A stretch of DNA of 58,590 nt from Actinophytocola xinjiangensis (GTDB taxonomy: Bacteria; Actinomycetota; Actinomycetes; Mycobacteriales; Pseudonocardiaceae): contig NZ_MSIF01000039.1 in assembly GCF_001921215.1 (NCBI RefSeq), positions 1-58,590 on the forward strand. Reading direction: 5' to 3'. This document shows, in pieces, positions 1 to 58,590 of the stretch (positions are counted from its first letter, which is position 1; each line of letters starts with the position of its first letter). The position numbers were made by a program, and so were the translations under genes. The notes beneath the pieces were generated by a model that saw only the letters and a program-made list of their open reading frames with translations, had not been told where the DNA came from and did no database searches.

Positions 1-1062
1 GGCCTCGGGGCCGCCAGGGCGGCGCTGGGGGCCGCCGGGGAACTCGTCGGGGCGGCGCGGTGGCGGGCCGGCGTCGGGCCGGCGGTGCGGTCCGGTCTGC
101 GGTCCCGGTTGGGGTCCGGACGGGAAGTCGTCGACGGACGGGCGGCGCGGGCCGCCGGTGTACCCGCCGGGGCGGCGCGGGAGGTCGCCGGTGTTCTGGC
201 GGGGCGGCGGTCCGGCGGCGAAGTCGGCGGCGAAGTCACCGCGCTGGGCGGCGTCGGCCGGGGCTCGGCGGGGGGCGTCGGGGCGACGTTGGGCCCCGGT
301 CTGTGATCCGGGTTGGGGTCCGGACGGGAAGTCGTCGACGGACGGGCGGCGCGGCGGCTCGGCCGGGCCGGGGTGGCGCTGGGGCGGGCTCTGGCGCAGC
401 GGCGGCGCGGACGGGAAGTCCCCGTCGTCCCGCCGGCCGGGAACGGGCTGGGCGCCGGTGTGGCGCTGGCCGGGGGACGGGCGGTGCTGGGGGGCGCCGG
501 GCGAGCCGGCGGGGTCGGTCGGCAGTTGGCCGGAGGACTGCCGTTGGCGGCGGCTGGCCGGTGGCGGGGAGGCAGGCTCTCGGCCACCCGGCGGCGGGCC
601 AGCCTGTGGTCTGCCCGACGGTCGTTCGGTGGGCAGCGGTCCGGAGGGCTGGCGGCCGGGGCGGGGCGGGGCGGGCTGTTCGGCCCACGACTGCGGGCCG
701 CCGGTCGCCTCGCCGGGGTGGCGGTTGCGGCCGCGGGGGGCGTCACCGGGCGCGCCGTCGGCCGACCGGCCACGGTGCGGCTGAAGTTGCGGCGGGGGCG
801 GGGGCGGGGGTGGCGCGGGGGACGGGCTCGGCGGCATCGCGCGCCGGCCGCCGCTGGGCGGCGGTGGTGGCGGGACGGGGAGGTTCGCGCGGGAACCCGT
901 GTGTCGCTGGACCAGATCAGCTACGGACAGCCCACCCTGGTTGTCCTCCATGGAGCGGCGTCGACGCCGGGGCTGCTCGTCCGGCTCGTCGCGCCGGTGC
1001 CTGCGGCCGTGTCCGTGAGGGTCACCGGGGCGGGCGCCACCAAGGTGGTCGTCGTCGGGCAC
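1..1062 (-). CDS. Proline/arginine-rich protein, N-terminal part (possible LytR-CpsA-Psr family cell-wall ligase), partial
   Basis: The gene runs off the left edge; 354 codons are present, open throughout on the minus strand. I chose GTG 1062 because AAGGGAG lies five bases upstream (1068-1074); the in-frame GTG at 1077 has no such site. The protein starts with an Asp/His/Arg-rich stretch, then an ordered-looking segment containing SVADLVQRHTGSRANLPV, then about 290 residues of Pro/Arg/Gly/Gln low complexity. Disordered cytoplasmic heads of this sort precede the single membrane helix of LCP ligases in Pseudonocardiaceae, but that helix and the catalytic domain would lie outside the window, so the family is an inference. 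A 44-bp exact repeat inside it duplicates the peptide RRPSVDDFPSGPQPG. Confidence 0.6.
   Translation of the reverse strand, partial: MPDDDHLGGARPGDPHGHGRRHRRDEPDEQPRRRRRSMEDNQGGLSVADLVQRHTGSRANLPVPPPPPPSGGRRAMPPSPSPAPPPPPPPPQLQPHRGRSADGAPGDAPRGRNRHPGEATGGPQSWAEQPAPPRPGRQPSGPLPTERPSGRPQAGPPPGGREPASPPPASRRQRQSSGQLPTDPAGSPGAPQHRPSPGQRHTGAQPVPGRRDDGDFPSAPPLRQSPPQRHPGPAEPPRRPSVDDFPSGPQPGSQTGAQRRPDAPRRAPADAAQRGDFAADFAAGPPPRQNTGDLPRRPGGYTGGPRRPSVDDFPSGPQPGPQTGPHRRPDAGPPPRRPDEFPGGPQRRPGGPEA
107..354. repeat. 44-bp direct repeat inside the proline-rich gene (107-150 and 311-354)
   Basis: Two identical 44-bp copies begin with GGTTGGGGTCCGGACGGG and end with GGGCGGCGCGG. They are 204 bp apart (68 codons), so both are read in the same frame and repeat the same peptide. 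This is typical of expansion in disordered proteins. Confidence 0.9.
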
Positions 1063-1326
1063 CCGGGCTCCCTTCACCTCGCGCCAACATCGCGCTGCGA
1101 CACGCGGTGTTGTGCCGCTTTCTTAACCAAGACGTTGTAGACCATAGGCCAGATCCGACTCATAGTGTCGTTCCGAGCGGAGATAGTACGGATGGATGGC
1201 ATCCGTGACGACCATGGATCTCGTTCTGGCCACTTTCTGTGCGCAATAGGGCTCATCGTGCTGGTCCGAATGGACCAGTGCCGGTGGCGATCCAACCGTT
1301 ATCGAACTGCCGCCGCGTGTTTCTCC

Positions 1327-2178
1327 TCAGCGTTGCCGACGGCGACCCGGTGCCCCGGAGAGCCGAACCTCGCTCCCGACACGGTATGCGACGGCGTTGC
1401 GGCCCGACTGCTTGGCCGTGTACAGAAGCCCGTCCGCCCGGCGTAGTTGCTGCTCCGGCTCGATGATGGCCCGTCCGCCGCCCGAGTTCTGGTGGGTGAC
1501 ACCGATGCTGACGGTCACCCGCAGGCCGCGCACGATCGTCGACCACGGGAACCGCTCGATGCGTGCCCTGGCCGCCTCCGCCACGGTGATCGCGGTGGCC
1601 AGGTCGACCCCGGGCAGCATCAGCACGAACTCCTCGCCGCCGTAGCGCGCGCAGAACCCGCCGTCGGGCAGGGCGACCTGCAGCAACTCCACGACCTGTT
1701 GCAGCACCCGGTCGCCGACGACGTGCCCGAAGGTGTCGTTGACCTGTTTGAACCAGTCGAGGTCGACCAGCGCGACCGCGAGCCCGCCGTCGTCGTCGAC
1801 CGTCTCCAGCATCTTCTGGTCGAGGTAGCGGCGGTTGTAGCTGGCGGTCAGCGCGTCGCGGATGCTCTGCTCGCGCGCCTCGGCGTGTTCGCGGCGCAGC
1901 CGGGCGACCTCCAGCCGGTACTGCTCGGGCACCCGGGGCGTGCGCTCGGCGGTGGCGAGGTTCAGCGCGTGCCGCAGGTGCTCGTAGGCCTGACGCCACT
2001 GGCCACGGGAGGCGAGCAGATCGGCGATCGACTGGTGCAGCTCGACCAGGCGCGACTCGTCGACGTCCGGTGCGCCGACGTGCCGAGCGGGGTGCTGCAT
2101 CGGTACAGTGGGCTCGCCGGTCTGCCGGTTGCGCCTGGAAGGCCCTGGCTGTGCCAGGCCCTGGTCCAGTACGGCCAC
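1327..2178 (-). CDS. GGDEF-domain diguanylate cyclase
   Basis: Makes cyclic di-GMP from two GTP, most likely in the cytosol since I see no membrane segment. The C-terminal half is a complete GGDEF domain: DALTASYNRRYLDQ at its start, VALVDLDWFKQVNDTFGHVVGD, and the active-site loop RYGGEEF, the catalytically competent form. The N-terminal part holds a short helical TPR-like stretch (LHQSIADLLASRGQWRQAYE) before a coiled-coil linker rich in Arg/Glu. The frame is open to 2358, but GTG 2178 has AGGGAGG eight bases upstream, giving 283 residues; the longer start would add low-complexity sequence only. No EAL domain is attached. Confidence 0.9.
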   Translation of the reverse strand: MAVLDQGLAQPGPSRRNRQTGEPTVPMQHPARHVGAPDVDESRLVELHQSIADLLASRGQWRQAYEHLRHALNLATAERTPRVPEQYRLEVARLRREHAEAREQSIRDALTASYNRRYLDQKMLETVDDDGGLAVALVDLDWFKQVNDTFGHVVGDRVLQQVVELLQVALPDGGFCARYGGEEFVLMLPGVDLATAITVAEAARARIERFPWSTIVRGLRVTVSIGVTHQNSGGGRAIIEPEQQLRRADGLLYTAKQSGRNAVAYRVGSEVRLSGAPGRRRQR

Positions 2179-2354
2179 CGCTTTCACCTCCCTACCTAGG
2201 ACTCTTCGTCTTGGTGGAGAGCTGTCTTGAGGCGTTGGGACGGCTGGATTCCGTTTTCCCTCGTCCGGTGGAACCGTTACTGCTCCAACCCAGTGATGGC
2301 CTCCCGGTCCCCGACGCACCGGTCCCCCGCCCGCCCCGAACCCGGCGGATCTGC

Positions 2355-2837
2355 TCATTCTCCGAACAGGCAGGGCGAGAAACCGTAGGCCCGGCCGTCG
2401 AGGACCACCACGCGCTGTGAGCCGATCTGCTCACCCAGAAGGGTGCCGTCGTCACGGATGCTGATCGACACGCCGAGCACGTACACCGCGCCGCGTGGTT
2501 GCTCGCGCTCCTGCGGGGGCGTCCATTCCGGGTCGGCGCGCAGGGTCGACAGGGCCGGCAGCACGTGCAGGGTCAGACCGCTGAGGTCGCACAGACGGTC
2601 CAGGTAGTCCGGGTGTTGGGTGTGCCGCAGGAAGTCGTCGAGGGTGCCCTCGTCGGCCGCGGCGTTGAGCTCGTCGTAGTAGTCCTCGACGAGCGCGCGG
2701 TCCCCGGCCGGTGACCCGGACCCGGCCGGCACGGCCTGCCCGGCGACGGGGGTGCTGCACCCGGTGGCGAGCGACGTGGCGAGCACAACGGTCGCGATCG
2801 CGGCGTGGCGGACGACCCGGAGAACGTTGCTCGGCAC
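2355..2837 (-). CDS. Small secreted lipoprotein of unknown function
   Basis: 160 residues. The N-terminus is a lipoprotein signal: basic start, hydrophobic core, then the lipobox LATGC at about residues 24-28, so the mature protein should be lipidated on Cys and held on the outer face of the membrane. The mature part is acidic and includes LVEDYYDELNAAADEGTLDDFLRH, reminiscent of small helical extracellular domains, but I recognise no family. It lies 46 bp downstream of the dus gene on the same strand and may be cotranscribed with it. Its stop overlaps the extended upstream frame of the GGDEF gene. Confidence 0.8.
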   Translation of the reverse strand: MPSNVLRVVRHAAIATVVLATSLATGCSTPVAGQAVPAGSGSPAGDRALVEDYYDELNAAADEGTLDDFLRHTQHPDYLDRLCDLSGLTLHVLPALSTLRADPEWTPPQEREQPRGAVYVLGVSISIRDDGTLLGEQIGSQRVVVLDGRAYGFSPCLFGE

Positions 2838-2883
2838 GAGAAAAGGCTAGCCGCGCACGGGCGTGCGCGGGGCCGGTTCCGGC

Positions 2884-4017
2884 TCAGCCGCCGGAGTGCA
2901 TCACGTCCGCGGCGAACGGCACGCTGGGGTCGTCCGGGTCGTCGAGCCAGCCGTAGGGCAGCGTGACCTTCCCCGGGGAGCCCTGGCGCCCGCGTGGGCC
3001 CTCGCCGGCGGTGGGGAACGGCGCGTCCTGGTCGAGCTGGGCGAGCAGCGCGTCGAGTTCGGGCAGCGTGCTGATCATGGACAGCTGGCGGCGCAGCGGG
3101 GAGCCGACGGGGAAGCCCATGAAGTACCAGGCCATGTGTTTGCGCAGGTCGCGCAGGCCCTTGTCGGGGCCGTCGTGCTCGACGAGCAGTTCGGCGTGGC
3201 GGCGCAGGACCCGGGCGACCTCGCCGAGGTTGGGCCCGGCCGGCACCGGCTCGCCCCGGAACGCGGCCTGGAGCTCGCCGAACAGCCATGGCCGGCCAAG
3301 ACAGCCGCGCCCGACGACGACGCCGTCACAACCGGTTTTGGCCATCATCGCCAGCGCGTCGGCGGAGGTGAAGATGTCGCCGTTGCCCAGTACGGGGATG
3401 GTGGTGACGGTCTCCTTGAGCCGGGTGACGTGGTCCCAGTCGGCCTGGCCTGAGTAGCGCTGGGCCGCGGTGCGGGCGTGCAGCGCGACCGCCGCGGCCC
3501 CCTCGGCCTCGGCGATCCGCCCGGCGTCGAGGTAGGTGTGGTGCTCGTCGTCGATGCCGACCCGGAACTTCGCGGTGACCGGGACGCCGTGCGGCTGCGC
3601 GGCGGCCACGGTCGCGGCGATGATGTTGGCGAACAGCTTGCGCTTGTAGGGCAGTGCCGCGCCGCCGCCCCGGCGGCACACCTTGGCCACCGGGCAGCCC
3701 CAGTTGGTGTCCACGTGGTCGGCCAGGCCCTCACCGATGATGATCTTCACGGCCTCGGCCATGGTCGCCGGGTCGACCCCGTAGAGCTGCATCGACCTCG
3801 GCGACTCGTCCTCGTCGAAGGTCATCATGTGCCGGGTCTTGGGGTCGCGCTCGACCACGGCCCGCGCGGTGATCATCTCGCAGACGTACAGGCCGGCGCC
3901 GTACTCGCGGCACAGCCGGCGGAACGCCACGTTGGTGATCCCCGCCATCGGCGCCAGCACGACCGGTGGGTCGATGGTGTATGGGCCGATGGTGACCGGT
4001 GGGACTGGGGAGACCAT
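2884..4017 (-). CDS. dusB: tRNA-dihydrouridine synthase (DusB type)
   Basis: FMN-dependent enzyme that reduces specific uridines in tRNA to dihydrouridine using NADPH. 377 residues, normal for actinobacterial members. Visible signatures: LAPMAGITNVAFRRLC at residues 21-36 (FMN-binding start of the TIM barrel), SMQLYGVDP, the catalytic NWGCPVAKV with Cys108, TAKFRVGIDD, LHARTAAQRYSG, VLGNGDI and the phosphate-binding GCDGVVVGRGCLGRPWLF. The ATG at 4017 gives a standard N-terminus. It diverges from the TetR gene, whose leaderless promoter lies about 90 bp away. Confidence 0.95.
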   Translation of the reverse strand: MVSPVPPVTIGPYTIDPPVVLAPMAGITNVAFRRLCREYGAGLYVCEMITARAVVERDPKTRHMMTFDEDESPRSMQLYGVDPATMAEAVKIIIGEGLADHVDTNWGCPVAKVCRRGGGAALPYKRKLFANIIAATVAAAQPHGVPVTAKFRVGIDDEHHTYLDAGRIAEAEGAAAVALHARTAAQRYSGQADWDHVTRLKETVTTIPVLGNGDIFTSADALAMMAKTGCDGVVVGRGCLGRPWLFGELQAAFRGEPVPAGPNLGEVARVLRRHAELLVEHDGPDKGLRDLRKHMAWYFMGFPVGSPLRRQLSMISTLPELDALLAQLDQDAPFPTAGEGPRGRQGSPGKVTLPYGWLDDPDDPSVPFAADVMHSGG

Positions 4018-4090
4018 TGACCAAGGCTAACCGCCGCCGCGCTCACCGGTCGCCGGTGTGGTGGCCGTGCGTGGTGCGCTGGTCCTGTTG

Positions 4091-4112
4091 GTTGGACGTA
4101 TGTACAGTCAAC
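4091..4112 (+). promoter_or_regulatory. Leaderless promoter with inverted repeat upstream of the TetR gene
   Basis: A -10 hexamer TACAGT at 4103-4108 is followed by six bases and then GTG 4115, the spacing expected when transcription starts at the start codon. The imperfect inverted repeat GTTGGAC (4091-4097) / GTCAAC (4107-4112) overlaps it and could be an autoregulatory TetR operator. No clear -35 is seen. Confidence 0.5.
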
Positions 4113-4114
4113 GC

Positions 4115-4759
4115 GTGTCCCCCCGGTCGGTCCAGGCGAACGAACAGCTCCGGGAGCAGTCCCGCGAGCGGATCCTCGGCGCCGCCCTGGAGGTCTTCGC
4201 CGAGAAGGGCTTCCACAACGCCACGATCTCCGACATCACCGAGCGGGCCGGCGTCTCCCGGGGCCTGATCACCTACTACTTCCCCGGCAAGAACGACCTG
4301 GCCGCCGAACTCCTCGGCCGCTACCTCGACGGCGTCGCCGGTGTGCTCGACATCACCGGCAGCCCCGACCAGCGCCTGGCCGCGATGATCGACGGGGTCG
4401 TCGCCGCCGCCGCGGCCACCCTGCCCGTGCAGCGCCTGGCACTGAGCCTGATGACCCACCCCTCCACGCACCCGATCTTCGCCGCCACCGAGCAGCGCAA
4501 GGACGAGGACGTCATCCGGCTCGAGGACAACCTGCGCGACCTGTTCGCCCAGCGCGGTGCCGCCGACCCGGCGCTGGAGGAGGTCATGTTCCGCAGCGTC
4601 CTGGAAGGCGTGATCGTCAAGGCGACCATCTACGGCGCGAGCTACCCGCTGGAGCGGGTCCGGGTGCGCCTGCACGAGCTGTACCGCCTGCCGCCACCGG
4701 TCACACCGCTGCTCGACCCCGACCCGCCGCCGGTCGGGCGGCTGCGCGCCGACGGCTGA
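4115..4759 (+). CDS. TetR-family transcriptional regulator
   Basis: 214 residues if started at GTG 4115, the codon placed six bases after a -10 element; ATG 4100 in the same frame would overlap that promoter and is less likely. The N-terminal helix-turn-helix is clear: ILGAALEVFAEKGFHNATIS, then DITERAGVSRGLITYYFPGK, the classical recognition helix. The C-terminal ligand and dimer domain is helical and not assignable to an effector. It is followed after about 47 bp by two genes of unknown function on the same strand, which it may or may not control. Confidence 0.92.
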   Translation: MSPRSVQANEQLREQSRERILGAALEVFAEKGFHNATISDITERAGVSRGLITYYFPGKNDLAAELLGRYLDGVAGVLDITGSPDQRLAAMIDGVVAAAAATLPVQRLALSLMTHPSTHPIFAATEQRKDEDVIRLEDNLRDLFAQRGAADPALEEVMFRSVLEGVIVKATIYGASYPLERVRVRLHELYRLPPPVTPLLDPDPPPVGRLRADG

Positions 4760-4770
4760 CCGGTCGGCAC

Positions 4771-4800
4771 CATGTCACGAGAAGGCATGTCACGAGAAGG
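4771..4800 (+). repeat. 15-bp tandem duplication in the leader of the next gene
   Basis: CATGTCACGAGAAGG occurs twice back to back (4771-4785, 4786-4800), so the ribosome-binding GAGAAGG is duplicated. The second copy is correctly spaced from ATG 4807; the first copy includes an extra ATG. Confidence 0.95.
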
Positions 4801-4806
4801 ACGGCC

Positions 4807-5292
4807 ATGGACGCACCCGCGCTCGCCCAACGACTCGCGCACCGCCTCGGTGAGCCGAGCGGCTGGCGGCCGCTCATGCGCGGGATGTTCGGCCAGGGGC
4901 GGGCCAGGCACGCGCACGAGGTGTACTCCGCGGCCCGCAGCCGGGGCGTGTACGTCAACCACGAGCTGCGGTTCGTCGCCAACGAGACCCTCGGCTACGC
5001 GATCATGGCATTCGCGGTCACCGGCCAGCTCGCCGCGTCCGACCAGGAAACCCTTGCCGCACAAGCGGATTGCTTCGCCCTGGGGGCGGTGCGACACGCC
5101 GGGTCGGCGTACAACACACTGCTTCCGCTCACCAGGACACACCCGATCCACGCCATCGCCGACCCCTACCCGGGGGTGCACGTCTACGTCGCCACGACCT
5201 CGCCCAAGGGCGCGGACCGGCCGCTGGTCGTGCACGCCGACCGCGACGGCACCGACCACATCTTCCCCGTTCCGGGCGAGCGGCTGCGCTGA
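4807..5292 (+). CDS. Conserved-looking hypothetical protein, 161 residues
   Basis: I do not recognise the family. The ATG is preceded by GAGAAGGA at about eight bases, so the start is well supported. The sequence mixes helical N-terminal parts (LAQRLAHRLGEPSGW; WxxLMRGMF) with a C-terminal stretch of alternating hydrophobics (GVHVYVATTSPKG, PLVVHADRDGTDHIFPVPG) that reads as beta-rich. No signal peptide or membrane segment. The WRPLMRGMF element resembles the GWQRLMDGLL element of the DUF1266 neighbour that starts 15 bp downstream, so the two probably form an operon. Confidence 0.75.
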   Translation: MDAPALAQRLAHRLGEPSGWRPLMRGMFGQGRARHAHEVYSAARSRGVYVNHELRFVANETLGYAIMAFAVTGQLAASDQETLAAQADCFALGAVRHAGSAYNTLLPLTRTHPIHAIADPYPGVHVYVATTSPKGADRPLVVHADRDGTDHIFPVPGERLR

Positions 5293-5306
5293 GAGGGCGA
5301 CGAGAG

Positions 5307-6032
5307 ATGGGCGCTGAGATGAGCGACACCCCGCCGGCCCGCCGGCCCGACCGGGCCGAGGTCGCGTTCGCGCTCGCCTGCGGGGCCCAGGCCGGCCCCG
5401 GGCTGGCGGCGCCCGACCCGCGCGCCCGGCTCGCCGAACGCTTCGGCGCCCGCGACGCCGCCGGCTGGCAGCGGCTGATGGACGGTCTGCTCGTCGAACG
5501 CGGCGCCCGGCGCGGCGACCTGGCGATGGAACTGCGCTGGCAGGCGACCGTGGTGCGGACCGTGCCACCGGACCTGGCCGGCTGGCAGCGGATCGTGCGT
5601 CAGGCCGGCGAGCACGGGCAGGTGCGCGCGCACTGGGTGCCGGTGCTGCTGGCCGCCGCCGACCGGATCTCCCGCTACGAGGACCGTTTCCGCGCCGACG
5701 GCCTGATTCCCCAGCACGGCGTCGTGCACAGCCTGCGCGGCTACGACTGGGCGCGCGCGGTGGGCGTCGCCGGGCTCGGCGAACGCGCCGGCTACGGCGA
5801 CCAACGAACGACCGAGGGGATGGTGGTGCGAGCGGGCAGGCTCTGCGCACGGCATTACATGTCGTGGGCAGACCTGTCCGCCGCGTACGCCCTCGGTTCG
5901 CTGTTGTCCTTCGCCGGCAAGGACTTCGAGGGTTACTACCGGGAGGTCGTCACCACCCGCCAGCGGCTGCTGACCGAGCTGGAGAGCCCGTGGCGGGCGC
6001 TGCGCTGGCCTCAGCCGACCGGGGTCGGCTGA
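5307..6032 (+). CDS. DUF1266-domain protein
   Basis: 241 residues from ATG 5307 (a second in-frame ATG at 5319 is possible). The N-terminus repeats the style of the upstream protein (DAAGWQRLMDGLLVERGARR). The C-terminal half carries the DUF1266 pattern: RGYDWARAVGVAGLGERAGY followed by YMSWADLSAAYALGSLLSF and a GYYREVV segment. DUF1266 proteins are cytosolic with no assigned biochemical activity; some sit near polymorphic toxin or YwqJ-type genes. No toxin is seen here. The gene follows the 161-residue protein by 15 bp, suggesting translation from one transcript. Confidence 0.8.
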   Translation: MGAEMSDTPPARRPDRAEVAFALACGAQAGPGLAAPDPRARLAERFGARDAAGWQRLMDGLLVERGARRGDLAMELRWQATVVRTVPPDLAGWQRIVRQAGEHGQVRAHWVPVLLAAADRISRYEDRFRADGLIPQHGVVHSLRGYDWARAVGVAGLGERAGYGDQRTTEGMVVRAGRLCARHYMSWADLSAAYALGSLLSFAGKDFEGYYREVVTTRQRLLTELESPWRALRWPQPTGVG

Positions 6033-6069
6033 GCGGGTTTCCCCAGGCCGGGCAAGGGTATTCCCGGGT

Positions 6070-6558
6070 ATGCCCGAGGACAACGGCCACCCTGGGTCCG
6101 CCAGCGAGTCCGACAACGAGCGGCTCAAACGCAACCTCAACGAGCTGCTCCAGGAGCTGCGGGTGGCGCAGGCGGGCGTGCAGTTCCTGTTCGGGTTCCT
6201 GCTGGCGGTCGCGTTCACCGAGCCGTACCTGCGGGGCACGGACTTCCAGCACGCGGTGCACCTGGTGGCGGTGGTGTTCGCGACGGCGGCGGTGGCGTTG
6301 CTCTCGGCGCCGGCGGCCTGGCACCGGGTGCTGTTCCGCCGGGGTCAGCGGTCGATGATCGTCGAGCTGGCCAACCGGTTCGCGGTGGCCGGGATGGCGT
6401 GCCTGGCGGTGTCGATGACGGCGACGGTGTTGTTGTTGACCGACGCCGTGCTCGGCAACTGGGTGGCGGTGGCGCTCTCGACGCTGACGGCGTTGATGTT
6501 CGCGTTGTTGTGGTTCGTGTTCCCGCTGGTGCGGCGGTGGCGGATCGGCGGGCGTTGA
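6070..6558 (+). CDS. DUF6328-type integral membrane protein
   Basis: 162 residues: a charged amphipathic N-terminus (NERLKRNLNELLQELRVAQAGVQ), then four membrane helices at roughly residues 36-55, 62-82, 100-122 and 127-148, ending in a short basic tail. The pattern, especially ELRVAQAGVQFLFGFLLAVAF, fits the actinobacterial DUF6328 family; function unknown. It is transcribed toward the minus-strand acidic protein whose stop lies two bases away, so the two genes are convergent with no room for a terminator. Confidence 0.85.
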   Translation: MPEDNGHPGSASESDNERLKRNLNELLQELRVAQAGVQFLFGFLLAVAFTEPYLRGTDFQHAVHLVAVVFATAAVALLSAPAAWHRVLFRRGQRSMIVELANRFAVAGMACLAVSMTATVLLLTDAVLGNWVAVALSTLTALMFALLWFVFPLVRRWRIGGR

Positions 6559-6560
6559 GG

Positions 6561-7178
6561 TCAGGCCAGGTCGATGTCGAGCCAGCCGCCGATCTCGTCG
6601 GCGTCGAGGTCCGCGGTGTCGGCGGTGTCGTCGTCGAAGGTGAGGCCGTCGGTGTCGTCGGCATCGTCGTTGGGCCGGGGTTCGTACTCGGTGTCCTCGT
6701 CGGGGTCGGTGCCGCCGCCCATGCCGGGTAAGCCCGCCGGGGTGCCCTCCGGCTCGTCGGCCGGTTCCTCCGCCGGTTCCTCGGCTGGTTCCTCGGCGGC
6801 TGGTTCGTCGTCGCGGGGTTCGTAGTCACCGGGGTCCGGTTCGGGATCCTCGGACGGCCCCGGCGAGGGCTGGGGCGCGGGGTCGGTCTGGTGGGTGGCG
6901 GCCGCGGTGCCCCGGCCGTCCTCGTTCCAGGTGCCCAGGCCGGTCGGGTCGGAGTACTCGGCTTCCGCCACGCCGTCGTCGTCGAGGTCCAGCACGGCGG
7001 TGTCGACCACGCCGTCGCCGTCGGAGTCCCACATCAGGTCGTCGACCCGACCGTCCCCATCGAAGTCGAGGGCGACGGCGTCGGCGGTGCCGTCGCCGTC
7101 GACGTCCACGTCGGCCGCGGAGGTGTGCACGGTCGGGTCGCCTTCGCCGGTGCCGAAGCGGTACTCGATGTCGGGCAT
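6561..7178 (-). CDS. Acidic protein with EF-hand-like calcium-binding repeats (DUF6802-like)
   Basis: 205 residues, very rich in Asp and Glu. The first 90 residues hold tandem DxDGDGxxD loops (DVDVDGDGTADAV, FDGDGRVDDLMWDSDGDGVVD, DDDGVAEAEY), each matching the calcium-coordinating loop of dockerin/EF-hand or thrombospondin type 3 repeats. The middle is Pro/Glu linker with EEPAEEPAEEPADEPEG, and the tail ends in GGWLDIDLA. No signal peptide is visible, so export, if any, would be non-classical. I recall this arrangement as DUF6802 in Pseudonocardiaceae, but that name is from memory. Confidence 0.8.
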   Translation of the reverse strand: MPDIEYRFGTGEGDPTVHTSAADVDVDGDGTADAVALDFDGDGRVDDLMWDSDGDGVVDTAVLDLDDDGVAEAEYSDPTGLGTWNEDGRGTAAATHQTDPAPQPSPGPSEDPEPDPGDYEPRDDEPAAEEPAEEPAEEPADEPEGTPAGLPGMGGGTDPDEDTEYEPRPNDDADDTDGLTFDDDTADTADLDADEIGGWLDIDLA

Positions 7179-7274
7179 GTCTCTCCCCGTTCCACGATGG
7201 ATCAGCTGAGAGTAGATGCCCGCGAGCGGTCACCGGTTCCCGATTGTTCGGGTGAGCGGACCGGAACGATCCCC

Positions 7275-7781
7275 TTACGCTCCGATTCGCTGGCCGAGGT
7301 CGTGGTGGCGCCGGGCCGTGATCCGACGGGTCACCGCGATGACCGGATAGGCCGGCGGCAGCGCGGCGCCGGGCGTGGGCGGATCGACCCATTGCCAGGT
7401 CCGGATGGCCGGCAACCCCACCGGCGACCGCGGAAGGGCGACGTGCCCGCCGGGCGGCGTGAACACGACTCCGGCGAGGGCCAGTTCGTCGGCGACCCCG
7501 GTCCGCAACCGTAACTCCGGTGGTCGGGTCAGGAACGTCCATGTGCGACTGTCCGGCGTGGACACGATGGGCGCGTGCTGCATGGCGACCCCGAGTTCCT
7601 TGCGCACCAACGCGCCGAGGCCGGTCGGCATGGTCATCGCCGAGACGTCGGGGCCGGCGACCAGCGCCAGTTCCCGCCGGGAGACCTGGACGGTGACCGG
7701 CCAGCCGAGCAGTTCCTCGTAGGCGGCCCGCCCGGTGGCGAGTTCGCGCAGCCGGTGTGGAGCCGGGTGGTTCGTGATCAT
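7275..7781 (-). CDS. Hypothetical protein, possibly primase-polymerase-like fold
   Basis: 168 residues, no signal or membrane segment. The start ATG 7781 sits directly against the promoter region of the divergent alkyltransferase gene. A central RTWTFLTRPP followed by VVFTPPGGHVALPRSPVG and a TWQWVDPPTPGAALPPAYPV segment resembles the C-terminal half of bifunctional primase/polymerase N-terminal domains found as stand-alone short proteins in actinomycetes. Active-site acidic residues of a polymerase are not recognisable, so I would not assign an activity. Confidence 0.65.
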   Translation of the reverse strand: MITNHPAPHRLRELATGRAAYEELLGWPVTVQVSRRELALVAGPDVSAMTMPTGLGALVRKELGVAMQHAPIVSTPDSRTWTFLTRPPELRLRTGVADELALAGVVFTPPGGHVALPRSPVGLPAIRTWQWVDPPTPGAALPPAYPVIAVTRRITARRHHDLGQRIGA

Positions 7782-7970
7782 CGCTGTACCCCGTGTTCGG
7801 TCGAGTGGATGTCGAACCGGGGGCGCCCGCTAGTTATTCAAGAACCAACCGACCGGTATGTCAAGCCTGCCTTCGAGTGGATCTTCCCAGGTCAACCCGT
7901 CCGCGAGCCTCCCGTCACCATGGCCGATTTCCGCCAGCCGCACACGCTGCCGGGCGAGCACAGTGGACAC

Positions 7971-8435
7971 ATGCACGCAGTGATGGACAGCCCCGTTGGC
8001 CGGTTGACCCTGGTTGGTGAGGGTGGAACCCTGGCCGGTCTGTACCTGACCGAACAGCGTTACCGCCCGCCCGAGGACCACTTCGGCCCTCGGGACGACC
8101 AGCTGTTCTCGGCGGCGGCGGAGCAGTTGAGGGAGTACTTCGCGGGTACCCGGACCGAGTTCACGGTGCCGTTGGCGCCCCGGGGGACTCCGTTCCAGCA
8201 CCAGGTCTGGGCGGCCCTGCGCGAAGTCCGGTTCGGTGACACCGTGACCTACGGCGAGCTGGCCGAACGCATCGGACGGCCGAACGCCGCACGGGCCGTC
8301 GGGCACGCCAACGGGCACAACCCGATCAGCATCATCGTGCCGTGTCACCGGGTGGTGGGCAGTGGCGGTTCGCTGACCGGCTACGGCGGAGGACTACCTC
8401 GCAAGCGGTTCCTGCTCGAGCACGAACGGCGTTGA
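7971..8435 (+). CDS. ogt: Methylated-DNA--protein-cysteine methyltransferase
   Basis: Suicide DNA-repair protein that moves alkyl groups from O6-alkylguanine to its own cysteine. The catalytic IIVPCHRVVG motif is intact near the C-terminus, preceded by the DNA-binding helix-turn-helix (VTYGELAERIGRPNAARAVG, with the arginine finger) and followed by SLTGYGGGLPRKRFLL. Length 154 residues from ATG 7971, typical for Ogt; ATG 7920 in the same frame would add 17 residues with no family similarity that I can see. It is divergent from the 168-residue hypothetical. Confidence 0.93.
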   Translation: MHAVMDSPVGRLTLVGEGGTLAGLYLTEQRYRPPEDHFGPRDDQLFSAAAEQLREYFAGTRTEFTVPLAPRGTPFQHQVWAALREVRFGDTVTYGELAERIGRPNAARAVGHANGHNPISIIVPCHRVVGSGGSLTGYGGGLPRKRFLLEHERR

Positions 8436-8452
8436 CGGCCTCGGCGACCGGG

Positions 8453-9025
8453 TCAGAGATACTGCCCGGTCCCCCGCAGATGCGGCCCTTCCTGGCCTTC
8501 ACCGGCCGCCCCGGGCGGCAAGCCCCGGCGCATCTGCTCCAACTGGACCCGCGCCGCCATCTGCTGGGCGAACAACGCCGTCTGGATCCCGTGGAACAGC
8601 CCTTCCAGCCATCCCACCAGCTGGGCCTGCGCGATCCGCAGCTCGGCGTCCGACGGCGTGTTCTCCTCGGTGAACGGCAGCGACAACCGCTCCAGTTCGT
8701 CACGCAGTTCGGGCGCGAGGCCATCCTCCAGCTCGGCGATGGACCGCTTGTGGATCTCCCGCAAACGATTGCGGGACGCGTCGTCCAGCGGCGCCGCGCG
8801 GACCTCCTCCAACAGCTGCTTGATCATCGTGCCGATGCGCATGACCTTCGCCGGCTGTTCGACCATGTCACCGACGGCCTCGGCGGCGTCACCCTCGGGG
8901 ATCCTCGCCGTGCCCAGGGGTGAGCCGTCGGGGCCCATGACCATCACGTGCTGGGGCTGCTCGGACCGGCCGGACTCGCCGTCCGGGCGCTGGACGTTCT
9001 CGCCTGCCTGGTTCATCTGCTCCAT
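8453..9025 (-). CDS. bpa: Bacterial proteasome activator Bpa/PafE
   Basis: Ring-forming ATP-independent activator that opens the 20S proteasome gate and delivers unfolded proteins. The decisive feature is the C-terminal GTGQYL: the GQYL tail is what docks into the proteasome alpha ring in Mycobacterium. The middle is the four-helix-bundle region (VEQPAKVMRIGTMIKQLLEEV, IHKRSIAELEDGLAPELRDEL, LVGWLEGLFHGIQTALFAQQ) of the DUF2587 family. I start at ATG 9025 (MEQMNQ); ATG 9055 and ATG 9016 are in frame alternatives. The gene is divergent from the PLP-fold gene, matching the Rv3777-Rv3780 neighbourhood in mycobacteria. Confidence 0.93.
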   Translation of the reverse strand: MEQMNQAGENVQRPDGESGRSEQPQHVMVMGPDGSPLGTARIPEGDAAEAVGDMVEQPAKVMRIGTMIKQLLEEVRAAPLDDASRNRLREIHKRSIAELEDGLAPELRDELERLSLPFTEENTPSDAELRIAQAQLVGWLEGLFHGIQTALFAQQMAARVQLEQMRRGLPPGAAGEGQEGPHLRGTGQYL

Positions 9026-9126
9026 CCCGGGCCATCTCGACAGAAGTGTGTGCACCGAGGGTAACCGTCGCCGGCAGTGGTGAAACGGGGGGATGCCCCC
9101 GGGAGCAGGGCGAAGACCACCCTCCG

Positions 9127-9132
9127 TACGGT
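9127..9132 (+). promoter_or_regulatory. -10 element TACGGT for leaderless transcript of the PLP-fold gene
   Basis: TACGGT is followed by exactly six bases and ATG 9139, with no ribosome-binding site, the same geometry as at 4103, 13776 and 45991. Confidence 0.5.
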
Positions 9133-9138
9133 GTGGTC

Positions 9139-10344
9139 ATGGCGTTCGACGTCGCTGCGATACGGGGACAGTTCCCTGCGTTGGGTGATGGCTGGATTCA
9201 TCTGGACGCCCCGGCCGGCATGCAGGTCCCCGAGCAGGTCGCCACCGCGGTGTCGACGGCCATGCGCGCGCCCGTCTCCGGCCCGGGCGGCGTGTTCCCC
9301 GCCTCCCAACGCGCGGAGGCGATCGTCGACGCCGCCCGCCGCGCGGTCGCCGATCTGGTCGGCTGCGACCCGGCCGGCGTGGTCCTCGGCCCCAACCCGG
9401 CGGTCCTGCTCCAGCGCCTGGCCGACGCGATGGGCAGCGCCTGGGTGATCGGCGACGAGATCGTCGTCTCGCGGTTGGACCACCAGCAGAACATCGCGCC
9501 CTGGCTCGGGGTCGCGCAGCGCAGCGGGGCCACGGCGCGCTGGGCGGAGATCGACATCGAGACGTGCGAGCTGCCGGCCTGGCAGTACGAGAGCCTGATC
9601 TCCCGCCGCACGAAGCTGGTGGCGGTGACCGCCGCGTCCGGTGTCGTCGGCACCCGCCCCGACCTGGCGAAGATCACCGGTCTGGCCCGCCAGTCGAACG
9701 CCCTGGTCGTGGTGGACGCCTCGTCGTCGGCCCCGTTCGTGCCGATGGACATCAAGGCCATGGGCGCGGACGTCGTCGCGGTGTCCGCGTCCGCGTGGGG
9801 CGGCCCGACGGTCGGCGCGCTGGCCTTCGCCGATCCGACGTTGCTGGACCGGCTCCCGTCGTGCGCGCTGGGCCCGAACCTGAGCGGCCCGGGCCGCCTG
9901 GAACTCGGCCAGCACGCGTATCCGCTGCTCGCCGGCCTGGTCGCGTCGATCGAGTACCTGGCCAACCTGGACGACACGGCCACCGGCAGCCGCCGCGAAC
10001 GTCTCCAGACGTCCATCGGCTCGGCGAAGTCCTACCAGGCCGGGATGCTGGGCAAACTGATCTCCGAGCTGCGCGGCCTGCTCCACGTCACGGTCATCGG
10101 CGATGCCATGCGCCGCATCCCGGCGCTGTCGTTCACCGTCACCGACGTCAAGGCGTCCGAGGCCATCGTCCACCTGGCCGACCGGGGCATCTGCGCCTTC
10201 GCCGACGACGTGCCCAGCGGCGTGTTCGCGGCGCTGGGCGTCGCCGAGGTCGGCGGCGCCGTCCGCGTCGGCCTGGCCCACTACACGACCGCCGCCGAAG
10301 TGGACGCCCTCGTCTCGGCCGCCGCCTCCCTGACCTCCCCCTGA
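9139..10344 (+). CDS. Cysteine desulfurase-like aminotransferase class V protein lacking the PLP lysine
   Basis: 401 residues, homologous in fold to SufS/NifS class V enzymes and, by neighbourhood, to mycobacterial Rv3778c. Fold landmarks are present: HLDAPAGMQVP near the N-terminus, the cofactor-ring contact LDHQQNIAPW, and VVVDASSSAPFVPMDIKAMGAD with the pyridine-nitrogen aspartate. The strand that should carry the Schiff-base lysine (normally SGHK.YGP) reads SASAWGGPTVGA, with Ala219 in the lysine position and Ser where the Gln/His of the DxAQ/H motif is usual. So classical PLP chemistry is unlikely; a non-catalytic or PLP-independent role is inferred. ATG 9139 is chosen from the leaderless promoter. 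Confidence 0.8.
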   Translation: MAFDVAAIRGQFPALGDGWIHLDAPAGMQVPEQVATAVSTAMRAPVSGPGGVFPASQRAEAIVDAARRAVADLVGCDPAGVVLGPNPAVLLQRLADAMGSAWVIGDEIVVSRLDHQQNIAPWLGVAQRSGATARWAEIDIETCELPAWQYESLISRRTKLVAVTAASGVVGTRPDLAKITGLARQSNALVVVDASSSAPFVPMDIKAMGADVVAVSASAWGGPTVGALAFADPTLLDRLPSCALGPNLSGPGRLELGQHAYPLLAGLVASIEYLANLDDTATGSRRERLQTSIGSAKSYQAGMLGKLISELRGLLHVTVIGDAMRRIPALSFTVTDVKASEAIVHLADRGICAFADDVPSGVFAALGVAEVGGAVRVGLAHYTTAAEVDALVSAAASLTSP

Positions 10345-10460
10345 CCAGCACCCGCAGCCCGCGCCGTCACTCGTGAACCGACCCGCCGGCCCCTCCCACC
10401 TTCACCCGATCGGCTACTCATCTCCCCACACCCCCACCCATCCCACGACCCGCCCCCAAG

Positions 10461-10535
10461 TTGTCCACACCCCACCCGACAACCCCTTCCCCACCCACTT
10501 TCCCGAAGTAGAATGGCCTTGAGGGGTGCCCCCGG
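10461..10535. repeat. Two-copy intergenic element, copy A
   Basis: TTGTCCACA at 10461-10469 is followed about 40 bases later by TAGAATGGC and GAGGGGTGCCCCCGG (10521-10535). The same three blocks in the same order occur at 58433-58506. It lies in the 272-bp gap after the PLP-fold gene, which otherwise shows only C-rich sequence and no gene. The GGGGTGCCCC block is self-complementary. Confidence 0.7.
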
Positions 10536-10616
10536 AGCGGGTGGGGATGTCTGGGTAAGGCGACGGAGAAGCCGCGGGCAGTCGGCTCGGGGACGGCTCC
10601 GGGCCGCGAGCTTCCC

Positions 10617-11597
10617 TCAGGGCGTCTTCAGGATGATCTTCCCGAACAGCCCGCCCTGTTCCATGGCACGGTGCGCCTGCGCCGCCCGCTCCATCGCGAC
10701 GACCTCGTGGATCACCGGCTGAACCGTCCCGGCCTCGACCAGTGGCCACAGCTGTGTCACCACCTCGCCCACGATCGCCGCCTTCTCGTCGGCGGGCCGG
10801 CTACGCAGCGTCGTGGCCGTGATCGTGGCGCACTTGGCCAGCAGCGAACCGATGTTGAGCTCGCCGGTGACCCCACCCTGCATCCCGATGATCACCAGCC
10901 GCCCGTTGCGGGCCAGCGCGGAAACGTTGCGCGGCAGGTACTTGGCGCCCATGTTGTCCAGGATGACGTCGGCGCCCCGCCCGTCCGTCGCCGCCCGCAC
11001 CTGGTCGACGAAGTCCTCGTCGCGGTAGTTGATCAGGACGTCGGCGCCGAGCGCGGCGCACTGCTCCAGCCGCTGTGCGGAGCCGGCGGTGACGGCGACG
11101 CGGGCCCCGAGAGCCTTGCCGACCTGGATGGCGTGCGTCCCGATCCCCCCGGCCCCGCCGTGGATCAGCAGGAGCTCGCCGGCGAGCAGCCCGGCGGTGA
11201 GCACGACGTTGGACCACACGGTGCAGGCGACCTCGGGCAGCCCGGCCGCGGTGACCAGGTCGACGCCGGCGGGCACCGGGAGCAGTTGGCCGGCGGGCAC
11301 GACGACCCGCTGGGCGTAGCCGCCGCCGGAGAGCAACGCGCACACCTCGTCGCCGACACGGAACTCGTCGACGTCGTCACCCAGAACGATGACGGTGCCC
11401 GAACATTCGAGTCCGGGGATCTCGCTGGCGCCGGGCGGCGGCGGATACACGCCCTTGCGCTGGAGCAGATCGGCACGGTTCACCGCGCTCGCCGCGACCT
11501 CTAGGAGTACCTCGCCTGGGCCGGGTTGCGGATCGGGTTGCTCCGTCCAGGTCAGTACGTCCGGATCGCCGGGTTCTGTGATCACGATGGCGCGCAT
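10617..11597 (-). CDS. NAD(P)H-quinone oxidoreductase (zinc-free MDR family)
   Basis: 326 residues, cytosolic. Medium-chain dehydrogenase fold: N-terminal GroES-like domain with VAASAVNRADLLQRKGVYPPPPGAS and IPGLECSGTV, then the Rossmann part with LIHGGAGGIGTHAIQVGKALGARV (the AxxGxGxxA-type nucleotide site in its QOR variant). The zinc-binding cysteines of alcohol dehydrogenases are absent, as expected for quinone oxidoreductases. Ends GGLFGKIILKTP. Orthologue by context of Rv3777, which also lies beside the class V aminotransferase-like gene. No rho-type terminator is evident. Confidence 0.9.
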   Translation of the reverse strand: MRAIVITEPGDPDVLTWTEQPDPQPGPGEVLLEVAASAVNRADLLQRKGVYPPPPGASEIPGLECSGTVIVLGDDVDEFRVGDEVCALLSGGGYAQRVVVPAGQLLPVPAGVDLVTAAGLPEVACTVWSNVVLTAGLLAGELLLIHGGAGGIGTHAIQVGKALGARVAVTAGSAQRLEQCAALGADVLINYRDEDFVDQVRAATDGRGADVILDNMGAKYLPRNVSALARNGRLVIIGMQGGVTGELNIGSLLAKCATITATTLRSRPADEKAAIVGEVVTQLWPLVEAGTVQPVIHEVVAMERAAQAHRAMEQGGLFGKIILKTP

Positions 11598-11759
11598 GCC
11601 ACGACGGTAAACGGGGGCGCATAACAGTCCGCGTACGGGTCTTGACCAGCGGCGGTCGGTCCGACAAGGGTGTCCACGCCGGATGCCGTGATCACCACTT
11701 CGGGGGACGATCCTTCTTACGCGTGCGCCGGTGCCCGTCCGTCATGGAGAGGAAGCCAC

Positions 11760-13292
11760 ATGCCGTCCCGCAAGACGACGATCAGAGCCGCGGCCGCCGC
11801 GCTGGCGGCCGCGACCGGACTCGGCCTCACCGCCGCGCCGGCCGTGGCCGCGCAGCAGACCCTGCCGGACGGTCCGGCCCTGGCCCGCCAGTTGGTGAAG
11901 AAGGTCGGTATCACCAACCTGAACCGTCACCTCATCGCGTTCCAGCGCATCGCCGACCGCAACGGCGGCAACCGCGCCGCCGGCTCCGCCGGCCACGTCG
12001 AGTCGGCCGAGTACATCGCGACGAAGCTGGAGAACGCCGGGTTCGTCGTCACCCGCCAGGAGTTCCCGTTCATCTACGACGAGACCGAGGGGCAGTCGGC
12101 GACCGTCGACGGCACCGAGGTGCCCATCATCCGAATGAGCTACAGCCAGGACACCCCGGAGGGTGGTGCCACCGGTCCGCTGGTGGTCGTGCCGGTCGAC
12201 GCCACGCCGGGCTGTGAGGCCTCGGACTACGACGGGCTCGCCGCGGCGGGCGCGGTCGTGCTGGTCAGCCGGGGCAGCTGCACGTTCGGCCAGAAGGCGC
12301 TGGTCGCCGGCGAGGTCGACGCGGCGGCGGTGATCGTCTACAACAACGGCCCGGGTGAGCTGAACGGCACTCTCGGTGACGTCGACCCGGCCAGTGCCCC
12401 CGCCGCGGGTGTCACCCAGGAGCAGGGCGCTGCCCTGGCCGCGCAGGCTGGCGCGTCGGTGACGATCGACCTGCAGGGCTTCATGGAGGACCGCACGACC
12501 TACAACGTGCTCGCCGAGACGCAGACCGGCCGCAAGAACAACGTCGTGGTCGCGGGCGCGCACCTCGACGGTGTGGGCTCCGGCCCGGGCATCAACGACA
12601 ACGGCACCGGCAGCGCGGCCCTGCTCGAGACGGCCTTACAGCTCGGCGGCTCGCCGAAGGTCAACAACACGGTGCGGTTCGCGTGGTGGAGTGCCGAGGA
12701 GCACGGGCTGGTCGGCTCGAACTACTACGTGCAGAACCTCGACTTCGAGGAGCAGTTGAACATCGCGCTGTACCTGAACTTCGACATGATCGGTTCGCCG
12801 AACGCCGGCTACTTCATCTACGACGGCGACGACTCCGACGGTGAGGGCGCTGGCGCCGGCCCGTACGGTTCGGCGCAGATCGAGGCGGCGTTCGAGAACT
12901 ACTTCGACGCGACGGGTCAGCCGACCGAGGGCACGGACTTCAACGGCCGCTCGGACTACAGCGAGTTCATCCTCAACGGCATCCCCGCGGGTGGTCTGTT
13001 CACCGGCGGTGACGGCGTGAAGTCCGAGGAGCAGGTGGCGAAGTGGGGCGGCGTCGCCGGCATCACGTTCGACCCGTGCTACCACACGGCGTGCGACAAC
13101 CTGGGCAACGTGGACCGGGTGGCGTTCGACCGGATGGCTGACGGGGTGGCGTGGGTGCTGGGCTCGTACGCCATCTCGACCGAGGACGTCAACGGCGTCC
13201 CGCCGAGGGCCAAGCGCGCCGCGACCCGGGCCGCGGCGGCTCGCGCCGCGGTCGCCGAGGTGCAGGTGGATGCGGACCACGCGCTGAGGTAA
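11760..13292 (+). CDS. Secreted M28 zinc aminopeptidase with PA insert
   Basis: 510 residues. ATG 11760 has GAGAGGAAG upstream; the frame is open further back but lacks a ribosome site. A Sec signal (basic RKTTIR, Ala-rich core, AVAAQQ cleavage region) precedes the mature enzyme. A protease-associated domain (PLVVVPVDATPGCEASDY, SRGSCTFGQKALVAG) is inserted before the M28 catalytic domain, whose zinc ligands are visible: AGAHLDGVGSGPGINDNGTG, WWSAEEHGLVGS (catalytic Glu and ligand Glu), LNFDMIGSPNAGYF and the late CYHTACDN histidine. Very close in style to the Streptomyces griseus aminopeptidase. A perfect 18-bp hairpin follows. Confidence 0.95.
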   Translation: MPSRKTTIRAAAAALAAATGLGLTAAPAVAAQQTLPDGPALARQLVKKVGITNLNRHLIAFQRIADRNGGNRAAGSAGHVESAEYIATKLENAGFVVTRQEFPFIYDETEGQSATVDGTEVPIIRMSYSQDTPEGGATGPLVVVPVDATPGCEASDYDGLAAAGAVVLVSRGSCTFGQKALVAGEVDAAAVIVYNNGPGELNGTLGDVDPASAPAAGVTQEQGAALAAQAGASVTIDLQGFMEDRTTYNVLAETQTGRKNNVVVAGAHLDGVGSGPGINDNGTGSAALLETALQLGGSPKVNNTVRFAWWSAEEHGLVGSNYYVQNLDFEEQLNIALYLNFDMIGSPNAGYFIYDGDDSDGEGAGAGPYGSAQIEAAFENYFDATGQPTEGTDFNGRSDYSEFILNGIPAGGLFTGGDGVKSEEQVAKWGGVAGITFDPCYHTACDNLGNVDRVAFDRMADGVAWVLGSYAISTEDVNGVPPRAKRAATRAAAARAAVAEVQVDADHALR

Positions 13293-13302
13293 ACGGACAA
13301 AG

Positions 13303-13355
13303 GCCACGAACGGCGTCTTCGCGACCTCCCCGGTCGGGAAGACGCCGTTCGTGGC
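13303..13355 (+). terminator. Perfect 18-bp hairpin downstream of the aminopeptidase gene
   Basis: GCCACGAACGGCGTCTTC (13303-13320) and its exact complement (13338-13355) are separated by 17 bases, starting 11 bp after the stop codon. There is no T tract, which is common for actinomycete terminators. The rest of the gap to 13787 holds no gene I can support. Confidence 0.8.
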
Positions 13356-13775
13356 GATCCGGGGTCGCTGCCGTCCAGGCCGGCGTGGATCCCAGCCAGG
13401 CGTGATCTGGGAGCCCTGATGCGGGGATCAACATCGTCGAAGTGATGAGTTCACCCGAAGCCTGGCGCTGCTCCGCAATGCACGACCGGGTCGAGTTCTC
13501 CTCAGCTCAGCCGCGGGGTCACAGCGAACAACGGCCCATCTGGTCGATTCCGCACTGTCACGGCACCACCTGACCTCTCTGAGCTGGCCGCGACCTGGCT
13601 TTCGCGTTCAGCCAGCCGTAACTCCAGCATGCACCCGTAACAGCATGGTCACAACCCCTGGCACCCGATCTGACCTGGTGAAACCGCTGGACCAGGTCCA
13701 ATGCGGACACTCGGGGAGTCCACCAGGGACGAGCAACGGGCCCAGGCGAGGTCCACACCAGGTCCACGATCGAAC

Positions 13776-13781
13776 TACCCT
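13776..13781 (+). promoter_or_regulatory. -10 element TACCCT for leaderless MarR transcript
   Basis: TACCCT, six bases, then GTG 13788; no ribosome-binding site is present between them. Confidence 0.5.
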
Positions 13782-13787
13782 GGTCGG

Positions 13788-14264
13788 GTGACCGAAGCGC
13801 AGGAACAGACACGGTGGCTGAGCCAGCGCGAGATGCGGGCCTGGCGCGCCTACGTGATCGGCAGCGAGCTGCTCCGCAAACAGCTGAACCGAGAGCTGCA
13901 GGACGCCCACGCGACCGCCTTGTCGGACTATGAGGTTCTCGTCCGCCTCTCCGAGCACGAGGGCCGCCGCATGCGCATGGCGCAGCTGGCCACCGAGGTC
14001 GCCAGCTCCAAAAGCCGCCTCTCCCACCAGATCTCCCGCCTGGAAGCCGCCGGCCTGGTCCGCCGAACCGAATGCGGCGACGACGCCCGAGGCGTCTACG
14101 CCGAACTGACCGAACCCGGCATGGCCCGCCTACGCACCATGGCCCCCACCCACGTGGACGGCGTCCGTAGCCACCTCATCGACCTCCTCACCCCCGAGGA
14201 CCAGGAAGCCCTCGCCAACATCTTCGAACGCGTACTCACCCACCTGGATGACCTCGCCCCCTGA
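13788..14264 (+). CDS. MarR-family transcriptional regulator
   Basis: 158 residues from GTG 13788, placed by the leaderless promoter; the longer frame to 13701 adds sequence without similarity to the family. The winged helix is plain: [25 protein letters not shown], then [23 protein letters not shown] as recognition helix and [19 protein letters not shown] as the wing with the Asp-Arg pair of MarR proteins. It ends 22 bp before tRNA-Ser. Its target is not obvious; the nearest divergent gene is far away. Confidence 0.92.
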
Positions 14265-14286
14265 CCCCGACTACCCTGCACCCGAG

Positions 14287-14371
14287 GGAGGCGTGGCAGA
14301 GCGGCCGAATGCACCTGTCTTGAAAACAGGAGTCCTTCACGGGACCGGGGGTTCAAATCCCTCCGCCTCCG
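14287..14371 (+). tRNA. tRNA-Ser (anticodon UGA)
   Basis: Seven-base acceptor GGAGGCG (14287-14293) pairs with CGCCTCC (14364-14370), discriminator G. The anticodon stem-loop CCTGT-CTTGAAA-ACAGG gives UGA, a long variable arm (AGTCCTTCACGGGACC) marks it as serine, and the T loop is TTCAAAT. CCA is not encoded. The 3' part serves as attachment site for element 1. Confidence 0.96.
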
Positions 14372-14372
14372 C
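14319..14372. repeat. attL of element 1 (3' half of tRNA-Ser)
   Basis: 54 bp, from the anticodon loop to two bases past the tRNA, repeated at 25286-25339 with two mismatches. The tRNA remains intact at this end. Confidence 0.93.
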
Positions 14373-14440
14373 TCTCTGACATGCGAAAACAGGTCATTCG
14401 CCCTTCACCCGCACGAGCGCCGAGAGGCACTGTGTTCACG

Positions 14441-14473
14441 GTGTGACAACTCGCGTACCTGAACACGTGTTCA
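14441..14473. repeat. Candidate integrase arm-type sites near attL
   Basis: GTGTGACAAC at 14441-14450 recurs at 25157-25166 next to attR, and TGAACACGTGTTCA (14460-14473) is a perfect palindrome overlapping the end of the integrase gene. Short repeats flanking both att sites are what tyrosine integrases bind. Confidence 0.4.
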
Positions 14474-15847
14474 CGCGCCCTTCTTGGGCTTGTGCGGCAC
14501 CATCGCGGCGGTCGCCTCGGCTGCTGCGGTCGCGACGTCCGGATAGACCGACGTGTACGTGTTCGCGGTCGTCGCCAGCGTCGCGTGGCCTAGCGTCTCC
14601 TGGACGATCTTGATGTCCACGCCACCTGCGAGCATCAGCGACGCCGCGCCGTGTCGTAGGTCGTGCAGACGGATGGGCGGAAGGTCGCACTTCTCGATCA
14701 GGCGCGCGAACTCGTCCGAGACCCACTCCGGGTTCAGCGGCTCGCCGTTCGCCTGGGTGAAGACCTTTCCCGAGTCGACCCACGCCTCACCCCACGCCAG
14801 GCGCTCCTCGATCTGGCGCTTGCGGTGCGCGGCGAATGCGTCCACGGTGCCCTCGTCCAGGGCGATCACTCGTCCGCCCGCCTCGGACTTGGGCGTGTCC
14901 TCGATGATCACGCCGTCCACGTTCACGCGCTGGCGCTCGATCGTGGCGGTCCTCGCCTTCTTGTTGAAGTCGTGCCACTCCAGCCCGCACGCCTCGCCAC
15001 GCCGGGTGCCCCGATGCGACAGGAACCGCCACAGCGCGTACATCCGGTCATCCGCGAAGTGGTCGAGAAAGACCGCGAGATGGTCAGGTCGCCACACCAT
15101 CACCGGGCACGGTGCGGGCGTGAGATCGCGGGCACGCGCGTACGACGTGCCCTCAGCGACCAGCGCGGCGACCTTCTCGCGCCAGCGCTCCTCGCGCTCG
15201 ACCGTCCACACCAGCGGCTTCGGTGACTTCCCGCTGGGCAGCTTCACGAGGGAGGCGACGTTCACCGACACGAGGCCCTCCCGCACGGCGTCTGAGAGCG
15301 CCGTGCGGAGCGTCGCGCGTATGCGTTGCATGGACGACGCGCCGACGATGCGGACGCGCCTGGTTCGCTTCAGGCGCCCCTTTCGCACCTGCTCGTTGCG
15401 CTCGCTGATCGCGTCGAACACAGCGGCGACGTGCGCCACCCGCAGATCGCCCAGGCGACGGTGCCCCAGGTGTGGTTCCCAGTACCGATCAATGTGCCCG
15501 GTGTAGAGAGCGACGGTCTTGGGCTTGACGTCGGTCTTGCCGTTGATCCACTCCCGGAGATAATCGCCCACGGTGAGGCGGTCGTTGACGATGATTCCCT
15601 TGGCTGCCTTCGCCTTGACCGCGTCCATGGCGTTCTGCGCCTCGGTCGACGAGGTGAACCCGCCCCTGATCATCCGGTTCTTCTTGCCGCCCACCCCCTC
15701 CACGTCGAGCCCGAAGTACCACGTGCCGTGGCGCGGGTTCCACGCACCGTCCGGCCGCTTGAGCTTCGGACATGACCGCCCGAGTTGACGACGCTTGCCG
15801 TCCACGACATGGGTACACCCGCACCGCTTGAACACTGAGCCTTTCAC
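14471..15847 (-). CDS. int: Tyrosine site-specific integrase of element 1
   Basis: 458 residues. Catalytic domain residues are in place: Arg in SHRGTRRGEACGLEW, the HDLRHGAASLML box, the second His in LGHATLATTANTY, and the nucleophile region NTYTSVYPDV. The N-terminus has a Cys-rich KRCGCTHVVDGKRR and RSCPKLKRPDG segment that looks like a zinc-binding arm-site domain, then an AP2-like and SAM-like core-binding region (TVGDYLREWINGKTDVKPKTVALYTGHIDRY). The gene ends about 100 bp from attL and faces it, the usual arrangement. ATG 15847 has GAAAGGAAC upstream. Confidence 0.96.
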   Translation of the reverse strand: MKGSVFKRCGCTHVVDGKRRQLGRSCPKLKRPDGAWNPRHGTWYFGLDVEGVGGKKNRMIRGGFTSSTEAQNAMDAVKAKAAKGIIVNDRLTVGDYLREWINGKTDVKPKTVALYTGHIDRYWEPHLGHRRLGDLRVAHVAAVFDAISERNEQVRKGRLKRTRRVRIVGASSMQRIRATLRTALSDAVREGLVSVNVASLVKLPSGKSPKPLVWTVEREERWREKVAALVAEGTSYARARDLTPAPCPVMVWRPDHLAVFLDHFADDRMYALWRFLSHRGTRRGEACGLEWHDFNKKARTATIERQRVNVDGVIIEDTPKSEAGGRVIALDEGTVDAFAAHRKRQIEERLAWGEAWVDSGKVFTQANGEPLNPEWVSDEFARLIEKCDLPPIRLHDLRHGAASLMLAGGVDIKIVQETLGHATLATTANTYTSVYPDVATAAAEATAAMVPHKPKKGA

Positions 15848-15919
15848 AGTGAGTTCCTTTCTCCAGATACGACGATGGCCCCGTTTCCGGGGCCGATCGG
15901 TAAGACTTGAGCGGGCTTC

Positions 15920-16363
15920 TTAGCGTTGTTTCTTGCTGAGACTCATCGCCTGACCAACTTGGATTCCCAGCGTGGCGGCGCGGTCGGTCGCGGCGCTGAG
16001 GTTGTCCGCGAGATCGGCTAGTGCCTCCTGCATGTCGCGGAACACCTCGCGCGCGGGCTGGCTCGGCAACGTTGCCTCGGCCAGCGCGGAGCGGGGAAGC
16101 TTCGCCGTGCTCGGCATCTCGACCTCGCGCACCTCGACGGGCGGCGTCAGCAGGTGCTCGACCGGCACGTCCAGCACGTGCGCGAAGGCCACCAGCTCGG
16201 CCGCAGTGAAGGCGCGCTTTCCCTGCTCGGCGGACCACACCGCCTGCCGGGACCACTCGCCCTTCAGCCACTCGCCGAGACGTTTGCCCAGCTCAGCTTG
16301 CGATAGGCCGCGCTGCTCCCTCGCTGCGGCAACGCGAGACCCGATCACTTCCTCAAGCTTCAT
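15920..16363 (-). CDS. XRE-family repressor of element 1
   Basis: 147 residues. The N-terminal helix-turn-helix reads GSRVAAAREQRGLSQAELGKR followed by WSRQAVWSAEQGKRAFTAAELV, then an acidic linker and a C-terminal helical stretch (REVFRDMQEALADLADNL) suited to dimerisation. It is cotranscribed with or upstream of the integrase and divergent from the excisionase-like operon, the position of Stl/CI-type master repressors. The intergenic region carries GTGTCAA/TTGACAC repeats, likely its operators. Confidence 0.88.
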   Translation of the reverse strand: MKLEEVIGSRVAAAREQRGLSQAELGKRLGEWLKGEWSRQAVWSAEQGKRAFTAAELVAFAHVLDVPVEHLLTPPVEVREVEMPSTAKLPRSALAEATLPSQPAREVFRDMQEALADLADNLSAATDRAATLGIQVGQAMSLSKKQR

Positions 16364-16407
16364 CCCGCCTCCGTTGTCATTGTCATTCTTACTTGTCTCC
16401 TTCTACA

Positions 16408-16456
16408 TTGACACCACTCGCGCCGCGTGTCAACGTGTGACACGTCAACGTCAAAC
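16408..16456. promoter_or_regulatory. Divergent operator region between repressor and excisionase-like operon
   Basis: TTGACAC (16408-16414), GTGTCAA (16427-16433) and GTGTGACACGTCAACGTCAA form clustered direct and inverted copies of one heptamer, in the 128-bp gap between divergent genes. TTGACA on the plus strand and on the minus strand can serve as -35 boxes, so repressor binding would cover both promoters. Confidence 0.6.
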
Positions 16457-16491
16457 ATGACGGTTGGCTTCTGGGAGTACAGGAGAACGAC

Positions 16492-16932
16492 GTGACCAGC
16501 ACACAGCGAAAGATCAATCTGAGCCGGGAGGAGTTGCTAGCCCTACCCACGGCCGTGGACCTAGTGACTGCGGCGAACGCGCTCGGCATCTCGCGTACCA
16601 AGGCGTACAGGATGGCCAGGTTCGAGGAGTTCCCCGTCCCGGTGCTCAGGCTCGGCAACAGTTACCGCGTTCCTACGGCCCCACTGCTGCGGTTCCTCGG
16701 CATAGATCCCGACGAGTCTGCACACGACGCGAACACACCACACCCGACCACGGACGGAGAGGCGGACAACTCACCGAACATCAGGCGCGTGCTGGACTTC
16801 TCGGAGCCGGTCTACCTGAAGGCCAAGAGCGGAAAGCACGTCAGGATCGACCCCGACAAGTCCTACACGTACAAGGGTCGTCGCGGCGTGTCCGGTGCCG
16901 AGATCATCGAGGAGCGGAGGCGGGCGCGGTGA
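16492..16932 (+). CDS. Excisionase-like helix-turn-helix protein
   Basis: 146 residues from GTG 16492, with CAGGAGAAC upstream. The core is a MerR/Xis-type DNA-binding element: AVDLVTAANALGISRTKAYRMARFEEFPVPVLRLGNSYRVPTAPLLRFLG, where the sequence names the helix, the wing and the typical R(V)P end. A C-terminal extension (FSEPVYLKAKSGKHVRIDPDKSYTYKG) is longer than in plain excisionases and reads beta-rich. First gene of the rightward operon; its stop overlaps the next start by four bases. It may direct excision, activate the operon, or both. Confidence 0.8.
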   Translation: MTSTQRKINLSREELLALPTAVDLVTAANALGISRTKAYRMARFEEFPVPVLRLGNSYRVPTAPLLRFLGIDPDESAHDANTPHPTTDGEADNSPNIRRVLDFSEPVYLKAKSGKHVRIDPDKSYTYKGRRGVSGAEIIEERRRAR

Positions 16933-17270
16933 CTCCCCGCACGCTCAAGATCCTCGCGTACCTGCACCGCGCGGGTCCGTCGCGTCTGATCGACGTGAGC
17001 CGGGAGGTCGGTCCCGCTCGCTCTAGCGCGCACGCCGCGCTCAGTCGGCTAGAGCGTCGCGGCCTCGTAGTGCACTCAGGACGCGGAGGCGTGTGGTCCC
17101 TCGCGTTCCCGGACATCGACCCGCTCGCCGAGTACGACGCGAGGGTTCCGGGCTACGTGCTCATGGGGTACGCGATCAACGATCGAACGGGCGCGATTGC
17201 GGCGTCTGAGATCGCCCGTACGCGTCTGCGACACGCGCGCTCGTGTGACGACGCGCGGAGGTCACCGTGA
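16929..17270 (+). CDS. Winged-helix DNA-binding protein
   Basis: 113 residues, GTG 16929, translationally coupled (GTGA overlap) to the gene before and the gene after. TPRTLKILAYLHRAGPSRLIDVS and SSAHAALSRLERRGLVVHSG are the helix-turn-helix and wing of an IclR/MarR-like fold. The C-terminal part (LAFPDIDPLAEYDAR) has no recognised domain. Placed between an excisionase-like protein and a replication ATPase, it may be a replication accessory or a regulator of the operon. Confidence 0.75.
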   Translation: MTPRTLKILAYLHRAGPSRLIDVSREVGPARSSAHAALSRLERRGLVVHSGRGGVWSLAFPDIDPLAEYDARVPGYVLMGYAINDRTGAIAASEIARTRLRHARSCDDARRSP

Positions 17271-18682
17271 CGCGCTCAGACAACGGCGTGACCACACCCC
17301 GCCGGCCGAACACGATCGATGACCTTTTTGCGGGCACGACGTCGCCCCCACCTACACCCGAACAGCTCGAAGAACTCAGGCGAAAGGCAAAGGCCAAGCC
17401 GCCCGACCCTGATCAAGAACTGGTGGACGAGATCGTGCGGCGCGGTGAGGTCTTCGACGGAGCCAGGGCCAACATGTCCGATGCGGAGTACGACGACGCC
17501 GTGGCCAACCTGCGACGTGGGTGGGATACCTACCGCGCCAACAAGCAGTTCCGCCGCGCTGTCGAAGATCATGTCATCGAGGTCTTTGACCAGTTAGTCG
17601 AGTCGAACCACGGGCGGAATCCCGCACGCGTCGTGCTCGCCCGAGAGGCGTTCGACGGGAGCGTCTGGGACGACAGCCTGTTGGACATGCCCAGCGTTGA
17701 CGAACCTCTCTGGGGCAGGGGCGACCACCAGCTGTGGACGCCGGGCGACCCTGGGCACTTCTGGGGTCCGTCTGGGGCCTACAAGACCGGTGCGTTCGGC
17801 ATCCCGCTCGCGGCCTTCCGCAGTGGAGCGGCGCAAGACATGCTCGGCCACTCGAATCTGTGGGGGTTCCCGGTGAAGCCCACACAGGGCGGCGTGGCGT
17901 ACCTGGCGTGGGACCGCGAGAGGCAGATTATGAAGATCGCTTCTCGCTACTCGCGCTTCCTGGGCGCGGACCTGAAGGACTACGTCGACTTCATCGGATT
18001 GACTCCCGAGCGGCGAGAGGCGATTCTCGGCAATCCAGCCAGCTTCATCGACTGGCTCCTAGACCACGAGATCGACACTCTCTTTGTGGACTCGTTGCAG
18101 AACGTGGTGGGCATCGAGTACGGCACGGGGCCGCTTCAGCAATACCTAAATTTCCTCAAGCTGTGCTCCCGCGCGGGCATCGAGACGCAGACAATCAACC
18201 ACGCCATCAAGCCGGGTTACTCGAATGGCCAGCAGAATCCCTCGGCCTACCGCGGCTCCCAGGTTATCCAGGACCAGATCGGAACCTCCCTCACCGTCAA
18301 GCGGAAGTCGAACGAGACCGACGAGTACGCCTACCTCACGGTGACCATGGACAAGGCATCCGTCGAGAGCGTCGGCTCCATCTCGCTCAGGTTCGACAAG
18401 GCGCTCGGACACCCCGAGGTCGACGAGGACGCCGAGCCCGAACAGGCGGCCACACCTAACCGCCCTGGACGCAGAAGGCGGCCGTCTCGCGTCCGCGAGG
18501 TGGCAGAGCACATCGAGAACGCGACCGCGCCCGTCCCCACTCGCGGCCTCGGGGCAGTTCTCGGCATGAGCAACGGCACGGCAGGAAAGCTGGTGGATGA
18601 ACTTCGAGAGGGCGGGTACATCGTCCGCTCCGACGACGACAAGGGATGGATTTCCGCCCGACCCTACGGGGACGGCCTGTGA
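17267..18682 (+). CDS. RecA-fold ATPase, RepA-like replication protein
   Basis: 471 residues, GTG 17267, overlapping the gene before by four bases. The Walker A site is FWGPSGAYKTGAFG (a G-P-S-G-A-Y-K-T variant), the Walker B strand is IDTLFVDSLQNVVG, and QTINHAIKPGYSNG with SAYRGSQVIQDQIG follows as the motif 3 region of AAA_25/RepA hexameric helicases. A C-terminal winged helix (TRGLGAVLGMSNGTAGKLVDELREGGYIV) could bind DNA. No primase catalytic motif is seen. The repeat-rich candidate origin starts six bases after its stop codon, which fits a replication role. Confidence 0.85.
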   Translation: MTRSDNGVTTPRRPNTIDDLFAGTTSPPPTPEQLEELRRKAKAKPPDPDQELVDEIVRRGEVFDGARANMSDAEYDDAVANLRRGWDTYRANKQFRRAVEDHVIEVFDQLVESNHGRNPARVVLAREAFDGSVWDDSLLDMPSVDEPLWGRGDHQLWTPGDPGHFWGPSGAYKTGAFGIPLAAFRSGAAQDMLGHSNLWGFPVKPTQGGVAYLAWDRERQIMKIASRYSRFLGADLKDYVDFIGLTPERREAILGNPASFIDWLLDHEIDTLFVDSLQNVVGIEYGTGPLQQYLNFLKLCSRAGIETQTINHAIKPGYSNGQQNPSAYRGSQVIQDQIGTSLTVKRKSNETDEYAYLTVTMDKASVESVGSISLRFDKALGHPEVDEDAEPEQAATPNRPGRRRRPSRVREVAEHIENATAPVPTRGLGAVLGMSNGTAGKLVDELREGGYIVRSDDDKGWISARPYGDGL

Positions 18683-18687
18683 TGCGG

Positions 18688-18865
18688 CGTTATCCTAATT
18701 GCGAGCGTTACGGTAACGCGTTATCGATAACGGTAACGCATCACCCGAGGGGCGTTATCGCGTTATCCGTTATCGCCTCTCATTTATGAGGGCGTAACGA
18801 TAACGAGTAACGCTCGATGCGTCGGTCATCCCTCAAGATCAGCGGATGAATCTCTCAGGATAACG
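18688..18865. other. Iteron-like repeat array, candidate replication origin
   Basis: The 270-bp gene-free gap contains about twelve copies of GTTAYC or its complement GRTAAC in 180 bp. Examples: CGTTATC at 18688, the palindromes CGTTACGGTAACG (18706-18718) and CGTTATCGATAACG (18719-18732), three head-to-tail CGTTATC copies at 18753, 18761 and 18768, and CGTAACGATAACGAGTAACG (18793-18812), with a last GATAACG at 18859. It is A/T-richer than its surroundings. The location just behind the RecA-fold ATPase suggests an iteron origin. Confidence 0.75.
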
Positions 18866-18916
18866 CTGTCGCGTGCGCTTCCCGCTTGAAAGATGATTCG
18901 CTCACGCCGTCGAATG

Positions 18917-18944
18917 TAGAATGACGTGCACGCCGCAAGGAGGA
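18917..18944 (+). promoter_or_regulatory. -10 element TAGAAT and ribosome site AAGGAGG
   Basis: TAGAAT at 18917-18922 and a strong AAGGAGG at 18938-18944 precede ATG 18953. The -35 is not clear. It marks a new transcription unit after the repeat array. Confidence 0.5.
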
Positions 18945-18952
18945 ACCCCTAA

Positions 18953-19138
18953 ATGGAAGACTACGTCGAGTTCGAATCTGACAGCGGTCGAACGGTTCGC
19001 CTACCTGAGTCGGATATGTGCCCCGACTGCACCACGCCGAGGGTTCAGGTAGATATCAGGACCGGTCAGGTGTGGAGCCTGATACATGATTCCTCGTGCC
19101 CGAACAGGCACGCGGCTCTCTACGCGGAGGAGCGATGA
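18953..19138 (+). CDS. Small protein with Cys pair (possible zinc knuckle)
   Basis: 61 residues behind a strong ribosome-binding site. MCPDCTTPRVQVDIRTGQVW holds a CxxC pair, and a later Cys and His (SSCPNRHAALY) could complete a zinc site. A beta-rich N-terminus (YVEFESDSGRTVRLPESD). Such small Cys-pair proteins are frequent in actinophages; no function is assignable. It overlaps the next gene by four bases (ATGA), indicating coupling. Confidence 0.7.
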   Translation: MEDYVEFESDSGRTVRLPESDMCPDCTTPRVQVDIRTGQVWSLIHDSSCPNRHAALYAEER

Positions 19139-19368
19139 CCCCCGACTACGACCCGGACGAGATCGTCGTCAGGTCTACTGAGGACCGCAGGCCCCGCAGC
19201 GAGTACGACCCGGCCCCGCCCACGCCAGCGGGCCGGATTCAGCCGCGCGAGGCGAGCGACCAGTACCGCACCCTGCGCGACGTCTACTCCGTGGACCGCG
19301 ACGAGGGTGTGGGAGAACCGAATCGTCCGCGCCGACCCTCGCGACGATCTCGCATTGAGAATGGGTGA
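19135..19368 (+). CDS. Small basic hypothetical protein
   Basis: 77 residues from ATG 19135, overlapping the stop of the gene before. The sequence is charged and Pro/Arg-rich (TEDRRPRSEYDPAPPTPAG; NRPRRPSRRSRIENG), probably disordered and able to bind nucleic acid. The promoter of the putative small RNA lies inside its last codons. No family recognised. Confidence 0.6.
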   Translation: MTPDYDPDEIVVRSTEDRRPRSEYDPAPPTPAGRIQPREASDQYRTLRDVYSVDRDEGVGEPNRPRRPSRRSRIENG

Positions 19369-19484
19369 CCCGCGACGTAGAATGGCGTTGCGTTCTCAGC
19401 GGGACCGCATGGTGAAGTTCATCCTTCCTGTTTGGACGGCAAGGCCCTGAACCTGATCTCTGGTCGTCGGGTTCGGGGCTTTGT
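19355..19484 (+). ncRNA. Candidate small RNA or attenuated leader of element 1
   Basis: A good sigma-70-type promoter, TTGAGA (19355-19360), 17 bases, TAGAAT (19378-19383), is followed about 95 bases later by an intrinsic-terminator hairpin: GCCCTGAACC (19444-19453) pairs with GGTTCGGGGC (19470-19479), ten pairs with one G-T, then TTTGTC. The transcript would run from about 19390 to 19484. Inside it ATG 19411 opens a 13-codon frame (MVKFILPVWTARP) whose stop lies in the left arm of the hairpin, so a leader-peptide attenuator is an alternative to a free small RNA. Confidence 0.5.
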
Positions 19485-19840
19485 CATGGACGCCTGATTA
19501 CTGGTCAGATGTGCCGCCCGTTTCCGCACCTCGGATTACCCATGATCAGAGTGTGTCGACCCGCGTTCGCGCCCGTGTCGCCGACGTTCACCGATCGTGC
19601 GACGACCAAGCGCCGTTGGAGAGTCCTCATTTCATCTGTGAGCGTCCGTCATGCGCGCCGACGAGTGATTATGCCATCGCGACACCCAGAGACCGCACGG
19701 GCGATCCAGGGACGTCGCTCGATCCCGCAATTCCCCGTCTGCGTAGCGGGGAAATGCTCGGCAAAACCCTTATGGATTGCGAACTTTCGCGCGTCGGTGC
19801 AATTATCGCTGGTCAGGAGAAATGAAGCAGGGATGAGGCG
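19485..19840. other. Gene-poor stretch in element 1
   Basis: Two overlapping frames are open here (19481-19825 and 19509-19952) but neither has a ribosome site, plausible composition or recognisable sequence. A 7-bp hairpin TTCCCCG (19731-19737) / CGGGGAA (19747-19753) is the only structure seen. Confidence 0.4.
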
Positions 19841-20032
19841 ATGGGCGCGAGAGGCAAGATCACTCAGTACGGCAGCCGCGTTGTCGTCCGCTTCCCGCGG
19901 GGTGTGGAGGCACAGTTGCGCATTCTCGCGTCCACGGAAGGGCTATCGATAGCCGGACTGATTCGGCAGATGGTGGTCGAAGGTCTCGCCGCGAGGCAGA
20001 GCCGGCCAGCCGGAGCTGAAAGGGATGGGTGA
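19841..20032 (+). CDS. Ribbon-helix-helix DNA-binding protein
   Basis: 63 residues. The pattern VVVRFPRGVEAQLRILASTEGLSIAGLIRQMVVEGLAA is a classic Arc/CopG ribbon (VVVRFP) followed by two helices, with a short tail. GCAGGGATGAGG lies upstream of ATG 19841. Likely a small repressor controlling the gene that follows with a four-base overlap. No toxin partner of the usual kinds is adjacent, so this is not obviously a toxin-antitoxin pair. Confidence 0.8.
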   Translation: MGARGKITQYGSRVVVRFPRGVEAQLRILASTEGLSIAGLIRQMVVEGLAARQSRPAGAERDG

Positions 20033-20559
20033 TGGAGTACAGCACGAACGCTAAGGCTGCGCGGTCCCGGCTTCGCAGGGCCAGCCGAGCCGTAGACCGA
20101 GACCTCAACATCGTCTACGACAAGCCAGTCAGCGAGTGGGACTTTGACGAGTTGCAGCGCGGTAGGCCGAGAGGCCCCGACGGGAAGTTCCGCACCGGCC
20201 CGCGCCCGAAGTGGATTACCGACGCGGTAATGGCCGAGGCGCGAAAGCGGCTCAAGACCTTGGCGCGTGATCGCCTTGGCATGTACGCAGGGGCGGCCAT
20301 CGACTTCCTGAAAGACCTGATGGAAGACGACCGCGTAGACGAGAACGGCAGGCCGATCACGCCGAACAGCGTCAAGTTGCAGGCGGCTACGTATCTGCTT
20401 GACCAGATCGTCGGCAAGTCGATCACCCACGTCGAACTCGAAGGGTCGGTGAACCTCCGTCACCTGATGGCGACAGTGATGGTCAATCCGGACGGCGAGG
20501 AATCTCACCCGGTGGTCGGACCAACGACTGAAGAAGAGGAGATGACCGATGACGCATAA
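20032..20559 (+). CDS. Phage terminase-small-subunit-like protein
   Basis: 175 residues from ATG 20032 (GTG 20029 also possible; AAAGGGA is better spaced for the ATG). The order of elements resembles actinophage small terminases: an N-terminal basic helix, SEWDFDELQRGRPRGPDGKFR, then PKWITDAVMAEARKRLKTLA, AAIDFLKDLMEDD, and the closing SVKLQAATYLLDQIVGKSITHVEL. Small terminases recognise pac/cos DNA and recruit the large subunit. In a satellite without a large terminase this would redirect a helper phage packaging motor, as TerS does in PICIs. The assignment is by motif pattern only. Confidence 0.5.
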   Translation: MEYSTNAKAARSRLRRASRAVDRDLNIVYDKPVSEWDFDELQRGRPRGPDGKFRTGPRPKWITDAVMAEARKRLKTLARDRLGMYAGAAIDFLKDLMEDDRVDENGRPITPNSVKLQAATYLLDQIVGKSITHVELEGSVNLRHLMATVMVNPDGEESHPVVGPTTEEEEMTDDA

Positions 20560-20719
20560 GCCCGCTAACGCCGAGACGCGGCAGTACCAGCTCGACAAGG
20601 CGTACCAGGCACTCAGCACCTTGGAGGGTGTGGTCACCGAGGCCGAGGTACGCGAGCGGCGCATGGACGCCGCGCCCAGGATCGACGCGAGCCGCTTTCC
20701 TGCGGCGGAGGGTAGGTAG
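20549..20719 (+). CDS. Small phage-type hypothetical protein, 56 residues
   Basis: ATG 20549 overlaps the end of the terminase-like gene and has GAGGAG seven bases upstream; stop TAG at 20717. The product starts MTHKPANAETRQYQLDK and has one amphipathic helix (YQALSTLEGVVTEAEVRERRM). It ends with two bases to spare before the next gene, so it is part of the packed operon. Function unknown. Confidence 0.7.
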   Translation: MTHKPANAETRQYQLDKAYQALSTLEGVVTEAEVRERRMDAAPRIDASRFPAAEGR

Positions 20720-20721
20720 AG

Positions 20722-21270
20722 ATGACTCACCCCGGATTCTCGTCGGGCCGACTGTCGGCCATGCGCGAGGTGCTGGACGAGGTGCCCATGGGCGACCGTG
20801 ACCGGCAGATCGTCGCGTCCGCCATCGGCGAGATCGAGGCGCACTGGCAGACCCAGCACCGCGAGCGGTACGACCAGGCCGTAGCCACCCGCGACGAGCA
20901 GCACCAGCAGGTGATGAGCAGCGCGCAGGAGTTCCGCTCCCGCGTGGATGACGTGGCCGACGCCGTGCGTAGCGGTCGGATGCCCGCTGCCGAGGCGCGC
21001 GCCTGGGTTCGCGACGCCATGGGCGAGCTGAAGCGCTACGCCGAGCAGCACGACGGGATCACGCAGGCCGACGAGCACCTGACCGCGTTCGAGGCCCTGA
21101 CGCCCGAGGCGTACCAGGAACAGCTCTACGCCCGCATGCCCACGCTGGAGCAGGCCGCGCCCACGCTGGCGGCGAAGGTGGACGAGTACCTGACTGCTCA
21201 CCCGCGCGGGACCCGTGGACCGCAGCCCGAGGGACCGATGGCGCTCAACCGGCACCCAGGGAGGCGCTGA
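20722..21270 (+). CDS. Helical hypothetical protein, possible scaffold-like
   Basis: 182 residues, almost entirely helical by composition: MREVLDEVPMGDRDRQIVAS, a Gln/Glu/Arg-rich coiled coil (YDQAVATRDEQHQQVMSSAQ) and repeated acidic helices. GGTAGGTAGAG precedes ATG 20722. No family recognised. Its place after a terminase-like gene, and its helical composition, are reminiscent of scaffold or capsid-size-determining proteins of satellites, but that is speculation from position alone. Confidence 0.7.
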   Translation: MTHPGFSSGRLSAMREVLDEVPMGDRDRQIVASAIGEIEAHWQTQHRERYDQAVATRDEQHQQVMSSAQEFRSRVDDVADAVRSGRMPAAEARAWVRDAMGELKRYAEQHDGITQADEHLTAFEALTPEAYQEQLYARMPTLEQAAPTLAAKVDEYLTAHPRGTRGPQPEGPMALNRHPGRR

Positions 21271-21387
21271 ACCCCCACACCTGCCTTCGCGTGCTGGTGC
21301 ACCCGTTCGTGTAGTGGGACAGCGTGTCCTACCTTCTCAAGATCAAGTTTTCTTAGCGTCATGGGTGAACGCAAGGAGCGCACCCGC

Positions 21388-21768
21388 ATGAACACGGAAC
21401 TCGACTACTGGCTCGAAAAGCTGCGCCACGAGCGGTGGACGTTGCACGGAGGCCCCGACCTGAAGCGGCCGGAATGGCTCGCCGCGCACTACGCGTGGCA
21501 GGACTGCGCGGACGTGGTGATCATCCGCAGCGAGACGTCGGCCGTGGCGTTCCGCACGCCCACCGACGAGAACACCGACGTGCTCAACCCGGAGTACGTG
21601 ACGTGGGTCTACGGCGACGACAAGTCAGCGGTGTGGGTGCTCCGCGCGGCTCTGTCGCTTCCCCGGCCCGGCTCGCAGCACGAGTCCATTCAGTGGATGA
21701 AGGCCCCGCCCATGTGCCGCATCTCGCCTGAGGGCCGAGTGCCCGTGACCATGCGTCCGCTCCGGTAA
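21388..21768 (+). CDS. Hypothetical protein, 126 residues
   Basis: ATG 21388 is chosen because AAGGAG (21373-21378) is well placed; ATG 21361 upstream in frame lacks a ribosome site. The N-terminus is TELDYWLEKLRHERWTLHGG, followed by a mixed alpha/beta region with VVIIRSETSAVAFRTPTDENTD and WVLRAALSLPRPG. No membrane segment. Unrecognised; a stem-loop terminator follows at 21811. Confidence 0.7.
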   Translation: MNTELDYWLEKLRHERWTLHGGPDLKRPEWLAAHYAWQDCADVVIIRSETSAVAFRTPTDENTDVLNPEYVTWVYGDDKSAVWVLRAALSLPRPGSQHESIQWMKAPPMCRISPEGRVPVTMRPLR

Positions 21769-21810
21769 GACCCGGCAGGGTCGACGTCCCCCGACCGTCG
21801 ATTCTGTCGC

Positions 21811-21845
21811 GTGCCCCGGCTGTTCCCCTCGAATGGCCGGGGCAC
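21811..21845 (+). terminator. Hairpin terminator
   Basis: GTGCCCCGGC (21811-21820) pairs perfectly with GCCGGGGCAC (21836-21845) across a 15-base loop, 42 bp after the preceding stop codon. No T tract. Confidence 0.7.
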
Positions 21846-22011
21846 ATCCATGAGGTAACCTGTGTCGATCACAGCCATGCGACCTGCGTGGCCCCACACA
21901 GAGAGACACCGGATGCGCCGTCTAGATAGCTGATCCACGAGCTCCCGCTCGGGACGGCTTCTGCCTGTTGTTGGTACTTGCAGCAGGTGAGGTGTGTCTG
22001 GAGGTCGGGTC

Positions 22012-22263
22012 GTGGGCAGTTGGGTGCAGGTCGGCAGTACCGTCGGTATCGGCCTCTGTGCCGTGTTGCTGCTGCAGTGGGCCCTGTTCATCGGCCTGTC
22101 TATCTGGTCGATGGCCACGAAGTGCGCCGATCGTCGAAAGCACGCGCTGGCGCTGATCGGCCTGCTTAGACGGGTTGGTCCGCCGCTCCCCAGGCTGCCT
22201 AAACAGTCCGGCCCGGCGTCTGAAGGTGGTGAATCACCCGATGACGCATCAGACGACGCCTGA
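22012..22263 (+). CDS. Small single-pass membrane protein
   Basis: 83 residues from GTG 22012, preceded by CTGGAGG. A membrane helix (VGIGLCAVLLLQWALFIGL) occupies about residues 9-30, followed by a basic cytosolic segment (KCADRRKHALALIGLLRR) and a polar tail ending in DDASDDA. Small membrane proteins in satellites or prophages can act in superinfection exclusion or lysis; nothing here settles that. Confidence 0.6.
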   Translation: MGSWVQVGSTVGIGLCAVLLLQWALFIGLSIWSMATKCADRRKHALALIGLLRRVGPPLPRLPKQSGPASEGGESPDDASDDA

Positions 22264-22302
22264 TCCACACCACGTCAGACGACGTGTGTTCAGGGTGTGT
22301 CG

Positions 22303-23502
22303 TCAGGCCGTGCGCGTGACGCCGATCCGCTCGGCAAGCTCGCGAAGACGGGTGGACTTCCGTGCTTCGCGGGCCAACAGCTCACGGGTGACGTACTTGA
22401 CCAGCGTCTGGTGCTGCATCCAGTCGGGCGCCATGCCCTCTGTCGCGAGCAGCAGGTTCAACGCCTTGTCGTCCTCGCCGAGTCGGGTGTGGGCGAACGC
22501 GCGGTCGGTCATGTGCCGGGCCCGTGCGGCGAGGGGTAGACCTGGTTCGCTTGGCATCGCCCCGGCGTCCCGCAGCGCGGCGGCGTAGTCCTCAGTCACG
22601 ACACCGACGTCCACCGTCTGCATGACGACCTGAGACGGTCCAAACGGCGTCTCGTAGTCGTTGCGATCCACACCCACCCGCGCGGCGACCTCGCGTGACT
22701 CGTTCAGCAGGTCACGGGCTCGACTGGCGTTGTTGCCTCGCGCGTTGGCGGTGGCCGCGCTGATGATCAGTGAGCCGAACACCGACAGATGATCTGCACC
22801 CGCGTCCCCGGTGGGTTCGATGGACTGGGCGGTGCGCGTGGCTACTCGCTCGGCCTCGTCGAACCGACCTTGGACCAGCAGCTGCCACGACACCGATCCG
22901 CGCAGGGCCGCGCTCAGCAGCTCGTCGTCCGCCGTGTTGGCCAGCTCGACCGCGCGACGCACGGCCATGAACGCGGCGTCTTGCTGCCTCATGTGCGCGA
23001 GCGTGCAGCCCGCCACCCAGTACACGCGGGACAGCGCGTCGGCGGCCATCGGACGGTCGCTCAGATTCGCCTCGTGGAGAGTCGCGCGGGTGCCTGCGAG
23101 CGCGGGCGGGATCAGGCCGGCTAGCGAGTCGAACTTGCCTGACCAGTACGTTCCCCACAGATAGGTGACGGTTCGTCGCGCCTCGTCGAGTGGCAGGGGG
23201 TCCGCGTCAAGGCCGCCGAGCAGGTCATCCACGTCAGAGACTGCGCGGCGGAGGGCGACCACACCCGCGTCAGGGCCAGCGTCGGGCAATGCCTCGCGGC
23301 CGAACAGCTCGCCCAGGTCCACGTCCAACGCGCGAGCGATGCGGTGCAGGCTGGCAACGCTGGCGGTGTGGCGCTGCCCCTGCTCCAGCTTGCGGATCAG
23401 GCTCACGTCCACGCCAGCCGCGGTGGCAAGTTCCTGCTGGGTCATCCACCCGTTGCGCAGCTCGCGGATGCGTTCGCCGATGGTGTTCGCGCGAGTCGTC
23501 AT
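22303..23502 (-). CDS. XRE helix-turn-helix regulator with TPR-like C-terminus
   Basis: 399 residues from ATG 23502 (GAAGGG upstream). N-terminal Xre domain: TIGERIRELRNGWMTQQELATAAGVDVSLIRKLEQGQRHTASVASLHRIARALDVDLGELFG, read as five helices. The long C-terminal region has repeated helical hairpins (CTLAHMRQQDAAFMAVRRAVEL, LVQGRFDEAERVATRTAQ, RLGEDDKALNLLLATEGM), as in the Streptomyces-type XRE-TPR regulators that sense peptides or partner proteins. It is divergent from the AbiGi-like gene and may regulate it. The longer M at 23511 is less well spaced. Confidence 0.85.
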   Translation of the reverse strand: MTTRANTIGERIRELRNGWMTQQELATAAGVDVSLIRKLEQGQRHTASVASLHRIARALDVDLGELFGREALPDAGPDAGVVALRRAVSDVDDLLGGLDADPLPLDEARRTVTYLWGTYWSGKFDSLAGLIPPALAGTRATLHEANLSDRPMAADALSRVYWVAGCTLAHMRQQDAAFMAVRRAVELANTADDELLSAALRGSVSWQLLVQGRFDEAERVATRTAQSIEPTGDAGADHLSVFGSLIISAATANARGNNASRARDLLNESREVAARVGVDRNDYETPFGPSQVVMQTVDVGVVTEDYAAALRDAGAMPSEPGLPLAARARHMTDRAFAHTRLGEDDKALNLLLATEGMAPDWMQHQTLVKYVTRELLAREARKSTRLRELAERIGVTRTA

Positions 23503-23721
23503 CGCGGGCAACCCTTCGTAGGCGGGTGTACGTGTTCAACGTTACCTGCCGCGTCGCCGACGCGACACATGCGCGTTGACCAGCACGTTTGCGGGTGTCT
23601 GGGCGCGTCCGTGGCGCGTCCGCATGTGTGCGCTGGTGTCATCACTACGGCGCGAATGTGCGGACGCCATACGGGCGTGCTGAGTTGTAGCGCGCTGCTC
23701 TTCCCCGACGACACGCTTAAC

Positions 23722-24426
23722 GTGACCCGACTGCGGCCTGCCGATCACCCCGACATGTCAGACTGGCTGACGCACTTCACCGGCCGTGCGCGACCAGCCT
23801 CTAACAACGTGGACGCGCGCATCCGCGAGATGAAGCCCGACCAGCGACTGGACGCCATCCTCGCTGAGGGCGAGTTCCGCCCCGCTGTCACCTACTCGGG
23901 CGGACTTCCTGCGGTGTGCTTCACAGAGAGCAGTGTCGCGGGCGTGGAGTATCTGATTCGAGACTGCGGCTTCCCCCCGTGGGGAATCGTGTTTGATCGC
24001 CAATGGGTATTTGAGCAGGGAGGCGCGCCAGTCTGGTACTACCGGTCCGAAGTTCGTGAGGAGCTATTCCAGTTGTCCGACAGAGTTCGGACCTGGGGCG
24101 TTCGGCTGGACGGCAGCGACGAGATGAAGTCTGACTGGCTGCACGAGCGGGAGTGGCGGATACCGGTCGAGACCGGCACGTTGAAGATCGACCCGGACGC
24201 AGTCGTCGCGACCATCATTGGCGCGCCGGACTGGAAACCGTCGCCGATTGACGTTGTGACAGTTGGATCGGGTCACTACGTCGACATGCTTTCGGGGGAA
24301 CCTTCGACAGACTTGTCAAACCCATACGTCCAAGAGTGGCTTGGTGAGGCTCCCGTCTACCCCGCGTGCTGGGAGGGGAAGGAGCACTGGACCTGGGTCG
24401 ACGGTGAGTTGTGCGTAGTTCCCTGA
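23722..24426 (+). CDS. AbiGi-like protein, candidate phage-defence gene
   Basis: 234 residues from GTG 23722; ATG 23755 in frame would cut a segment (LRPADHPD) that I believe homologues share. The order of motifs matches the family I know as putative abortive-infection protein AbiGi: MSDWLTHFTGR at the start, QRLDAILAEGEF, PAVCFTESSVAGVEYLI, WGIVFDRQWVFEQGGAPVWYYRSE and SDWLHEREWRIPVE near the end. These proteins look like small enzymes with conserved His, Glu and Tyr, but mechanism is unproven. It occupies the accessory end of the element, where PICIs keep defence cargo, and is divergent from an XRE-TPR regulator. Confidence 0.5.
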   Translation: MTRLRPADHPDMSDWLTHFTGRARPASNNVDARIREMKPDQRLDAILAEGEFRPAVTYSGGLPAVCFTESSVAGVEYLIRDCGFPPWGIVFDRQWVFEQGGAPVWYYRSEVREELFQLSDRVRTWGVRLDGSDEMKSDWLHEREWRIPVETGTLKIDPDAVVATIIGAPDWKPSPIDVVTVGSGHYVDMLSGEPSTDLSNPYVQEWLGEAPVYPACWEGKEHWTWVDGELCVVP

Positions 24427-24465
24427 CGAAAGCCCGCCTCGGCGGGCGGGCCTCGTCGTAGCAGA

Positions 24466-24813
24466 TCAGGCGGCGGCGGTCTTGCGCGTCGTCGCGCGGC
24501 GTGCCTGCGGCTTGGGCGCTTCCTCCGCCTCGGTGATCTCCTCGACCTCGTCGTCATCGGCGGGCGCGGGCTCCTCGACCTTCGCGGCGGCCTCCTTGGC
24601 AGCGGCCTTGGCCTCGTCGCGCTCCTTGCGCCAGGTCTCGAAGCGGGTCTTCATCGGCCCGACGTCCTTGGTCTCGAACGCGTAGCGCTTGCCCGACCCG
24701 ACGCCCTGGTAGTCGCTGGACGCGCGCAGGAACACGCGTAGCTCGCGGGGTGTGGTGCCCAGCGCCTCGGCGATCTGCTTGGTGGTCAGAGTCTCGGTCT
24801 TCTTCGCGGCCAT
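24466..24813 (-). CDS. Phage-type helix-turn-helix protein
   Basis: 115 residues, preceded by GAAGGAGG. The N-terminal half, ETLTTKQIAEALGTTPRELRVFLRAS followed by GVGSGKRYAFETKD, matches a short DNA-binding protein common in actinophages; the C-terminal half is an Ala/Lys/Glu-rich coil ending RRATTRKTAAA, which would bind DNA non-specifically. It overlaps nothing and lies 15 bp downstream of the 62-residue gene, so the two form one unit. Confidence 0.75.
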   Translation of the reverse strand: MAAKKTETLTTKQIAEALGTTPRELRVFLRASSDYQGVGSGKRYAFETKDVGPMKTRFETWRKERDEAKAAAKEAAAKVEEPAPADDDEVEEITEAEEAPKPQARRATTRKTAAA

Positions 24814-24828
24814 TCTGATCTTCCTCCT

Positions 24829-25017
24829 TCAGTCGTTGAACAGGTCGTAGTCGTCGGCGAGCGATTCCTCGGTCACGCGGTGAAGGACCTCGCCCGGCGC
24901 GTCCCACTGCTCGATGGTCGATCCGACGCCGAGCACGTCAGCCTCGAAGCGGCAGATGTCGAGTCGCGTGTGGTCGCTGTAGATGTCGCCTTCGGGCGTG
25001 CGGACGATGTATCGCAT
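24829..25017 (-). CDS. Small phage-type hypothetical protein
   Basis: 62 residues from ATG 25017, with AAGGAGG four to five bases upstream; the longer frame to 25047 has no ribosome site. Beta-rich start (MRYIVRTPEGDIYSD) and an acidic end (SLADDYDLFND). Function unknown. It is the last gene before attR and its promoter region overlaps the candidate integrase arm site at 25157. Confidence 0.7.
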   Translation of the reverse strand: MRYIVRTPEGDIYSDHTRLDICRFEADVLGVGSTIEQWDAPGEVLHRVTEESLADDYDLFND

Positions 25018-25156
25018 CGGGGCCTCCTTCGCCTGGTGCGACAGCAACGTAAGACGCGCTGACCAGCGAAGTCAGGCGACGACGACGGACTCCGTGGGAA
25101 GCCGTGACCTTCGCAGCGGGCGGTTCGACCGCTACCGATCATCGGTGTGTGCGCGC

Positions 25157-25166
25157 GTGTGACAAC
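25157..25166. repeat. Candidate arm-type site near attR
   Basis: GTGTGACAAC, identical to 14441-14450 beside attL; same orientation. Confidence 0.35.
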
Positions 25167-25285
25167 GCACGTCCCGACACGGTGCGGCACGGCGCGATAC
25201 GCGGCGGGCGGGAGAGTCGCTCCTACCTGCGTCAGGGGGATACTGTCCGATACGCGGACGCACGGCGCGGATTACCGCACACCGA

Positions 25286-25339
25286 CTTGAAAACAGGAGA
25301 CCTTCACGGGTCCGGGGGTTCAAATCCCTCCGCCTCCGC
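25286..25339. repeat. attR of element 1 / left end of element 2
   Basis: 54 bp matching the tRNA-Ser 3' half at 14319-14372 with two substitutions (A for T and T for A). The 5' half of a tRNA is absent, so this is a duplicated att site, not a gene. It continues into GCATAGCCTGACCAG, which recurs at the right end of element 2. Confidence 0.93.
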
Positions 25340-25356
25340 ATAGCCTGACCAGCAAT

Positions 25357-25422
25357 AACGCCCTCGGTGGGCGTTCGTGTCAGCGCAGGTGTCGTTGGCG
25401 GGGTCTCATTCAGGGTCTCATT
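25357..25422. repeat. Hairpin and direct repeat next to the shared att site
   Basis: AACGCCC (25357-25363) pairs with GGGCGTT (25369-25375), a small stem-loop just behind the att core. GGGTCTCATT occurs at 25401-25410 and 25413-25422, a plausible pair of integrase arm sites. Confidence 0.5.
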
Positions 25423-25706
25423 TGAGTGGCCATGTCCGGTCGTCGAGCGTCATCGGGCTCGGTCTTCGATGAGGTGGCGACTCGGCGAAACCCGGGTGCC
25501 CGTTCGCATCCTGTGGGCCGTTGGTCGGCCGTCGCTGGTTCTCCGGGTGCGGTGCTAAAGATGATCTAGGAACCCCAAGTGGTCACGCGACACGCCATAG
25601 GTTCTCAACCGCGACACGCCGTTGTTGACGTAAGCACCAGGGCTTTCCATGCGATACAAAACCAAACAGGCATGCGACAGACTGTGATAGTCGCAGTTCA
25701 AGAACC
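25423..25706 (+). promoter_or_regulatory. Presumed CRISPR leader
   Basis: No gene with support lies here. The last 130 bases (25580-25706) are A/T-richer than the surroundings, and the degenerate repeat is at the opposite end of the array, so this is the leader side. A defined promoter was not recognised. Confidence 0.55.
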
Positions 25707-26635
25707 GCTGCGCCGGCCCTCCGGGACCGGCGAGGATCGCAACCTCGGACTGCGGACGCTGCTGGTCGACGCCGACAAGGGCTGCGCCGGCCCTCCGGGA
25801 CCGGCGAGGATCGCAACATCGGGCCGTTCACCGCCATGACCGTCATCTCGCTGTTGCTGCGCCGGCCCTCCGGGACCGGCGAGGATCGCAACCTCGGACT
25901 GCGGACGCTGCTGGTCGACGCCGACAAGGGCTGCGCCGGCCCTCCGGGACCGGCGAGGATCGCAACATCGGGCCGTTCACCGCCATGACCGTCATCTCGC
26001 TGTTGCTGCGCCGGCCCTCCGGGACCGGCGAGGATCGCAACCTCGGACTGCGGACGCTGCTGGTCGACGCCGACAAGGGCTGCGCCGGCCCTCCGGGACC
26101 GGCGAGGATCGCAACGAAGAAGATTTCGTCCTCTTCGGACCAGTCCTCATCGTCGCTGCGCCGGCCCTCCGGGACCGGCGAGGATCGCAACACATCACGC
26201 GGATGGACCGCATATAGCATCTGACCTGGCTGCGCCGGTCCTCCGGGACCGGCGAGGATCGCAACAAGCGCGTGGCGGCCTCCGGGAAGGTGGCGGAGCT
26301 TCGCTGCGCCGGTCCTCCGGGACCGGCGAGGATCGCAACACCAGGCTGACCCCCGCAGCCAACGGGGAGTACCGCTGCGCCGGCCTCCGGGACCGGCGAG
26401 GATCGCAACCGCAAGGACAACAGCCTCAAGTGCAACATGGACGATCACCGCTGCGCCGGCCCTCCGGGACCAGCGAGGATCGCAACATCGCCTTGGCCGC
26501 AGCCGCTGACGGTGAAGCCAGGGGCTGCGCCGGCCCTCCGGGACCGGCGAGGATCGCAACACACGCGAGAGCAAGGGCGGGGGCGGCAGCATCGCGACGC
26601 TGCGCCGGCCCAGCAGGACCGGCGCAGCTTTCCAT
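25707..26635 (+). CRISPR. CRISPR array, 13 repeats and 12 spacers, no cas genes nearby
   Basis: The 37-bp repeat begins GCTGCGCCGG, has an internal inverted pair CGCCGG/CCGGCG, and ends GAGGATCGCAAC. Repeats start at 25707, 25781, 25856, 25930, 26005, 26079, 26155, 26229, 26303, 26374, 26450, 26524 and 26599. Spacers are 34-40 bp. Repeats 8 and 9 carry one C-to-T change, repeat 10 lacks one C, repeat 11 has one G-to-A change, and the thirteenth is degenerate, marking the leader-distal end. Spacers 1, 3 and 5 are identical, as are 2 and 4. A 3' end ATCGCAAC as crRNA handle suggests type III or a related type I system; the subtype cannot be fixed without cas genes. Confidence 0.98.
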
Positions 26636-26692
26636 TAGACGAGCCAAATACGGGTGTCGCGACTTCGAGGGCGCCTTAGCCGCCGGAGTTGT

Positions 26693-28015
26693 TCAGTGGC
26701 CCCATAAAAGGGTGTTGAGTTGTGCGGCGACGTTCACCTGGATTGTGCTGATGACGTGTAGGTAGCGCTTGGCGACCTTCGCGTTGGACCAGCCCATGAT
26801 TTCCATGACGACGGGGAGTGGTACGCCGAGGATGAGGAGGACGGTCGCGGCTGTGTGGCGGGCGTCGTGGAGGCGGGCGTCTCGGACGCCGGCGGCGGTG
26901 AGGAGTGCTTTCCATTCGTTGTGGTCGGAGCGTGGGTCGATGGGTTTGCCGTTCGGCTGGGTGAACATGAAGTCGTTCTCTATCCACGCGTCTCCGGCGA
27001 GTTCGCGTTCGGCGGCTTGGGTTTTCTCGTGGTCCATGAGGAGGTCGAAGAGTTGGTCGGGGAGTCGGACGCCGCGTCGGCCGGCTTGGGACTTCACGTC
27101 GACGTCGACCATGCCGCCGATGCGCTCCGGGCAGTGCATGGCGTGCTTGACGCAGCCGGGCCGGCACGGCGGTGGGCACTTCCTCTTGTGGGACCGGCAC
27201 GGCTGGCGGCAGGGCTTGATCTTGTGTCGCGTGGACACGCAGGCGGCCGGGTCGGCGCAACCGTGTTCGTAGGTGTGGCGTTGCCGCTGCCTGCGCACTC
27301 GCAGCACCTTCGTCTTCTTGTTCAGCCACGACCAGCGGAACGCGATCGACTCTCCCTTGCGGGTGCCGATGGCCAGCGCCAGCACGAACCGCGCCCCGTT
27401 GCGCCGCTGGAGGGCGGCTTCGAGGATGTCCCGGACCTCCTCGACCTCGTAGGGATCCACTTCTTCTTCCTCGACCCTGGGCGCTTTCACGATCTCGAAC
27501 GGGTTCTCGGTGATGACCTTCCGCTTCTTGGCCTCGCGGAACGCGGCGCGTGCGGTGATGTGGACGTGGTTGCGCGTGTACTGGCCCAGTCCCGCTTTCG
27601 CGAGCTGGGAGTAGATCTTCTCGAACCGTTCGGGTTCGTGCTGGATTCGCGCCATCTTGTGTGCGCCGATGTGCGGGACGAGGTGTTTTCGGATGTCGTT
27701 CTCGTAGCCCTCGTACGTCTTGTAGCGGATGTGTGGTCGGGCGATTTCTTCGAGCCAGTACGTCAGCCATTCCGCAACGGTTTGGGACTTGTCGCGGGGA
27801 GTGGGCTGGACGCCTTCCTTGCGTTGGTTCTCCAGTTGTTGGACGGCTTCCACCACGGCGTCGTAGGCGCCGTCGCCCTTGCGTTTGATGTGGCGGCGGT
27901 CGGGCTTGCCGTTGTCCTTGATGCCCATGGTGACGCGGCCGTGCCAGCAGCCGTCCGCGCCGAGGTAGATCGTGGAGCGGCCGTTCGCGGTTCTCGTCCT
28001 CTTCCGGCGTGCCAT
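26693..28015 (-). CDS. int: Tyrosine integrase of element 2 with Cys-rich insertion
   Basis: 440 residues, pSAM2/AICE type. N-terminal arm-binding part (GRSTIYLGADGCWHGRVTMG), core-binding part (TVAEWLTYWLEEIARPHI), then the catalytic domain: Arg in LAIGTRKGESIAFRW, HDARHTAATVLLILG, GW in the position of the second His, and the nucleophile region AKRYLHVI. Between the first catalytic Arg and the middle is an unusual insertion of about 50 residues with ten cysteines (YEHGCADPAACVS, KPCRQPCRSHKRKCPPPCRPGC, HCPERIGG), which should bind zinc. The gene starts one base after the excisionase stop. Confidence 0.94.
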   Translation of the reverse strand: MARRKRTRTANGRSTIYLGADGCWHGRVTMGIKDNGKPDRRHIKRKGDGAYDAVVEAVQQLENQRKEGVQPTPRDKSQTVAEWLTYWLEEIARPHIRYKTYEGYENDIRKHLVPHIGAHKMARIQHEPERFEKIYSQLAKAGLGQYTRNHVHITARAAFREAKKRKVITENPFEIVKAPRVEEEEVDPYEVEEVRDILEAALQRRNGARFVLALAIGTRKGESIAFRWSWLNKKTKVLRVRRQRQRHTYEHGCADPAACVSTRHKIKPCRQPCRSHKRKCPPPCRPGCVKHAMHCPERIGGMVDVDVKSQAGRRGVRLPDQLFDLLMDHEKTQAAERELAGDAWIENDFMFTQPNGKPIDPRSDHNEWKALLTAAGVRDARLHDARHTAATVLLILGVPLPVVMEIMGWSNAKVAKRYLHVISTIQVNVAAQLNTLLWGH

Positions 28016-28016
28016 G

Positions 28017-28301
28017 TCAGTTGCCCCTCATCAGCTGGTCGGCGTAGGACTGCACCTCGGCGGCCGGGACGCGGCGAAGTCGGCCGATCGACACCGAGCG
28101 GAGTTCGCCGGACTTCACGAGGTTCCAGGCCGTGGTCCGTCCGATGCGGAGTCGTTCGGCGGCTTCCTCGACGGTCAACATGACGCTGGCGGGCGTCGGC
28201 TCGCGGGGTTGCGGGACGGTGGCCGGCTCGTGCGAGTGCGAGGCGAGCAACTGCACGACCTGGGCGAGCAGTGCGGCGACGTCCGGGTGTGCGGCGGTCA
28301 T
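28017..28301 (-). CDS. xis: Excisionase / MerR-type helix-turn-helix protein
   Basis: 94 residues from ATG 28301, overlapping the stop of the DUF3631 fragment. The C-terminal part is the standard excisionase-family DNA-binding domain: MLTVEEAAERLRIGRTTAWNLVKSGELRSVSIGRLRRVPAAEVQSY in sequence order helix, turn, recognition helix and wing. A Pro/Ala-rich N-terminal extension is usual for AICE excisionases. It is directly upstream of the integrase, as in pSAM2-like elements. Confidence 0.9.
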   Translation of the reverse strand: MTAAHPDVAALLAQVVQLLASHSHEPATVPQPREPTPASVMLTVEEAAERLRIGRTTAWNLVKSGELRSVSIGRLRRVPAAEVQSYADQLMRGN

Positions 28302-29008
28302 GCGTCCCCCTCGGCGGCCGACAGGTAGCGGTCCCAGGCGTCGGCCAGTCCGACCTGGGCTTTCTGGGACTTGGTCTGGGTGGTGGCGTAGGTGACGTAG
28401 CCCTTCACGGTGGTGTCGGTGTCGTCCTTGAAGGCGATGGGCGCGATGCCGTAGCGGGCCAGTTCGGCGGCCAGGCGGCGGCCGTCGAGCTGCTTGCCTC
28501 GGCCGTCGAGGTCGGCCCACGGGGCGTCGTCCAGTTCGGTCAGGTCGGCGAGCAGCGCCTTGGTGGGCAGGCGGGTGGCGTGGTGGCGGTCGTAGATGGT
28601 GCGCAGGTCGGCGAGCAGACGGACTCCGTTGGTGACCGGCTGGGCGGACCTGAGCACGAAGTGGGCGCAGGCCTGACGCGCCCGTTCCGGCCAGCCGCCG
28701 CCCGCCGCGTCGGCGATGGCCACCAGCGGTTCCCAGATCTCGGCCGGCCGGTCGACCACGCCTGCGGGCAGGCCTGGCGCGGCCTCGGCGACCTGGTCGG
28801 CGACTGACGCCATCCAGGTGGACAGCGCCTGTCGGATCGGGCGGGCGTCGCGTTCGGCGCGTCGCTGGCGGAACTGTTCGACGGTCTGGTCCGAGCGTCG
28901 GCGTCGCATGTGGATGGTGATGGCGCGGGTGGTGATCGTGGCGGGCATGTTGCCGGCGATGCCGCCGAGGGCGACCGGGGCGAACACGGGGAAGCGTTCG
29001 ACCTTCAT
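28298..29008 (-). pseudogene. C-terminal fragment of a DUF3631 replication protein
   Basis: 236 residues that match the latter part of DUF3631 proteins: VALGGIAGNMPATITTRAITIHMRRR, then RPAEIWEPLVAIADAAGGGWPERAR, LLADLRTIYDRH, LTELDDAPWADLDGRGKQLDGRRLA and the final YGIAPIAFKDDT. Full-length proteins carry a Walker A NTPase region of several hundred residues before this, and none exists upstream here. The junction lies at a repeated AAGGTCGA (29004-29022), suggesting deletion by microhomology recombination. Whether the remainder is translated is unknown. Confidence 0.75.
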
Positions 29009-29009
29009 C

Positions 29010-29381
29010 GACCTTGATGGTCATTTCCTCGGCGAACCCGTGTCGCACGAGTGACCAGTCACCGCCGAACGCGCGGACGCCGGTGTCGGCGCGCGCTCCG
29101 ATGCGGCCAGACACGGCGCGGCTGTAGGGGTGGGGGGACCGAGGGACGTGGTCCATCCGGTCTGCCAGGTTGGTGGCGGTCTGGAGTAGTGGGCGACCGT
29201 TCTTGTCGGCGGCGCCTATCAGTTGGGGGCGGAGGTGGGAGTCGGCGGCGAAGCCGGTGAACTCATCGCTGGTGTCGTCGTTGACGACCAGTTCGTAGCC
29301 GGCGTGAACGATTCTTCGGACGAGGTAGTACCGGAGAATATTATGTTCTCGAACCAGGCATCCCTGATGGATGTAGCGTTG
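29010..29381 (-). pseudogene. Fragment of an unrecognised gene upstream of the DUF3631 remnant
   Basis: On the minus strand an open frame after the stop at 29382-29384 reads plausible protein: HNILRYYLVRRIVHAGYELV, DEFTGFAADSHLRPQLIGA, SRAVSGRIGARADTGVRAFG and LVRHGFAEEMTIKVDEG, with good codon use but no start codon before ATG 29156. It joins the DUF3631 sequence out of frame. I do not know the family; it may be the far side of the deletion that removed the NTPase part. Confidence 0.4.
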
Positions 29382-29621
29382 TTAAATCTGGTATCGATGG
29401 TGAATTCAGTCATAGTTCGGATGCATCCGGCTGTGAAAAGGAAAGGCCTCGGCGACGTTCGACTACCACAGGGCGACGAGAATGTCGGCCCAACACTCGG
29501 ATGTGAACGAACGGCCTGCGTCATAGGCTTGTCCCGCCAACGTTCGTCAGGCTGCGGTAAGCGGTTCGACGTGCGGATGCGTTCCAGTTCCCGTCAAGAC
29601 GACGATGTGTAAGGGACTTTG
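29382..29621. other. A/T-richer remnant near the right end of element 2
   Basis: Low-GC DNA unlike its flanks, with frames open on both strands but none with a start, ribosome site or recognisable sequence. I see no gene. Confidence 0.4.
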
Positions 29622-29667
29622 CGGGTCCGAGGGTTCAAACCCTTCGGCCTCCGCATGGCCTGACCAG
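29622..29667. repeat. Right-end att-like copy of tRNA-Ser 3' end
   Basis: Matches 25307-25352 at 41 of 46 positions, including the T loop GGTTCAAAC, the acceptor GCCTCCG and GCATGGCCTGACCAG. No 5' tRNA half is present. Confidence 0.75.
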
Positions 29668-29786
29668 TGGAGATGTTGGCTGGGCGTGGTGGTTGCGTGG
29701 TTTCGATATCTGGTCACTGTGACGTTGCACGCGTACCCAAACATGCAACCTTCTTGGCTCCGAGGCGTGTTTATAGGTGTGGCGAA

Positions 29787-29801
29787 CCCGCACGGTGCGG
29801 G
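29787..29801. promoter_or_regulatory. Palindrome CCCGCACGGTGCGGG
   Basis: A perfect 15-base palindrome 30 bases before ATG 29832 of the membrane protein gene; candidate operator or leader hairpin. Confidence 0.35.
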
Positions 29802-29831
29802 AACCACGGTGCCGTTACTGGGGGATCTGCA

Positions 29832-31829
29832 ATGGACTGGGTGGACGCTTCACCGATCGCGCTTGTCGCTGTGGTCTGGCTGTTTGGGCCGGGGCTTGCG
29901 TTGGGTTATCTGTTGGGTCTGCGGGGTCTGGCGGCGTGGGGTTTGGCGCCGGTGATCGGTGTCGGGCTGGTTGGGGCGACCGCTGTCGGTGCCGAGATGT
30001 TCGGCGTCGGCTGGTCGGTGACCGTTGTGCTTGTTGTGTGGGGTGTGGCGGTGTTGGTGGTGGGGCTTGCGGCGTACCGGTGGCGAGAACGGGCGTTCTT
30101 CGCCGCTGGCGCTGATCCGCGTGGGGTGACTGTCGCGGCGTTCGCCGGGCTTGTTCCGGTCGCCGGGCTCGGCGCGTTGACGATCATGGCGGCGATGGGT
30201 AGCCCGGACATGCTCTCGCACCGTTTCGACACGCCGTTCCACTACAACGCGCTCGCCTACATCCGGGACACGCACCAGGCGTCGTCGCTGACCCTGAGCT
30301 CGCTCGGCAACCCGGACCTGCCCGCCGCGTTCTACCCGGCGGCCTGGCACGACCTCGGATCACTCGTGATGCGCACGACCGGCGCCGACATCCCGGTCAC
30401 GGCGAACATGCTGGTCGCGGTCATCGCCGTCGTGGTCTGGCCGGTGTCGTGCCTGCTGCTGGTCCGCCAGATCTTCGGTCGCAACCGTGCGGCGCTGGTG
30501 GTCGCCGGGGTGGTCAGCGTCGCCTTTCCCGCGTTTCCCTGGGATCTGCTCGGGTGGGGTGTCCTCTGGCCGAACCTGCTCGGCCTGGCCATCGCGCCGG
30601 CCGCGCTCGCCGTGGTTGTCACGCTGACCGGTTGGGCCCGCGACGACGCGATCGGCGTGCCCCGCGCGTGGCTGCTGCTGTTCGTGGCGATCGGCGCGGC
30701 CGGACTCGCCCACCCGAACGTGCTGTTCTCGCTGGTCGTGCTGGCGGTGTTCTTCGTCGCCGCCGCCCTGGTTCGTCGTGGCGTCCGGCTGCGTGGGCAG
30801 GGCCGGACCTGGCGCGGGGTCGCCGAGATCGCCGGGTTCCTGGCCGTGCTGCTCCTGGCCTGGTGGTGGGCGGCCACCACCCCGGCGCTGGAAACCGCCC
30901 GCACCTGGGGCTGGAAGGCGTTCCAGACCCCGGCGAACGCGACCGGCGAGGTGCTGCTCAACGCCACCAACCAGCACGAGGCCCTGTGGGTGCTCTCGGC
31001 CGTGGTCATCCTTGGCGCCGTCGCCGCCCACCGTCGCTACCCGACGCTGCGGCTGATCGTTCTCGGCCACCTCGCCACCGGGTTCCTGTACGTGCTCGCC
31101 GCCGGGATCGCCCGGCCGGACACCCAGAAGTTCATCGGCTACTGGTACAACGACTCGCACCGCCTGGCCGCCATGCTGCCGATCACCGGCGTCCCGCTGG
31201 CCGTCGGCGGCCTCCTGGTGCTCGCCACGTTCCTCGCCGACAAGGCCGCCGCGCTGCCCCGGCCACGCGCCCTGTCCACCACCACGGCCTCGGTCGGGCT
31301 CGTCCTGGTCCTCCTCGGCGCCACCGGCCAGCTCTACGCGCAGGACCGCACCGACCGGGTGGGGGTGACCTACCCGCGTTTCCCGCAGGACCAGCTGGTG
31401 ACCGACCAGATGCGGGCCTTCTTCGACCGGGTCGCCGAGCGCGTCCCGCCGGACGCGGTGGTCGCCGGCAACCCGTTCGACGGCAGCGTGCTGCTGTGGG
31501 CGCTGGCCGACCGCACGGTCCTCTACCCGCACTTCCTGAACTCCCTCAGCGACGACCAGGCCTACCTCGCCGCGCACCTGGACCGCGTGGCCACCGACCC
31601 GAGGGTGTGCGGCGCGGCCCGCGAGCTCGGCGTGGACTACCTGCTGATCGGCAAGCCGACTGACCGCTCGGGCCCGCGCACCTACTCCGGTATCGACGCC
31701 GTCGCCGACGCGGAACTCACCCCCGGACTCGAGCTGGTGGACTCGGCCGGCCAGAGCCGGCTCTACCGGCTCGCCGCCTGCGACAGCGCGAGCCCGTCGG
31801 CGAGCTACGCCCTCCCACCACGCCCGTGA
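29832..31829 (+). CDS. Polytopic membrane protein, DUF6541 / GT-C-like, Rv3779 homologue candidate
   Basis: 665 residues from ATG 29832, the same size as mycobacterial Rv3779. About twelve to fourteen membrane helices alternate through residues 5-530, with an extracytoplasmic loop after helix 4 containing HRFDTPFHYNALAYI and acidic/His residues of the GT-C kind (MGSPDMLSHRFDTPFHYN), and a soluble C-terminal domain (FFDRVAERVPPDAVVAGNPF; ELGVDYLLIGKPTDR). GT-C enzymes use polyprenyl-phosphate sugars; Rv3779 is linked to galactosamine decoration of arabinogalactan. In mycobacteria it neighbours the Bpa, class V and quinone oxidoreductase genes, which are here 19 kb to the left beyond the integrated elements. 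Confidence 0.8.
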   Translation: MDWVDASPIALVAVVWLFGPGLALGYLLGLRGLAAWGLAPVIGVGLVGATAVGAEMFGVGWSVTVVLVVWGVAVLVVGLAAYRWRERAFFAAGADPRGVTVAAFAGLVPVAGLGALTIMAAMGSPDMLSHRFDTPFHYNALAYIRDTHQASSLTLSSLGNPDLPAAFYPAAWHDLGSLVMRTTGADIPVTANMLVAVIAVVVWPVSCLLLVRQIFGRNRAALVVAGVVSVAFPAFPWDLLGWGVLWPNLLGLAIAPAALAVVVTLTGWARDDAIGVPRAWLLLFVAIGAAGLAHPNVLFSLVVLAVFFVAAALVRRGVRLRGQGRTWRGVAEIAGFLAVLLLAWWWAATTPALETARTWGWKAFQTPANATGEVLLNATNQHEALWVLSAVVILGAVAAHRRYPTLRLIVLGHLATGFLYVLAAGIARPDTQKFIGYWYNDSHRLAAMLPITGVPLAVGGLLVLATFLADKAAALPRPRALSTTTASVGLVLVLLGATGQLYAQDRTDRVGVTYPRFPQDQLVTDQMRAFFDRVAERVPPDAVVAGNPFDGSVLLWALADRTVLYPHFLNSLSDDQAYLAAHLDRVATDPRVCGAARELGVDYLLIGKPTDRSGPRTYSGIDAVADAELTPGLELVDSAGQSRLYRLAACDSASPSASYALPPRP

Positions 31830-31936
31830 CCGACCGACCGTCGAGGTGCGCGCCGGGCCCGACGAGGCAAAAGGAGGTCGGTTGTCGGCTGCGGCGAGAG
31901 CGGGGGCGGGACTCGGATTCCGTTACCGTTGACGAC

Positions 31937-31984
31937 GTGAATCGCCAGACGTCGTTCGGTGCGGGCGAACGGGAAGGCCGGTGA
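31937..31984 (+). CDS. Leaderless 15-codon upstream ORF coupled to the SLOG gene
   Basis: TACCGT (31924-31929) is a -10-like box seven bases before GTG 31937. The frame reads MNRQTSFGAGEREGR and its TGA (31982-31984) overlaps GTG 31981 of the next gene as GTGA. The SLOG gene has no ribosome site better than GGGAAGG inside this frame, so it may be translated by termination-reinitiation. Confidence 0.4.
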   Translation: MNRQTSFGAGEREGR

Positions 31985-32463
31985 TCCGCCTGGCCGTCAC
32001 CGGCCACCGGGGCCTCGGCGAGAACACCGCCGCCCTGGTGGACGCCGCCCTCCGGCACGAGATCGCCGAACGGGCAGAGAACGGTCCCGTGGTCGGGGTG
32101 AGCTGCCTCGCCGACGGCGCCGACGCTCTTTTCGCACGGGCCGTCCTCGATCAAGGCGGTGAGTTGCAGGTGATCGTGCCCGCTCACCGGTACCGCGACG
32201 ACCTTCCCGCCGATCACCACGCCACCTATGACGCGTTGATCGACGCCGCGGCGGAGGTCACCCGACTTGACCATGTCGAGTCGGACTCGGAAGCGCACAT
32301 GGAGGCCAGTCTCCGCATGCTCGCCGGCGTGGACGAACTGCTTGCCGTGTGGGACGGGCAGCCGGCCCGTGGCTATGGCGGAACCGCCGATGTCGTGGCC
32401 GCCGCTCGTGGTCGGGCTGTTCGGGTGACGGTGGTCTGGCCCCCGGGCGCGGTACGCGACTGA
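31981..32463 (+). CDS. SLOG-superfamily nucleotide-binding protein
   Basis: 160 residues. The Rossmannoid SLOG pattern is visible: LAVTGHRGLGENT at the first strand and loop (the GHR motif), VVGVSCLADGADALFARAVL with the GAD motif, QVIVPAHRYRDDL, then an Asp/Glu-rich helix and ELLAVWDGQPARGYGGTADV. SLOG domains sense or process nucleotide-derived ligands and are predicted partners of SLATT membrane effectors in prokaryotic immunity. A SLATT-type gene lies immediately downstream, convergent, eight bases away between stops. Confidence 0.75.
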   Translation: MIRLAVTGHRGLGENTAALVDAALRHEIAERAENGPVVGVSCLADGADALFARAVLDQGGELQVIVPAHRYRDDLPADHHATYDALIDAAAEVTRLDHVESDSEAHMEASLRMLAGVDELLAVWDGQPARGYGGTADVVAAARGRAVRVTVVWPPGAVRD

Positions 32464-32471
32464 GCGCTGTC

Positions 32472-32977
32472 TCAAGCGGGCGGTTCGTCGAACCCTGACT
32501 TCGTCGAGGCCGGCCTGGCGTCCTGGTTCTCGAAGAACGCCTCGGTTTCCTCGTTGCGGGCGTGGCCCGCGGCCTCCAGCAACACCGACGTGGCCGCGAT
32601 GGCCTCCGCCCGACCCTCGTCCCCCGGAACCATCTGGGTGCGGGCCATGGCGAACTCCCATTTCGCCAGCTGCGTCTCCAACTGTGCCTGCGCGACGGTG
32701 AAAGCCGCCAGCGCCGGTACCAGTCACAAGACACGGCAAGGCTGGTCACCGTGGTGATGATCACGCCTACCGCTCCGACGAACACCCGCGCCGGTGTCGA
32801 CGCCGACCATGCCGACGCGATCGGGATCAACGTTCCCAGAACGATCACGACACTGGTCGCCGACTTGTGCAGACGGCGAGGCCAGCGCTTCTTCCGCTGA
32901 TACCAGTCGATCAGCGGCAGTACCTGCCGTTCGACGAGTTCACGCAGAAGGCGCAGATGGTCGTCCGGCGAAGGCAC
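32472..32977 (-). pseudogene. SLATT/DUF4231-type two-helix membrane protein, frameshifted
   Basis: Read from GTG 32977 the frame gives VLPLIDWYQRKKRWPRRLHK, two membrane helices (SVVIVLGTLIPIASAW and VFVGAVGVIITTVTSLAV), then CDWYRRW, the hallmark spacing of SLATT/DUF4231. At about 32705-32712 the frame breaks; the continuation FTVAQAQLETQLAKWEFAMARTQM... is one frame away and runs to the stop at 32472, ending in a charged tail. One inserted G in the GGC run would restore a 168-residue protein. So this is either a recent pseudogene, a sequencing error or a recoding site. SLATT proteins are proposed pore-forming effectors. Confidence 0.7.
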
Positions 32978-33090
32978 GGCCGCACAGCATGGACCGTCGC
33001 GGCGCTCGTGAGTGGGTGTGAGGACCGCAGCGATCAGGTTCTCGGGCCGCGCCCGTCCGTACAGGTCAGATCCACGCACAGGAGGCTGGC

Positions 33091-33660
33091 ATGAAGCGGA
33101 AACTGATCTTCGGCATGAACGCGACCCTGGACGGCTACATCGCCGCGACCGGGGTCGACATCGGGTGGAGTGGGCCGCCGAGCGGTGAGCTGTTCGGGCG
33201 GTGGCTGGACCAGGAACTGGCCAGTGAACTGACGCTGTACGGGCGCCGCCTGTGGGAGACGATGAGTGCCTTCTGGCCGACCGGCGACCAGCAGCCGGGC
33301 GCCACCCCGGCCGAGATGGAGTTCGCGCGGAACTGGCGGGACACACCCAAAGTGGTGTTCTCCTCGACGGTCGACAAGGTCGACTGGAACACCCGGCTGG
33401 TCACCGGCGACGCGGTCACCGAGATCGCCCGGCTCAAGGCGCGGGGCGGCGGGCCGATGACCATCGGCGGCGCCACGCTCGCCGGGGCCGCCGCGCGGGC
33501 GGGCCTGATCGACGAGTACGTGCTGGTCACCCACCCGGTCCTGGTGGGCGGCGGCACACCGTTCTTCACGGCGCTGGACAGCTGGGTGAACCTGAACCTC
33601 GTGGAGACGCGGACGTACCCCGGTGGCGTGGTCCTGACCCGGTACGAGACGAGGCGGTGA
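33091..33660 (+). CDS. Dihydrofolate reductase-family / RibD C-terminal domain protein
   Basis: 189 residues, ATG 33091 after CAGGAGGC. The stand-alone RibD_C fold is clear: KRKLIFGMNATLDGYIAA at the start, LTLYGRRLWETMSAFWP, KVVFSSTVDKVDWNTRLV, GGGPMTIGGATLAGAAARAGLIDEYVLVTHPVLVGGGTPFF read as consecutive motifs. Such proteins are NADPH-dependent reductases of unknown substrate, often near regulatory genes. Here the ECF sigma gene lies convergent just downstream. Confidence 0.9.
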   Translation: MKRKLIFGMNATLDGYIAATGVDIGWSGPPSGELFGRWLDQELASELTLYGRRLWETMSAFWPTGDQQPGATPAEMEFARNWRDTPKVVFSSTVDKVDWNTRLVTGDAVTEIARLKARGGGPMTIGGATLAGAAARAGLIDEYVLVTHPVLVGGGTPFFTALDSWVNLNLVETRTYPGGVVLTRYETRR

Positions 33661-33684
33661 GCCCCGCCGGCACCAGCGGGCCGG

Positions 33685-34650
33685 TCACAGCGTGGCGGGC
33701 AGGCCCAGCCATGGTGTGTCGGTGGCGTCGAAGCCGGTGAGCTCGGCGATCTTCCCGTCGACGACGTGCAGGGCCGCGATGGCGAAGCGCCGGTACCCGG
33801 GGTCGCCGGCGGTGCGCAGGTACAGCGCGGCGGCGGGCATGCGGTTGACCGTCGTGGCGATGCCGCGCCAGTCGTCGCGGCCGGGGCGGAAGAGCCCGCC
33901 GGAGCGCCAGCCGTCCACCGCGTCGGTGGCCGTCGTGATCACGGTGCCCGGGTCGGGCAGCATCGCGAAGCGCAGGTCGTCGCGTAGGAGGGACGTCAGT
34001 GTGGTGAGGTCGTTGCGTTCGTGGGCGTCGAGGTACGACCTCACCACGTCGCGTTCGTCGGTCGACAGTTCGTGGGTGGTGGGGGTGCGCCAGTCGAGGC
34101 GGGGGGCGGGCAGTTGGGCGCGCATCGTCACGCGCGCCCGCTGCAGGGCGCTGGTCACCGACGCGACGGTCAGCTCCAGGGTGTCCGCGGCCTTGGACGC
34201 CGGCCAGCCGAGGACGTCGCGCAGAACGAACACCGCCCGCTGCCTCGGCGGCAGATGCTGCACGGCGACGATGAACGCCAACTCGATCGTCTCCCGCGCC
34301 ACCACCGACTCCTGCGGATCCTCGGGGAGCATCGAATCGGGGTAGGGCTGCAGGTAGGGCACCTCGAAGCCGGACGGCAACGGCGTGCGGTCCCGGCGCC
34401 GGTCCAGGAAGTCGAGGCACACGTTCGTCGCGATCCGGTACAGCCACGTCCGCAGCGCGGCATGGCCCCGGAACGACTCGCGCTTGTTCCACGCCCGCAG
34501 GAACGTCTCCTGCGTCATGTCCTGGGCGTCCTCGACGTTGGCGAGCATCCGGTAGCAGTGCACCTGCAGCTCACGCCGGTGACGCTCGGTCAGGAGCGCG
34601 AACCGTGCCGTGTCGCCCGAGCGGACCGCCGCGATGAAGTCGTCGGTCAT
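33685..34650 (-). CDS. ECF RNA polymerase sigma factor with SnoaL-like C-terminal domain
   Basis: 321 residues from ATG 34650, chosen for GGAAGGA upstream; ATG 34677 is in frame but poorer. Region 2: HRRELQVHCYRMLANVEDAQDMTQETFLRAWNKRESFRG with TWLYRIATNVCLDFLDRR (region 2.4). Region 4: LPPRQRAVFVLRDVLGWPASKAADTLELTVASVTSALQRARVTM. The C-terminal 130 residues form a SnoaL-like domain ending LTGFDATDTPWLGLPATL, as in ECF41/ECF56-type factors, which regulate activity without a separate anti-sigma factor. A conserved partner oxidoreductase is usual; the RibD-type gene could be it. Confidence 0.9.
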   Translation of the reverse strand: MTDDFIAAVRSGDTARFALLTERHRRELQVHCYRMLANVEDAQDMTQETFLRAWNKRESFRGHAALRTWLYRIATNVCLDFLDRRRDRTPLPSGFEVPYLQPYPDSMLPEDPQESVVARETIELAFIVAVQHLPPRQRAVFVLRDVLGWPASKAADTLELTVASVTSALQRARVTMRAQLPAPRLDWRTPTTHELSTDERDVVRSYLDAHERNDLTTLTSLLRDDLRFAMLPDPGTVITTATDAVDGWRSGGLFRPGRDDWRGIATTVNRMPAAALYLRTAGDPGYRRFAIAALHVVDGKIAELTGFDATDTPWLGLPATL

Positions 34651-34725
34651 GTCATCAGTCCTTCCACCGGTGTGCATGGGTCACCGGAACTGACGACGTG
34701 GCCGAGCGTTTCTGATCGGCGCCCG

Positions 34726-35403
34726 TCAGGCGTCGGGGATCCAGTTGCCGTGGAAGCCGAGGGGGACCGGGTTGGGCAGGTGGATTCTGGCGAGGGGTTC
34801 GGTGGTGAAGTCCTGGGTGGAGAGGATGACCAGGTCGGAGGCGCCGCGGTGGGGGTTGTGGACGTAGGTGATCGCGTAGCCGTCGTCCTCGGTGGTGGGG
34901 TGGGCGGTGGGGACGAAGACGGGTTCGCTGGCCGCGGCCTCGCGGGGGAAGTGGTGGGTTTCCGACGTTCCCCGGCGCAGGTCGTGCTTGATGAGGGCGT
35001 TGGTGAAGGTGCGGTCGGGGGGAACTCCGTTGATGGACTCGTAGGCCAGGAACATGTCGGCGGCCGCCGCCGAATAGCCGTAGCGGTGGCGTCGGGTGAC
35101 GAAGGATTCGTTGAGGCGCGGGTATTCCTGGGGGCGGTCGTCCAGGCGGCTGGTGTGGAGTCGGGCCTGGGTGAGGTCGATGGTCCAGCGGTCAAGGGAC
35201 GGGGAGCCGGTGGCGCCGGGGCCGCCCGAGCCGCGGCCGCCCGGATGGAACGGGGCGGGGAACGTGGTCAGGTCCACGATGATCGACGTGCCGTGGTCGT
35301 AGGCGTTGAGGGTGTGGGAGTACATGATCCGGGGGGCCTCGAACCAGCGGACCGGACCACCGGCGCGGGGCAGGACGCCGATCTTCGGCAAGACCGCGAC
35401 CAC
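34726..35403 (-). pseudogene. Carotenoid oxygenase (RPE65 family), C-terminal fragment
   Basis: 225 residues corresponding to the second half of a carotenoid cleavage dioxygenase. Landmarks of the C-terminal propeller blades are present: RIMYSHTLNAYDHGTSIIVDLTTF with an iron-ligand His, AADMFLAYESINGVPPDR, HFPREAAASEPVFVPTAHP, and the terminal GFHGNWIPDA with the last iron-ligand His. Full-length enzymes have about 450-500 residues with four iron His; the first two blades and two His ligands are missing. Upstream is an unrelated gene starting within 45 bp. So the fragment should be inactive. Confidence 0.8.
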
Positions 35404-35445
35404 CAGCCGGGTTCAGCTGGCCCTGGTCGTGCGGGCGGCGGGGCG

Positions 35446-36261
35446 CTAGTGCCAGTCGAGGGGGAGCAGGTCGGTGATCTCCTTGGCGCGCCGGCGGGCG
35501 GTGGCCGTCGCGGCGGGGCCGTAGGGCAGGGTGTCGTCGCCGTAGTGCTCCAGGAGTTCGTGCAGCAGCACCGCCTCCCGGGTGAGGGTGGCGGCCTCCT
35601 GTTCGAACGAGGCGCCCTGGCAGGACTCGGCCTGGCATTCCCACACGAAGCTCTCGCTGGTGCGGAAGAACCCGCCCCGGGACCGGAAGAACGCGTCGAG
35701 GCCGCGGGGCGTGGCCGGTGAGGTGAGCGGCCGGGGCTGGAACGAGGCCAGCCGGTGGGCGAGCGCCAGACGGGCGTCCGCGGCGGCCACGAACCGGGAC
35801 GGCCAGGTCAGCAGGCCGACGGTGCCCTCCTGGGAGGTGAACTCGGTCTCCACCGGCGGCTGCTCCACCAGCGGTTCGAGGCGGTCCACGAGTTCGCCGA
35901 ACACCGTGTAGGACGACAGCCCTGGCCGGAGGAACTGGTGGAGCACGGGGTGGTCGTAGGCCCACAGCGCGCCCCGGGCCGCCCCGATCGACCCCATCGC
36001 CATCAGCCGGTTGGCGACCGCCGCGAGGGCCGCCGAGCGGAGCCCGCTGACGTAGCCGTAGGCGAGCCGGGGGCGGGGGTCGTCCAGGTCGTCGAGGGCG
36101 ACGCGCAGCAACGCGGTCTCGGCCCGGTTGGCGGCCCGCACGAACCGGATCGCCTGGGTCCGGCCGGTGAAGCCGGTCGCCTCGTGGTCGGCCCAGGCGG
36201 TGGACGCCTTCCGCGCGAGGACCACGGCCTTGCGTCGCTGCGGTGTGTCGTCCTGGGACAT
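35446..36261 (-). CDS. Hypothetical helical protein, 271 residues
   Basis: Unrecognised. Helical through most of its length: RRKAVVLARKASTAWADHEA, RFVRAANRAETALLRVALDD, LVDRLEPLVEQ, and a C-terminal LLHELLEHYGDDTLPYG. Two cysteines at WECQAESCQGASFEQEA could coordinate metal. No signal peptide. The ATG at 36261 is the only good start. A minus-strand hairpin with a T tract stands 60 bp upstream and separates it from leftward readthrough. Confidence 0.7.
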   Translation of the reverse strand: MSQDDTPQRRKAVVLARKASTAWADHEATGFTGRTQAIRFVRAANRAETALLRVALDDLDDPRPRLAYGYVSGLRSAALAAVANRLMAMGSIGAARGALWAYDHPVLHQFLRPGLSSYTVFGELVDRLEPLVEQPPVETEFTSQEGTVGLLTWPSRFVAAADARLALAHRLASFQPRPLTSPATPRGLDAFFRSRGGFFRTSESFVWECQAESCQGASFEQEAATLTREAVLLHELLEHYGDDTLPYGPAATATARRRAKEITDLLPLDWH

Positions 36262-36321
36262 TCGGCCACGGTAGCGGCGGGTGCCGGGGACTGGTCCCCG
36301 CCATTTGACACGGGGTGGATA

Positions 36322-36363
36322 ATAAAAAATCGGCGTGTTCCTCGAAGAAATGAGAAACGCGCC
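36322..36363 (-). terminator. Hairpin with T tract upstream of helR, reading leftward
   Basis: GGCGTGTTCCTC (36332-36343) pairs with GAGAAACGCGCC (36352-36363) with one mismatch and one wobble; on the minus strand it is followed by TTTTTTATTATCC. Would end leftward transcription, or act as a structured element in the helR leader. Confidence 0.5.
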
Positions 36364-36391
36364 GAACCTGGAACCAGATTAAACGTTGTGA

Positions 36392-36410
36392 GGGGCTTGT
36401 GTCAAGTCAG
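36392..36410 (+). promoter_or_regulatory. Rifamycin-associated element (RAE)-like sequence at the helR start
   Basis: GGGGCTTGTGTCAAGTCAG agrees at 14 of 19 positions with the published RAE consensus as I remember it (GGGGCTTGCGGCAAGGCCC). The RAE mediates rifamycin induction of resistance genes in actinomycetes. Here it overlaps the GTG start at 36399. Confidence 0.65.
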
Positions 36411-38567
36411 GGGTATGACCAGGAACTGCGGTCCGAGCAGGCCCACGTGGCCGGGCTCTACGAGCGCCTCGACGCCGAGCGGGTCCTGGCGAAGGGCCGG
36501 TTCAGGAGTGCTCTGCGGTTCGAGGGGACGCCGCTGGAGCGCGACGACCTGGTGCGCGCCACGGCCAGGGAGGTGCGGCGCCTGGACGTCGCCGACCACG
36601 GGTTGTGTTTCGGGCGCCTGGACGCCGTGTCGGGGGAACGGTTCTACGTCGGCCGGATCGGCCTTTTCGACGAGGACGACGATTACCAACCGGTTCTGCT
36701 CGACTGGCGGGCGCCGGCCGCCCGCGCTTTCTACACGGCCACCGGCGCCAATTCCGAGGGAATGCGCCAGCGGCGTCAGTTCATCACCCGGGGACGGCGC
36801 ATTGTCGAATTCACCGACGAGGTGTTCGGGCGGCCGGGCGAGGCCGGGCGGGGCGACGAGGACGCCGCGTTGCTGGCCGCCGTGAACGCGCCGCGCGGCG
36901 AGGGGATGCGCGACATCGTCGCCACCATCCAGGCCGAGCAGGACGAGATCATCCGGCTCGAACACCGGGGTGTGGTGGTCATCGAGGGCGGGCCGGGGAC
37001 CGGGAAGACCGTGGTCGCGCTGCACCGGGTGGCGTATCTGCTGTACACGCAGCGGGAGCGGATGGAACGGCACGGGGTGCTCGTCGTCGGGCCCAACCCG
37101 GCTTTCATCAACCACATCAGCCGGGTGCTGCCGTCGCTGGGCGAGTCGGACGTCGTGTTCGTGACGCCGGGGGAACTGGTTCCGGGGCTGCGGGTCACCG
37201 CCGAGGACCCGCAGGACGTGGCGCGGCTCAAGGGATCGCGCGACATCCTGGAACTGCTGGCGGCGGCGGTCGCGCAGCGGCAGCGGGTGCCGGAGACACC
37301 GGTGGAGATCGGGCTGCGGGAGGCGCCGTCGCGGATCGACGCGGCGACCGTGGAGTGGGCGCGGGAGGAGGCGCGGGCCACCGGGCTGCCGCACAACGAG
37401 GCGCGGGCGACGTTCGTCGAGATCATCACCTACGTGCTGACCGAGCGGGCACTGGGCCGGATCGGGCGCGGCTGGCTGACCAGGGACGACAAACCGGCGT
37501 GGGAGCGGGTGCGGGGCGAGCTGGTCAAGGAGCTGCACGAGGACGACGTGTTCCGCGCGACGATCGACGAGCTGTGGCCGTTGCTCACCCCCGAGACGCT
37601 GCTCGGCTCGCTGTTCGCGTCGGCCGAGCGGCTCGCGGCGGCCGGCGGTGACCCGAGGCTCGCGCGGGCCGACGGGACCGCCTGGACGGTGTCCGACGTT
37701 CCGCTGCTCGACGAGCTGGTGGACCTGCTCGGGCCGGTCAGCGCGCTCGACGGTGCCGCCGAGCGGGAGCGGCGGGCGCGGGCCGAGTACGCCTCCCGCG
37801 TGCTGGAGGGCATGACCGGCCGCGCCGACTCCATGGACGACGAGGACCACCTGTACGCCACCGACCTGCTCGCCGCCGAGGACCTGGCCGAGCGGTTCGA
37901 CGAGGTCGACACCCGGGACCTGGCCGAGCGGGCCGCCGCCGACCGGGACTGGACCTACCGGCACGTGGTGGTCGACGAGGCCCAGGAACTGTCCGACATG
38001 GACTGGCGGGTGCTGATGCGCCGCTGCCCCGGCCGTTCGTTCACCGTCGTCGGGGATCTCGCGCAGCGCCGTGCGCCGGCCGGGGCGCGCTCGTGGGAGA
38101 CGGTGCTCGCGCCGTACGTGCCGGGGCGGTGGGTGTACCGGCCGCTGACCGTCAACTACCGCACGCCGGCCGAGATCATGGCGGTCGCCGCCTCGGTGCT
38201 GGCCGACTTCGCGCCCGGGGTGCGGCCGCCGGAGTCGGTGCGGGCCTCGGGGGTGGCGCCGTGGGCCAGGCAGGTGGACGACCTGGCCGGCGCCATCGAG
38301 GAGTTCGTCCTGGCCGAGGCCGGGCGGGAGGGCACGAGCGTGGTCATCGGGCCGCCCGGTGTGCCGGGCACGGTGTCCGCCGCGGAGACCAAGGGCCTGG
38401 AGTTCGACGCCGTGCTGGTCGTCGAACCGGACCGGATCCTCGCCGACGGGCCGCGCGGGGCGGCCGAGCTGTACGTGGCGCTCACCCGGGCGACCCAGCG
38501 GCTGGGCGTGCTGCACCGGGGGCCGCTGCCGGCGGTACTGGCCGGACTGGTCGACACCGCCGGCTGA
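36399..38567 (+). CDS. helR: RNA polymerase recycling motor ATPase HelR (HelD-like)
   Basis: 722 residues. SF1 helicase-related ATPase that invades RNA polymerase channels, releases stalled complexes and, for HelR, displaces rifamycins. N-terminal coiled coil (QELRSEQAHVAGLYERLDAER) for the secondary channel; LLDWRAPAARAFYTATG; Walker A GGPGTGKT at residues 197-204; NPAFINHISRVLPSLGE; Walker B region HVVVDEAQELSDMDWRVLMRR; VVGDLAQRR; NYRTPAEIM; and the closing LVVEPDRILADGPRGAAELYVALTRATQRLGV. Start GTG 36399 is inside the RAE-like sequence; ATG 36414 is out of frame. Confidence 0.93.
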   Translation: MSSQGYDQELRSEQAHVAGLYERLDAERVLAKGRFRSALRFEGTPLERDDLVRATAREVRRLDVADHGLCFGRLDAVSGERFYVGRIGLFDEDDDYQPVLLDWRAPAARAFYTATGANSEGMRQRRQFITRGRRIVEFTDEVFGRPGEAGRGDEDAALLAAVNAPRGEGMRDIVATIQAEQDEIIRLEHRGVVVIEGGPGTGKTVVALHRVAYLLYTQRERMERHGVLVVGPNPAFINHISRVLPSLGESDVVFVTPGELVPGLRVTAEDPQDVARLKGSRDILELLAAAVAQRQRVPETPVEIGLREAPSRIDAATVEWAREEARATGLPHNEARATFVEIITYVLTERALGRIGRGWLTRDDKPAWERVRGELVKELHEDDVFRATIDELWPLLTPETLLGSLFASAERLAAAGGDPRLARADGTAWTVSDVPLLDELVDLLGPVSALDGAAERERRARAEYASRVLEGMTGRADSMDDEDHLYATDLLAAEDLAERFDEVDTRDLAERAAADRDWTYRHVVVDEAQELSDMDWRVLMRRCPGRSFTVVGDLAQRRAPAGARSWETVLAPYVPGRWVYRPLTVNYRTPAEIMAVAASVLADFAPGVRPPESVRASGVAPWARQVDDLAGAIEEFVLAEAGREGTSVVIGPPGVPGTVSAAETKGLEFDAVLVVEPDRILADGPRGAAELYVALTRATQRLGVLHRGPLPAVLAGLVDTAG

Positions 38568-38582
38568 AGGGGTCGCGTTCTT

Positions 38583-38606
38583 CCACAGCTGGGGACAAGG
38601 CTGTGG
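38583..38606 (+). terminator. Short hairpin downstream of helR
   Basis: CCACAGC (38583-38589) pairs with GCTGTGG (38600-38606) 15 bp after the stop. A TTGTCCACA word on the minus strand overlaps it (38602-38610). The rest of the gap to 38788 shows no gene. Confidence 0.35.
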
Positions 38607-38788
38607 ACAATTCAAACACCTGTTCGAGATCTGGCTGTGGCGGACGGGCTACCCGTGGCTGGTCCAACCGGGTATCCCGCCGCGGCGGATGGGTGCAGTG
38701 GCGTGAACACGGTGATCGCTCACCGTTTCCTTGGGTTGACTGGGTGTCGGAGATCGTTGGCCTGATGTTGTGTCTGGGGAGCCGCCGT

Positions 38789-40817
38789 GTGAACGGGCAC
38801 CGACCGATCGCCACCTGGCCGATTCCGCGCCAGCTTCCTGGAGACGTCGACACCTTCGTCGGCCGGGCCGGGCTGCTGGCACGGTTGGACACGATGCTGA
38901 CCGGGCCGCAGGCGCGGGCGACGGCGGTCATCTCGGCGGTGGCCGGGACGGCCGGGGTCGGCAAGACCGCCCTCGCGCTGCGGTGGGCGCACCGGGTTCG
39001 GGCGCGGTTCCCCGACGGGGGACCTGTTCGCCAACCTGCACGGTTACGACTCCGGTTCGCGGGTCACGCCGACGGAGGTGCTGGACGGTTTCCTGCGTGC
39101 CATGGATGTCCCGACCTCGCGGATCCCGACCACTCTTGACGCTCAGGCCGGGCTGTACCGTTCGATCCTGAGGGAGCGGCGCGTCCTGATCGTGCTGGAC
39201 AACGTCGCCAGCACCGAGGACGTCCGTCCGCTGCTCCCCGGCTCGTCGACCTGCCTGGTGTTGGTCACCAGCCGCAGCAGGTTGTCGGGGCTCGTCGCGA
39301 GGGAGGGGGCCAGCCGCGTGACCCTGGACATGTTGTCTCGGGACGAGGCCGTCGAGTTGCTGCGCGAGGTTGTCGGTGCCGAGCGGGTGGACGCTGAGCC
39401 CGCCGCGCTCGCCGAACTGGCCGCGCTGTGCGGTTACCTGCCGTTGGCGCTGCGGATCGCGGCCGAACGGATCCTCAACCATCCACAGTGGACACTCGCG
39501 GACCTGCTCGTCGACCTCGCCGACGAACGGGACCGACTGGACGCCCTGTCCACCGCCGACGACGACGAGACCACGGCCGTCCGTGCCGTCTTCTCCTGGT
39601 CCTACCGCGCGCTGCCACCGGACACGGCCAGGATGTTCCGCCTTCTCGGCCTGCACCAGGGCACCGAGATCAGCGCCGATGTCGCCGCGTCGCTGGCCGG
39701 CAGTCGGCTCACCGTCGCCAGGCGACAGCTCGACACCCTCGCCGGGCTGCACCTGGTCGAGGAGGTGTCCCGGGACCGCTACCGGTTCCACGACCTGCTG
39801 CGCGTCTACGCCGCCGACTGCGCGGAGCGGGACGAGCCGCAGGACGAGCGCCGCGATGCCACCCGACGAATGCTCAGCTGGTACCTGCACGCCGCCGAGG
39901 CGGCCGACAAGGCGCTGTCGCCCTATCGCGAGCGGGTCCCGCTCGAACGGCCGACCCGCCTGCCGCCGTCGTTCGTCGACTACGACCAGGCCTGGGAGTG
40001 GTGCGAGGCCGAGCGGTCCAACCTGGTCGCCGCGATCCGGCAGGCCGACGAGATCGGCGAGAGTGACCTCGCCTGGCGGATGCCGGGCGCCTTGCTCACG
40101 TACTTCACCCACCGCAAGCCCCGGGTCGACTGGCTGGTCAGCCACCAGGTCGGGCTGCGCGCCAGCCGCCGGGCCGGCGACCGCTTCGGCGAGGCGTGGA
40201 TGTTGACCAGCCTGTCCCTCGCCCACCGGGAGCTGCGCCAGTTCGACGAGGCGATGGACTGCCTGACCGCGGCGCTGCCGTTGTGGCGCGAGGTCGGTGT
40301 GCGGTGGGCCGAGGGGTGGGCGCTGTTCGACATCGGCTTCCTGCACCACGAGCGGCAGGACCACATCGCGGCGCTGTCCTTCCTCCAGCAGGCGCTCGAG
40401 GTTCGCCGCGAGGCCGGGGACCAGTGGGGCGAAGGCTCGACACTCGGTCTGCTCGGCGAGGTCCTGTACCGGCTCGGTCGGCTGGACGAGGCCGCCGACC
40501 ACGCTGAGCGGTCGCTGGACCTGCAGCGCGCGACCGGCAACCAGCGCGGCATGGCGTCGGCCATGCACACCCTGGGGCTGGTCCACCACGACCGGGGGCA
40601 GGTTGAGGCCGGCCTCGAACGCCTCCGCGAGGCGTTGGCGCTGCGCCAGGAGACGCACAACCACCTCGGTGAGGCCAAGACGCTGCGGGCCATGGGTGAG
40701 CTGGAGCGGCGGCGGGGCGACCTGGACGCCGCGCGGGAGCACTGGCGTCAGGCGCTGGAGATCCTGGAACGCCTCGACGACCCCGAGGCCGCGCAGGTGC
40801 GGGCCGCGCTGGCCTAG
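38789..40817 (+). CDS. NB-ARC/TPR regulator (AfsR-like without SARP domain), with a -1/+1 frameshift
   Basis: Start GTG 38789 has GGGGAG upstream. The first frame gives PRQLPGDVDTFVGRAGLLARLD and the P-loop VAGTAGVGKTALALRWAHR, then RARFPDG; at the G5 run 39016-39020 one base too many shifts the frame. The second frame continues DLFANLHGYDSGSRVTPTEVLDG, LIVLDNVASTEDVRPLLPG (Walker B), GYLPLALRIAAER, a winged helix, and about seven TPR hairpins from residue 380 on (GWALFDIGFLHHERQDHIAALSF, GLVHHDRGQVEAGLERLREAL). With one G fewer the protein has 675 residues. Either a sequencing error, a pseudogene or a slippery-site control. It is a STAND-class regulator. Confidence 0.75.
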
Positions 40818-41065
40818 TCGGTGCTGGCGAACGACACCGTGTACGGGCCGCCGTCGGATTCCTGGGCGGTGCTCGTCGCGGTGATCTGGCGGCGTTCGCC
40901 GGTGGGCAGTTCGATGGCGGTCAGCTCGGGCAGGCGGTCGAGGTCCTCCTGGCCGACGACGATCGTGCCCTCCCACAGGCGCTTGCTGGTGCGGATCGTC
41001 GCCTGGCCCTCGATGGTCGTCCGGTCGGTGAGGACGAGTGTGGCCTGGCCCTGGTAGCTACCCAT
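40814..41065 (-). CDS. Small beta-rich hypothetical protein
   Basis: 83 residues, convergent with and overlapping the end of the NB-ARC gene by four bases. Alternating beta strands (QATLVLTDRTTIEGQATIRT, WEGTIVVGQEDL, IELPTGERRQITATS, PYTVSFAST) suggest a small barrel. No family recognised; similar short proteins are annotated as hypothetical in this bacterial family. Confidence 0.65.
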   Translation of the reverse strand: MGSYQGQATLVLTDRTTIEGQATIRTSKRLWEGTIVVGQEDLDRLPELTAIELPTGERRQITATSTAQESDGGPYTVSFASTD

Positions 41066-41186
41066 GCCGGCATCATGACACGGCTCCGATGTATGTGACC
41101 TGGATCACTTCCGCTGCCTGATCGGTGTTGAACGCCGGGCTGCCGGCCCCCGTATATAGGGGCGTCGAAGCGGAAGGAGTCGCGGC

Positions 41187-41330
41187 ATGAGATCCCTGGG
41201 ACTGGCGCTGGTCGCCGCGGTGATGGTCGCCCTGCTCGGTGCCTGCGACCTGCGTGAGGGCGACGGCAGCGAGTACGGCTCGCTGCCCCGCGTCGACAGC
41301 AGTGTCGACAGAACTGTCGGGCAGAACTGA
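41187..41330 (+). CDS. Small lipoprotein, 47 residues
   Basis: Too short for most gene finders. ATG 41187 has GGAAGGAG at 41172-41179. The signal MRSLGLALVAAVMVALLGACDLR has lipobox LGAC, and the mature part is a 28-residue acidic tail with SSVDRTVGQN. It opens the redox gene run, 19 bp before the DUF4142 gene. Confidence 0.75.
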   Translation: MRSLGLALVAAVMVALLGACDLREGDGSEYGSLPRVDSSVDRTVGQN

Positions 41331-41349
41331 CACCGAATTGAGAACAACG

Positions 41350-42084
41350 ATGCGGCGCTCGGTCATTCGCTCGGTGCTTGTCGGGCTGGTCGCGGTCCTG
41401 CTGTCGGCGTTCCCCGCCGCCTGGATCGCCCTCGCCGAGCAGCCACAGGCACAGGCACAGCAACAGGCACAGCAAGCGGGATCCACCGAACTCGATGCTC
41501 GTGACCGGGAGTTCCTGTTCACCATCCGATTCGCCAATCTGTGGGAGATCCCGATGGGTGACCTCGCCGCGGAGCGTGGGAACTCGGACAAGGTGAAGGA
41601 GGTCGGCCGGGTCATCTCGGCCGACCACACCAAGCTCAACGTCGACATCGAGGAGATGGCCCAGCGGTTCGGCGTCGACCTGCCGAGCTCACCGACGTCC
41701 AAACAGAAACAGTGGATGGAGGAGATCACCGCGGCCTCCGGCGACGAGTTCGACCGGGTCTTCGCCAACCGCCTGCGGGCCGCGCACGGCAGTGTCTTCG
41801 GCCTGGTCGCCGAGGTCCGCGCCGGCACCCGCAACGACGAGATCCGCACCTTCGCCCAGGCGGCCAACGACATCGTCATGAGGCACATGACGATCCTGGA
41901 GGGCACCGGGCACGTCATGCCGACCGGACTGTTCTCCGAGGCCTCCGCCCGAACCCTGGACAACCCCGAGAACCAGCTCGGCGGCGGCGACCTCGCGCTC
42001 ACCGGCATCATCGGCGTCCTCGCGCTCGGCGCCACGCTCGGCCTGGTCCGCACGTTCAGCTCGCACGGGGCGGCGGAACGGTGA
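41350..42084 (+). CDS. Secreted DUF4142 ferritin-like protein
   Basis: 244 residues: signal or anchor helix (LVGLVAVLLSAFPAAWIALA), Gln/Ala linker, then DUF4142: DREFLFTIRFANLWEIPMGDLAAERG, VKEVGRVISADHTKLNVDIEEMA, and a second repeat with EFDRVFANRLRAAHGSVFGLV and DIVMRHMTILEG. A C-terminal membrane helix (ALTGIIGVLALGATLGLV) follows, so the four-helix ferritin-like domain is tethered outside the membrane. Members are proposed to bind metal through His/Glu. It overlaps the ferric-reductase-like gene by four bases. Confidence 0.88.
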   Translation: MRRSVIRSVLVGLVAVLLSAFPAAWIALAEQPQAQAQQQAQQAGSTELDARDREFLFTIRFANLWEIPMGDLAAERGNSDKVKEVGRVISADHTKLNVDIEEMAQRFGVDLPSSPTSKQKQWMEEITAASGDEFDRVFANRLRAAHGSVFGLVAEVRAGTRNDEIRTFAQAANDIVMRHMTILEGTGHVMPTGLFSEASARTLDNPENQLGGGDLALTGIIGVLALGATLGLVRTFSSHGAAER

Positions 42085-42914
42085 CGACCTTCATCGCCCT
42101 GCCGGGCCACGACGTCGGCGTCCGTGAGGTCGCCGCCCTGTCCGCCCGCGCCGCCTACGTGCTGATGTGCTTCACGCTCTGCTGGGGCATCTTCACCGCC
42201 ACCGGCTGGATCCGCCGGCTCACCGGCTACCAGGCCATCCGGTCCGGCCACATGATCCTGGCGTCGTTCACGATCGCCGCCGGGCTGACTCACGCGATCG
42301 TGTTCCTCCTGTTGCGTGAACAGGGGCTGTCGTTCGTCGGCATCGCGATGCCGTTCAGCGGGCTGTTCCGGCACACGCTGGGCATCCTCGGCCTGGAGCT
42401 GATGATCGCCATCGCCATCGGCGTCGGCCTGAAACGGTTCGTGAACTACCGGCGCTGGCTGCGGTTCCACCAACTCGCCTACCCGGCCGTGGTCATGCTC
42501 GTCGCCCACTCGTGGTTCGGGGCGATCGCGAACGGTCACCTGTCCACGGTGTGGCTGGGCGGGTTCACCGCACTGGTGCCGGTCGTCACGCTGACGGTGT
42601 TGCGGGTCCTGCCGCCTCGGCTGCTGATCCGCGCCGGCCTGCTCGGCGCGGCACCGGTGGCGGCGTCACCGGTCCAGGAGCCGACCGGGTCGCAGAACGG
42701 CGTCGCCAGGACGGTCCGCGTGGCCGTCGACAACCAGCGCTGCAAGCGCTACGGGTTCTGCCAGATGGAGTCACCCGAACTGTTCACCCTCCTGGAGGAC
42801 GGACGGTTGCGCTACGTCCGCGATCCGGACGACGAGAGCCGGGCCGGCGCGCAGGCGGCCGCCCGGGCGTGTCCCATGCGGGCCATCCAGCTGCAGGAAG
42901 TGGGTAGCAAGTGA
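42081..42914 (+). CDS. Ferric reductase-like membrane domain fused to a ferredoxin
   Basis: 277 residues, GTG 42081 coupled to the upstream stop. Five to six membrane helices carry histidines placed to bind haem (RSGHMILASFTIAAGLTHAIVF; RWLRFHQLAYPAVVMLVAHSWF), as in the ferric reductase / YedZ-type transmembrane domain. After a linker, a ferredoxin domain: VAVDNQRCKRYGFCQMESPELF and RACPMRAIQL, with the short C-x5-C spacing of single [3Fe-4S] or altered cluster ferredoxins that partner cytochromes P450. Fusion of these two parts is unusual. It probably takes electrons from the reductase encoded next and passes them across the membrane. Confidence 0.8.
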   Translation: MTTFIALPGHDVGVREVAALSARAAYVLMCFTLCWGIFTATGWIRRLTGYQAIRSGHMILASFTIAAGLTHAIVFLLLREQGLSFVGIAMPFSGLFRHTLGILGLELMIAIAIGVGLKRFVNYRRWLRFHQLAYPAVVMLVAHSWFGAIANGHLSTVWLGGFTALVPVVTLTVLRVLPPRLLIRAGLLGAAPVAASPVQEPTGSQNGVARTVRVAVDNQRCKRYGFCQMESPELFTLLEDGRLRYVRDPDDESRAGAQAAARACPMRAIQLQEVGSK

Positions 42915-42933
42915 GTGCCAAGGAGGCGTTGTC

Positions 42934-44277
42934 GTGAGTCGGCCGGAACGAGTGGTCGTGGTCGGTGCCGGACTGGCCGGCCTTCGCGCGGCCGAACGCC
43001 TGCGCGAACTCGGGTTCACCGGTGAACTCACCATCATCGGCGCCGAGGCGACCCCGCCCTACCACCGCCCGGCGCTGTCCAAGCAGCTGCTCACCGGCGC
43101 GATGAAACCGGTCGACCTGATGCTGCCCGCCTACCGCGAGATCGGTGCCCGGTGGCGGCTGAACACGCAGGTCCAGTACGTCGTGCCGCAGAAACGCACC
43201 GTGCGGCTGCCCGGCGGCGAGGACCTGGAGTACGACGGCCTGATCATCGCCACCGGCATGGAGGCGCGGCGCATCGCCGGCGTGCCGTACCACGACCCGC
43301 GCGTGCTCGGCCTGCGCACGATGCAGGACGCCATCGACATCGAACGCGCGGTGTCGGCCAGCCGGGGCCCGGTCGCCATCGTCGGCGGCGGGTTCACCGG
43401 CTGCGAGATCGCCTGCAGCATGCGCCACCTCAACCGTGAGGTGACGATCATCGGCCGGAGCCCGAACCTGCTGGGCAACGTGCTCGGCCCGCAGCTGGGC
43501 GAGTGGATGACGAACCTGCACCGCGACCACCACGTCGACCTGGCGCTGGAGACGTCGGTCCGCCAGTGGGTTCCGCGCCAGGACGGGATCGAGATGCACC
43601 TGTCCGACGGCACGTTCCTGCTGGCCTCGTGCGCGATCGTGGTCGCCGGCACCGTCCCGGCCACGTCCTGGCTGCGCGGCTCGGGCCTGCCGCTGGACGA
43701 CGGCGTGGTGTGCGAACCGACCTGCCACGTCGTCGGCGCGGAGGACGTGGTCGCGGCCGGCGACGTCGCCCAGTGGCCCAACCTGCGTTTCTCCGACAAG
43801 CCCCGCCGGCTCGAACACTGGCTCAACGCCGTGGAGATGGGCCGCGCGGCGGCCGAGAACCTGCTGGCCGGGCGGGCCGCGGCGACCCCGTTCACCCCGA
43901 TGCCGAGGTTCTGGACCGAGCAGTTCGGCATCCGGATCATGGCCTCGGGCGTGCCCAAGATGGGGACCGAGACGATCTCGCTCGGCACGCCGGAGCGCGG
44001 CAACGGCACGGTCGTGGGCTACGTCGACGACGGCCGGCTGATGGGCGTGATCGGCATCGACAGCCCGGGCGCGGTCGTGACCTGGACCGACACCGTGCTG
44101 CGGCACAACCCCGCGCCCGGCGACCGGCCGACGCGGGTCGCCCCCGAGCCCATCCCGGCGCAGGCGTTGGCCAGCCGCGCGCCGAACCGGGCCAGGGCCA
44201 ACGGCCGCCACTCGCTGCCGACCCGGCGTGACCTGCAACGGGTGGTCCGCCCACCGGCCTTCGCTCCCGCGTACTGA
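42934..44277 (+). CDS. FAD-dependent ferredoxin reductase
   Basis: 447 residues, GTG 42934 after AAGGAGG. Two Rossmann motifs: VVVVGAGLAGLRAAERLRE for FAD and VAIVGGGFTGCEIACSMRHL for NAD(P)H. ATPPYHRPALSKQLLTG and the late AAGDVAQWPN complete the ferredoxin-reductase (BphA4/putidaredoxin reductase) pattern; the C-terminal domain (FWTEQFGIRIMASG) is present. An additional basic tail of about 50 residues (PNRARANGRHSLPTRRDLQRVV) is odd. Likely electron donor for the fused ferredoxin upstream, 19 bp away. Confidence 0.92.
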   Translation: MSRPERVVVVGAGLAGLRAAERLRELGFTGELTIIGAEATPPYHRPALSKQLLTGAMKPVDLMLPAYREIGARWRLNTQVQYVVPQKRTVRLPGGEDLEYDGLIIATGMEARRIAGVPYHDPRVLGLRTMQDAIDIERAVSASRGPVAIVGGGFTGCEIACSMRHLNREVTIIGRSPNLLGNVLGPQLGEWMTNLHRDHHVDLALETSVRQWVPRQDGIEMHLSDGTFLLASCAIVVAGTVPATSWLRGSGLPLDDGVVCEPTCHVVGAEDVVAAGDVAQWPNLRFSDKPRRLEHWLNAVEMGRAAAENLLAGRAAATPFTPMPRFWTEQFGIRIMASGVPKMGTETISLGTPERGNGTVVGYVDDGRLMGVIGIDSPGAVVTWTDTVLRHNPAPGDRPTRVAPEPIPAQALASRAPNRARANGRHSLPTRRDLQRVVRPPAFAPAY

Positions 44278-44337
44278 TCATCGGCGCGTAGCATCCCTCG
44301 CGATCACGCGGACGAGTGAACGAAGGAGCGTGGCGCG

Positions 44338-45783
44338 ATGTCCTCCAGGGTGGGCCGGCGGGCGTTTCTCACCGGCACGGCGGCGGCCGCGGTGGTGGCG
44401 TTCGACCCGCTGGGCGCCGGCTGGGTCACCGAGGCGTCGGCCGAGGCGTCGGCCGACGTGCCGCGCGTGCCGAACCTGGACGGCGAACTGGTCGTCGACG
44501 AGGAGTCGGTGACCGAGGCCGCCGACGACTACGGCCACCTGGTGCACCGCCGGCCGGTCGCGGTGCTGCGCCCCGGCTCGGTGCGTGACGTGGTGACGAT
44601 CGTGCGCTACGCCAACGCCGTCGATGTGCGGGTCGCGATGCGCGGCCAGGGCCACTCGACGTTCGGCCAGGCCCAGGCCGGCGGCGGCGTCGTGATCGAC
44701 TCCCGCACCCTGGCGACGATCCACGAGATCGGCGCCGACCGTGCCGTCGTGGACGCGGGCGTCCAGTGGCTGGACCTGGTCCAGGCGACCATCGCCCAGG
44801 GCCTCACCCCGCCGGTGAACACCGACTACCTTGGCCTGTCGGTGGGCGGGACCCTGTCGGTCGGCGGCATCGGCGGCGCCAGCTCCCACCACGGCATGCA
44901 GGTCGACAACGCCCTGGAACTGGAGGTCGTGACGGGGGACGGCACGCTGCTGCGCTGCTCGTCGACCGTCCGCCCGACCCTGTTCCGCTCGGTCCTGGGT
45001 GGCCTCGGCCAGTACGCGATCATCGTCCGCGCCACGGTCCGGCTGACCCCCGCCGAGACCACGGCGCGGGTCTACAACCTGTTCTACCCGGACCTGCCGT
45101 CCCTGACCGCCGCCCAACGCACGGCGCTGGCCGACGGCCGCTTCAGCTACCTCGAAGGCCAGCTCATCCCGGGTGCGGACGGCTGGCAGTACATGCTCGA
45201 AGGCGTCGTCTACCACACACCCCCGACGGTTCCCGATGACGCGGCGATGACCGCCGGCCTGAACCCGGTCGCCACCGAGATCTCCGACCTGCCGTACTTC
45301 GCGTGGCTCAACCGCATCTACGACCTGGTGGAGCAGCTGAAGGGTCTGCGCCTGCCCGGCCCGTGGATCAACGTGTTCGTCCCCGACCGGGCGGCGGACG
45401 CCTACGTCCAGGACGTGCTGGCGGACCTGTCCCCGGCCGACGCCGGCGGCGTGGTGCTGCTGTACCCCGTCCTCCGCGCGCGCTTCACCCGCCCCCTGGT
45501 CACCCTGCCCGACGACGACGTGATCTTCCTGCTGGCGATCCTCCGCGCCGTCAACCCCCCGAACGAGCAGGACGTCACCCGCCTGCTGGCCACCAACCGC
45601 GCCCTCTACGACAAGGCCCGAGCCGCCGGCGGCACCCACTACCCCGTCGGCGCCATCCCCCTCACCCCCGCCGACTGGAAAACCCACTACGGCCCGCGAT
45701 ACCCCCAGGTCATCCTGGCCAAGGCGACCTACGACCCGCGTCACGTGCTGGCCCCGGGCCAGGGCATCTTCCGCCGCCCGTGA
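44338..45783 (+). CDS. Tat-exported FAD-linked oxidase, cytokinin-dehydrogenase-like
   Basis: 481 residues. Twin-arginine signal GRRAFLTGTAAAAVVAF at residues 6-22 and an AxA cleavage region. FAD-binding type 4 domain with MRGQGHSTFGQAQA: the GHS motif whose His covalently holds FAD in cytokinin dehydrogenases, then VDAGVQWLDLVQATIAQGLTPPVNTDYLGLSVGGTLSVGGIGG as PP-loop regions. The C-terminal domain has PWINVFVPD and YDPRHVLAPGQGIF, the standard CKX ending. It would oxidise a side chain outside the cell. GAAGGAGC precedes ATG 44338. Being last in the redox run, it may feed electrons inward or be independent. Confidence 0.85.
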   Translation: MSSRVGRRAFLTGTAAAAVVAFDPLGAGWVTEASAEASADVPRVPNLDGELVVDEESVTEAADDYGHLVHRRPVAVLRPGSVRDVVTIVRYANAVDVRVAMRGQGHSTFGQAQAGGGVVIDSRTLATIHEIGADRAVVDAGVQWLDLVQATIAQGLTPPVNTDYLGLSVGGTLSVGGIGGASSHHGMQVDNALELEVVTGDGTLLRCSSTVRPTLFRSVLGGLGQYAIIVRATVRLTPAETTARVYNLFYPDLPSLTAAQRTALADGRFSYLEGQLIPGADGWQYMLEGVVYHTPPTVPDDAAMTAGLNPVATEISDLPYFAWLNRIYDLVEQLKGLRLPGPWINVFVPDRAADAYVQDVLADLSPADAGGVVLLYPVLRARFTRPLVTLPDDDVIFLLAILRAVNPPNEQDVTRLLATNRALYDKARAAGGTHYPVGAIPLTPADWKTHYGPRYPQVILAKATYDPRHVLAPGQGIFRRP

Positions 45784-45845
45784 CGGGCAGAACATGCCCA
45801 TACCGGACAGAGCCGCCGACCCCTCGGTAGCATGTCGCCAAGCAC

Positions 45846-45921
45846 GGGCCGTTAGCTCAATTGGTAGAGCTGCGGACTTTTAATCCGTAGGTTCTGGGTT
45901 CGAGCCCCAGGCGGCCCACCA
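45846..45921 (+). tRNA. tRNA-Lys (anticodon UUU)
   Basis: Acceptor GGGCCGT pairs with GCGGCCC (45911-45917), discriminator A and encoded CCA (45919-45921). Anticodon loop ACTTTTAAT gives UUU; D loop TTAGCTCAATTGGTAGAGC and T loop GTTCGAGCC are standard. No att duplication is seen near it. Confidence 0.97.
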
Positions 45922-45990
45922 CACGATCAATCCCGCGTTCACTCCGCGCGTTCGCCAGGGCGGCGGTCGCCCGCCACCCCGACATGTGTG

Positions 45991-45996
45991 TATGTT
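45991..45996 (+). promoter_or_regulatory. -10 element TATGTT for leaderless vapBC transcript
   Basis: TATGTT followed by six bases (a GT repeat) and ATG 46003, with no ribosome site; the GTGTGTATGTTGTGTGT stretch may also bind the antitoxin. Confidence 0.55.
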
Positions 45997-46002
45997 GTGT
46001 GT

Positions 46003-46224
46003 ATGGCCAGGCTGAACGTGTACGTGCCGGACGAACTCGCCGAGCGGGCCAAAGCCGCGGACCTGAACGTCTCCGCGCTCGCCCAGGCCGCGATCGCTGA
46101 CGAGTTGCAACGTCGGGCTACGGACTCGTGGTTGGCGGCACTGCCGGTCCCACGCGGCGCGGTCTCCCATCGCGCCGCTCTGGAGGCGTTGGATGGTGCC
46201 CGTGAGGAGCTGGCCGACGGATGA
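46003..46224 (+). CDS. vapB: VapB-like antitoxin
   Basis: 73 residues. Ribbon-helix-helix start MARLNVYVPDELAERAKAADLNVSALAQAAIADELQRR, then a C-terminal toxin-binding tail (WLAALPVPRGAVSHRAALEALDG). The family usually binds its own promoter together with the toxin. It overlaps vapC by four bases (ATGA), the expected coupling. I start at ATG 46003 because of the leaderless promoter; MYVVC from 45988 is less likely. Confidence 0.9.
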   Translation: MARLNVYVPDELAERAKAADLNVSALAQAAIADELQRRATDSWLAALPVPRGAVSHRAALEALDGAREELADG

Positions 46225-46664
46225 CCGCGTCGCCGGCCGAGTTGGTCGTCCTGGACGCCTCGGTTCTCGTTGATCTCCTGGCGGGCACCGACCATGCCGC
46301 CCCGGCGAGGAAGCGGCTTGTCGGTACCGTTCTGCATGCGCCGGCGCACCTGGACGCCGAGGTGCTGTCAGCTCTCGGCCGGCTCCAGCGCGCCGGGGAG
46401 CTGACCACCGCCGATGTCGACACTGCCCTGTCCGCGCTGAGCGCGATCCCCCTGACTCGCCACCCTGTCGCCGAGTTGGCGGCTGGTGCCTGGGCGCGCC
46501 GCGCGGATCTCCGCCTGACCGACGCGCTCTACATCGAACTCGCCGATCGTCTACGGGTGAAGGTTCTCACCACTGACCAACGTCTCGCCCGGGCAAGTTC
46601 GCTCGCTGAGAGCATCGACGTCCACGAGATGGCGGGCGACGGGCACCCACCGGACGAACCGTGA
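46221..46664 (+). CDS. vapC: VapC-like PIN-domain ribonuclease toxin
   Basis: 147 residues. The four acidic PIN positions are in place: Asp in VVLDASVLVDLLAG, Glu in LDAEVLSALGRLQRAG, Asp in LTDALYIELADRL and Asp in VLTTDQRLARAS. These bind Mg2+/Mn2+ and cleave RNA, commonly tRNA. Immediately downstream of and overlapping vapB, so a complete type II toxin-antitoxin pair lies next to tRNA-Lys. Confidence 0.93.
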   Translation: MTASPAELVVLDASVLVDLLAGTDHAAPARKRLVGTVLHAPAHLDAEVLSALGRLQRAGELTTADVDTALSALSAIPLTRHPVAELAAGAWARRADLRLTDALYIELADRLRVKVLTTDQRLARASSLAESIDVHEMAGDGHPPDEP

Positions 46665-46718
46665 TGTCAGGCCCTTCTGCCAGACCGTGTCGACACCTGA
46701 GGGCCGCGGCCGTCCTGC

Positions 46719-47603
46719 CTACGCCGAGGGGGTTCGGATGCCGTCGATGATGCGGGTCCAGTTGTCCTTGCCGTGGCCGTCGGCGATGGCGCGGTGGTAG
46801 TGCGCCTGGATGGCGTGCGGGAGGGCGAGGTCGATCCCGGCGGCACGGCTGGTGCCGACGATGTGGTCGGCGGTCGCGCCCATCATGGTGACCGTGCTCA
46901 GGTGGCCGGGGTGTTCGTCGGCGTCGATCTGGGTGCCGATGTTCAGGTCGGCGGTCTGGAGCATCGCCGGGATCTCGGTCAACGTCGGCATCAGCTCCGG
47001 GATCGCGTCCGCCGCGGTGATGCCGGCCGAGCCGAGGAGCGCGGTGGCGTGCATCAGCGCTGAGAGGCTGGTCAGGAAGACGTCGAGGTGGGCCTGGTAC
47101 ATCAACTGGGCCAGCCCGGCGTCCTCACCGAGATGGCGCGGCGCCCCGATCCTGGTCAGGACCGGGCGGTGCGTCTCGAGGACCTCGGCCGGCCCGCTGT
47201 AGTAGACGTAGGCCGCCTCGGTGCCGACCATCGGCGCGGGGACCATCACGCCGCCGGTCACGAAGCGCGCCCCATGCCCGGCCGCCCACGCGGCGGCCTC
47301 GCGGGCACGGTCGGGGGTGTCCGAGCTCAGGTTGACGATGGTGCGACCGGCCAGCGTCGGGGTCGCGTCGCGGAGCACGTCGTACATCGCCTGGTAGTCG
47401 GTGAGGCTGAGGATCACCAGCTCACTCGCGGCGACCGCGTCGGTGGGCGAGGCGGCCAGGGTGGCACCGTCGGCCACGACACCGCCGGCCCGGCCGGCGG
47501 TGCGGTTCCAGACGGTGACCGGATGGCCGGCGGCCAGCAGCGTCCGGACCATGGCCTGACCCATCGGGCCGAGGCCGATGAGCGTGACCGGCGTGACGCT
47601 CAT
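46719..47603 (-). CDS. NAD(P)-dependent imine reductase-like / beta-hydroxyacid dehydrogenase family
   Basis: 294 residues. N-terminal Rossmann domain: VTLIGLGPMGQAMVRTLLAAGHPVTVWNRTAGRA, with Asn-Arg-Thr in place to bind the NADPH phosphate, then LVILSLTDYQAMYDVL and NLSSDTPDRAREAAAWAAGHGARFVTGGVMVPAPMVG. The helical C-terminal domain (QLMYQAHLDVFLTSLSALMHATALLGSAGI; HLSTVTMMGATADHIVGTSRAAGID) is that of bacterial imine reductases. The catalytic Lys of true hydroxyacid dehydrogenases is replaced, as in IREDs. An inverted repeat lies upstream. Confidence 0.88.
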   Translation of the reverse strand: MSVTPVTLIGLGPMGQAMVRTLLAAGHPVTVWNRTAGRAGGVVADGATLAASPTDAVAASELVILSLTDYQAMYDVLRDATPTLAGRTIVNLSSDTPDRAREAAAWAAGHGARFVTGGVMVPAPMVGTEAAYVYYSGPAEVLETHRPVLTRIGAPRHLGEDAGLAQLMYQAHLDVFLTSLSALMHATALLGSAGITAADAIPELMPTLTEIPAMLQTADLNIGTQIDADEHPGHLSTVTMMGATADHIVGTSRAAGIDLALPHAIQAHYHRAIADGHGKDNWTRIIDGIRTPSA

Positions 47604-47729
47604 GCGGCACCTCGGTCCTCGGAGCGAGCGGTGGAGCAGCGGGTGAGCACGCGGGTTTCGGTCGACAGAGCGGTGTTTCGAGTGGATTCAGACACGTCGA
47701 CCATGCTGCATGCGTTGTGTCGTCGCGGG

Positions 47730-47756
47730 AAGTACGCACTATTTACTGCGGTACTT
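47730..47756. promoter_or_regulatory. Inverted repeat AAGTAC-N15-GTACTT upstream of the imine-reductase-like gene
   Basis: AAGTAC (47730-47735) and GTACTT (47751-47756) flank an A/T-rich centre (ACTATTTACTG). Repeated TACT words of this kind are bound by HxlR-type regulators, but none is encoded in the window. Confidence 0.45.
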
Positions 47757-47772
47757 ACCTTGTGGTTGGTGG

Positions 47773-47979
47773 TCAGCGTTGTCGCCGGAGGGTCCAGTAG
47801 AGCCAGTTCTCCACGCCCGCGCAGGTGGCCACGTCCCAGCCCTGCTCGCCCAGACCGGACAGGACCGTGACGACGTCGTTGTAGCTGCCGGGCATGGTTC
47901 GTTCCTCGCCGCCGGGCAGGTTGACTCGGATGGACGACATCGACCAGATCCATTCCACGGTGGCGAACTCGTAGGACAT
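47773..47979 (-). CDS. Small DUF4177-like protein
   Basis: 68 residues; GGGAGG stands five bases before ATG 47979. Sequence: beta strand (YEFATVEWIWSMSSIRVNLPG), helix with NDVVTVLSGLGEQGWDVATC, then ENWLYWTLRRQR. The LGEQGWDV...YWTLRR pattern is that of DUF4177 and related small alpha/beta proteins of unknown role. Lies upstream of the imine-reductase-like gene on the same strand with a 170-bp regulatory gap. Confidence 0.75.
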   Translation of the reverse strand: MSYEFATVEWIWSMSSIRVNLPGGEERTMPGSYNDVVTVLSGLGEQGWDVATCAGVENWLYWTLRRQR

Positions 47980-48078
47980 GGAGGCCTCCCACAGTCGGTT
48001 GATCGGCAGGGCAATCTAGCGCGTGCCCGCCATGGTCGACACCGCTCTGGGGCCGTCCGGGAACGGGAGTGGGTGGCT

Positions 48079-48993
48079 TCACCAGGCCCACGTCGGAGAA
48101 CCGGTGGCGTGTTGGGAGAGGTCCCACAGACGTTGGCGGGCCTGTGCGTCGTAGGCGAACGCCGGCGCGGTGACGGGCCGTTCGTGCTCGTCGAGGTAGA
48201 TGCCGCGGAGTTCGCCGCGCGCACCGCCGGTCGACGTCGCGTGCGCGGTCCAGGTCGTCTGCCGCGTGGCAAGGGAGCGGTAGGTGTCGGCGAGCCGCTC
48301 GGGCGGTGCCGCCATCCGGTTCTTCGGGACGTACATCAGGCGGAGCAGCGGGGGCAGCGCGGCGATGCGGTCGGCGTCCAGTCGGACGGCCGGCACCCGG
48401 ACGCAGGCCACGTCGAGTTCTCCGACGGTGCGCAGCGCGAGTTGGTGGCTCACCATGATCTGGGCCAGTTTCGCGTGGTAATAGGCCCTGGTCGGGCTGT
48501 ACCAGCTCAGGTCGTCGAGCTCGTCGAAACGGATCTTGATCCGCGGCATGGTGAGCAGTCCCTTGCTGGCCACCGAGATGAGTCTGGGGCGCGGGGCGTT
48601 CACCAGCAGGTGGCTGAGTCCGGCCGTGAGCCGAAACGGGCCAAGATGGTTGGTGGACCAGAACAGTTCATGTCCGGCGGCGGTGACCTGGGGTGTGCGG
48701 ATCGTCTGGTCGAACACCGCCGCGTTGTTGATCAGGACGTCGAGGTGGTCCACCTCGCCCTGGAGGTGGTTCACGGCGGAGTCGATCGAAGCGGGCTCGG
48801 CCAGGTCGGCGAGTACGAGTCGCGCCGGTGTCCGGGCACGGCTGTTGATGCGGGCCAGGGCGGCCTGACCCCGCTCCGGCGTCCGGCAGATCGCATAGAC
48901 CCGGTGTCCGTCGACGGCAAGTCGTTCGGCCGCGCGCAGACCGATCCCGGAGTTGGCTCCGGTGATCGCGACGACCAGCGGTGTGGTGACCAT
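48079..48993 (-). CDS. Short-chain dehydrogenase/reductase
   Basis: 304 residues from ATG 48993 (GGAAGGG upstream); the longer frame adds an unconvincing Arg/Pro leader. Cofactor site VVAITGANSGIGLRAAERLA (TGxxxGIG), NNAAVF, catalytic Tyr and Lys in YYHAKLAQ and Ser in LISVASKG. Similar to retinol-dehydrogenase/protochlorophyllide-type SDRs of unknown substrate. A VOC-family gene is divergent about 100 bp away. Confidence 0.9.
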   Translation of the reverse strand: MVTTPLVVAITGANSGIGLRAAERLAVDGHRVYAICRTPERGQAALARINSRARTPARLVLADLAEPASIDSAVNHLQGEVDHLDVLINNAAVFDQTIRTPQVTAAGHELFWSTNHLGPFRLTAGLSHLLVNAPRPRLISVASKGLLTMPRIKIRFDELDDLSWYSPTRAYYHAKLAQIMVSHQLALRTVGELDVACVRVPAVRLDADRIAALPPLLRLMYVPKNRMAAPPERLADTYRSLATRQTTWTAHATSTGGARGELRGIYLDEHERPVTAPAFAYDAQARQRLWDLSQHATGSPTWAW

Positions 48994-49094
48994 GGCGCCC
49001 TTCCGGGGAGTCGACGGGTTCGGTTCGCGACGGGTGACGGGAGTGGCCTGTCCAGTGTGACCGGGGAAGGTGCGGCGCGGAAAGGGGTGGCGCC

Positions 49095-49508
49095 GTGGCG
49101 AACGGCGTGTCAGGGTCGGCGACTGTGACATCGCGCATCATGAACATCTCAGTGGACTGTGCCGACCCCTATCGGCTCGCCCAGTTCTGGAGTCAGGTGC
49201 TGGACCTGCCGGTCGGCGCGGAGGACACGCCGGAGTCCGACGAGGTCGGCATCGGGGTCGCCGAGGGGCAGGAACTGCTGTTCCTGCGGGTTCCGGAGGC
49301 CAAGACGGTGAAGAACCGGCTGCATCTGTGCCTGAGCCCACTGTCCACACGCGACGCCGAGGTCGAGCGGCTGCTCGCGCTCGGCGCGACCGTCGTCGAC
49401 GACCGGCGGCAACCGGACGGCAAGGGCTGGGTCGTCATGGGTGACCTGGAGAACAACGAGTTCTGCGTGCTGCGCAGCGCTGCGGAACGGGCCGCCACCG
49501 GCGACTGA
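49095..49508 (+). CDS. VOC/glyoxalase-family protein
   Basis: 137 residues from GTG 49095 (GGAAAGGGG upstream; GTG 49125 or ATG 49140 are alternatives). Core: MNISVDCADPYRLAQFWSQVLDL, LLFLRVPEAKTVKNRLHLCLS, AEVERLLALGATVVDDRRQPDGKGWVVMGDLENNEFCVL, with the His and Glu of the metal site visible. Widespread in actinomycetes as a small dimer; substrate unknown. Divergent from the SDR, suggesting shared regulation. Confidence 0.9.
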   Translation: MANGVSGSATVTSRIMNISVDCADPYRLAQFWSQVLDLPVGAEDTPESDEVGIGVAEGQELLFLRVPEAKTVKNRLHLCLSPLSTRDAEVERLLALGATVVDDRRQPDGKGWVVMGDLENNEFCVLRSAAERAATGD

Positions 49509-49538
49509 CACTGGTCGTCACCCGGTGGACGTGGGGCA

Positions 49539-49976
49539 TCACGGCCTCGACTTTCGCTCGCGGCGCACGCGCAGGACCAACAGGACGGCGACCGTGAGGC
49601 ACACCACGATCAGCGCCACCCCGCCGGCGATCTTGGGGACCGGACTGTAGTCGGTGCTGTAGGCGACGGGCGGGTCGCCGTCGTGCAGGCGGACGTCGGG
49701 GATCTTCGCCGGTGTCGGGTCGGAGCGGCGGACGGTCTGGTCGTCGCGGAGTTCGACGTCGCGGCGGGTGGTCTTGCGGTCGTCGCTGGTGAAGGTGCCG
49801 ATCCAGGAGCAGCTTTCCTTGCCGCACTGGCGGCCGGTGGGGGTGAGGGTGCCGGCGGGGCCGTCGGCGACGGCGGTCCGGCCGTCGACGCCCTCGGTGA
49901 TCAGGGCCACGCCGCCGCCGACTCCGAGGACGGCGATGAACACGATCAGCAACCCGATGAGAACTCTGCCGGCCAT
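49539..49976 (-). CDS. Membrane protein with two helices (DUF3592-like)
   Basis: 145 residues from ATG 49976. Helix one (VLIGLLIVFIAVLGVGGGVAL), then an extracytoplasmic domain with a Cys pair (RQCGKESCSWIGTF, likely a disulfide) and a beta-rich DVELRDDQTV-type stretch, helix two (GGVALIVVCLTVAVLLVL), basic tail. The layout is that of DUF3592 proteins. It lies 25 bp downstream of the lipoprotein gene and is probably cotranscribed. Confidence 0.75.
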   Translation of the reverse strand: MAGRVLIGLLIVFIAVLGVGGGVALITEGVDGRTAVADGPAGTLTPTGRQCGKESCSWIGTFTSDDRKTTRRDVELRDDQTVRRSDPTPAKIPDVRLHDGDPPVAYSTDYSPVPKIAGGVALIVVCLTVAVLLVLRVRRERKSRP

Positions 49977-50001
49977 GCCCAGCACCCTGCCACGCGACGG
50001 G

Positions 50002-50997
50002 CTACTCGTCCCAGGCGGTGGCGTTCCACTCGACGGTCGAGCCGTCGACGGTGACGACCTCAAGCAGCACGATCCGGTCGATGTCGGACAGGTACTGGCA
50101 GTAGAAGCTGCCGGCGCGCAGGTCGGGCAGGGGGATCTCGGGGCTGTGGTCCGACGAGCCGGTGGCCGCATCCCGGCACGCCGACCGGTCGAGCGCGCCG
50201 TCGACGGGGACGGTGTGGTTGCTGAAGCGGATCTTGCCGTCGCCGAACCGGCAGGCGGGGAAGTAGTCGACGTCGCCGCCGGACATGCTCGGTTTCGTAC
50301 CGGTGTGGTACTGGACGGTGGGGACGTCACCGCCCAGGGACACCCAGCCTCGGGCGCATGCGCTGTCGTCGAAGGTGAACGGCTCGTCGGTGTAGCGGGC
50401 GTCGCCTGGTTCGGGGGTGGGGGCCGGGTCGACGGCCCAGGCGGTGAACTCCCAGTCGATGTGCAGCGGGTCCTCGGCGGACACGTCGGTGACGGTCATC
50501 CGGATGACGCGGGCGGAGTACCGGGCGTACTCGCAGAACACGTCGCCGGCCGCCAGGTCCTCGACGGCGACGGCGCGCACGGCGCTGCCGTCGCCTCGGG
50601 ACTGTTCGGCGGCGTGCTGGCAGGCCGCCGCGTCCGGGGATCCGGTGGTCCGCGCGACCGGGTTGCCGTCGAAGTCGATCTGCTGGTTGAGCCCGTGGCA
50701 CGGCGGGTTCCAGCTGATCAGCATCGGCCGCTCGGCGTCCTCGTCCGGTCCGACGGTGGTGAGTTCCGGGCCGTCGTCGGAGAAGCGGATCATGACGGTG
50801 GTGGGGCAGTCGTTCTGGACCGCCCAGGACGCGCTGAACGACTCCGTTTCGCCGGTGTAGAGCGGATCCTCCTGGCCGGCGGAGGTCGTTGGGTCTGCCG
50901 GACCAGCCGGTTCGGTGGGGTTCGCGCGTTCGGAGCAGGCGGTGACGAGGGTGAGGAGCACGGCGACGACGGCGGGGACGCGTGTTCGGGAGGACAC
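50002..50997 (-). CDS. Lipoprotein with duplicated Cys-rich domains
   Basis: 331 residues. Signal with lipobox LVTAC at about residue 17-21. The mature part repeats one module twice: CPTTVMIRF...CHGLNQQIDFDGNPV..ACQHAAEQ..DVFCEYARYSARVIRMTV and CARGWVSLGG..CRFGDGKIRFSN..ACRDAATG..SFYCQYLSDIDRIVLLEV. Each ends with a strand and WEF/WNATAW, so four cysteines per module could form two disulfides. No family recognised. Confidence 0.75.
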   Translation of the reverse strand: MSSRTRVPAVVAVLLTLVTACSERANPTEPAGPADPTTSAGQEDPLYTGETESFSASWAVQNDCPTTVMIRFSDDGPELTTVGPDEDAERPMLISWNPPCHGLNQQIDFDGNPVARTTGSPDAAACQHAAEQSRGDGSAVRAVAVEDLAAGDVFCEYARYSARVIRMTVTDVSAEDPLHIDWEFTAWAVDPAPTPEPGDARYTDEPFTFDDSACARGWVSLGGDVPTVQYHTGTKPSMSGGDVDYFPACRFGDGKIRFSNHTVPVDGALDRSACRDAATGSSDHSPEIPLPDLRAGSFYCQYLSDIDRIVLLEVVTVDGSTVEWNATAWDE

Positions 50998-51028
50998 GTA
51001 ACGTCACCCTACGCGCGGGGGCAAGGGG

Positions 51029-53773
51029 TCAGCGGTGGGCGCGCGCCCAGAGCGCCGGCCAGCCGCCCCGGCCCAGCAGCGCGGCCGGCGCCAGCAGGCC
51101 CTTCTCGGCGACCCGCTGCTCGAAAACCTCAACGGGCGCACCGAGTTCGGCGGCGGCGGGCAGCGCGTGGCGCCACGGGCCGTCGGTGAACAGGTCGGTC
51201 GCCGGGAAGCCGGGGACCGCCGTGGCGCCGGGCTCGGTCACCCGCACCACGTCCACTGTGGACTCGGTGCAGGTCGCGGCGATCACGGTGGCGCACACCA
51301 GTTCCGGCGTCGGATCGCGGGCAACGGCGCTGGCAACGGCGCGGGCGAGATCGGCCGTGCCGATGGCCCGGCGGATCGCCAGGGCGACCACGTCCATGGC
51401 GTACGCGGGCGCGATCGCCGGCCGCCGCACCAGGGTGCGCGACGAGCGGGGCAGCGGGCCGCTGAGCGCGCCGAGCCGCTCGCGCCCCGGTACGGACGCG
51501 ACGGCGGCGGCCAGTGGCCGGACCCCGCTGGCCCGCCACAGCGGGCCGACGCCGCGTTCGAGCGCGGCGGCGACCAGTTCGGCCAGCCGCTGCGGCCGGG
51601 TGCGTTTCAGCGCGACGACGGCCGCCTGCTCGTCGAAGTCGCCATCGCCGTCGAGCAGCGTCGCGTAGACCCGGCGCGCGGCGCCGACCCGGGGCCGGGC
51701 CAGTTCGTGCTCGACGGCCGTGGTGAGTGCGCGGACCAACTCGGCCGGCAGGCCGGTCGGGCGCCGGGTGCCGCCGGTGGCGCGCACCGGCGGTGGCTCG
51801 GGGACCACCGTCACCTCGGGGACCACGGCGGTCAGGCCGGCGACCCAGGTGGTGACGGCGCGTTCCAGGTCCGGCTCGACCGGGTCGTTGAACCGGGCGC
51901 GCAGTTCCTCGACGTGCCAGCCGGTGCCCCGGCGGCGCAGGTCGACGTTGGCCACGAGGCGGCCGCCGTCGCGCAGGGCCAGCAGGACGCAGCGGCCGGC
52001 GCGGGCGTCATCGGCGTACCAGTGGTCGCCGATGCAGTTGCCCATGTAGCCCGACCACGCGGCGAGCTGGCGGGGATCGCGGCCGAGTTCGACCACCAGT
52101 GACGTGCCGGGCAGCGTCATCCTGTCCACAGTGGACAGCTCGGGCGGGACGGGGAACGCGCCGACGCTGGCCTCGGCCACCGCCGTGTCCGCCGACACCG
52201 CCTCGACCAGCGCGTCCCAGCTGGCGCAGCGCGGCGGCGGGGTGGCGCCGAACGCGACCAGCTGCGCCACCCCGGCCGCCGCCAGCGGCACCGAGTCCGC
52301 GCTCGGGTCGGCCGGCGCCGGGGCCACCAGCGGGTCGTGGCTCAGGCCCGGCACCAGACGGCGGTGGGTCACCTCGGCCGTTCGGTGGCCGAAGCACGGG
52401 GCGAGGGCGTCAGCGAGGTCGGCCAGCCAGAGCAGGTCGTGCGGGCGTTCGGCGGCCACCGGGTCCGTGCCGGGCGTGAGCCGCTCGGCCAGTGTCCCTT
52501 TCGGACCGTCGGGGTGCGCGTCGGGCAGCGGGGGCTGCTCCCACTCCCACGGTGACCTGGTGAAACCGGCGGCCGCGCGCCACTGGGCCAGCCGCTCGCC
52601 GCGCCACGGCCGGCAGGCGTCCCAGCATTCGTACAGCCGATCGTTCTCGTCGAGGCCGTAGAGGACCCCGACGACGGCGTCCTGCACGACCACGCCGTAG
52701 TCACGGGCCAGCGCCACCCGCTGCCGCACGTGGCGCTCGGTCCGGTCGGTGAACGTCCGGCCCGGCCGCAGCGGACCCAGCAGGTCGTGCAGGTAGCGGC
52801 CGGGGCGCGCCGGGTGGGCGGCGGAGCGGTCCGACGCCTCGGACCGCTCCCGGTCGGTCAGGCACGCGTCGGCGGCGACCAGTTCGGCGCGGTGGCGCCG
52901 CGCGGCGACGACCAGACCCTCGGCGGCCAGGGTCCTGGCGAAACGCAGCAGCGCGGTCGCGGCGATCGCGTCGTGCAGCAGCCGGCCCAGCTCGGCGGCG
53001 GTCCACCAGCGCGGCGGGCGCCAGCGGGCGGCCTGCGCCAGGGTCGTGCCGGTACCCAACTGGCGCAGCAGCGGCTCGTCGAGATGCTCGCGATGGCGGG
53101 CGCGCAGCCCGTCGAGCTGGTCGGTGGCCTGCGAGTCGGCCAGCGCGGCCAGGTCCCGGCGGTGGGCCAGCTCGTCGCACACGTGCCGCCACAGGCTTTC
53201 CACCAGCGCGAGCCGCCGTGGTTTCGGGTAGCGGTCCAGGACCAGCGCCAGGTGCCGGGCCAGGGTGGAGGCGTCGCCGCGCGGGAACGGGTCGGTGCCC
53301 TCGGGGGCGCGCAGCGCCAGCACCCGCTCCAGCTGCTCGGGCCCGAGCAGGTCGGAGGCGGCCGACGCCAGGCGCAGCGCCGCCCAGCGGCCCTCGCTGA
53401 TCGCGGTGTGCGCGGCCGCGCCGACCCGTTTGGTCGCCGACAGGCCGAACAGCGCCACCAGCACCGAGGACCGGTCGCCCAGACGTTCGCCGTCGACGAC
53501 CCGCAGCGCGGCGAGCACCGCGTCGCGCCGGTCGCCGGGGGCGTCGGCCAGCCGCGCGGAGGTGAACCCGCCGCCGAGGTCGACGCCCGCGCCGGCGGCC
53601 TGGACCCCGCCGTCGGCGACCAGGCCGGCGAGCGCGGCCAGCGCGGTGGCCGCGTCGGTCGGGTCGGCGCCGGCGGGGCCGACGGCGACCGGGCAGGCGG
53701 GATCGCCCGGGGTGAGCGGCCAGCACCGCGACCCCGGCCCGGTCGTCACCCCGAAGGCCAGTCGTTCGGACAC
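51029..53773 (-). CDS. Large protein with PcfJ-like domain
   Basis: 914 residues from GTG 53773 (GTG 53791 also possible; the frame extends back to 53983). Mostly helical N-terminal region with repeated short motifs. Around residue 570-625 is a PcfJ-like block: LAAWSGYMGNCIGDHWYADD, AGRCVLLALRDGGRLVANVD and WHVEELRARFNDPVEP, comparable to the HCVG..Y / Q..G..N pattern of PcfJ. PcfJ itself is a conjugation-plasmid protein of unclear role. The C-terminal half continues with helical repeats. No signal peptide or membrane helix. Function not known. Confidence 0.7.
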   Translation of the reverse strand: MSERLAFGVTTGPGSRCWPLTPGDPACPVAVGPAGADPTDAATALAALAGLVADGGVQAAGAGVDLGGGFTSARLADAPGDRRDAVLAALRVVDGERLGDRSSVLVALFGLSATKRVGAAAHTAISEGRWAALRLASAASDLLGPEQLERVLALRAPEGTDPFPRGDASTLARHLALVLDRYPKPRRLALVESLWRHVCDELAHRRDLAALADSQATDQLDGLRARHREHLDEPLLRQLGTGTTLAQAARWRPPRWWTAAELGRLLHDAIAATALLRFARTLAAEGLVVAARRHRAELVAADACLTDRERSEASDRSAAHPARPGRYLHDLLGPLRPGRTFTDRTERHVRQRVALARDYGVVVQDAVVGVLYGLDENDRLYECWDACRPWRGERLAQWRAAAGFTRSPWEWEQPPLPDAHPDGPKGTLAERLTPGTDPVAAERPHDLLWLADLADALAPCFGHRTAEVTHRRLVPGLSHDPLVAPAPADPSADSVPLAAAGVAQLVAFGATPPPRCASWDALVEAVSADTAVAEASVGAFPVPPELSTVDRMTLPGTSLVVELGRDPRQLAAWSGYMGNCIGDHWYADDARAGRCVLLALRDGGRLVANVDLRRRGTGWHVEELRARFNDPVEPDLERAVTTWVAGLTAVVPEVTVVPEPPPVRATGGTRRPTGLPAELVRALTTAVEHELARPRVGAARRVYATLLDGDGDFDEQAAVVALKRTRPQRLAELVAAALERGVGPLWRASGVRPLAAAVASVPGRERLGALSGPLPRSSRTLVRRPAIAPAYAMDVVALAIRRAIGTADLARAVASAVARDPTPELVCATVIAATCTESTVDVVRVTEPGATAVPGFPATDLFTDGPWRHALPAAAELGAPVEVFEQRVAEKGLLAPAALLGRGGWPALWARAHR

Positions 53774-53874
53774 GTTCCCATGGTCGCGCACCACACCAAC
53801 CCATTTGCGGTCTTGACCATTTTCGCTCCAGGGTCCAGGCTTCCTCAGCTGACGACCAGTTTCCGGAGGAAACG

Positions 53875-55242
53875 ATGACGCCCGCCATTCCCGCGTTCCC
53901 GGACGGGTTCCTCTGGGGGGTGTCGTCCTCGGCCTACCAGATCGAGGGCGCCGTCGACGCCGACGGACGCGGACAGTCCACATGGGACACGTTCTGCGCG
54001 CGGCCGAACACCGTGCTCGGCGGGGACACCGGCGCCGTCGCCACCGACCACTACCACCGCTACCGCGAGGACGTCGCGCTGATGGCCGAGCTCGGCGTCG
54101 GCGCCTACCGGTTCTCGGTGTCCTGGCCGCGCGTGCTGCCCACCGGCTGGGGCGAGGTCAACGGCGCCGGCCTCGACTTCTACGACCGGCTGGTCGACGA
54201 GCTGTGCGCGGCCGGGATCGCCCCCGCCGTCACCCTGTTCCACTGGGACACCCCGCAGGTCGTCGAGGACGCCGGCGGCTGGCTGGCCCGCGACACCGCC
54301 CACCGCTTCGCCGACTACGCCGCGATCGTCGGCGACCGGCTCGCCGACCGGGTGCGGCTGTGGATGCCGCTCAACGAGCCGATGGTGCTCACCCTGTTCG
54401 GCTACGCCGTCGGCGCCCACGCCCCCGGCTGGCAGCTGATGTTCGAGGCGCTGCCCGTGGCCCACCACCAACTCCTCGGCCACGGCCTGGCCGTGCAGGC
54501 CCTGCGCGCGGCCGGCGCCCGCGACATCGGCATCGCCAACCACCACGTCCCCGTCTGGCCGGCGTCGGGCTCCGACGCCGACCGGGGCGCCGCCCAGGCC
54601 TACGACACGCTGGTCAACGACCTGTTCGCCACGCCGGTGCTGCGCGGCGAGTACCCGGAGGGGTTCGCCGCCGCGATGCCCGGCCCGGTCGAGGAGGACC
54701 TGGCGACCATCGCCACCCCGCTGGACTGGTACGGCGTGAACTACTACCAGCCCAGCGTCGTCGGCGCGCCCCGCCCGGCCACGCCCGCCACGGTGATCGA
54801 CGGCGTCGCGATGCCCGACGGGCTGCCCTTCGACTTCCCCGCCGTCGACGGCTACCCGGTCACCGACTTCGGCTGGCCGGTCGTGCCGGACGGCCTGCGT
54901 GAGGTCCTCAGCACGCTGCGCGCCCGCCACGGCGACGCGCTGCCGCCGGTGTACGTCACCGAGAGCGGCTGCGCCTACGACGACGGACCCGACGAGCACG
55001 GCCGGGTCGCCGACACCCGCCGCGTCGACTACCTCGACGGCCACGTCCGCGCCGCCCGCGCGGCCATCGACGATGGCGTGGACCTGCGCGGCTACTTCGT
55101 CTGGTCCATCATGGACAACTTCGAGTGGGCCGTCGGCTACTCCCAGCGCTTCGGGCTGGTGCACGTCGACTACGACACCCTGGCCCGCACCCGCAAGGAC
55201 TCCTTCCACTGGTACCGCGAGCTGATCCGGGCCCAGCGGTGA
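53875..55242 (+). CDS. GH1 beta-glucosidase
   Basis: 455 residues; ATG 53875 after GGAGGAAACG. Family 1 (alpha/beta)8 signatures throughout: FPDGFLWGVSSSAYQIEGAVD at the start, the acid/base Glu in WMPLNEPMVL, YGVNYYQPS, the nucleophile Glu in VYVTESGCAYDDG, and the C-terminal FVWSIMDNFEWAVGYSQRFGLVHVDY. Cytosolic; hydrolyses beta-glucosides such as cellobiose. Its stop overlaps the start of the sugar transporter gene by four bases, so import and hydrolysis are coupled. Confidence 0.96.
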   Translation: MTPAIPAFPDGFLWGVSSSAYQIEGAVDADGRGQSTWDTFCARPNTVLGGDTGAVATDHYHRYREDVALMAELGVGAYRFSVSWPRVLPTGWGEVNGAGLDFYDRLVDELCAAGIAPAVTLFHWDTPQVVEDAGGWLARDTAHRFADYAAIVGDRLADRVRLWMPLNEPMVLTLFGYAVGAHAPGWQLMFEALPVAHHQLLGHGLAVQALRAAGARDIGIANHHVPVWPASGSDADRGAAQAYDTLVNDLFATPVLRGEYPEGFAAAMPGPVEEDLATIATPLDWYGVNYYQPSVVGAPRPATPATVIDGVAMPDGLPFDFPAVDGYPVTDFGWPVVPDGLREVLSTLRARHGDALPPVYVTESGCAYDDGPDEHGRVADTRRVDYLDGHVRAARAAIDDGVDLRGYFVWSIMDNFEWAVGYSQRFGLVHVDYDTLARTRKDSFHWYRELIRAQR

Positions 55243-56444
55243 CCTCGGGGCTGACCACCCCGGTCCCCAGACGCTGGACGGCGCTACTGACCGTCGCCAG
55301 CCTCGGCCTGTTCACCGCGTTCTTCGGGCCCTTGCAGGTGCTGCTCGGCCGCCAGGCCCAGGAGCTGGCGCCCCAGGACAAGGAACTGGCGCTGGGGCTG
55401 GTCGTCGGCCTGGGCGCCGGGGTGTCGATGGTGGCCAACCCGCTGTTCGGCGCGCTGTCGGACCGCACCCGGTGGGCGGCCGGGCGGCGGCTGCCGTGGA
55501 CCGCGATCGGGTCGCTGGGCGGGGCGGCCAGCCTGGTGGTGCTCGCTGTCGCGCCGAACCTGGTCGTGATGGCCCTGGGCTGGTGCCTGGCGCAGCTCAC
55601 GCTCAACGCGATGCTCGCCGCGCTGATGGCCGCCATCCCCGACCAGGTCCCGCACCGCCAGCGCGGCACCGTCGGCGGCTGGTTCGGCGTCGGCCAGACC
55701 ATGGGCATCGTCGCCGGCTCGGGCATCGCGGCGGCCGTCGGCGGGCTGGCCGCCGGGTACCTGGTGTGCGCGGGGTTCCTGCTGTGCGCGACCGTGCCGT
55801 ACCTGGCGCTGCGCCGCGACACCGTGCTCACCGAGACACCGCCGAGACTGCGCTGGCGGGACTTCTGGATCAGCCCGCGCCGCCACCCCGACTTCGGCTG
55901 GGCGTGGCTGACCCGGTTCCTGATCAACACCGGCAACAGCATCGCGATCGTGTACCTGCTGTTCTTCCTGCAGGACGCCGTCGGCCACCCGGACCCGGAC
56001 GACGGCGTGTTCGTGCTGACCGCTGTGTACGCCGTGACCCTTTTGTCCACTGTGGTCGTCGCCGGTATCTGGTCGGACCGGGTCGGCCGACGCCGGGTGT
56101 TCGTCAGCGGATCGGGCGTGGTGATGGCCGTGGCCGCCGCCCTGCTCGCCGCCTGGCCGGCCTGGCCCGGCGCGCTGCTGGCCGCCGCGGTCCTCGGTCT
56201 GGGCTTCGGCGCGTACACGTCGGTGGACATCGCGCTGATGACCGAGGTCCTGCCGGCCGCCGCCGACCGGGGCAAGGACCTGGGGGTGATCAACGTGGCC
56301 AGCGCCCTGCCGCAGGTCCTCGCACCCGTCCTGGCCGCCCCGATCGTCACCCACCTGGGTGGGTACCCGGTGCTCTACGCGGTGGCCGCCGCGTTCGTCC
56401 TGACGGGTGCCGTTCTCGTTCGCCGCATCCGGTCGGTGGAATGA
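55239..56444 (+). CDS. MFS transporter, probable glycoside/sugar importer
   Basis: 401 residues from GTG 55239 overlapping the beta-glucosidase stop (GTGA). Twelve membrane helices in two halves; loop 2-3 has NPLFGALSDRTRWAAGRR, a variant of the MFS motif A, repeated in the second half as IWSDRVGRRRVF. RHPDFGWAWLTRFLINTGNS and DVALMTEVLPAAADRGKDLGVIN resemble the GPH/SUC1-like sucrose-type transporters of actinomycetes. Likely imports the substrate of the upstream enzyme. Confidence 0.9.
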   Translation: MTSGLTTPVPRRWTALLTVASLGLFTAFFGPLQVLLGRQAQELAPQDKELALGLVVGLGAGVSMVANPLFGALSDRTRWAAGRRLPWTAIGSLGGAASLVVLAVAPNLVVMALGWCLAQLTLNAMLAALMAAIPDQVPHRQRGTVGGWFGVGQTMGIVAGSGIAAAVGGLAAGYLVCAGFLLCATVPYLALRRDTVLTETPPRLRWRDFWISPRRHPDFGWAWLTRFLINTGNSIAIVYLLFFLQDAVGHPDPDDGVFVLTAVYAVTLLSTVVVAGIWSDRVGRRRVFVSGSGVVMAVAAALLAAWPAWPGALLAAAVLGLGFGAYTSVDIALMTEVLPAAADRGKDLGVINVASALPQVLAPVLAAPIVTHLGGYPVLYAVAAAFVLTGAVLVRRIRSVE

Positions 56445-56495
56445 CGTTCACGAGAATTCCACCGTGGTTTCACTCACTGTTAGAGTGCGCGAATC

Positions 56496-58097
56496 ATGCG
56501 TGAAACCGACAGACGCCTCCCCGACGCGGGGAGTGCTACCGCTGTGCCCCCTGGTGTCGCGAGCGTCGATCGGGACGGTGTCCTGGTGGCCGCCGACCAG
56601 CGGGCCGTCATCGACGTGCTCGTCGAGGGGCAGTGGGTGTGGTCCTTCGACGCCGGGCGCGACGCCCGCCCCGAGGGAACCCGCCGACGGGTCAAGTGGC
56701 CGGCGAGCCTGCGGCCGTTCCTGCGCGGCACCGGCCAGATCACCGTGCGCGAACGCTTCGGCGAACGGGTGCTGTTCGACGGCGAGTACGCCTTCGACGA
56801 CTCCGAGGGCCGGGTCAGCATCGTGGACGCCCAGGGCCGGCCGCTGATCGTCGACAAGGCCGGTGACCTGCAGTGCGGCTTCTCCGAACGCGGTGACGCG
56901 ACGGTCAACGCACTGCTCGACGCGGTCGAGGACGTCCTCGGGCGGCTGCGCGACGAGGGCGGCGTTGACGCGTTCCTGGCGTTCGGTGCGCTGCTCGGCG
57001 CGGTCCGTGACGGGACGTTCATCCCGCACGACTCCGACGCCGACGTCGCCTACCTCAGCCGGCACACCAGTCCCGTGGACGTCGCGCGCGAGTCCTACGC
57101 GCTGGAACGGGTCATGATCCGCGCCGGCTACTGGACGTGGCGCTTCTCCTCGGCCGACTTCAAGGTCATCGTGCCCGACCCGGAAGGCGGCCGGGCGATC
57201 GACGTGTTCGCCGGTTTCGTCGTCGACGGCACGTTCTACCTGATGCCCGAGGTGCACGCCCCCGACTTCGACACCGCGACGATCCTGCCGCTGGGCGAGG
57301 TCGTGCTGCACGGTCGCCGGATCACCGCGCCCGCCAAGCCCGAGGCGCTGCTGGAGATCACCTACGGCCCGCACTGGCGCATTCCCGACCCGTCGTTCAA
57401 GTTCACCACCCCGCGCGGGGTCCGCCGCCGCCTCGACGGCTGGACCAGGGGCAACAACACCGCGCGCGGCCACTGGTGGCCGTTCTACTTCGGACGGTCG
57501 AGCTCCACGGTCGCCGAGGCCCCGTCGCCGTTCGCCCAGTGGGTGCACGAGCGTGAGGACGCCGAGTCGTCCATTGTGGATATCGGATCGGGCACCGGCC
57601 GGGACTCGCTGTGGTTCGCCAGGCAGGGCAGGACCGTGCTCGGCATGGACTACATCCCGGCCGCCACCGAACGCGCCGGCAAGACCGCCGCCAAGGAGAA
57701 CATCCCGGCGACCTTCAAGACCTTCAACCTCTACGACGTGCGTCAGGTGCTGGGCATGGGCGCCGAGTTCGCCCACCGCGACCAGCCGCCGGTGCTCTAC
57801 GGCCGGTTCCTGGTGCACGCGCTGGAGGACTTCGGCCGGCACAACCTGTGGCGCGTGGCCAGCATGTGCCTGCGCCGAGGCGGCCGGTTCTACCTGGAGT
57901 TCCGCACCGGCCTGGACGCGAAGGCGGAGAAGGTGTTCGGGGAGCACTTCCGCAAGTACCTCGACCCGGACGTGGTGGTCGCGGAGATCGAGGAACGCGG
58001 CGGACAGATCGAACACCGGGAGGCCGGCTACGGCCTCGCGGTTTACAAGAACGAGGATCCTCACGTATGCAGGCTGGTGGCCACATGGAAACGCTGA
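56496..58097 (+). CDS. LicD-type nucleotidyltransferase fused to SAM-dependent methyltransferase
   Basis: 533 residues. TAGAGT (56481-56486) precedes ATG 56496 by nine bases, so the leader is very short. After a beta-rich N-terminus, the LicD part: FLAFGALLGAVRDGTFIPHDSDADVAYL (GxLLG..R.G.fIPhD.D.D), SADFKVIVPDPE and AIDVFAGFVVDG. The C-terminal half is a class I methyltransferase: SSIVDIGSGTGRDSLWFARQG (motif I), VLGMDYIPAA, and LYGRFLVHALEDFG. LicD enzymes transfer phosphocholine-like groups to surface glycans; this fusion suits modification of cell-envelope polysaccharide. Confidence 0.85.
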   Translation: MRETDRRLPDAGSATAVPPGVASVDRDGVLVAADQRAVIDVLVEGQWVWSFDAGRDARPEGTRRRVKWPASLRPFLRGTGQITVRERFGERVLFDGEYAFDDSEGRVSIVDAQGRPLIVDKAGDLQCGFSERGDATVNALLDAVEDVLGRLRDEGGVDAFLAFGALLGAVRDGTFIPHDSDADVAYLSRHTSPVDVARESYALERVMIRAGYWTWRFSSADFKVIVPDPEGGRAIDVFAGFVVDGTFYLMPEVHAPDFDTATILPLGEVVLHGRRITAPAKPEALLEITYGPHWRIPDPSFKFTTPRGVRRRLDGWTRGNNTARGHWWPFYFGRSSSTVAEAPSPFAQWVHEREDAESSIVDIGSGTGRDSLWFARQGRTVLGMDYIPAATERAGKTAAKENIPATFKTFNLYDVRQVLGMGAEFAHRDQPPVLYGRFLVHALEDFGRHNLWRVASMCLRRGGRFYLEFRTGLDAKAEKVFGEHFRKYLDPDVVVAEIEERGGQIEHREAGYGLAVYKNEDPHVCRLVATWKR

Positions 58098-58348
58098 AGA
58101 CGAAGCTGCGGGTTGTTGTCGGTCAGCAGGCCAAGCGGCTGGCCGGAATGACCGGCCTGCTGGACGAACTGAACCGCCTGCGGGCCCGGGTCGCCGAACT
58201 TGAGGTGGAGGTCCAGGAAACCCGGCGGCTGCACCAACGCCTGGCCGAACTGACCGACGTGGTGACCGAGGTCCTCGTCCCCGCCGCCGACCGCGAGGAC
58301 GAAAAGATCAAGAAGATCCTGGCGTCGTACAACCGGGAATCTTTCTAG
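58085..58348 (+). CDS. Coiled-coil protein, 87 residues
   Basis: ATG 58085 lies inside the last codons of the LicD-methyltransferase gene (overlap 13 bp). Basic N-terminus (METLKTKLRVVVGQQAKRLAG) followed by a heptad-repeat coiled coil (LLDELNRLRARVAELEVEVQ, ETRRLHQRLAELTDVVTEVL) and a charged end (EDEKIKKILASYNRESF). I recall similar proteins as DUF6752 beside envelope-glycan genes, but this is from memory. Likely a partner or scaffold of the enzyme. Confidence 0.8.
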   Translation: METLKTKLRVVVGQQAKRLAGMTGLLDELNRLRARVAELEVEVQETRRLHQRLAELTDVVTEVLVPAADREDEKIKKILASYNRESF

Positions 58349-58359
58349 GCCGTTGTCCG

Positions 58360-58393
58360 CCGGGCATGGCCGTTGTGGCCATGCCCGGTTTTT
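58360..58393 (+). terminator. Strong intrinsic terminator
   Basis: CCGGGCATGGCC (58360-58371), loop GTTGT, perfect complement GGCCATGCCCGG (58377-58388), then TTTTT. Closes the LicD operon 12 bp after the last stop. Confidence 0.95.
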
Positions 58394-58432
58394 CATGCCC
58401 CGGTTCCACTGGTGACCCTTTCGCCCCCTGAG

Positions 58433-58506
58433 TTGTCCACAGCCCTCGTCGAGATGGCCTTCCGCGGAGCTTGACCGGATAGAATGGCGCTGAGGGGTGC
58501 CCCCGG
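58433..58506. repeat. Two-copy intergenic element, copy B
   Basis: TTGTCCACA (58433-58441), TAGAATGGC (58480-58488) and GAGGGGTGCCCCCGG (58492-58506), the same three blocks as at 10461-10535 with slightly different spacing. It lies downstream of the 3' end of the minus-strand gene at the right edge. Confidence 0.7.
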
Positions 58507-58540
58507 TGAGGGTCAGGGGGTCGGCAAAGTCGTTGGTTTG

Positions 58541-58590
58541 TTAGGTGGGGATGCCGAGGAGGGTGAGTGGTCGGGTGGGGTTGCGTGCCA
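58541..58590 (-). CDS. 3' end of an unidentified minus-strand gene, partial
   Basis: Only the last 15 or so codons are in the window: they read ARNPTRPLTLLGIPT and stop at TAA (58541-58543). The codon use is convincing for coding sequence. The end resembles DUF222/HNH-type proteins of these bacteria, but too little is visible to say so with any weight. Confidence 0.4.
   Translation of the reverse strand, partial: ARNPTRPLTLLGIPT

Follow-up and report, generated by a model that had tools for sequence, protein, structure and literature searches.

The element at positions 14319 to 25339 of the Actinophytocola xinjiangensis window (the whole 58,590-bp stretch of DNA analyzed) is probably a phage satellite in its integrated state, functioning like a phage-inducible chromosomal island (PICI) that encodes a terminase small subunit (TerS), with a layout of the SaPI type. 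This reading is favored because (i) the att sites lie at a tRNA gene, (ii) the gene order is of the SaPI type, (iii) searches of the element detected no family for structure, lysis, or conjugation, (iv) TerS relatives lie beside the terminase large subunit (TerL) in phages, (v) a helix-turn-helix (HTH) protein co-occurs with TerS, (vi) a related island occupies the same tRNA gene in the genome G115, and (vii) TerL of the phage lineage concerned was not found in the host genome. Against it stand the missing PDB fold match for TerS, the lack of a recognized capsid-redirecting or known interference gene, a RepA-like protein without relatives in phages, viral contigs, or plasmids, and the tail and minor-head genes of the G115 island.

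Boundaries and gene content of the island

The island of 11.0 kb is bounded by two 54-bp direct repeats that are identical at 52 of 54 nucleotides (96%) and lie 10,967 bp apart, start to start. The left copy forms the 3' part of a tRNA-Ser(UGA) gene, and the genes between the repeats follow the order int-cI/xis-rep-ori-terS. The features are as follows.

14287..14372, plus strand: tRNA-Ser(UGA), integration target (ARAGORN; Rfam tRNA at 14287-14371)
14319..14372, plus strand: att repeat, left copy, within the tRNA gene
14471..15847, minus strand: tyrosine integrase (PF00589, E 2e-20; phrog_1, E 3.6e-62)
15920..16363, minus strand: cI-like repressor (HTH_31, E 6.3e-10)
16492..16932, plus strand: excisionase-like protein, divergent from the repressor (HTH_17, E 2.8e-5, under the Pfam cut-off)
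16929..17270, plus strand: winged-helix protein (HTH_IclR, E 1e-7)
17267..18682, plus strand: RepA-like RecA-fold ATPase (AAA_25, E 4e-4, under the Pfam cut-off; phrog_6012 "DNA helicase," E 1.4e-7)
18688..18865, no strand: iteron cluster, candidate origin
18953..19138, plus strand: small ORF (ORF list only)
19135..19368, plus strand: small ORF (ORF list only; internal start chosen)
19841..20032, plus strand: small protein, probably ribbon-helix-helix (RHH_5, E 2.7e-6, in one of the 83 ORFs scanned; weak Arc-like PHROG matches)
20029..20559, plus strand: TerS (TerL downstream in 33 of its 38 relatives on viral contigs; tree)
20549..20719, plus strand: 56-aa ORF overlapping terS (from sequence; no PHROG match of note)
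20722..21270, plus strand: 182-aa helical protein (single-sequence model, pLDDT 66; no phage match)
21361..21768, plus strand: 135-aa ORF (no phage match at E ≤ 0.01)
22303..23511, minus strand: XRE-type regulator (phrog_5823, E 8.5e-94)
23755..24426, plus strand: accessory gene (present in 8 of 200 family genomes, including its own)
24466..24813, minus strand: HTH protein also present in the TerS-bearing phage lineage (co-occurrence in TerS records)
24829..25047, minus strand: small ORF (ORF list only)
25286..25339, plus strand: att repeat, right copy

The island was translated in six frames, and its 83 ORFs of 50 aa or more were compared with PHROGs and Pfam at E ≤ 1e-3. None was named by PHROGs as belonging to a head, packaging, connector, tail, or lysis family, and none matched an FtsK, relaxase, capsid, portal, or terminase family in Pfam; TerL was likewise not detected among them. 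No capsid-redirecting or known interference gene was recognized in the island. An earlier note, made from the sequence alone, had placed the DNA in a Pseudonocardiaceae-type genome, which is the correct family, and had described att repeats, an integrase, a repressor/excisionase switch, and a RecA-fold ATPase on an island devoid of capsid, portal, large terminase, tail, and conjugation genes. All of this agrees with the present data. As to the family, two genomes of the same genus show no difference from Actinophytocola gossypii S1-96 and A. xanthii 11-183 in the segments that were aligned.

The excisionase-like protein has 42 matches in phage records, the best of which are annotated "excise" (genes of Gordonia phages). 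The iterons reported previously are borne out as well, as a candidate origin: the window contains 14 CGTTAYC/GRTAACG sites, 10 of them packed into 178 bp, and at most one site per 220-bp stretch was counted outside the cluster (110-bp sampling steps). Relatives of RepA were found in 2 of 390 family genomes at E ≤ 1e-10 (its own and G362) and in 1 of 396 phylum genomes at E ≤ 1e-15 (its own); none was found in phages, in 72,556 plasmid records, or, by peptide patterns, in viral contigs. Replication thus does not appear to be of a known phage type. The G362 loci share with the island RepA and one weak integrase match and were set aside as relatives. A peptide-pattern scan of viral contigs with the integrase gave no relative either.

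As to the cargo, the gene at 23755-24426 had been put forward as a defense candidate. Searches of Pfam, PADLOC, and NCBIfam gave no match to it at E ≤ 1, so that this role is unconfirmed. The 182-aa protein (20722-21270) has no phage or viral-contig relative, and to call it a capsid factor would be a guess only.

Identification of TerS

That the protein at 20029-20559 is a TerS is well supported by its sequence family and gene position. Among the 38 relatives on viral contigs, TerL lies downstream on the same strand in 33, and in 24 of these 33 it is no more than 2 kb away. In a tree, the island protein nests among the phage TerS proteins of these contigs; the tree leaves out L005, L006, L035, and L047 (near-copies, except for L047, which is a long ORF), and A5 leaves out L013, L035, L036, and L047. 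Of the curated families, phrog_10899 is matched by 16 of 35 TerS relatives and phrog_2538 by 3 of 35 (E ≤ 0.01); the island protein itself reaches only E 0.22 with curated TerS families. A genome scan with TerS by peptide patterns may have been insensitive and calls for caution.

Family and position thus uphold the earlier assignment as a terminase-small-subunit-like gene, and the structural check proposed with it gave no support. The TerS model retrieved nothing from the PDB at E ≤ 1e-3, with one TerS (G20c) at E 8.5, and similarity of fold was therefore dropped as support. In a viral structure library, three matches were obtained at E ≤ 1e-3, namely, two uncharacterized actinophage proteins and one nameless protein.

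Candidate helper phages

A second island gene points to the same phages. In a whole-record search, the HTH protein was found in 23 of the 38 viral records with TerS relatives, including 16 of the 17 records of at least 55 kb. Outside this set it is rare: only 2 of 50,697 phage records match at E ≤ 1e-3, both of them TerS matches too, and 1 of 120 family genomes contains it. When viral contigs were scanned for peptide patterns from the HTH protein, no relative appeared; the whole-record search found the 23 that had been missed, and this kind of scan is therefore considered insensitive. A tyrosine integrase is present in only 1 of the 38 viral records. The likely helpers are thus phages of the TerS/HTH lineage with genomes of 55 to 68 kb, which are probably virulent.

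TerL of this lineage was not detected in the host's own genome in a search that had no internal positive control, and two Terminase_6N matches there fell under the cut-off, with 17.6 and 15.1 bits. For 9 distinct CRISPR spacers compared with the loci, the matches listed outside the array are short, the best by E-value being exact over 14 nt or covering 17 nt with a single mismatch.

Related islands and alternative explanations

The earlier note had suggested a search for the same gene order in related genomes. The part from int to rep was recovered: G115, of the same genus, carries at the same tRNA gene and with the same att an island (L077, 1164-17135) whose int, cI, xis, and rep are homologous to those of the present island and identically arranged. 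The extension to TerS was not, as no match to the island TerS was found there. The G115 island also differs in its size of about 16 kb and in its tape-measure, minor-head, and WhiB-like genes; in a comparison of the tRNA-Ser att site in six genomes of the genus, the element of G115 at this site holds some tail and head genes. Such genes would fit satellites and prophages in decay equally well. At the neighboring MarR gene, eight named genome loci, two of them from Actinophytocola, contained no match to the island proteins (XRE regulator excluded from the query). The searches gave no close copy of the island as a whole, and its distribution therefore does not show mobility.

Three alternatives were weighed. 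It is unlikely that the island is a decayed prophage, i.e., a formerly temperate phage whose late genes were lost, with terS surviving by chance. The cI/xis/int switch is temperate-phage-like, the G115 island retains late genes, and many actinobacterial prophage remnants are small (PMC10023795). However, the att repeats are still nearly identical, no other late-gene fragment occurs in the 83 ORFs, terS is intact and almost as conserved as it is from phage to phage, and the combination of terS, int, and rep is seen again in L057-L060. Furthermore, the phage relatives of TerS mostly lack a tyrosine integrase, which argues that switch and terS did not come from one temperate phage.

Distinctly improbable is a stationary anti-phage island, in which TerS and the HTH protein would act as decoys that poison packaging or regulation in phages of the lineage, with the island itself not mobilized by these phages. 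Two genes from one phage lineage, the absence of a recognized capsid-redirecting gene, and the known SaPI-type interference with helper packaging (PMC10690885) all fit this possibility, but int, xis, rep, and the iterons are intact, and a fixed decoy would not need them. Actinomycete integrative conjugative elements also use int, xis, and rep at tRNA genes, and they are defined by a transfer gene of the FtsK/TraB type. That the island is an integrative element spread by conjugation or general transduction, with TerS repurposed as a DNA-binding protein, is nevertheless very improbable: no FtsK/TraB or relaxase family occurs in the 83 ORFs, and neither TerS nor RepA matches any of the 72,556 plasmid records.

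Proposed cycle and comparison with known satellites

The satellite cycle that we infer, comprising induction, excision, replication, TerL capture, packaging, and interference with a virulent helper, would proceed as follows. In the resting state, the cI-like repressor would silence the divergent rightward operon, and infection by a phage of the TerS-bearing lineage would lift this repression. Int and Xis would then excise the island from the tRNA-Ser gene in circular form, with a length of about 11 kb, and RepA would initiate its replication at the iterons (18.7-18.9 kb). Island TerS, together with helper TerL, would steer packaging toward island DNA, which would leave in helper particles. The HTH protein, from the same phage lineage, would most likely read the helper's own regulator or compete with it.

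PICIs have been defined (PMC6092414) by int and divergent regulators followed by rep, ori, and terS in one direction, by the absence of structural and lytic genes, and by a size of about 15 kb, and also by an att site never occupied by prophages, genes common only to PICIs, and helper induction, packaging, and interference. The island agrees with this definition in gene order, in the absence of structural and lytic genes, and in size. It resembles in particular the terS-encoding SaPIs among the PICIs of Gram-positive cocci: int and divergent regulators lie on the left, the genes for replication, the origin, and terS follow in a single direction, structural and lytic genes are absent, and the size is comparable (11 kb against about 15 kb). 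It differs in that it belongs to another phylum, has no recognized capsid-redirecting or interference gene, and has a candidate helper lineage that looks virulent. PICMI (PMC10803314) is likewise small, without capsid remodeling genes, and dependent on a virulent helper, as inferred for the island; PICMI115, however, has no terS homologue and adjoins fis, whereas the island carries terS and lies in a tRNA-Ser gene.

PICIs had been described in the earlier note as poorly described outside Firmicutes and Proteobacteria. This is only partly true, since candidate PICIs of Mycobacterium (PMC10654092) and satellites of Streptomyces (PMC10690885) have been reported, with capsid genes unlike the island. 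The former, including phiRv1 and phiRv2, share with it the phylum Actinomycetota, an integrase, and in some cases a tRNA site or a helicase, but they are defined, like capsid-forming PICIs, by a major capsid gene of their own, of which none was found in the island. The Streptomyces satellites MiniFlayer and MulchRoom also belong to Actinomycetota and have virulent helpers, as the island probably does, but encode a capsid, a portal, and small and large terminases and have no obvious replicase (PMC10690885). Taken together, the best explanation of the sequence data is a PICI-like satellite with SaPI-type layout, a candidate member of the PICIs.

By a count published in 2024 (PMC10803314), just one satellite family besides PICMI had helpers known to be virulent; links to virulent phages have since been made for satellites of Streptomyces (PMC10690885) and of Streptococcus thermophilus (PMC13376191). 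The published actinobacterial satellites and candidates located carry capsid genes, whereas the island has TerS without a capsid. More tentatively, it might represent an actinobacterial satellite class specialized on one virulent phage lineage of 55 to 68 kb, with a captured TerS as packaging selector and a copy of the lineage's often multicopy HTH regulator that senses helper arrival or seizes its transcription; the capsid-free design of int, rep, and TerS might have had several origins within the phylum, involving distant TerS groups. TerS alone and a second gene from the same phage lineage allow a testable helper group to be named from sequence alone. If the satellite reading is true, packaging piracy in the manner of SaPIs occurs in Pseudonocardiaceae and can target virulent phages.

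Boundaries and gene content of the island

The att repeats and the int/cI/xis/rep/terS gene set that the earlier note had claimed for this island were both confirmed. The ends of the element (14319 to 25339) are two 54-bp repeats that are identical at 52 of 54 positions and lie 10,967 bp apart. The left copy forms the 3' portion of tRNA-Ser(UGA) (14287-14372), and the tRNA therefore stays whole after integration. The flank of this tRNA was matched in all six genomes in the genus search, including its own. The search gave only one match in the same-genus genome G031, which therefore has a single repeat copy; further copies lie near the tRNA in G094, G115, and G132 and on another contig in G066. 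In the stretches that were compared, G031 and G066 have the same sequence as Actinophytocola gossypii S1-96 and A. xanthii 11-183, which places the host in the genus Actinophytocola (Pseudonocardiaceae). The tRNA-Ser integration site is a hot spot.

Gene content of the island, from left to right
Left end, minus strand: integrase
After the integrase, minus strand: cI-like repressor
Right of cI, rightward: xis, then a winged-helix protein, then a RepA-like ATPase (17267..18682, plus strand)
Right of the site cluster that follows repA, in this order: small ORFs, a ribbon-helix-helix-like protein, the terminase small subunit (TerS; 20029..20559, plus strand), a 56-aa ORF, and a 182-aa helical protein
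Right end: XRE-type regulator, an accessory gene without a known family (23755-24426), an HTH protein (24466..24813, minus strand), and a small ORF

The start of the RepA-like ATPase gene overlaps the preceding gene. Ten of the 14 CGTTAYC/GRTAACG sites of the whole window are found at 18688-18865, directly after repA, and this cluster would be the natural place for a candidate replication origin. The scan covered every six-frame ORF of the island with at least 50 aa (83 in total): head, packaging, connector, tail, and lysis families were absent from the 24 PHROGs families returned at an E value of ≤1e-3, as were FtsK, relaxase, capsid, portal, and terminase from the 13 Pfam families returned. 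TerS itself had no Pfam match, and its sole PHROG match at an E value of ≤1e-3 is unlabelled. The layout and size of a phage-inducible chromosomal island (PICI) and the absence of structural genes, as previously proposed, held when tested. The accessory gene is present in 8 of 200 family genomes, its own included, and was matched by none of the phages.

A CRISPR array (25707-26628) is located right of the island, with the right att copy on one side and a second integrase on the other; 10 of its repeats match Rfam CRISPR-DR29, and 9 of its 12 spacers are distinct, the first part being duplicated. The region 25340-29654 is a second, apparently decayed element, with a third att-like stretch (29601-29654, 63% identical). 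Its genes are as follows.

26693-28015: integrase (similar sequence beside this tRNA in G094 and beside an att copy in G066)
Excisionase-like gene: TIGR01764, E value of 9e-14
28298-29008: ORF, no NCBIfam family

Identity of the 176-aa island protein

Searched alone, the 176-aa protein matched phrog_7407 (unknown; E value of 4e-6) and, weakly, phrog_10899, labelled terminase small subunit (E value of 0.22). Four of 50,697 phage records were matched: the Curtobacterium phage Shrew at 42% identity, the Microbacterium phages Triscuit and Huwbert at 40%, and the Micrococcus phage Kurnik at 34% (E value of 3e-3). Of the two Microbacterium phages, only Huwbert has the gene annotated as terminase small subunit. 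Among viral contigs, relatives were confirmed for 38 of 82 pattern matches, with identities of up to 51%. On the following sequence evidence, the protein looks like a working phage TerS of this lineage. (i) In a maximum-likelihood tree it is placed inside the phage proteins, together with those of viral contigs L010 and L011 (99/86) and then L014/L017 (98/86). (ii) A homologue of the large terminase subunit (TerL) is encoded downstream on the same strand in 33 of the 38 contigs, a count that includes the contig whose TerL served as the query (this TerL matches phrog_2, E value of 1.4e-30) and a few near-copies; in the other five, the sequence covered ended 2 to 10 kb past the gene. The gap between both genes has a median of 1,177 bp, is below 2 kb in 24 of 33 cases, and reaches 8 kb at most; in Huwbert and Shrew it amounts to 6 to 7 kb. 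A portal homologue is present in 32 of the 38. (iii) Of 35 aligned members, the island protein included, 26 matched phrog_7407, 16 phrog_10899, and 3 phrog_2538 at an E value of ≤0.01, the latter two families being labelled TerS. (iv) Conservation is close to that among phages: in six of six TerS regions, the median island-to-phage identity is 1 to 7 points below the phage-to-phage value (61% versus 68% for residues 32 to 60). The tree position and the TerL neighbourhood thus uphold the claim of a TerS-like gene; the structural match named beforehand as a check was not obtained, the predicted model (pLDDT 80) having no significant PDB match.

An HTH protein common to the same phages

The HTH protein matched 2 of 50,697 phage records at an E value of ≤1e-3, Shrew and Huwbert, both of which belong to the four phages matched by TerS. 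At an E value of ≤10 there were six records, the other four being two Streptomyces phages, each listed twice. Searched record by record, 23 of the 38 viral records with TerS carry the protein, 11 of the 23 in multiple copies; of the 17 that are at least 55 kb long, 16 have it. The E value is more permissive per record than for the whole database; 23/38 and 2/50,697 are therefore not strictly comparable. Among 120 bacterial genomes of the family, searched at an equal limit per genome, only the island's own contained it. The shared core is roughly LGT..r.LRkFLR followed by G.G.RY. Up to four copies per record occur in the lineage (records L010-L047, Shrew, and Huwbert). Since the HTH protein co-occurs with TerS in the same phage records, two island genes trace to one phage lineage, and no other evidence points as strongly to the helper.

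Relatives of the island

A related island is found in G115 (locus L077).

1164-17135: G115 island, between tRNA-Ser and an att copy ~16 kb away

Its homologues are in the same order: integrase (34% over 441 aa), cI (38%), xis (51% over 59 aa), and RepA (28% over 232 aa). Among ten proteins scanned were tape-measure (phrog_2337, E value of 7e-36), minor-head (phrog_556, E value of 4.5e-8), and WhiB-like proteins, and none in this element matched the island TerS; the element could be either a satellite with tail genes or a prophage in decay.

The TerS profile matched 5 of 396 phylum genomes at an E value of ≤1e-5, the island's own and four distant ones. All four distant loci (L057-L060) have a tyrosine integrase, a large, replication-type ORF of 660 to 794 aa, and a TerS-like gene within ~6.5 kb, with an insertion sequence between these genes in L059 and a stop inside the profile match in L058. 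Their TerS-like ORFs matched phrog_7407 in four and phrog_10899 in three cases; primase/helicase families matched several of the 58 ORFs scanned (best 25 of 65 families), and tblastn with queries from viral contig L006 revealed no TerL, portal, or capsid. Possibly, these loci form a wider class of small TerS elements. In the tree, which is midpoint-rooted and has two very long branches, their TerS-like proteins fall with that of Kurnik and separately from the island protein (100/99), so that the int-rep-TerS design likely arose repeatedly.

Candidate helper and proposed cycle

TerS-bearing contigs measure up to 64.6 kb, and the genomes of Shrew, Huwbert, and Triscuit 67.5 to 68.0 kb (Kurnik, 56.3 kb). 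Among the annotated genes of the complete Huwbert and Shrew records are those for DNA polymerase I, primase/helicase, and thymidylate synthase; an integrase is listed in neither. Of the 38 viral records with TerS, many of them fragments, one was matched by a profile for tyrosine integrases, which covers that type only. Scanning genome contigs with two TerS peptide patterns, a search of limited sensitivity, yielded 50 pattern matches, none of which was confirmed as a relative, and the TerL of the lineage was not found in the host genome. We infer that the lineage is mainly virulent. The two genome ends are identical for at least 2.4 kb in Huwbert and at least 4.5 kb in Shrew and are therefore long direct terminal repeats. 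These phages probably cut at a fixed site, to which the island TerS would need to be matched.

If the island works like the PICIs that carry terS (PMC6092414), infection by a phage of the lineage would relieve the repressor, Int and Xis would excise the island, RepA and the iterons would replicate it, and its TerS would recruit the helper TerL. No capsid-redirecting gene was recognised in the island; arithmetically, about five 11-kb copies would fill one helper head.

A survey of actinobacterial prophages suggests that many elements below 15 kb could be satellites (PMC10023795). Satellites of Streptococcus thermophilus are inducible by virulent phages (PMC13376191). In Mycobacterium, an integrase together with a major capsid gene served to define candidate PICIs (PMC10654092), whereas the island is capsid-free; satellites from Streptomyces encode a capsid, a portal, and the small and large terminases (PMC10690885), whereas the island has TerS only, no capsid, portal, or TerL family having been found; and PICMI115 is without terS (PMC10803314), unlike the island. 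In the openly accessible literature on phage satellites, our searches revealed no island from this group of bacteria that has TerS and lacks a capsid. Within the limits of sequence evidence, the reading of the element as a PICI-like satellite is supported.
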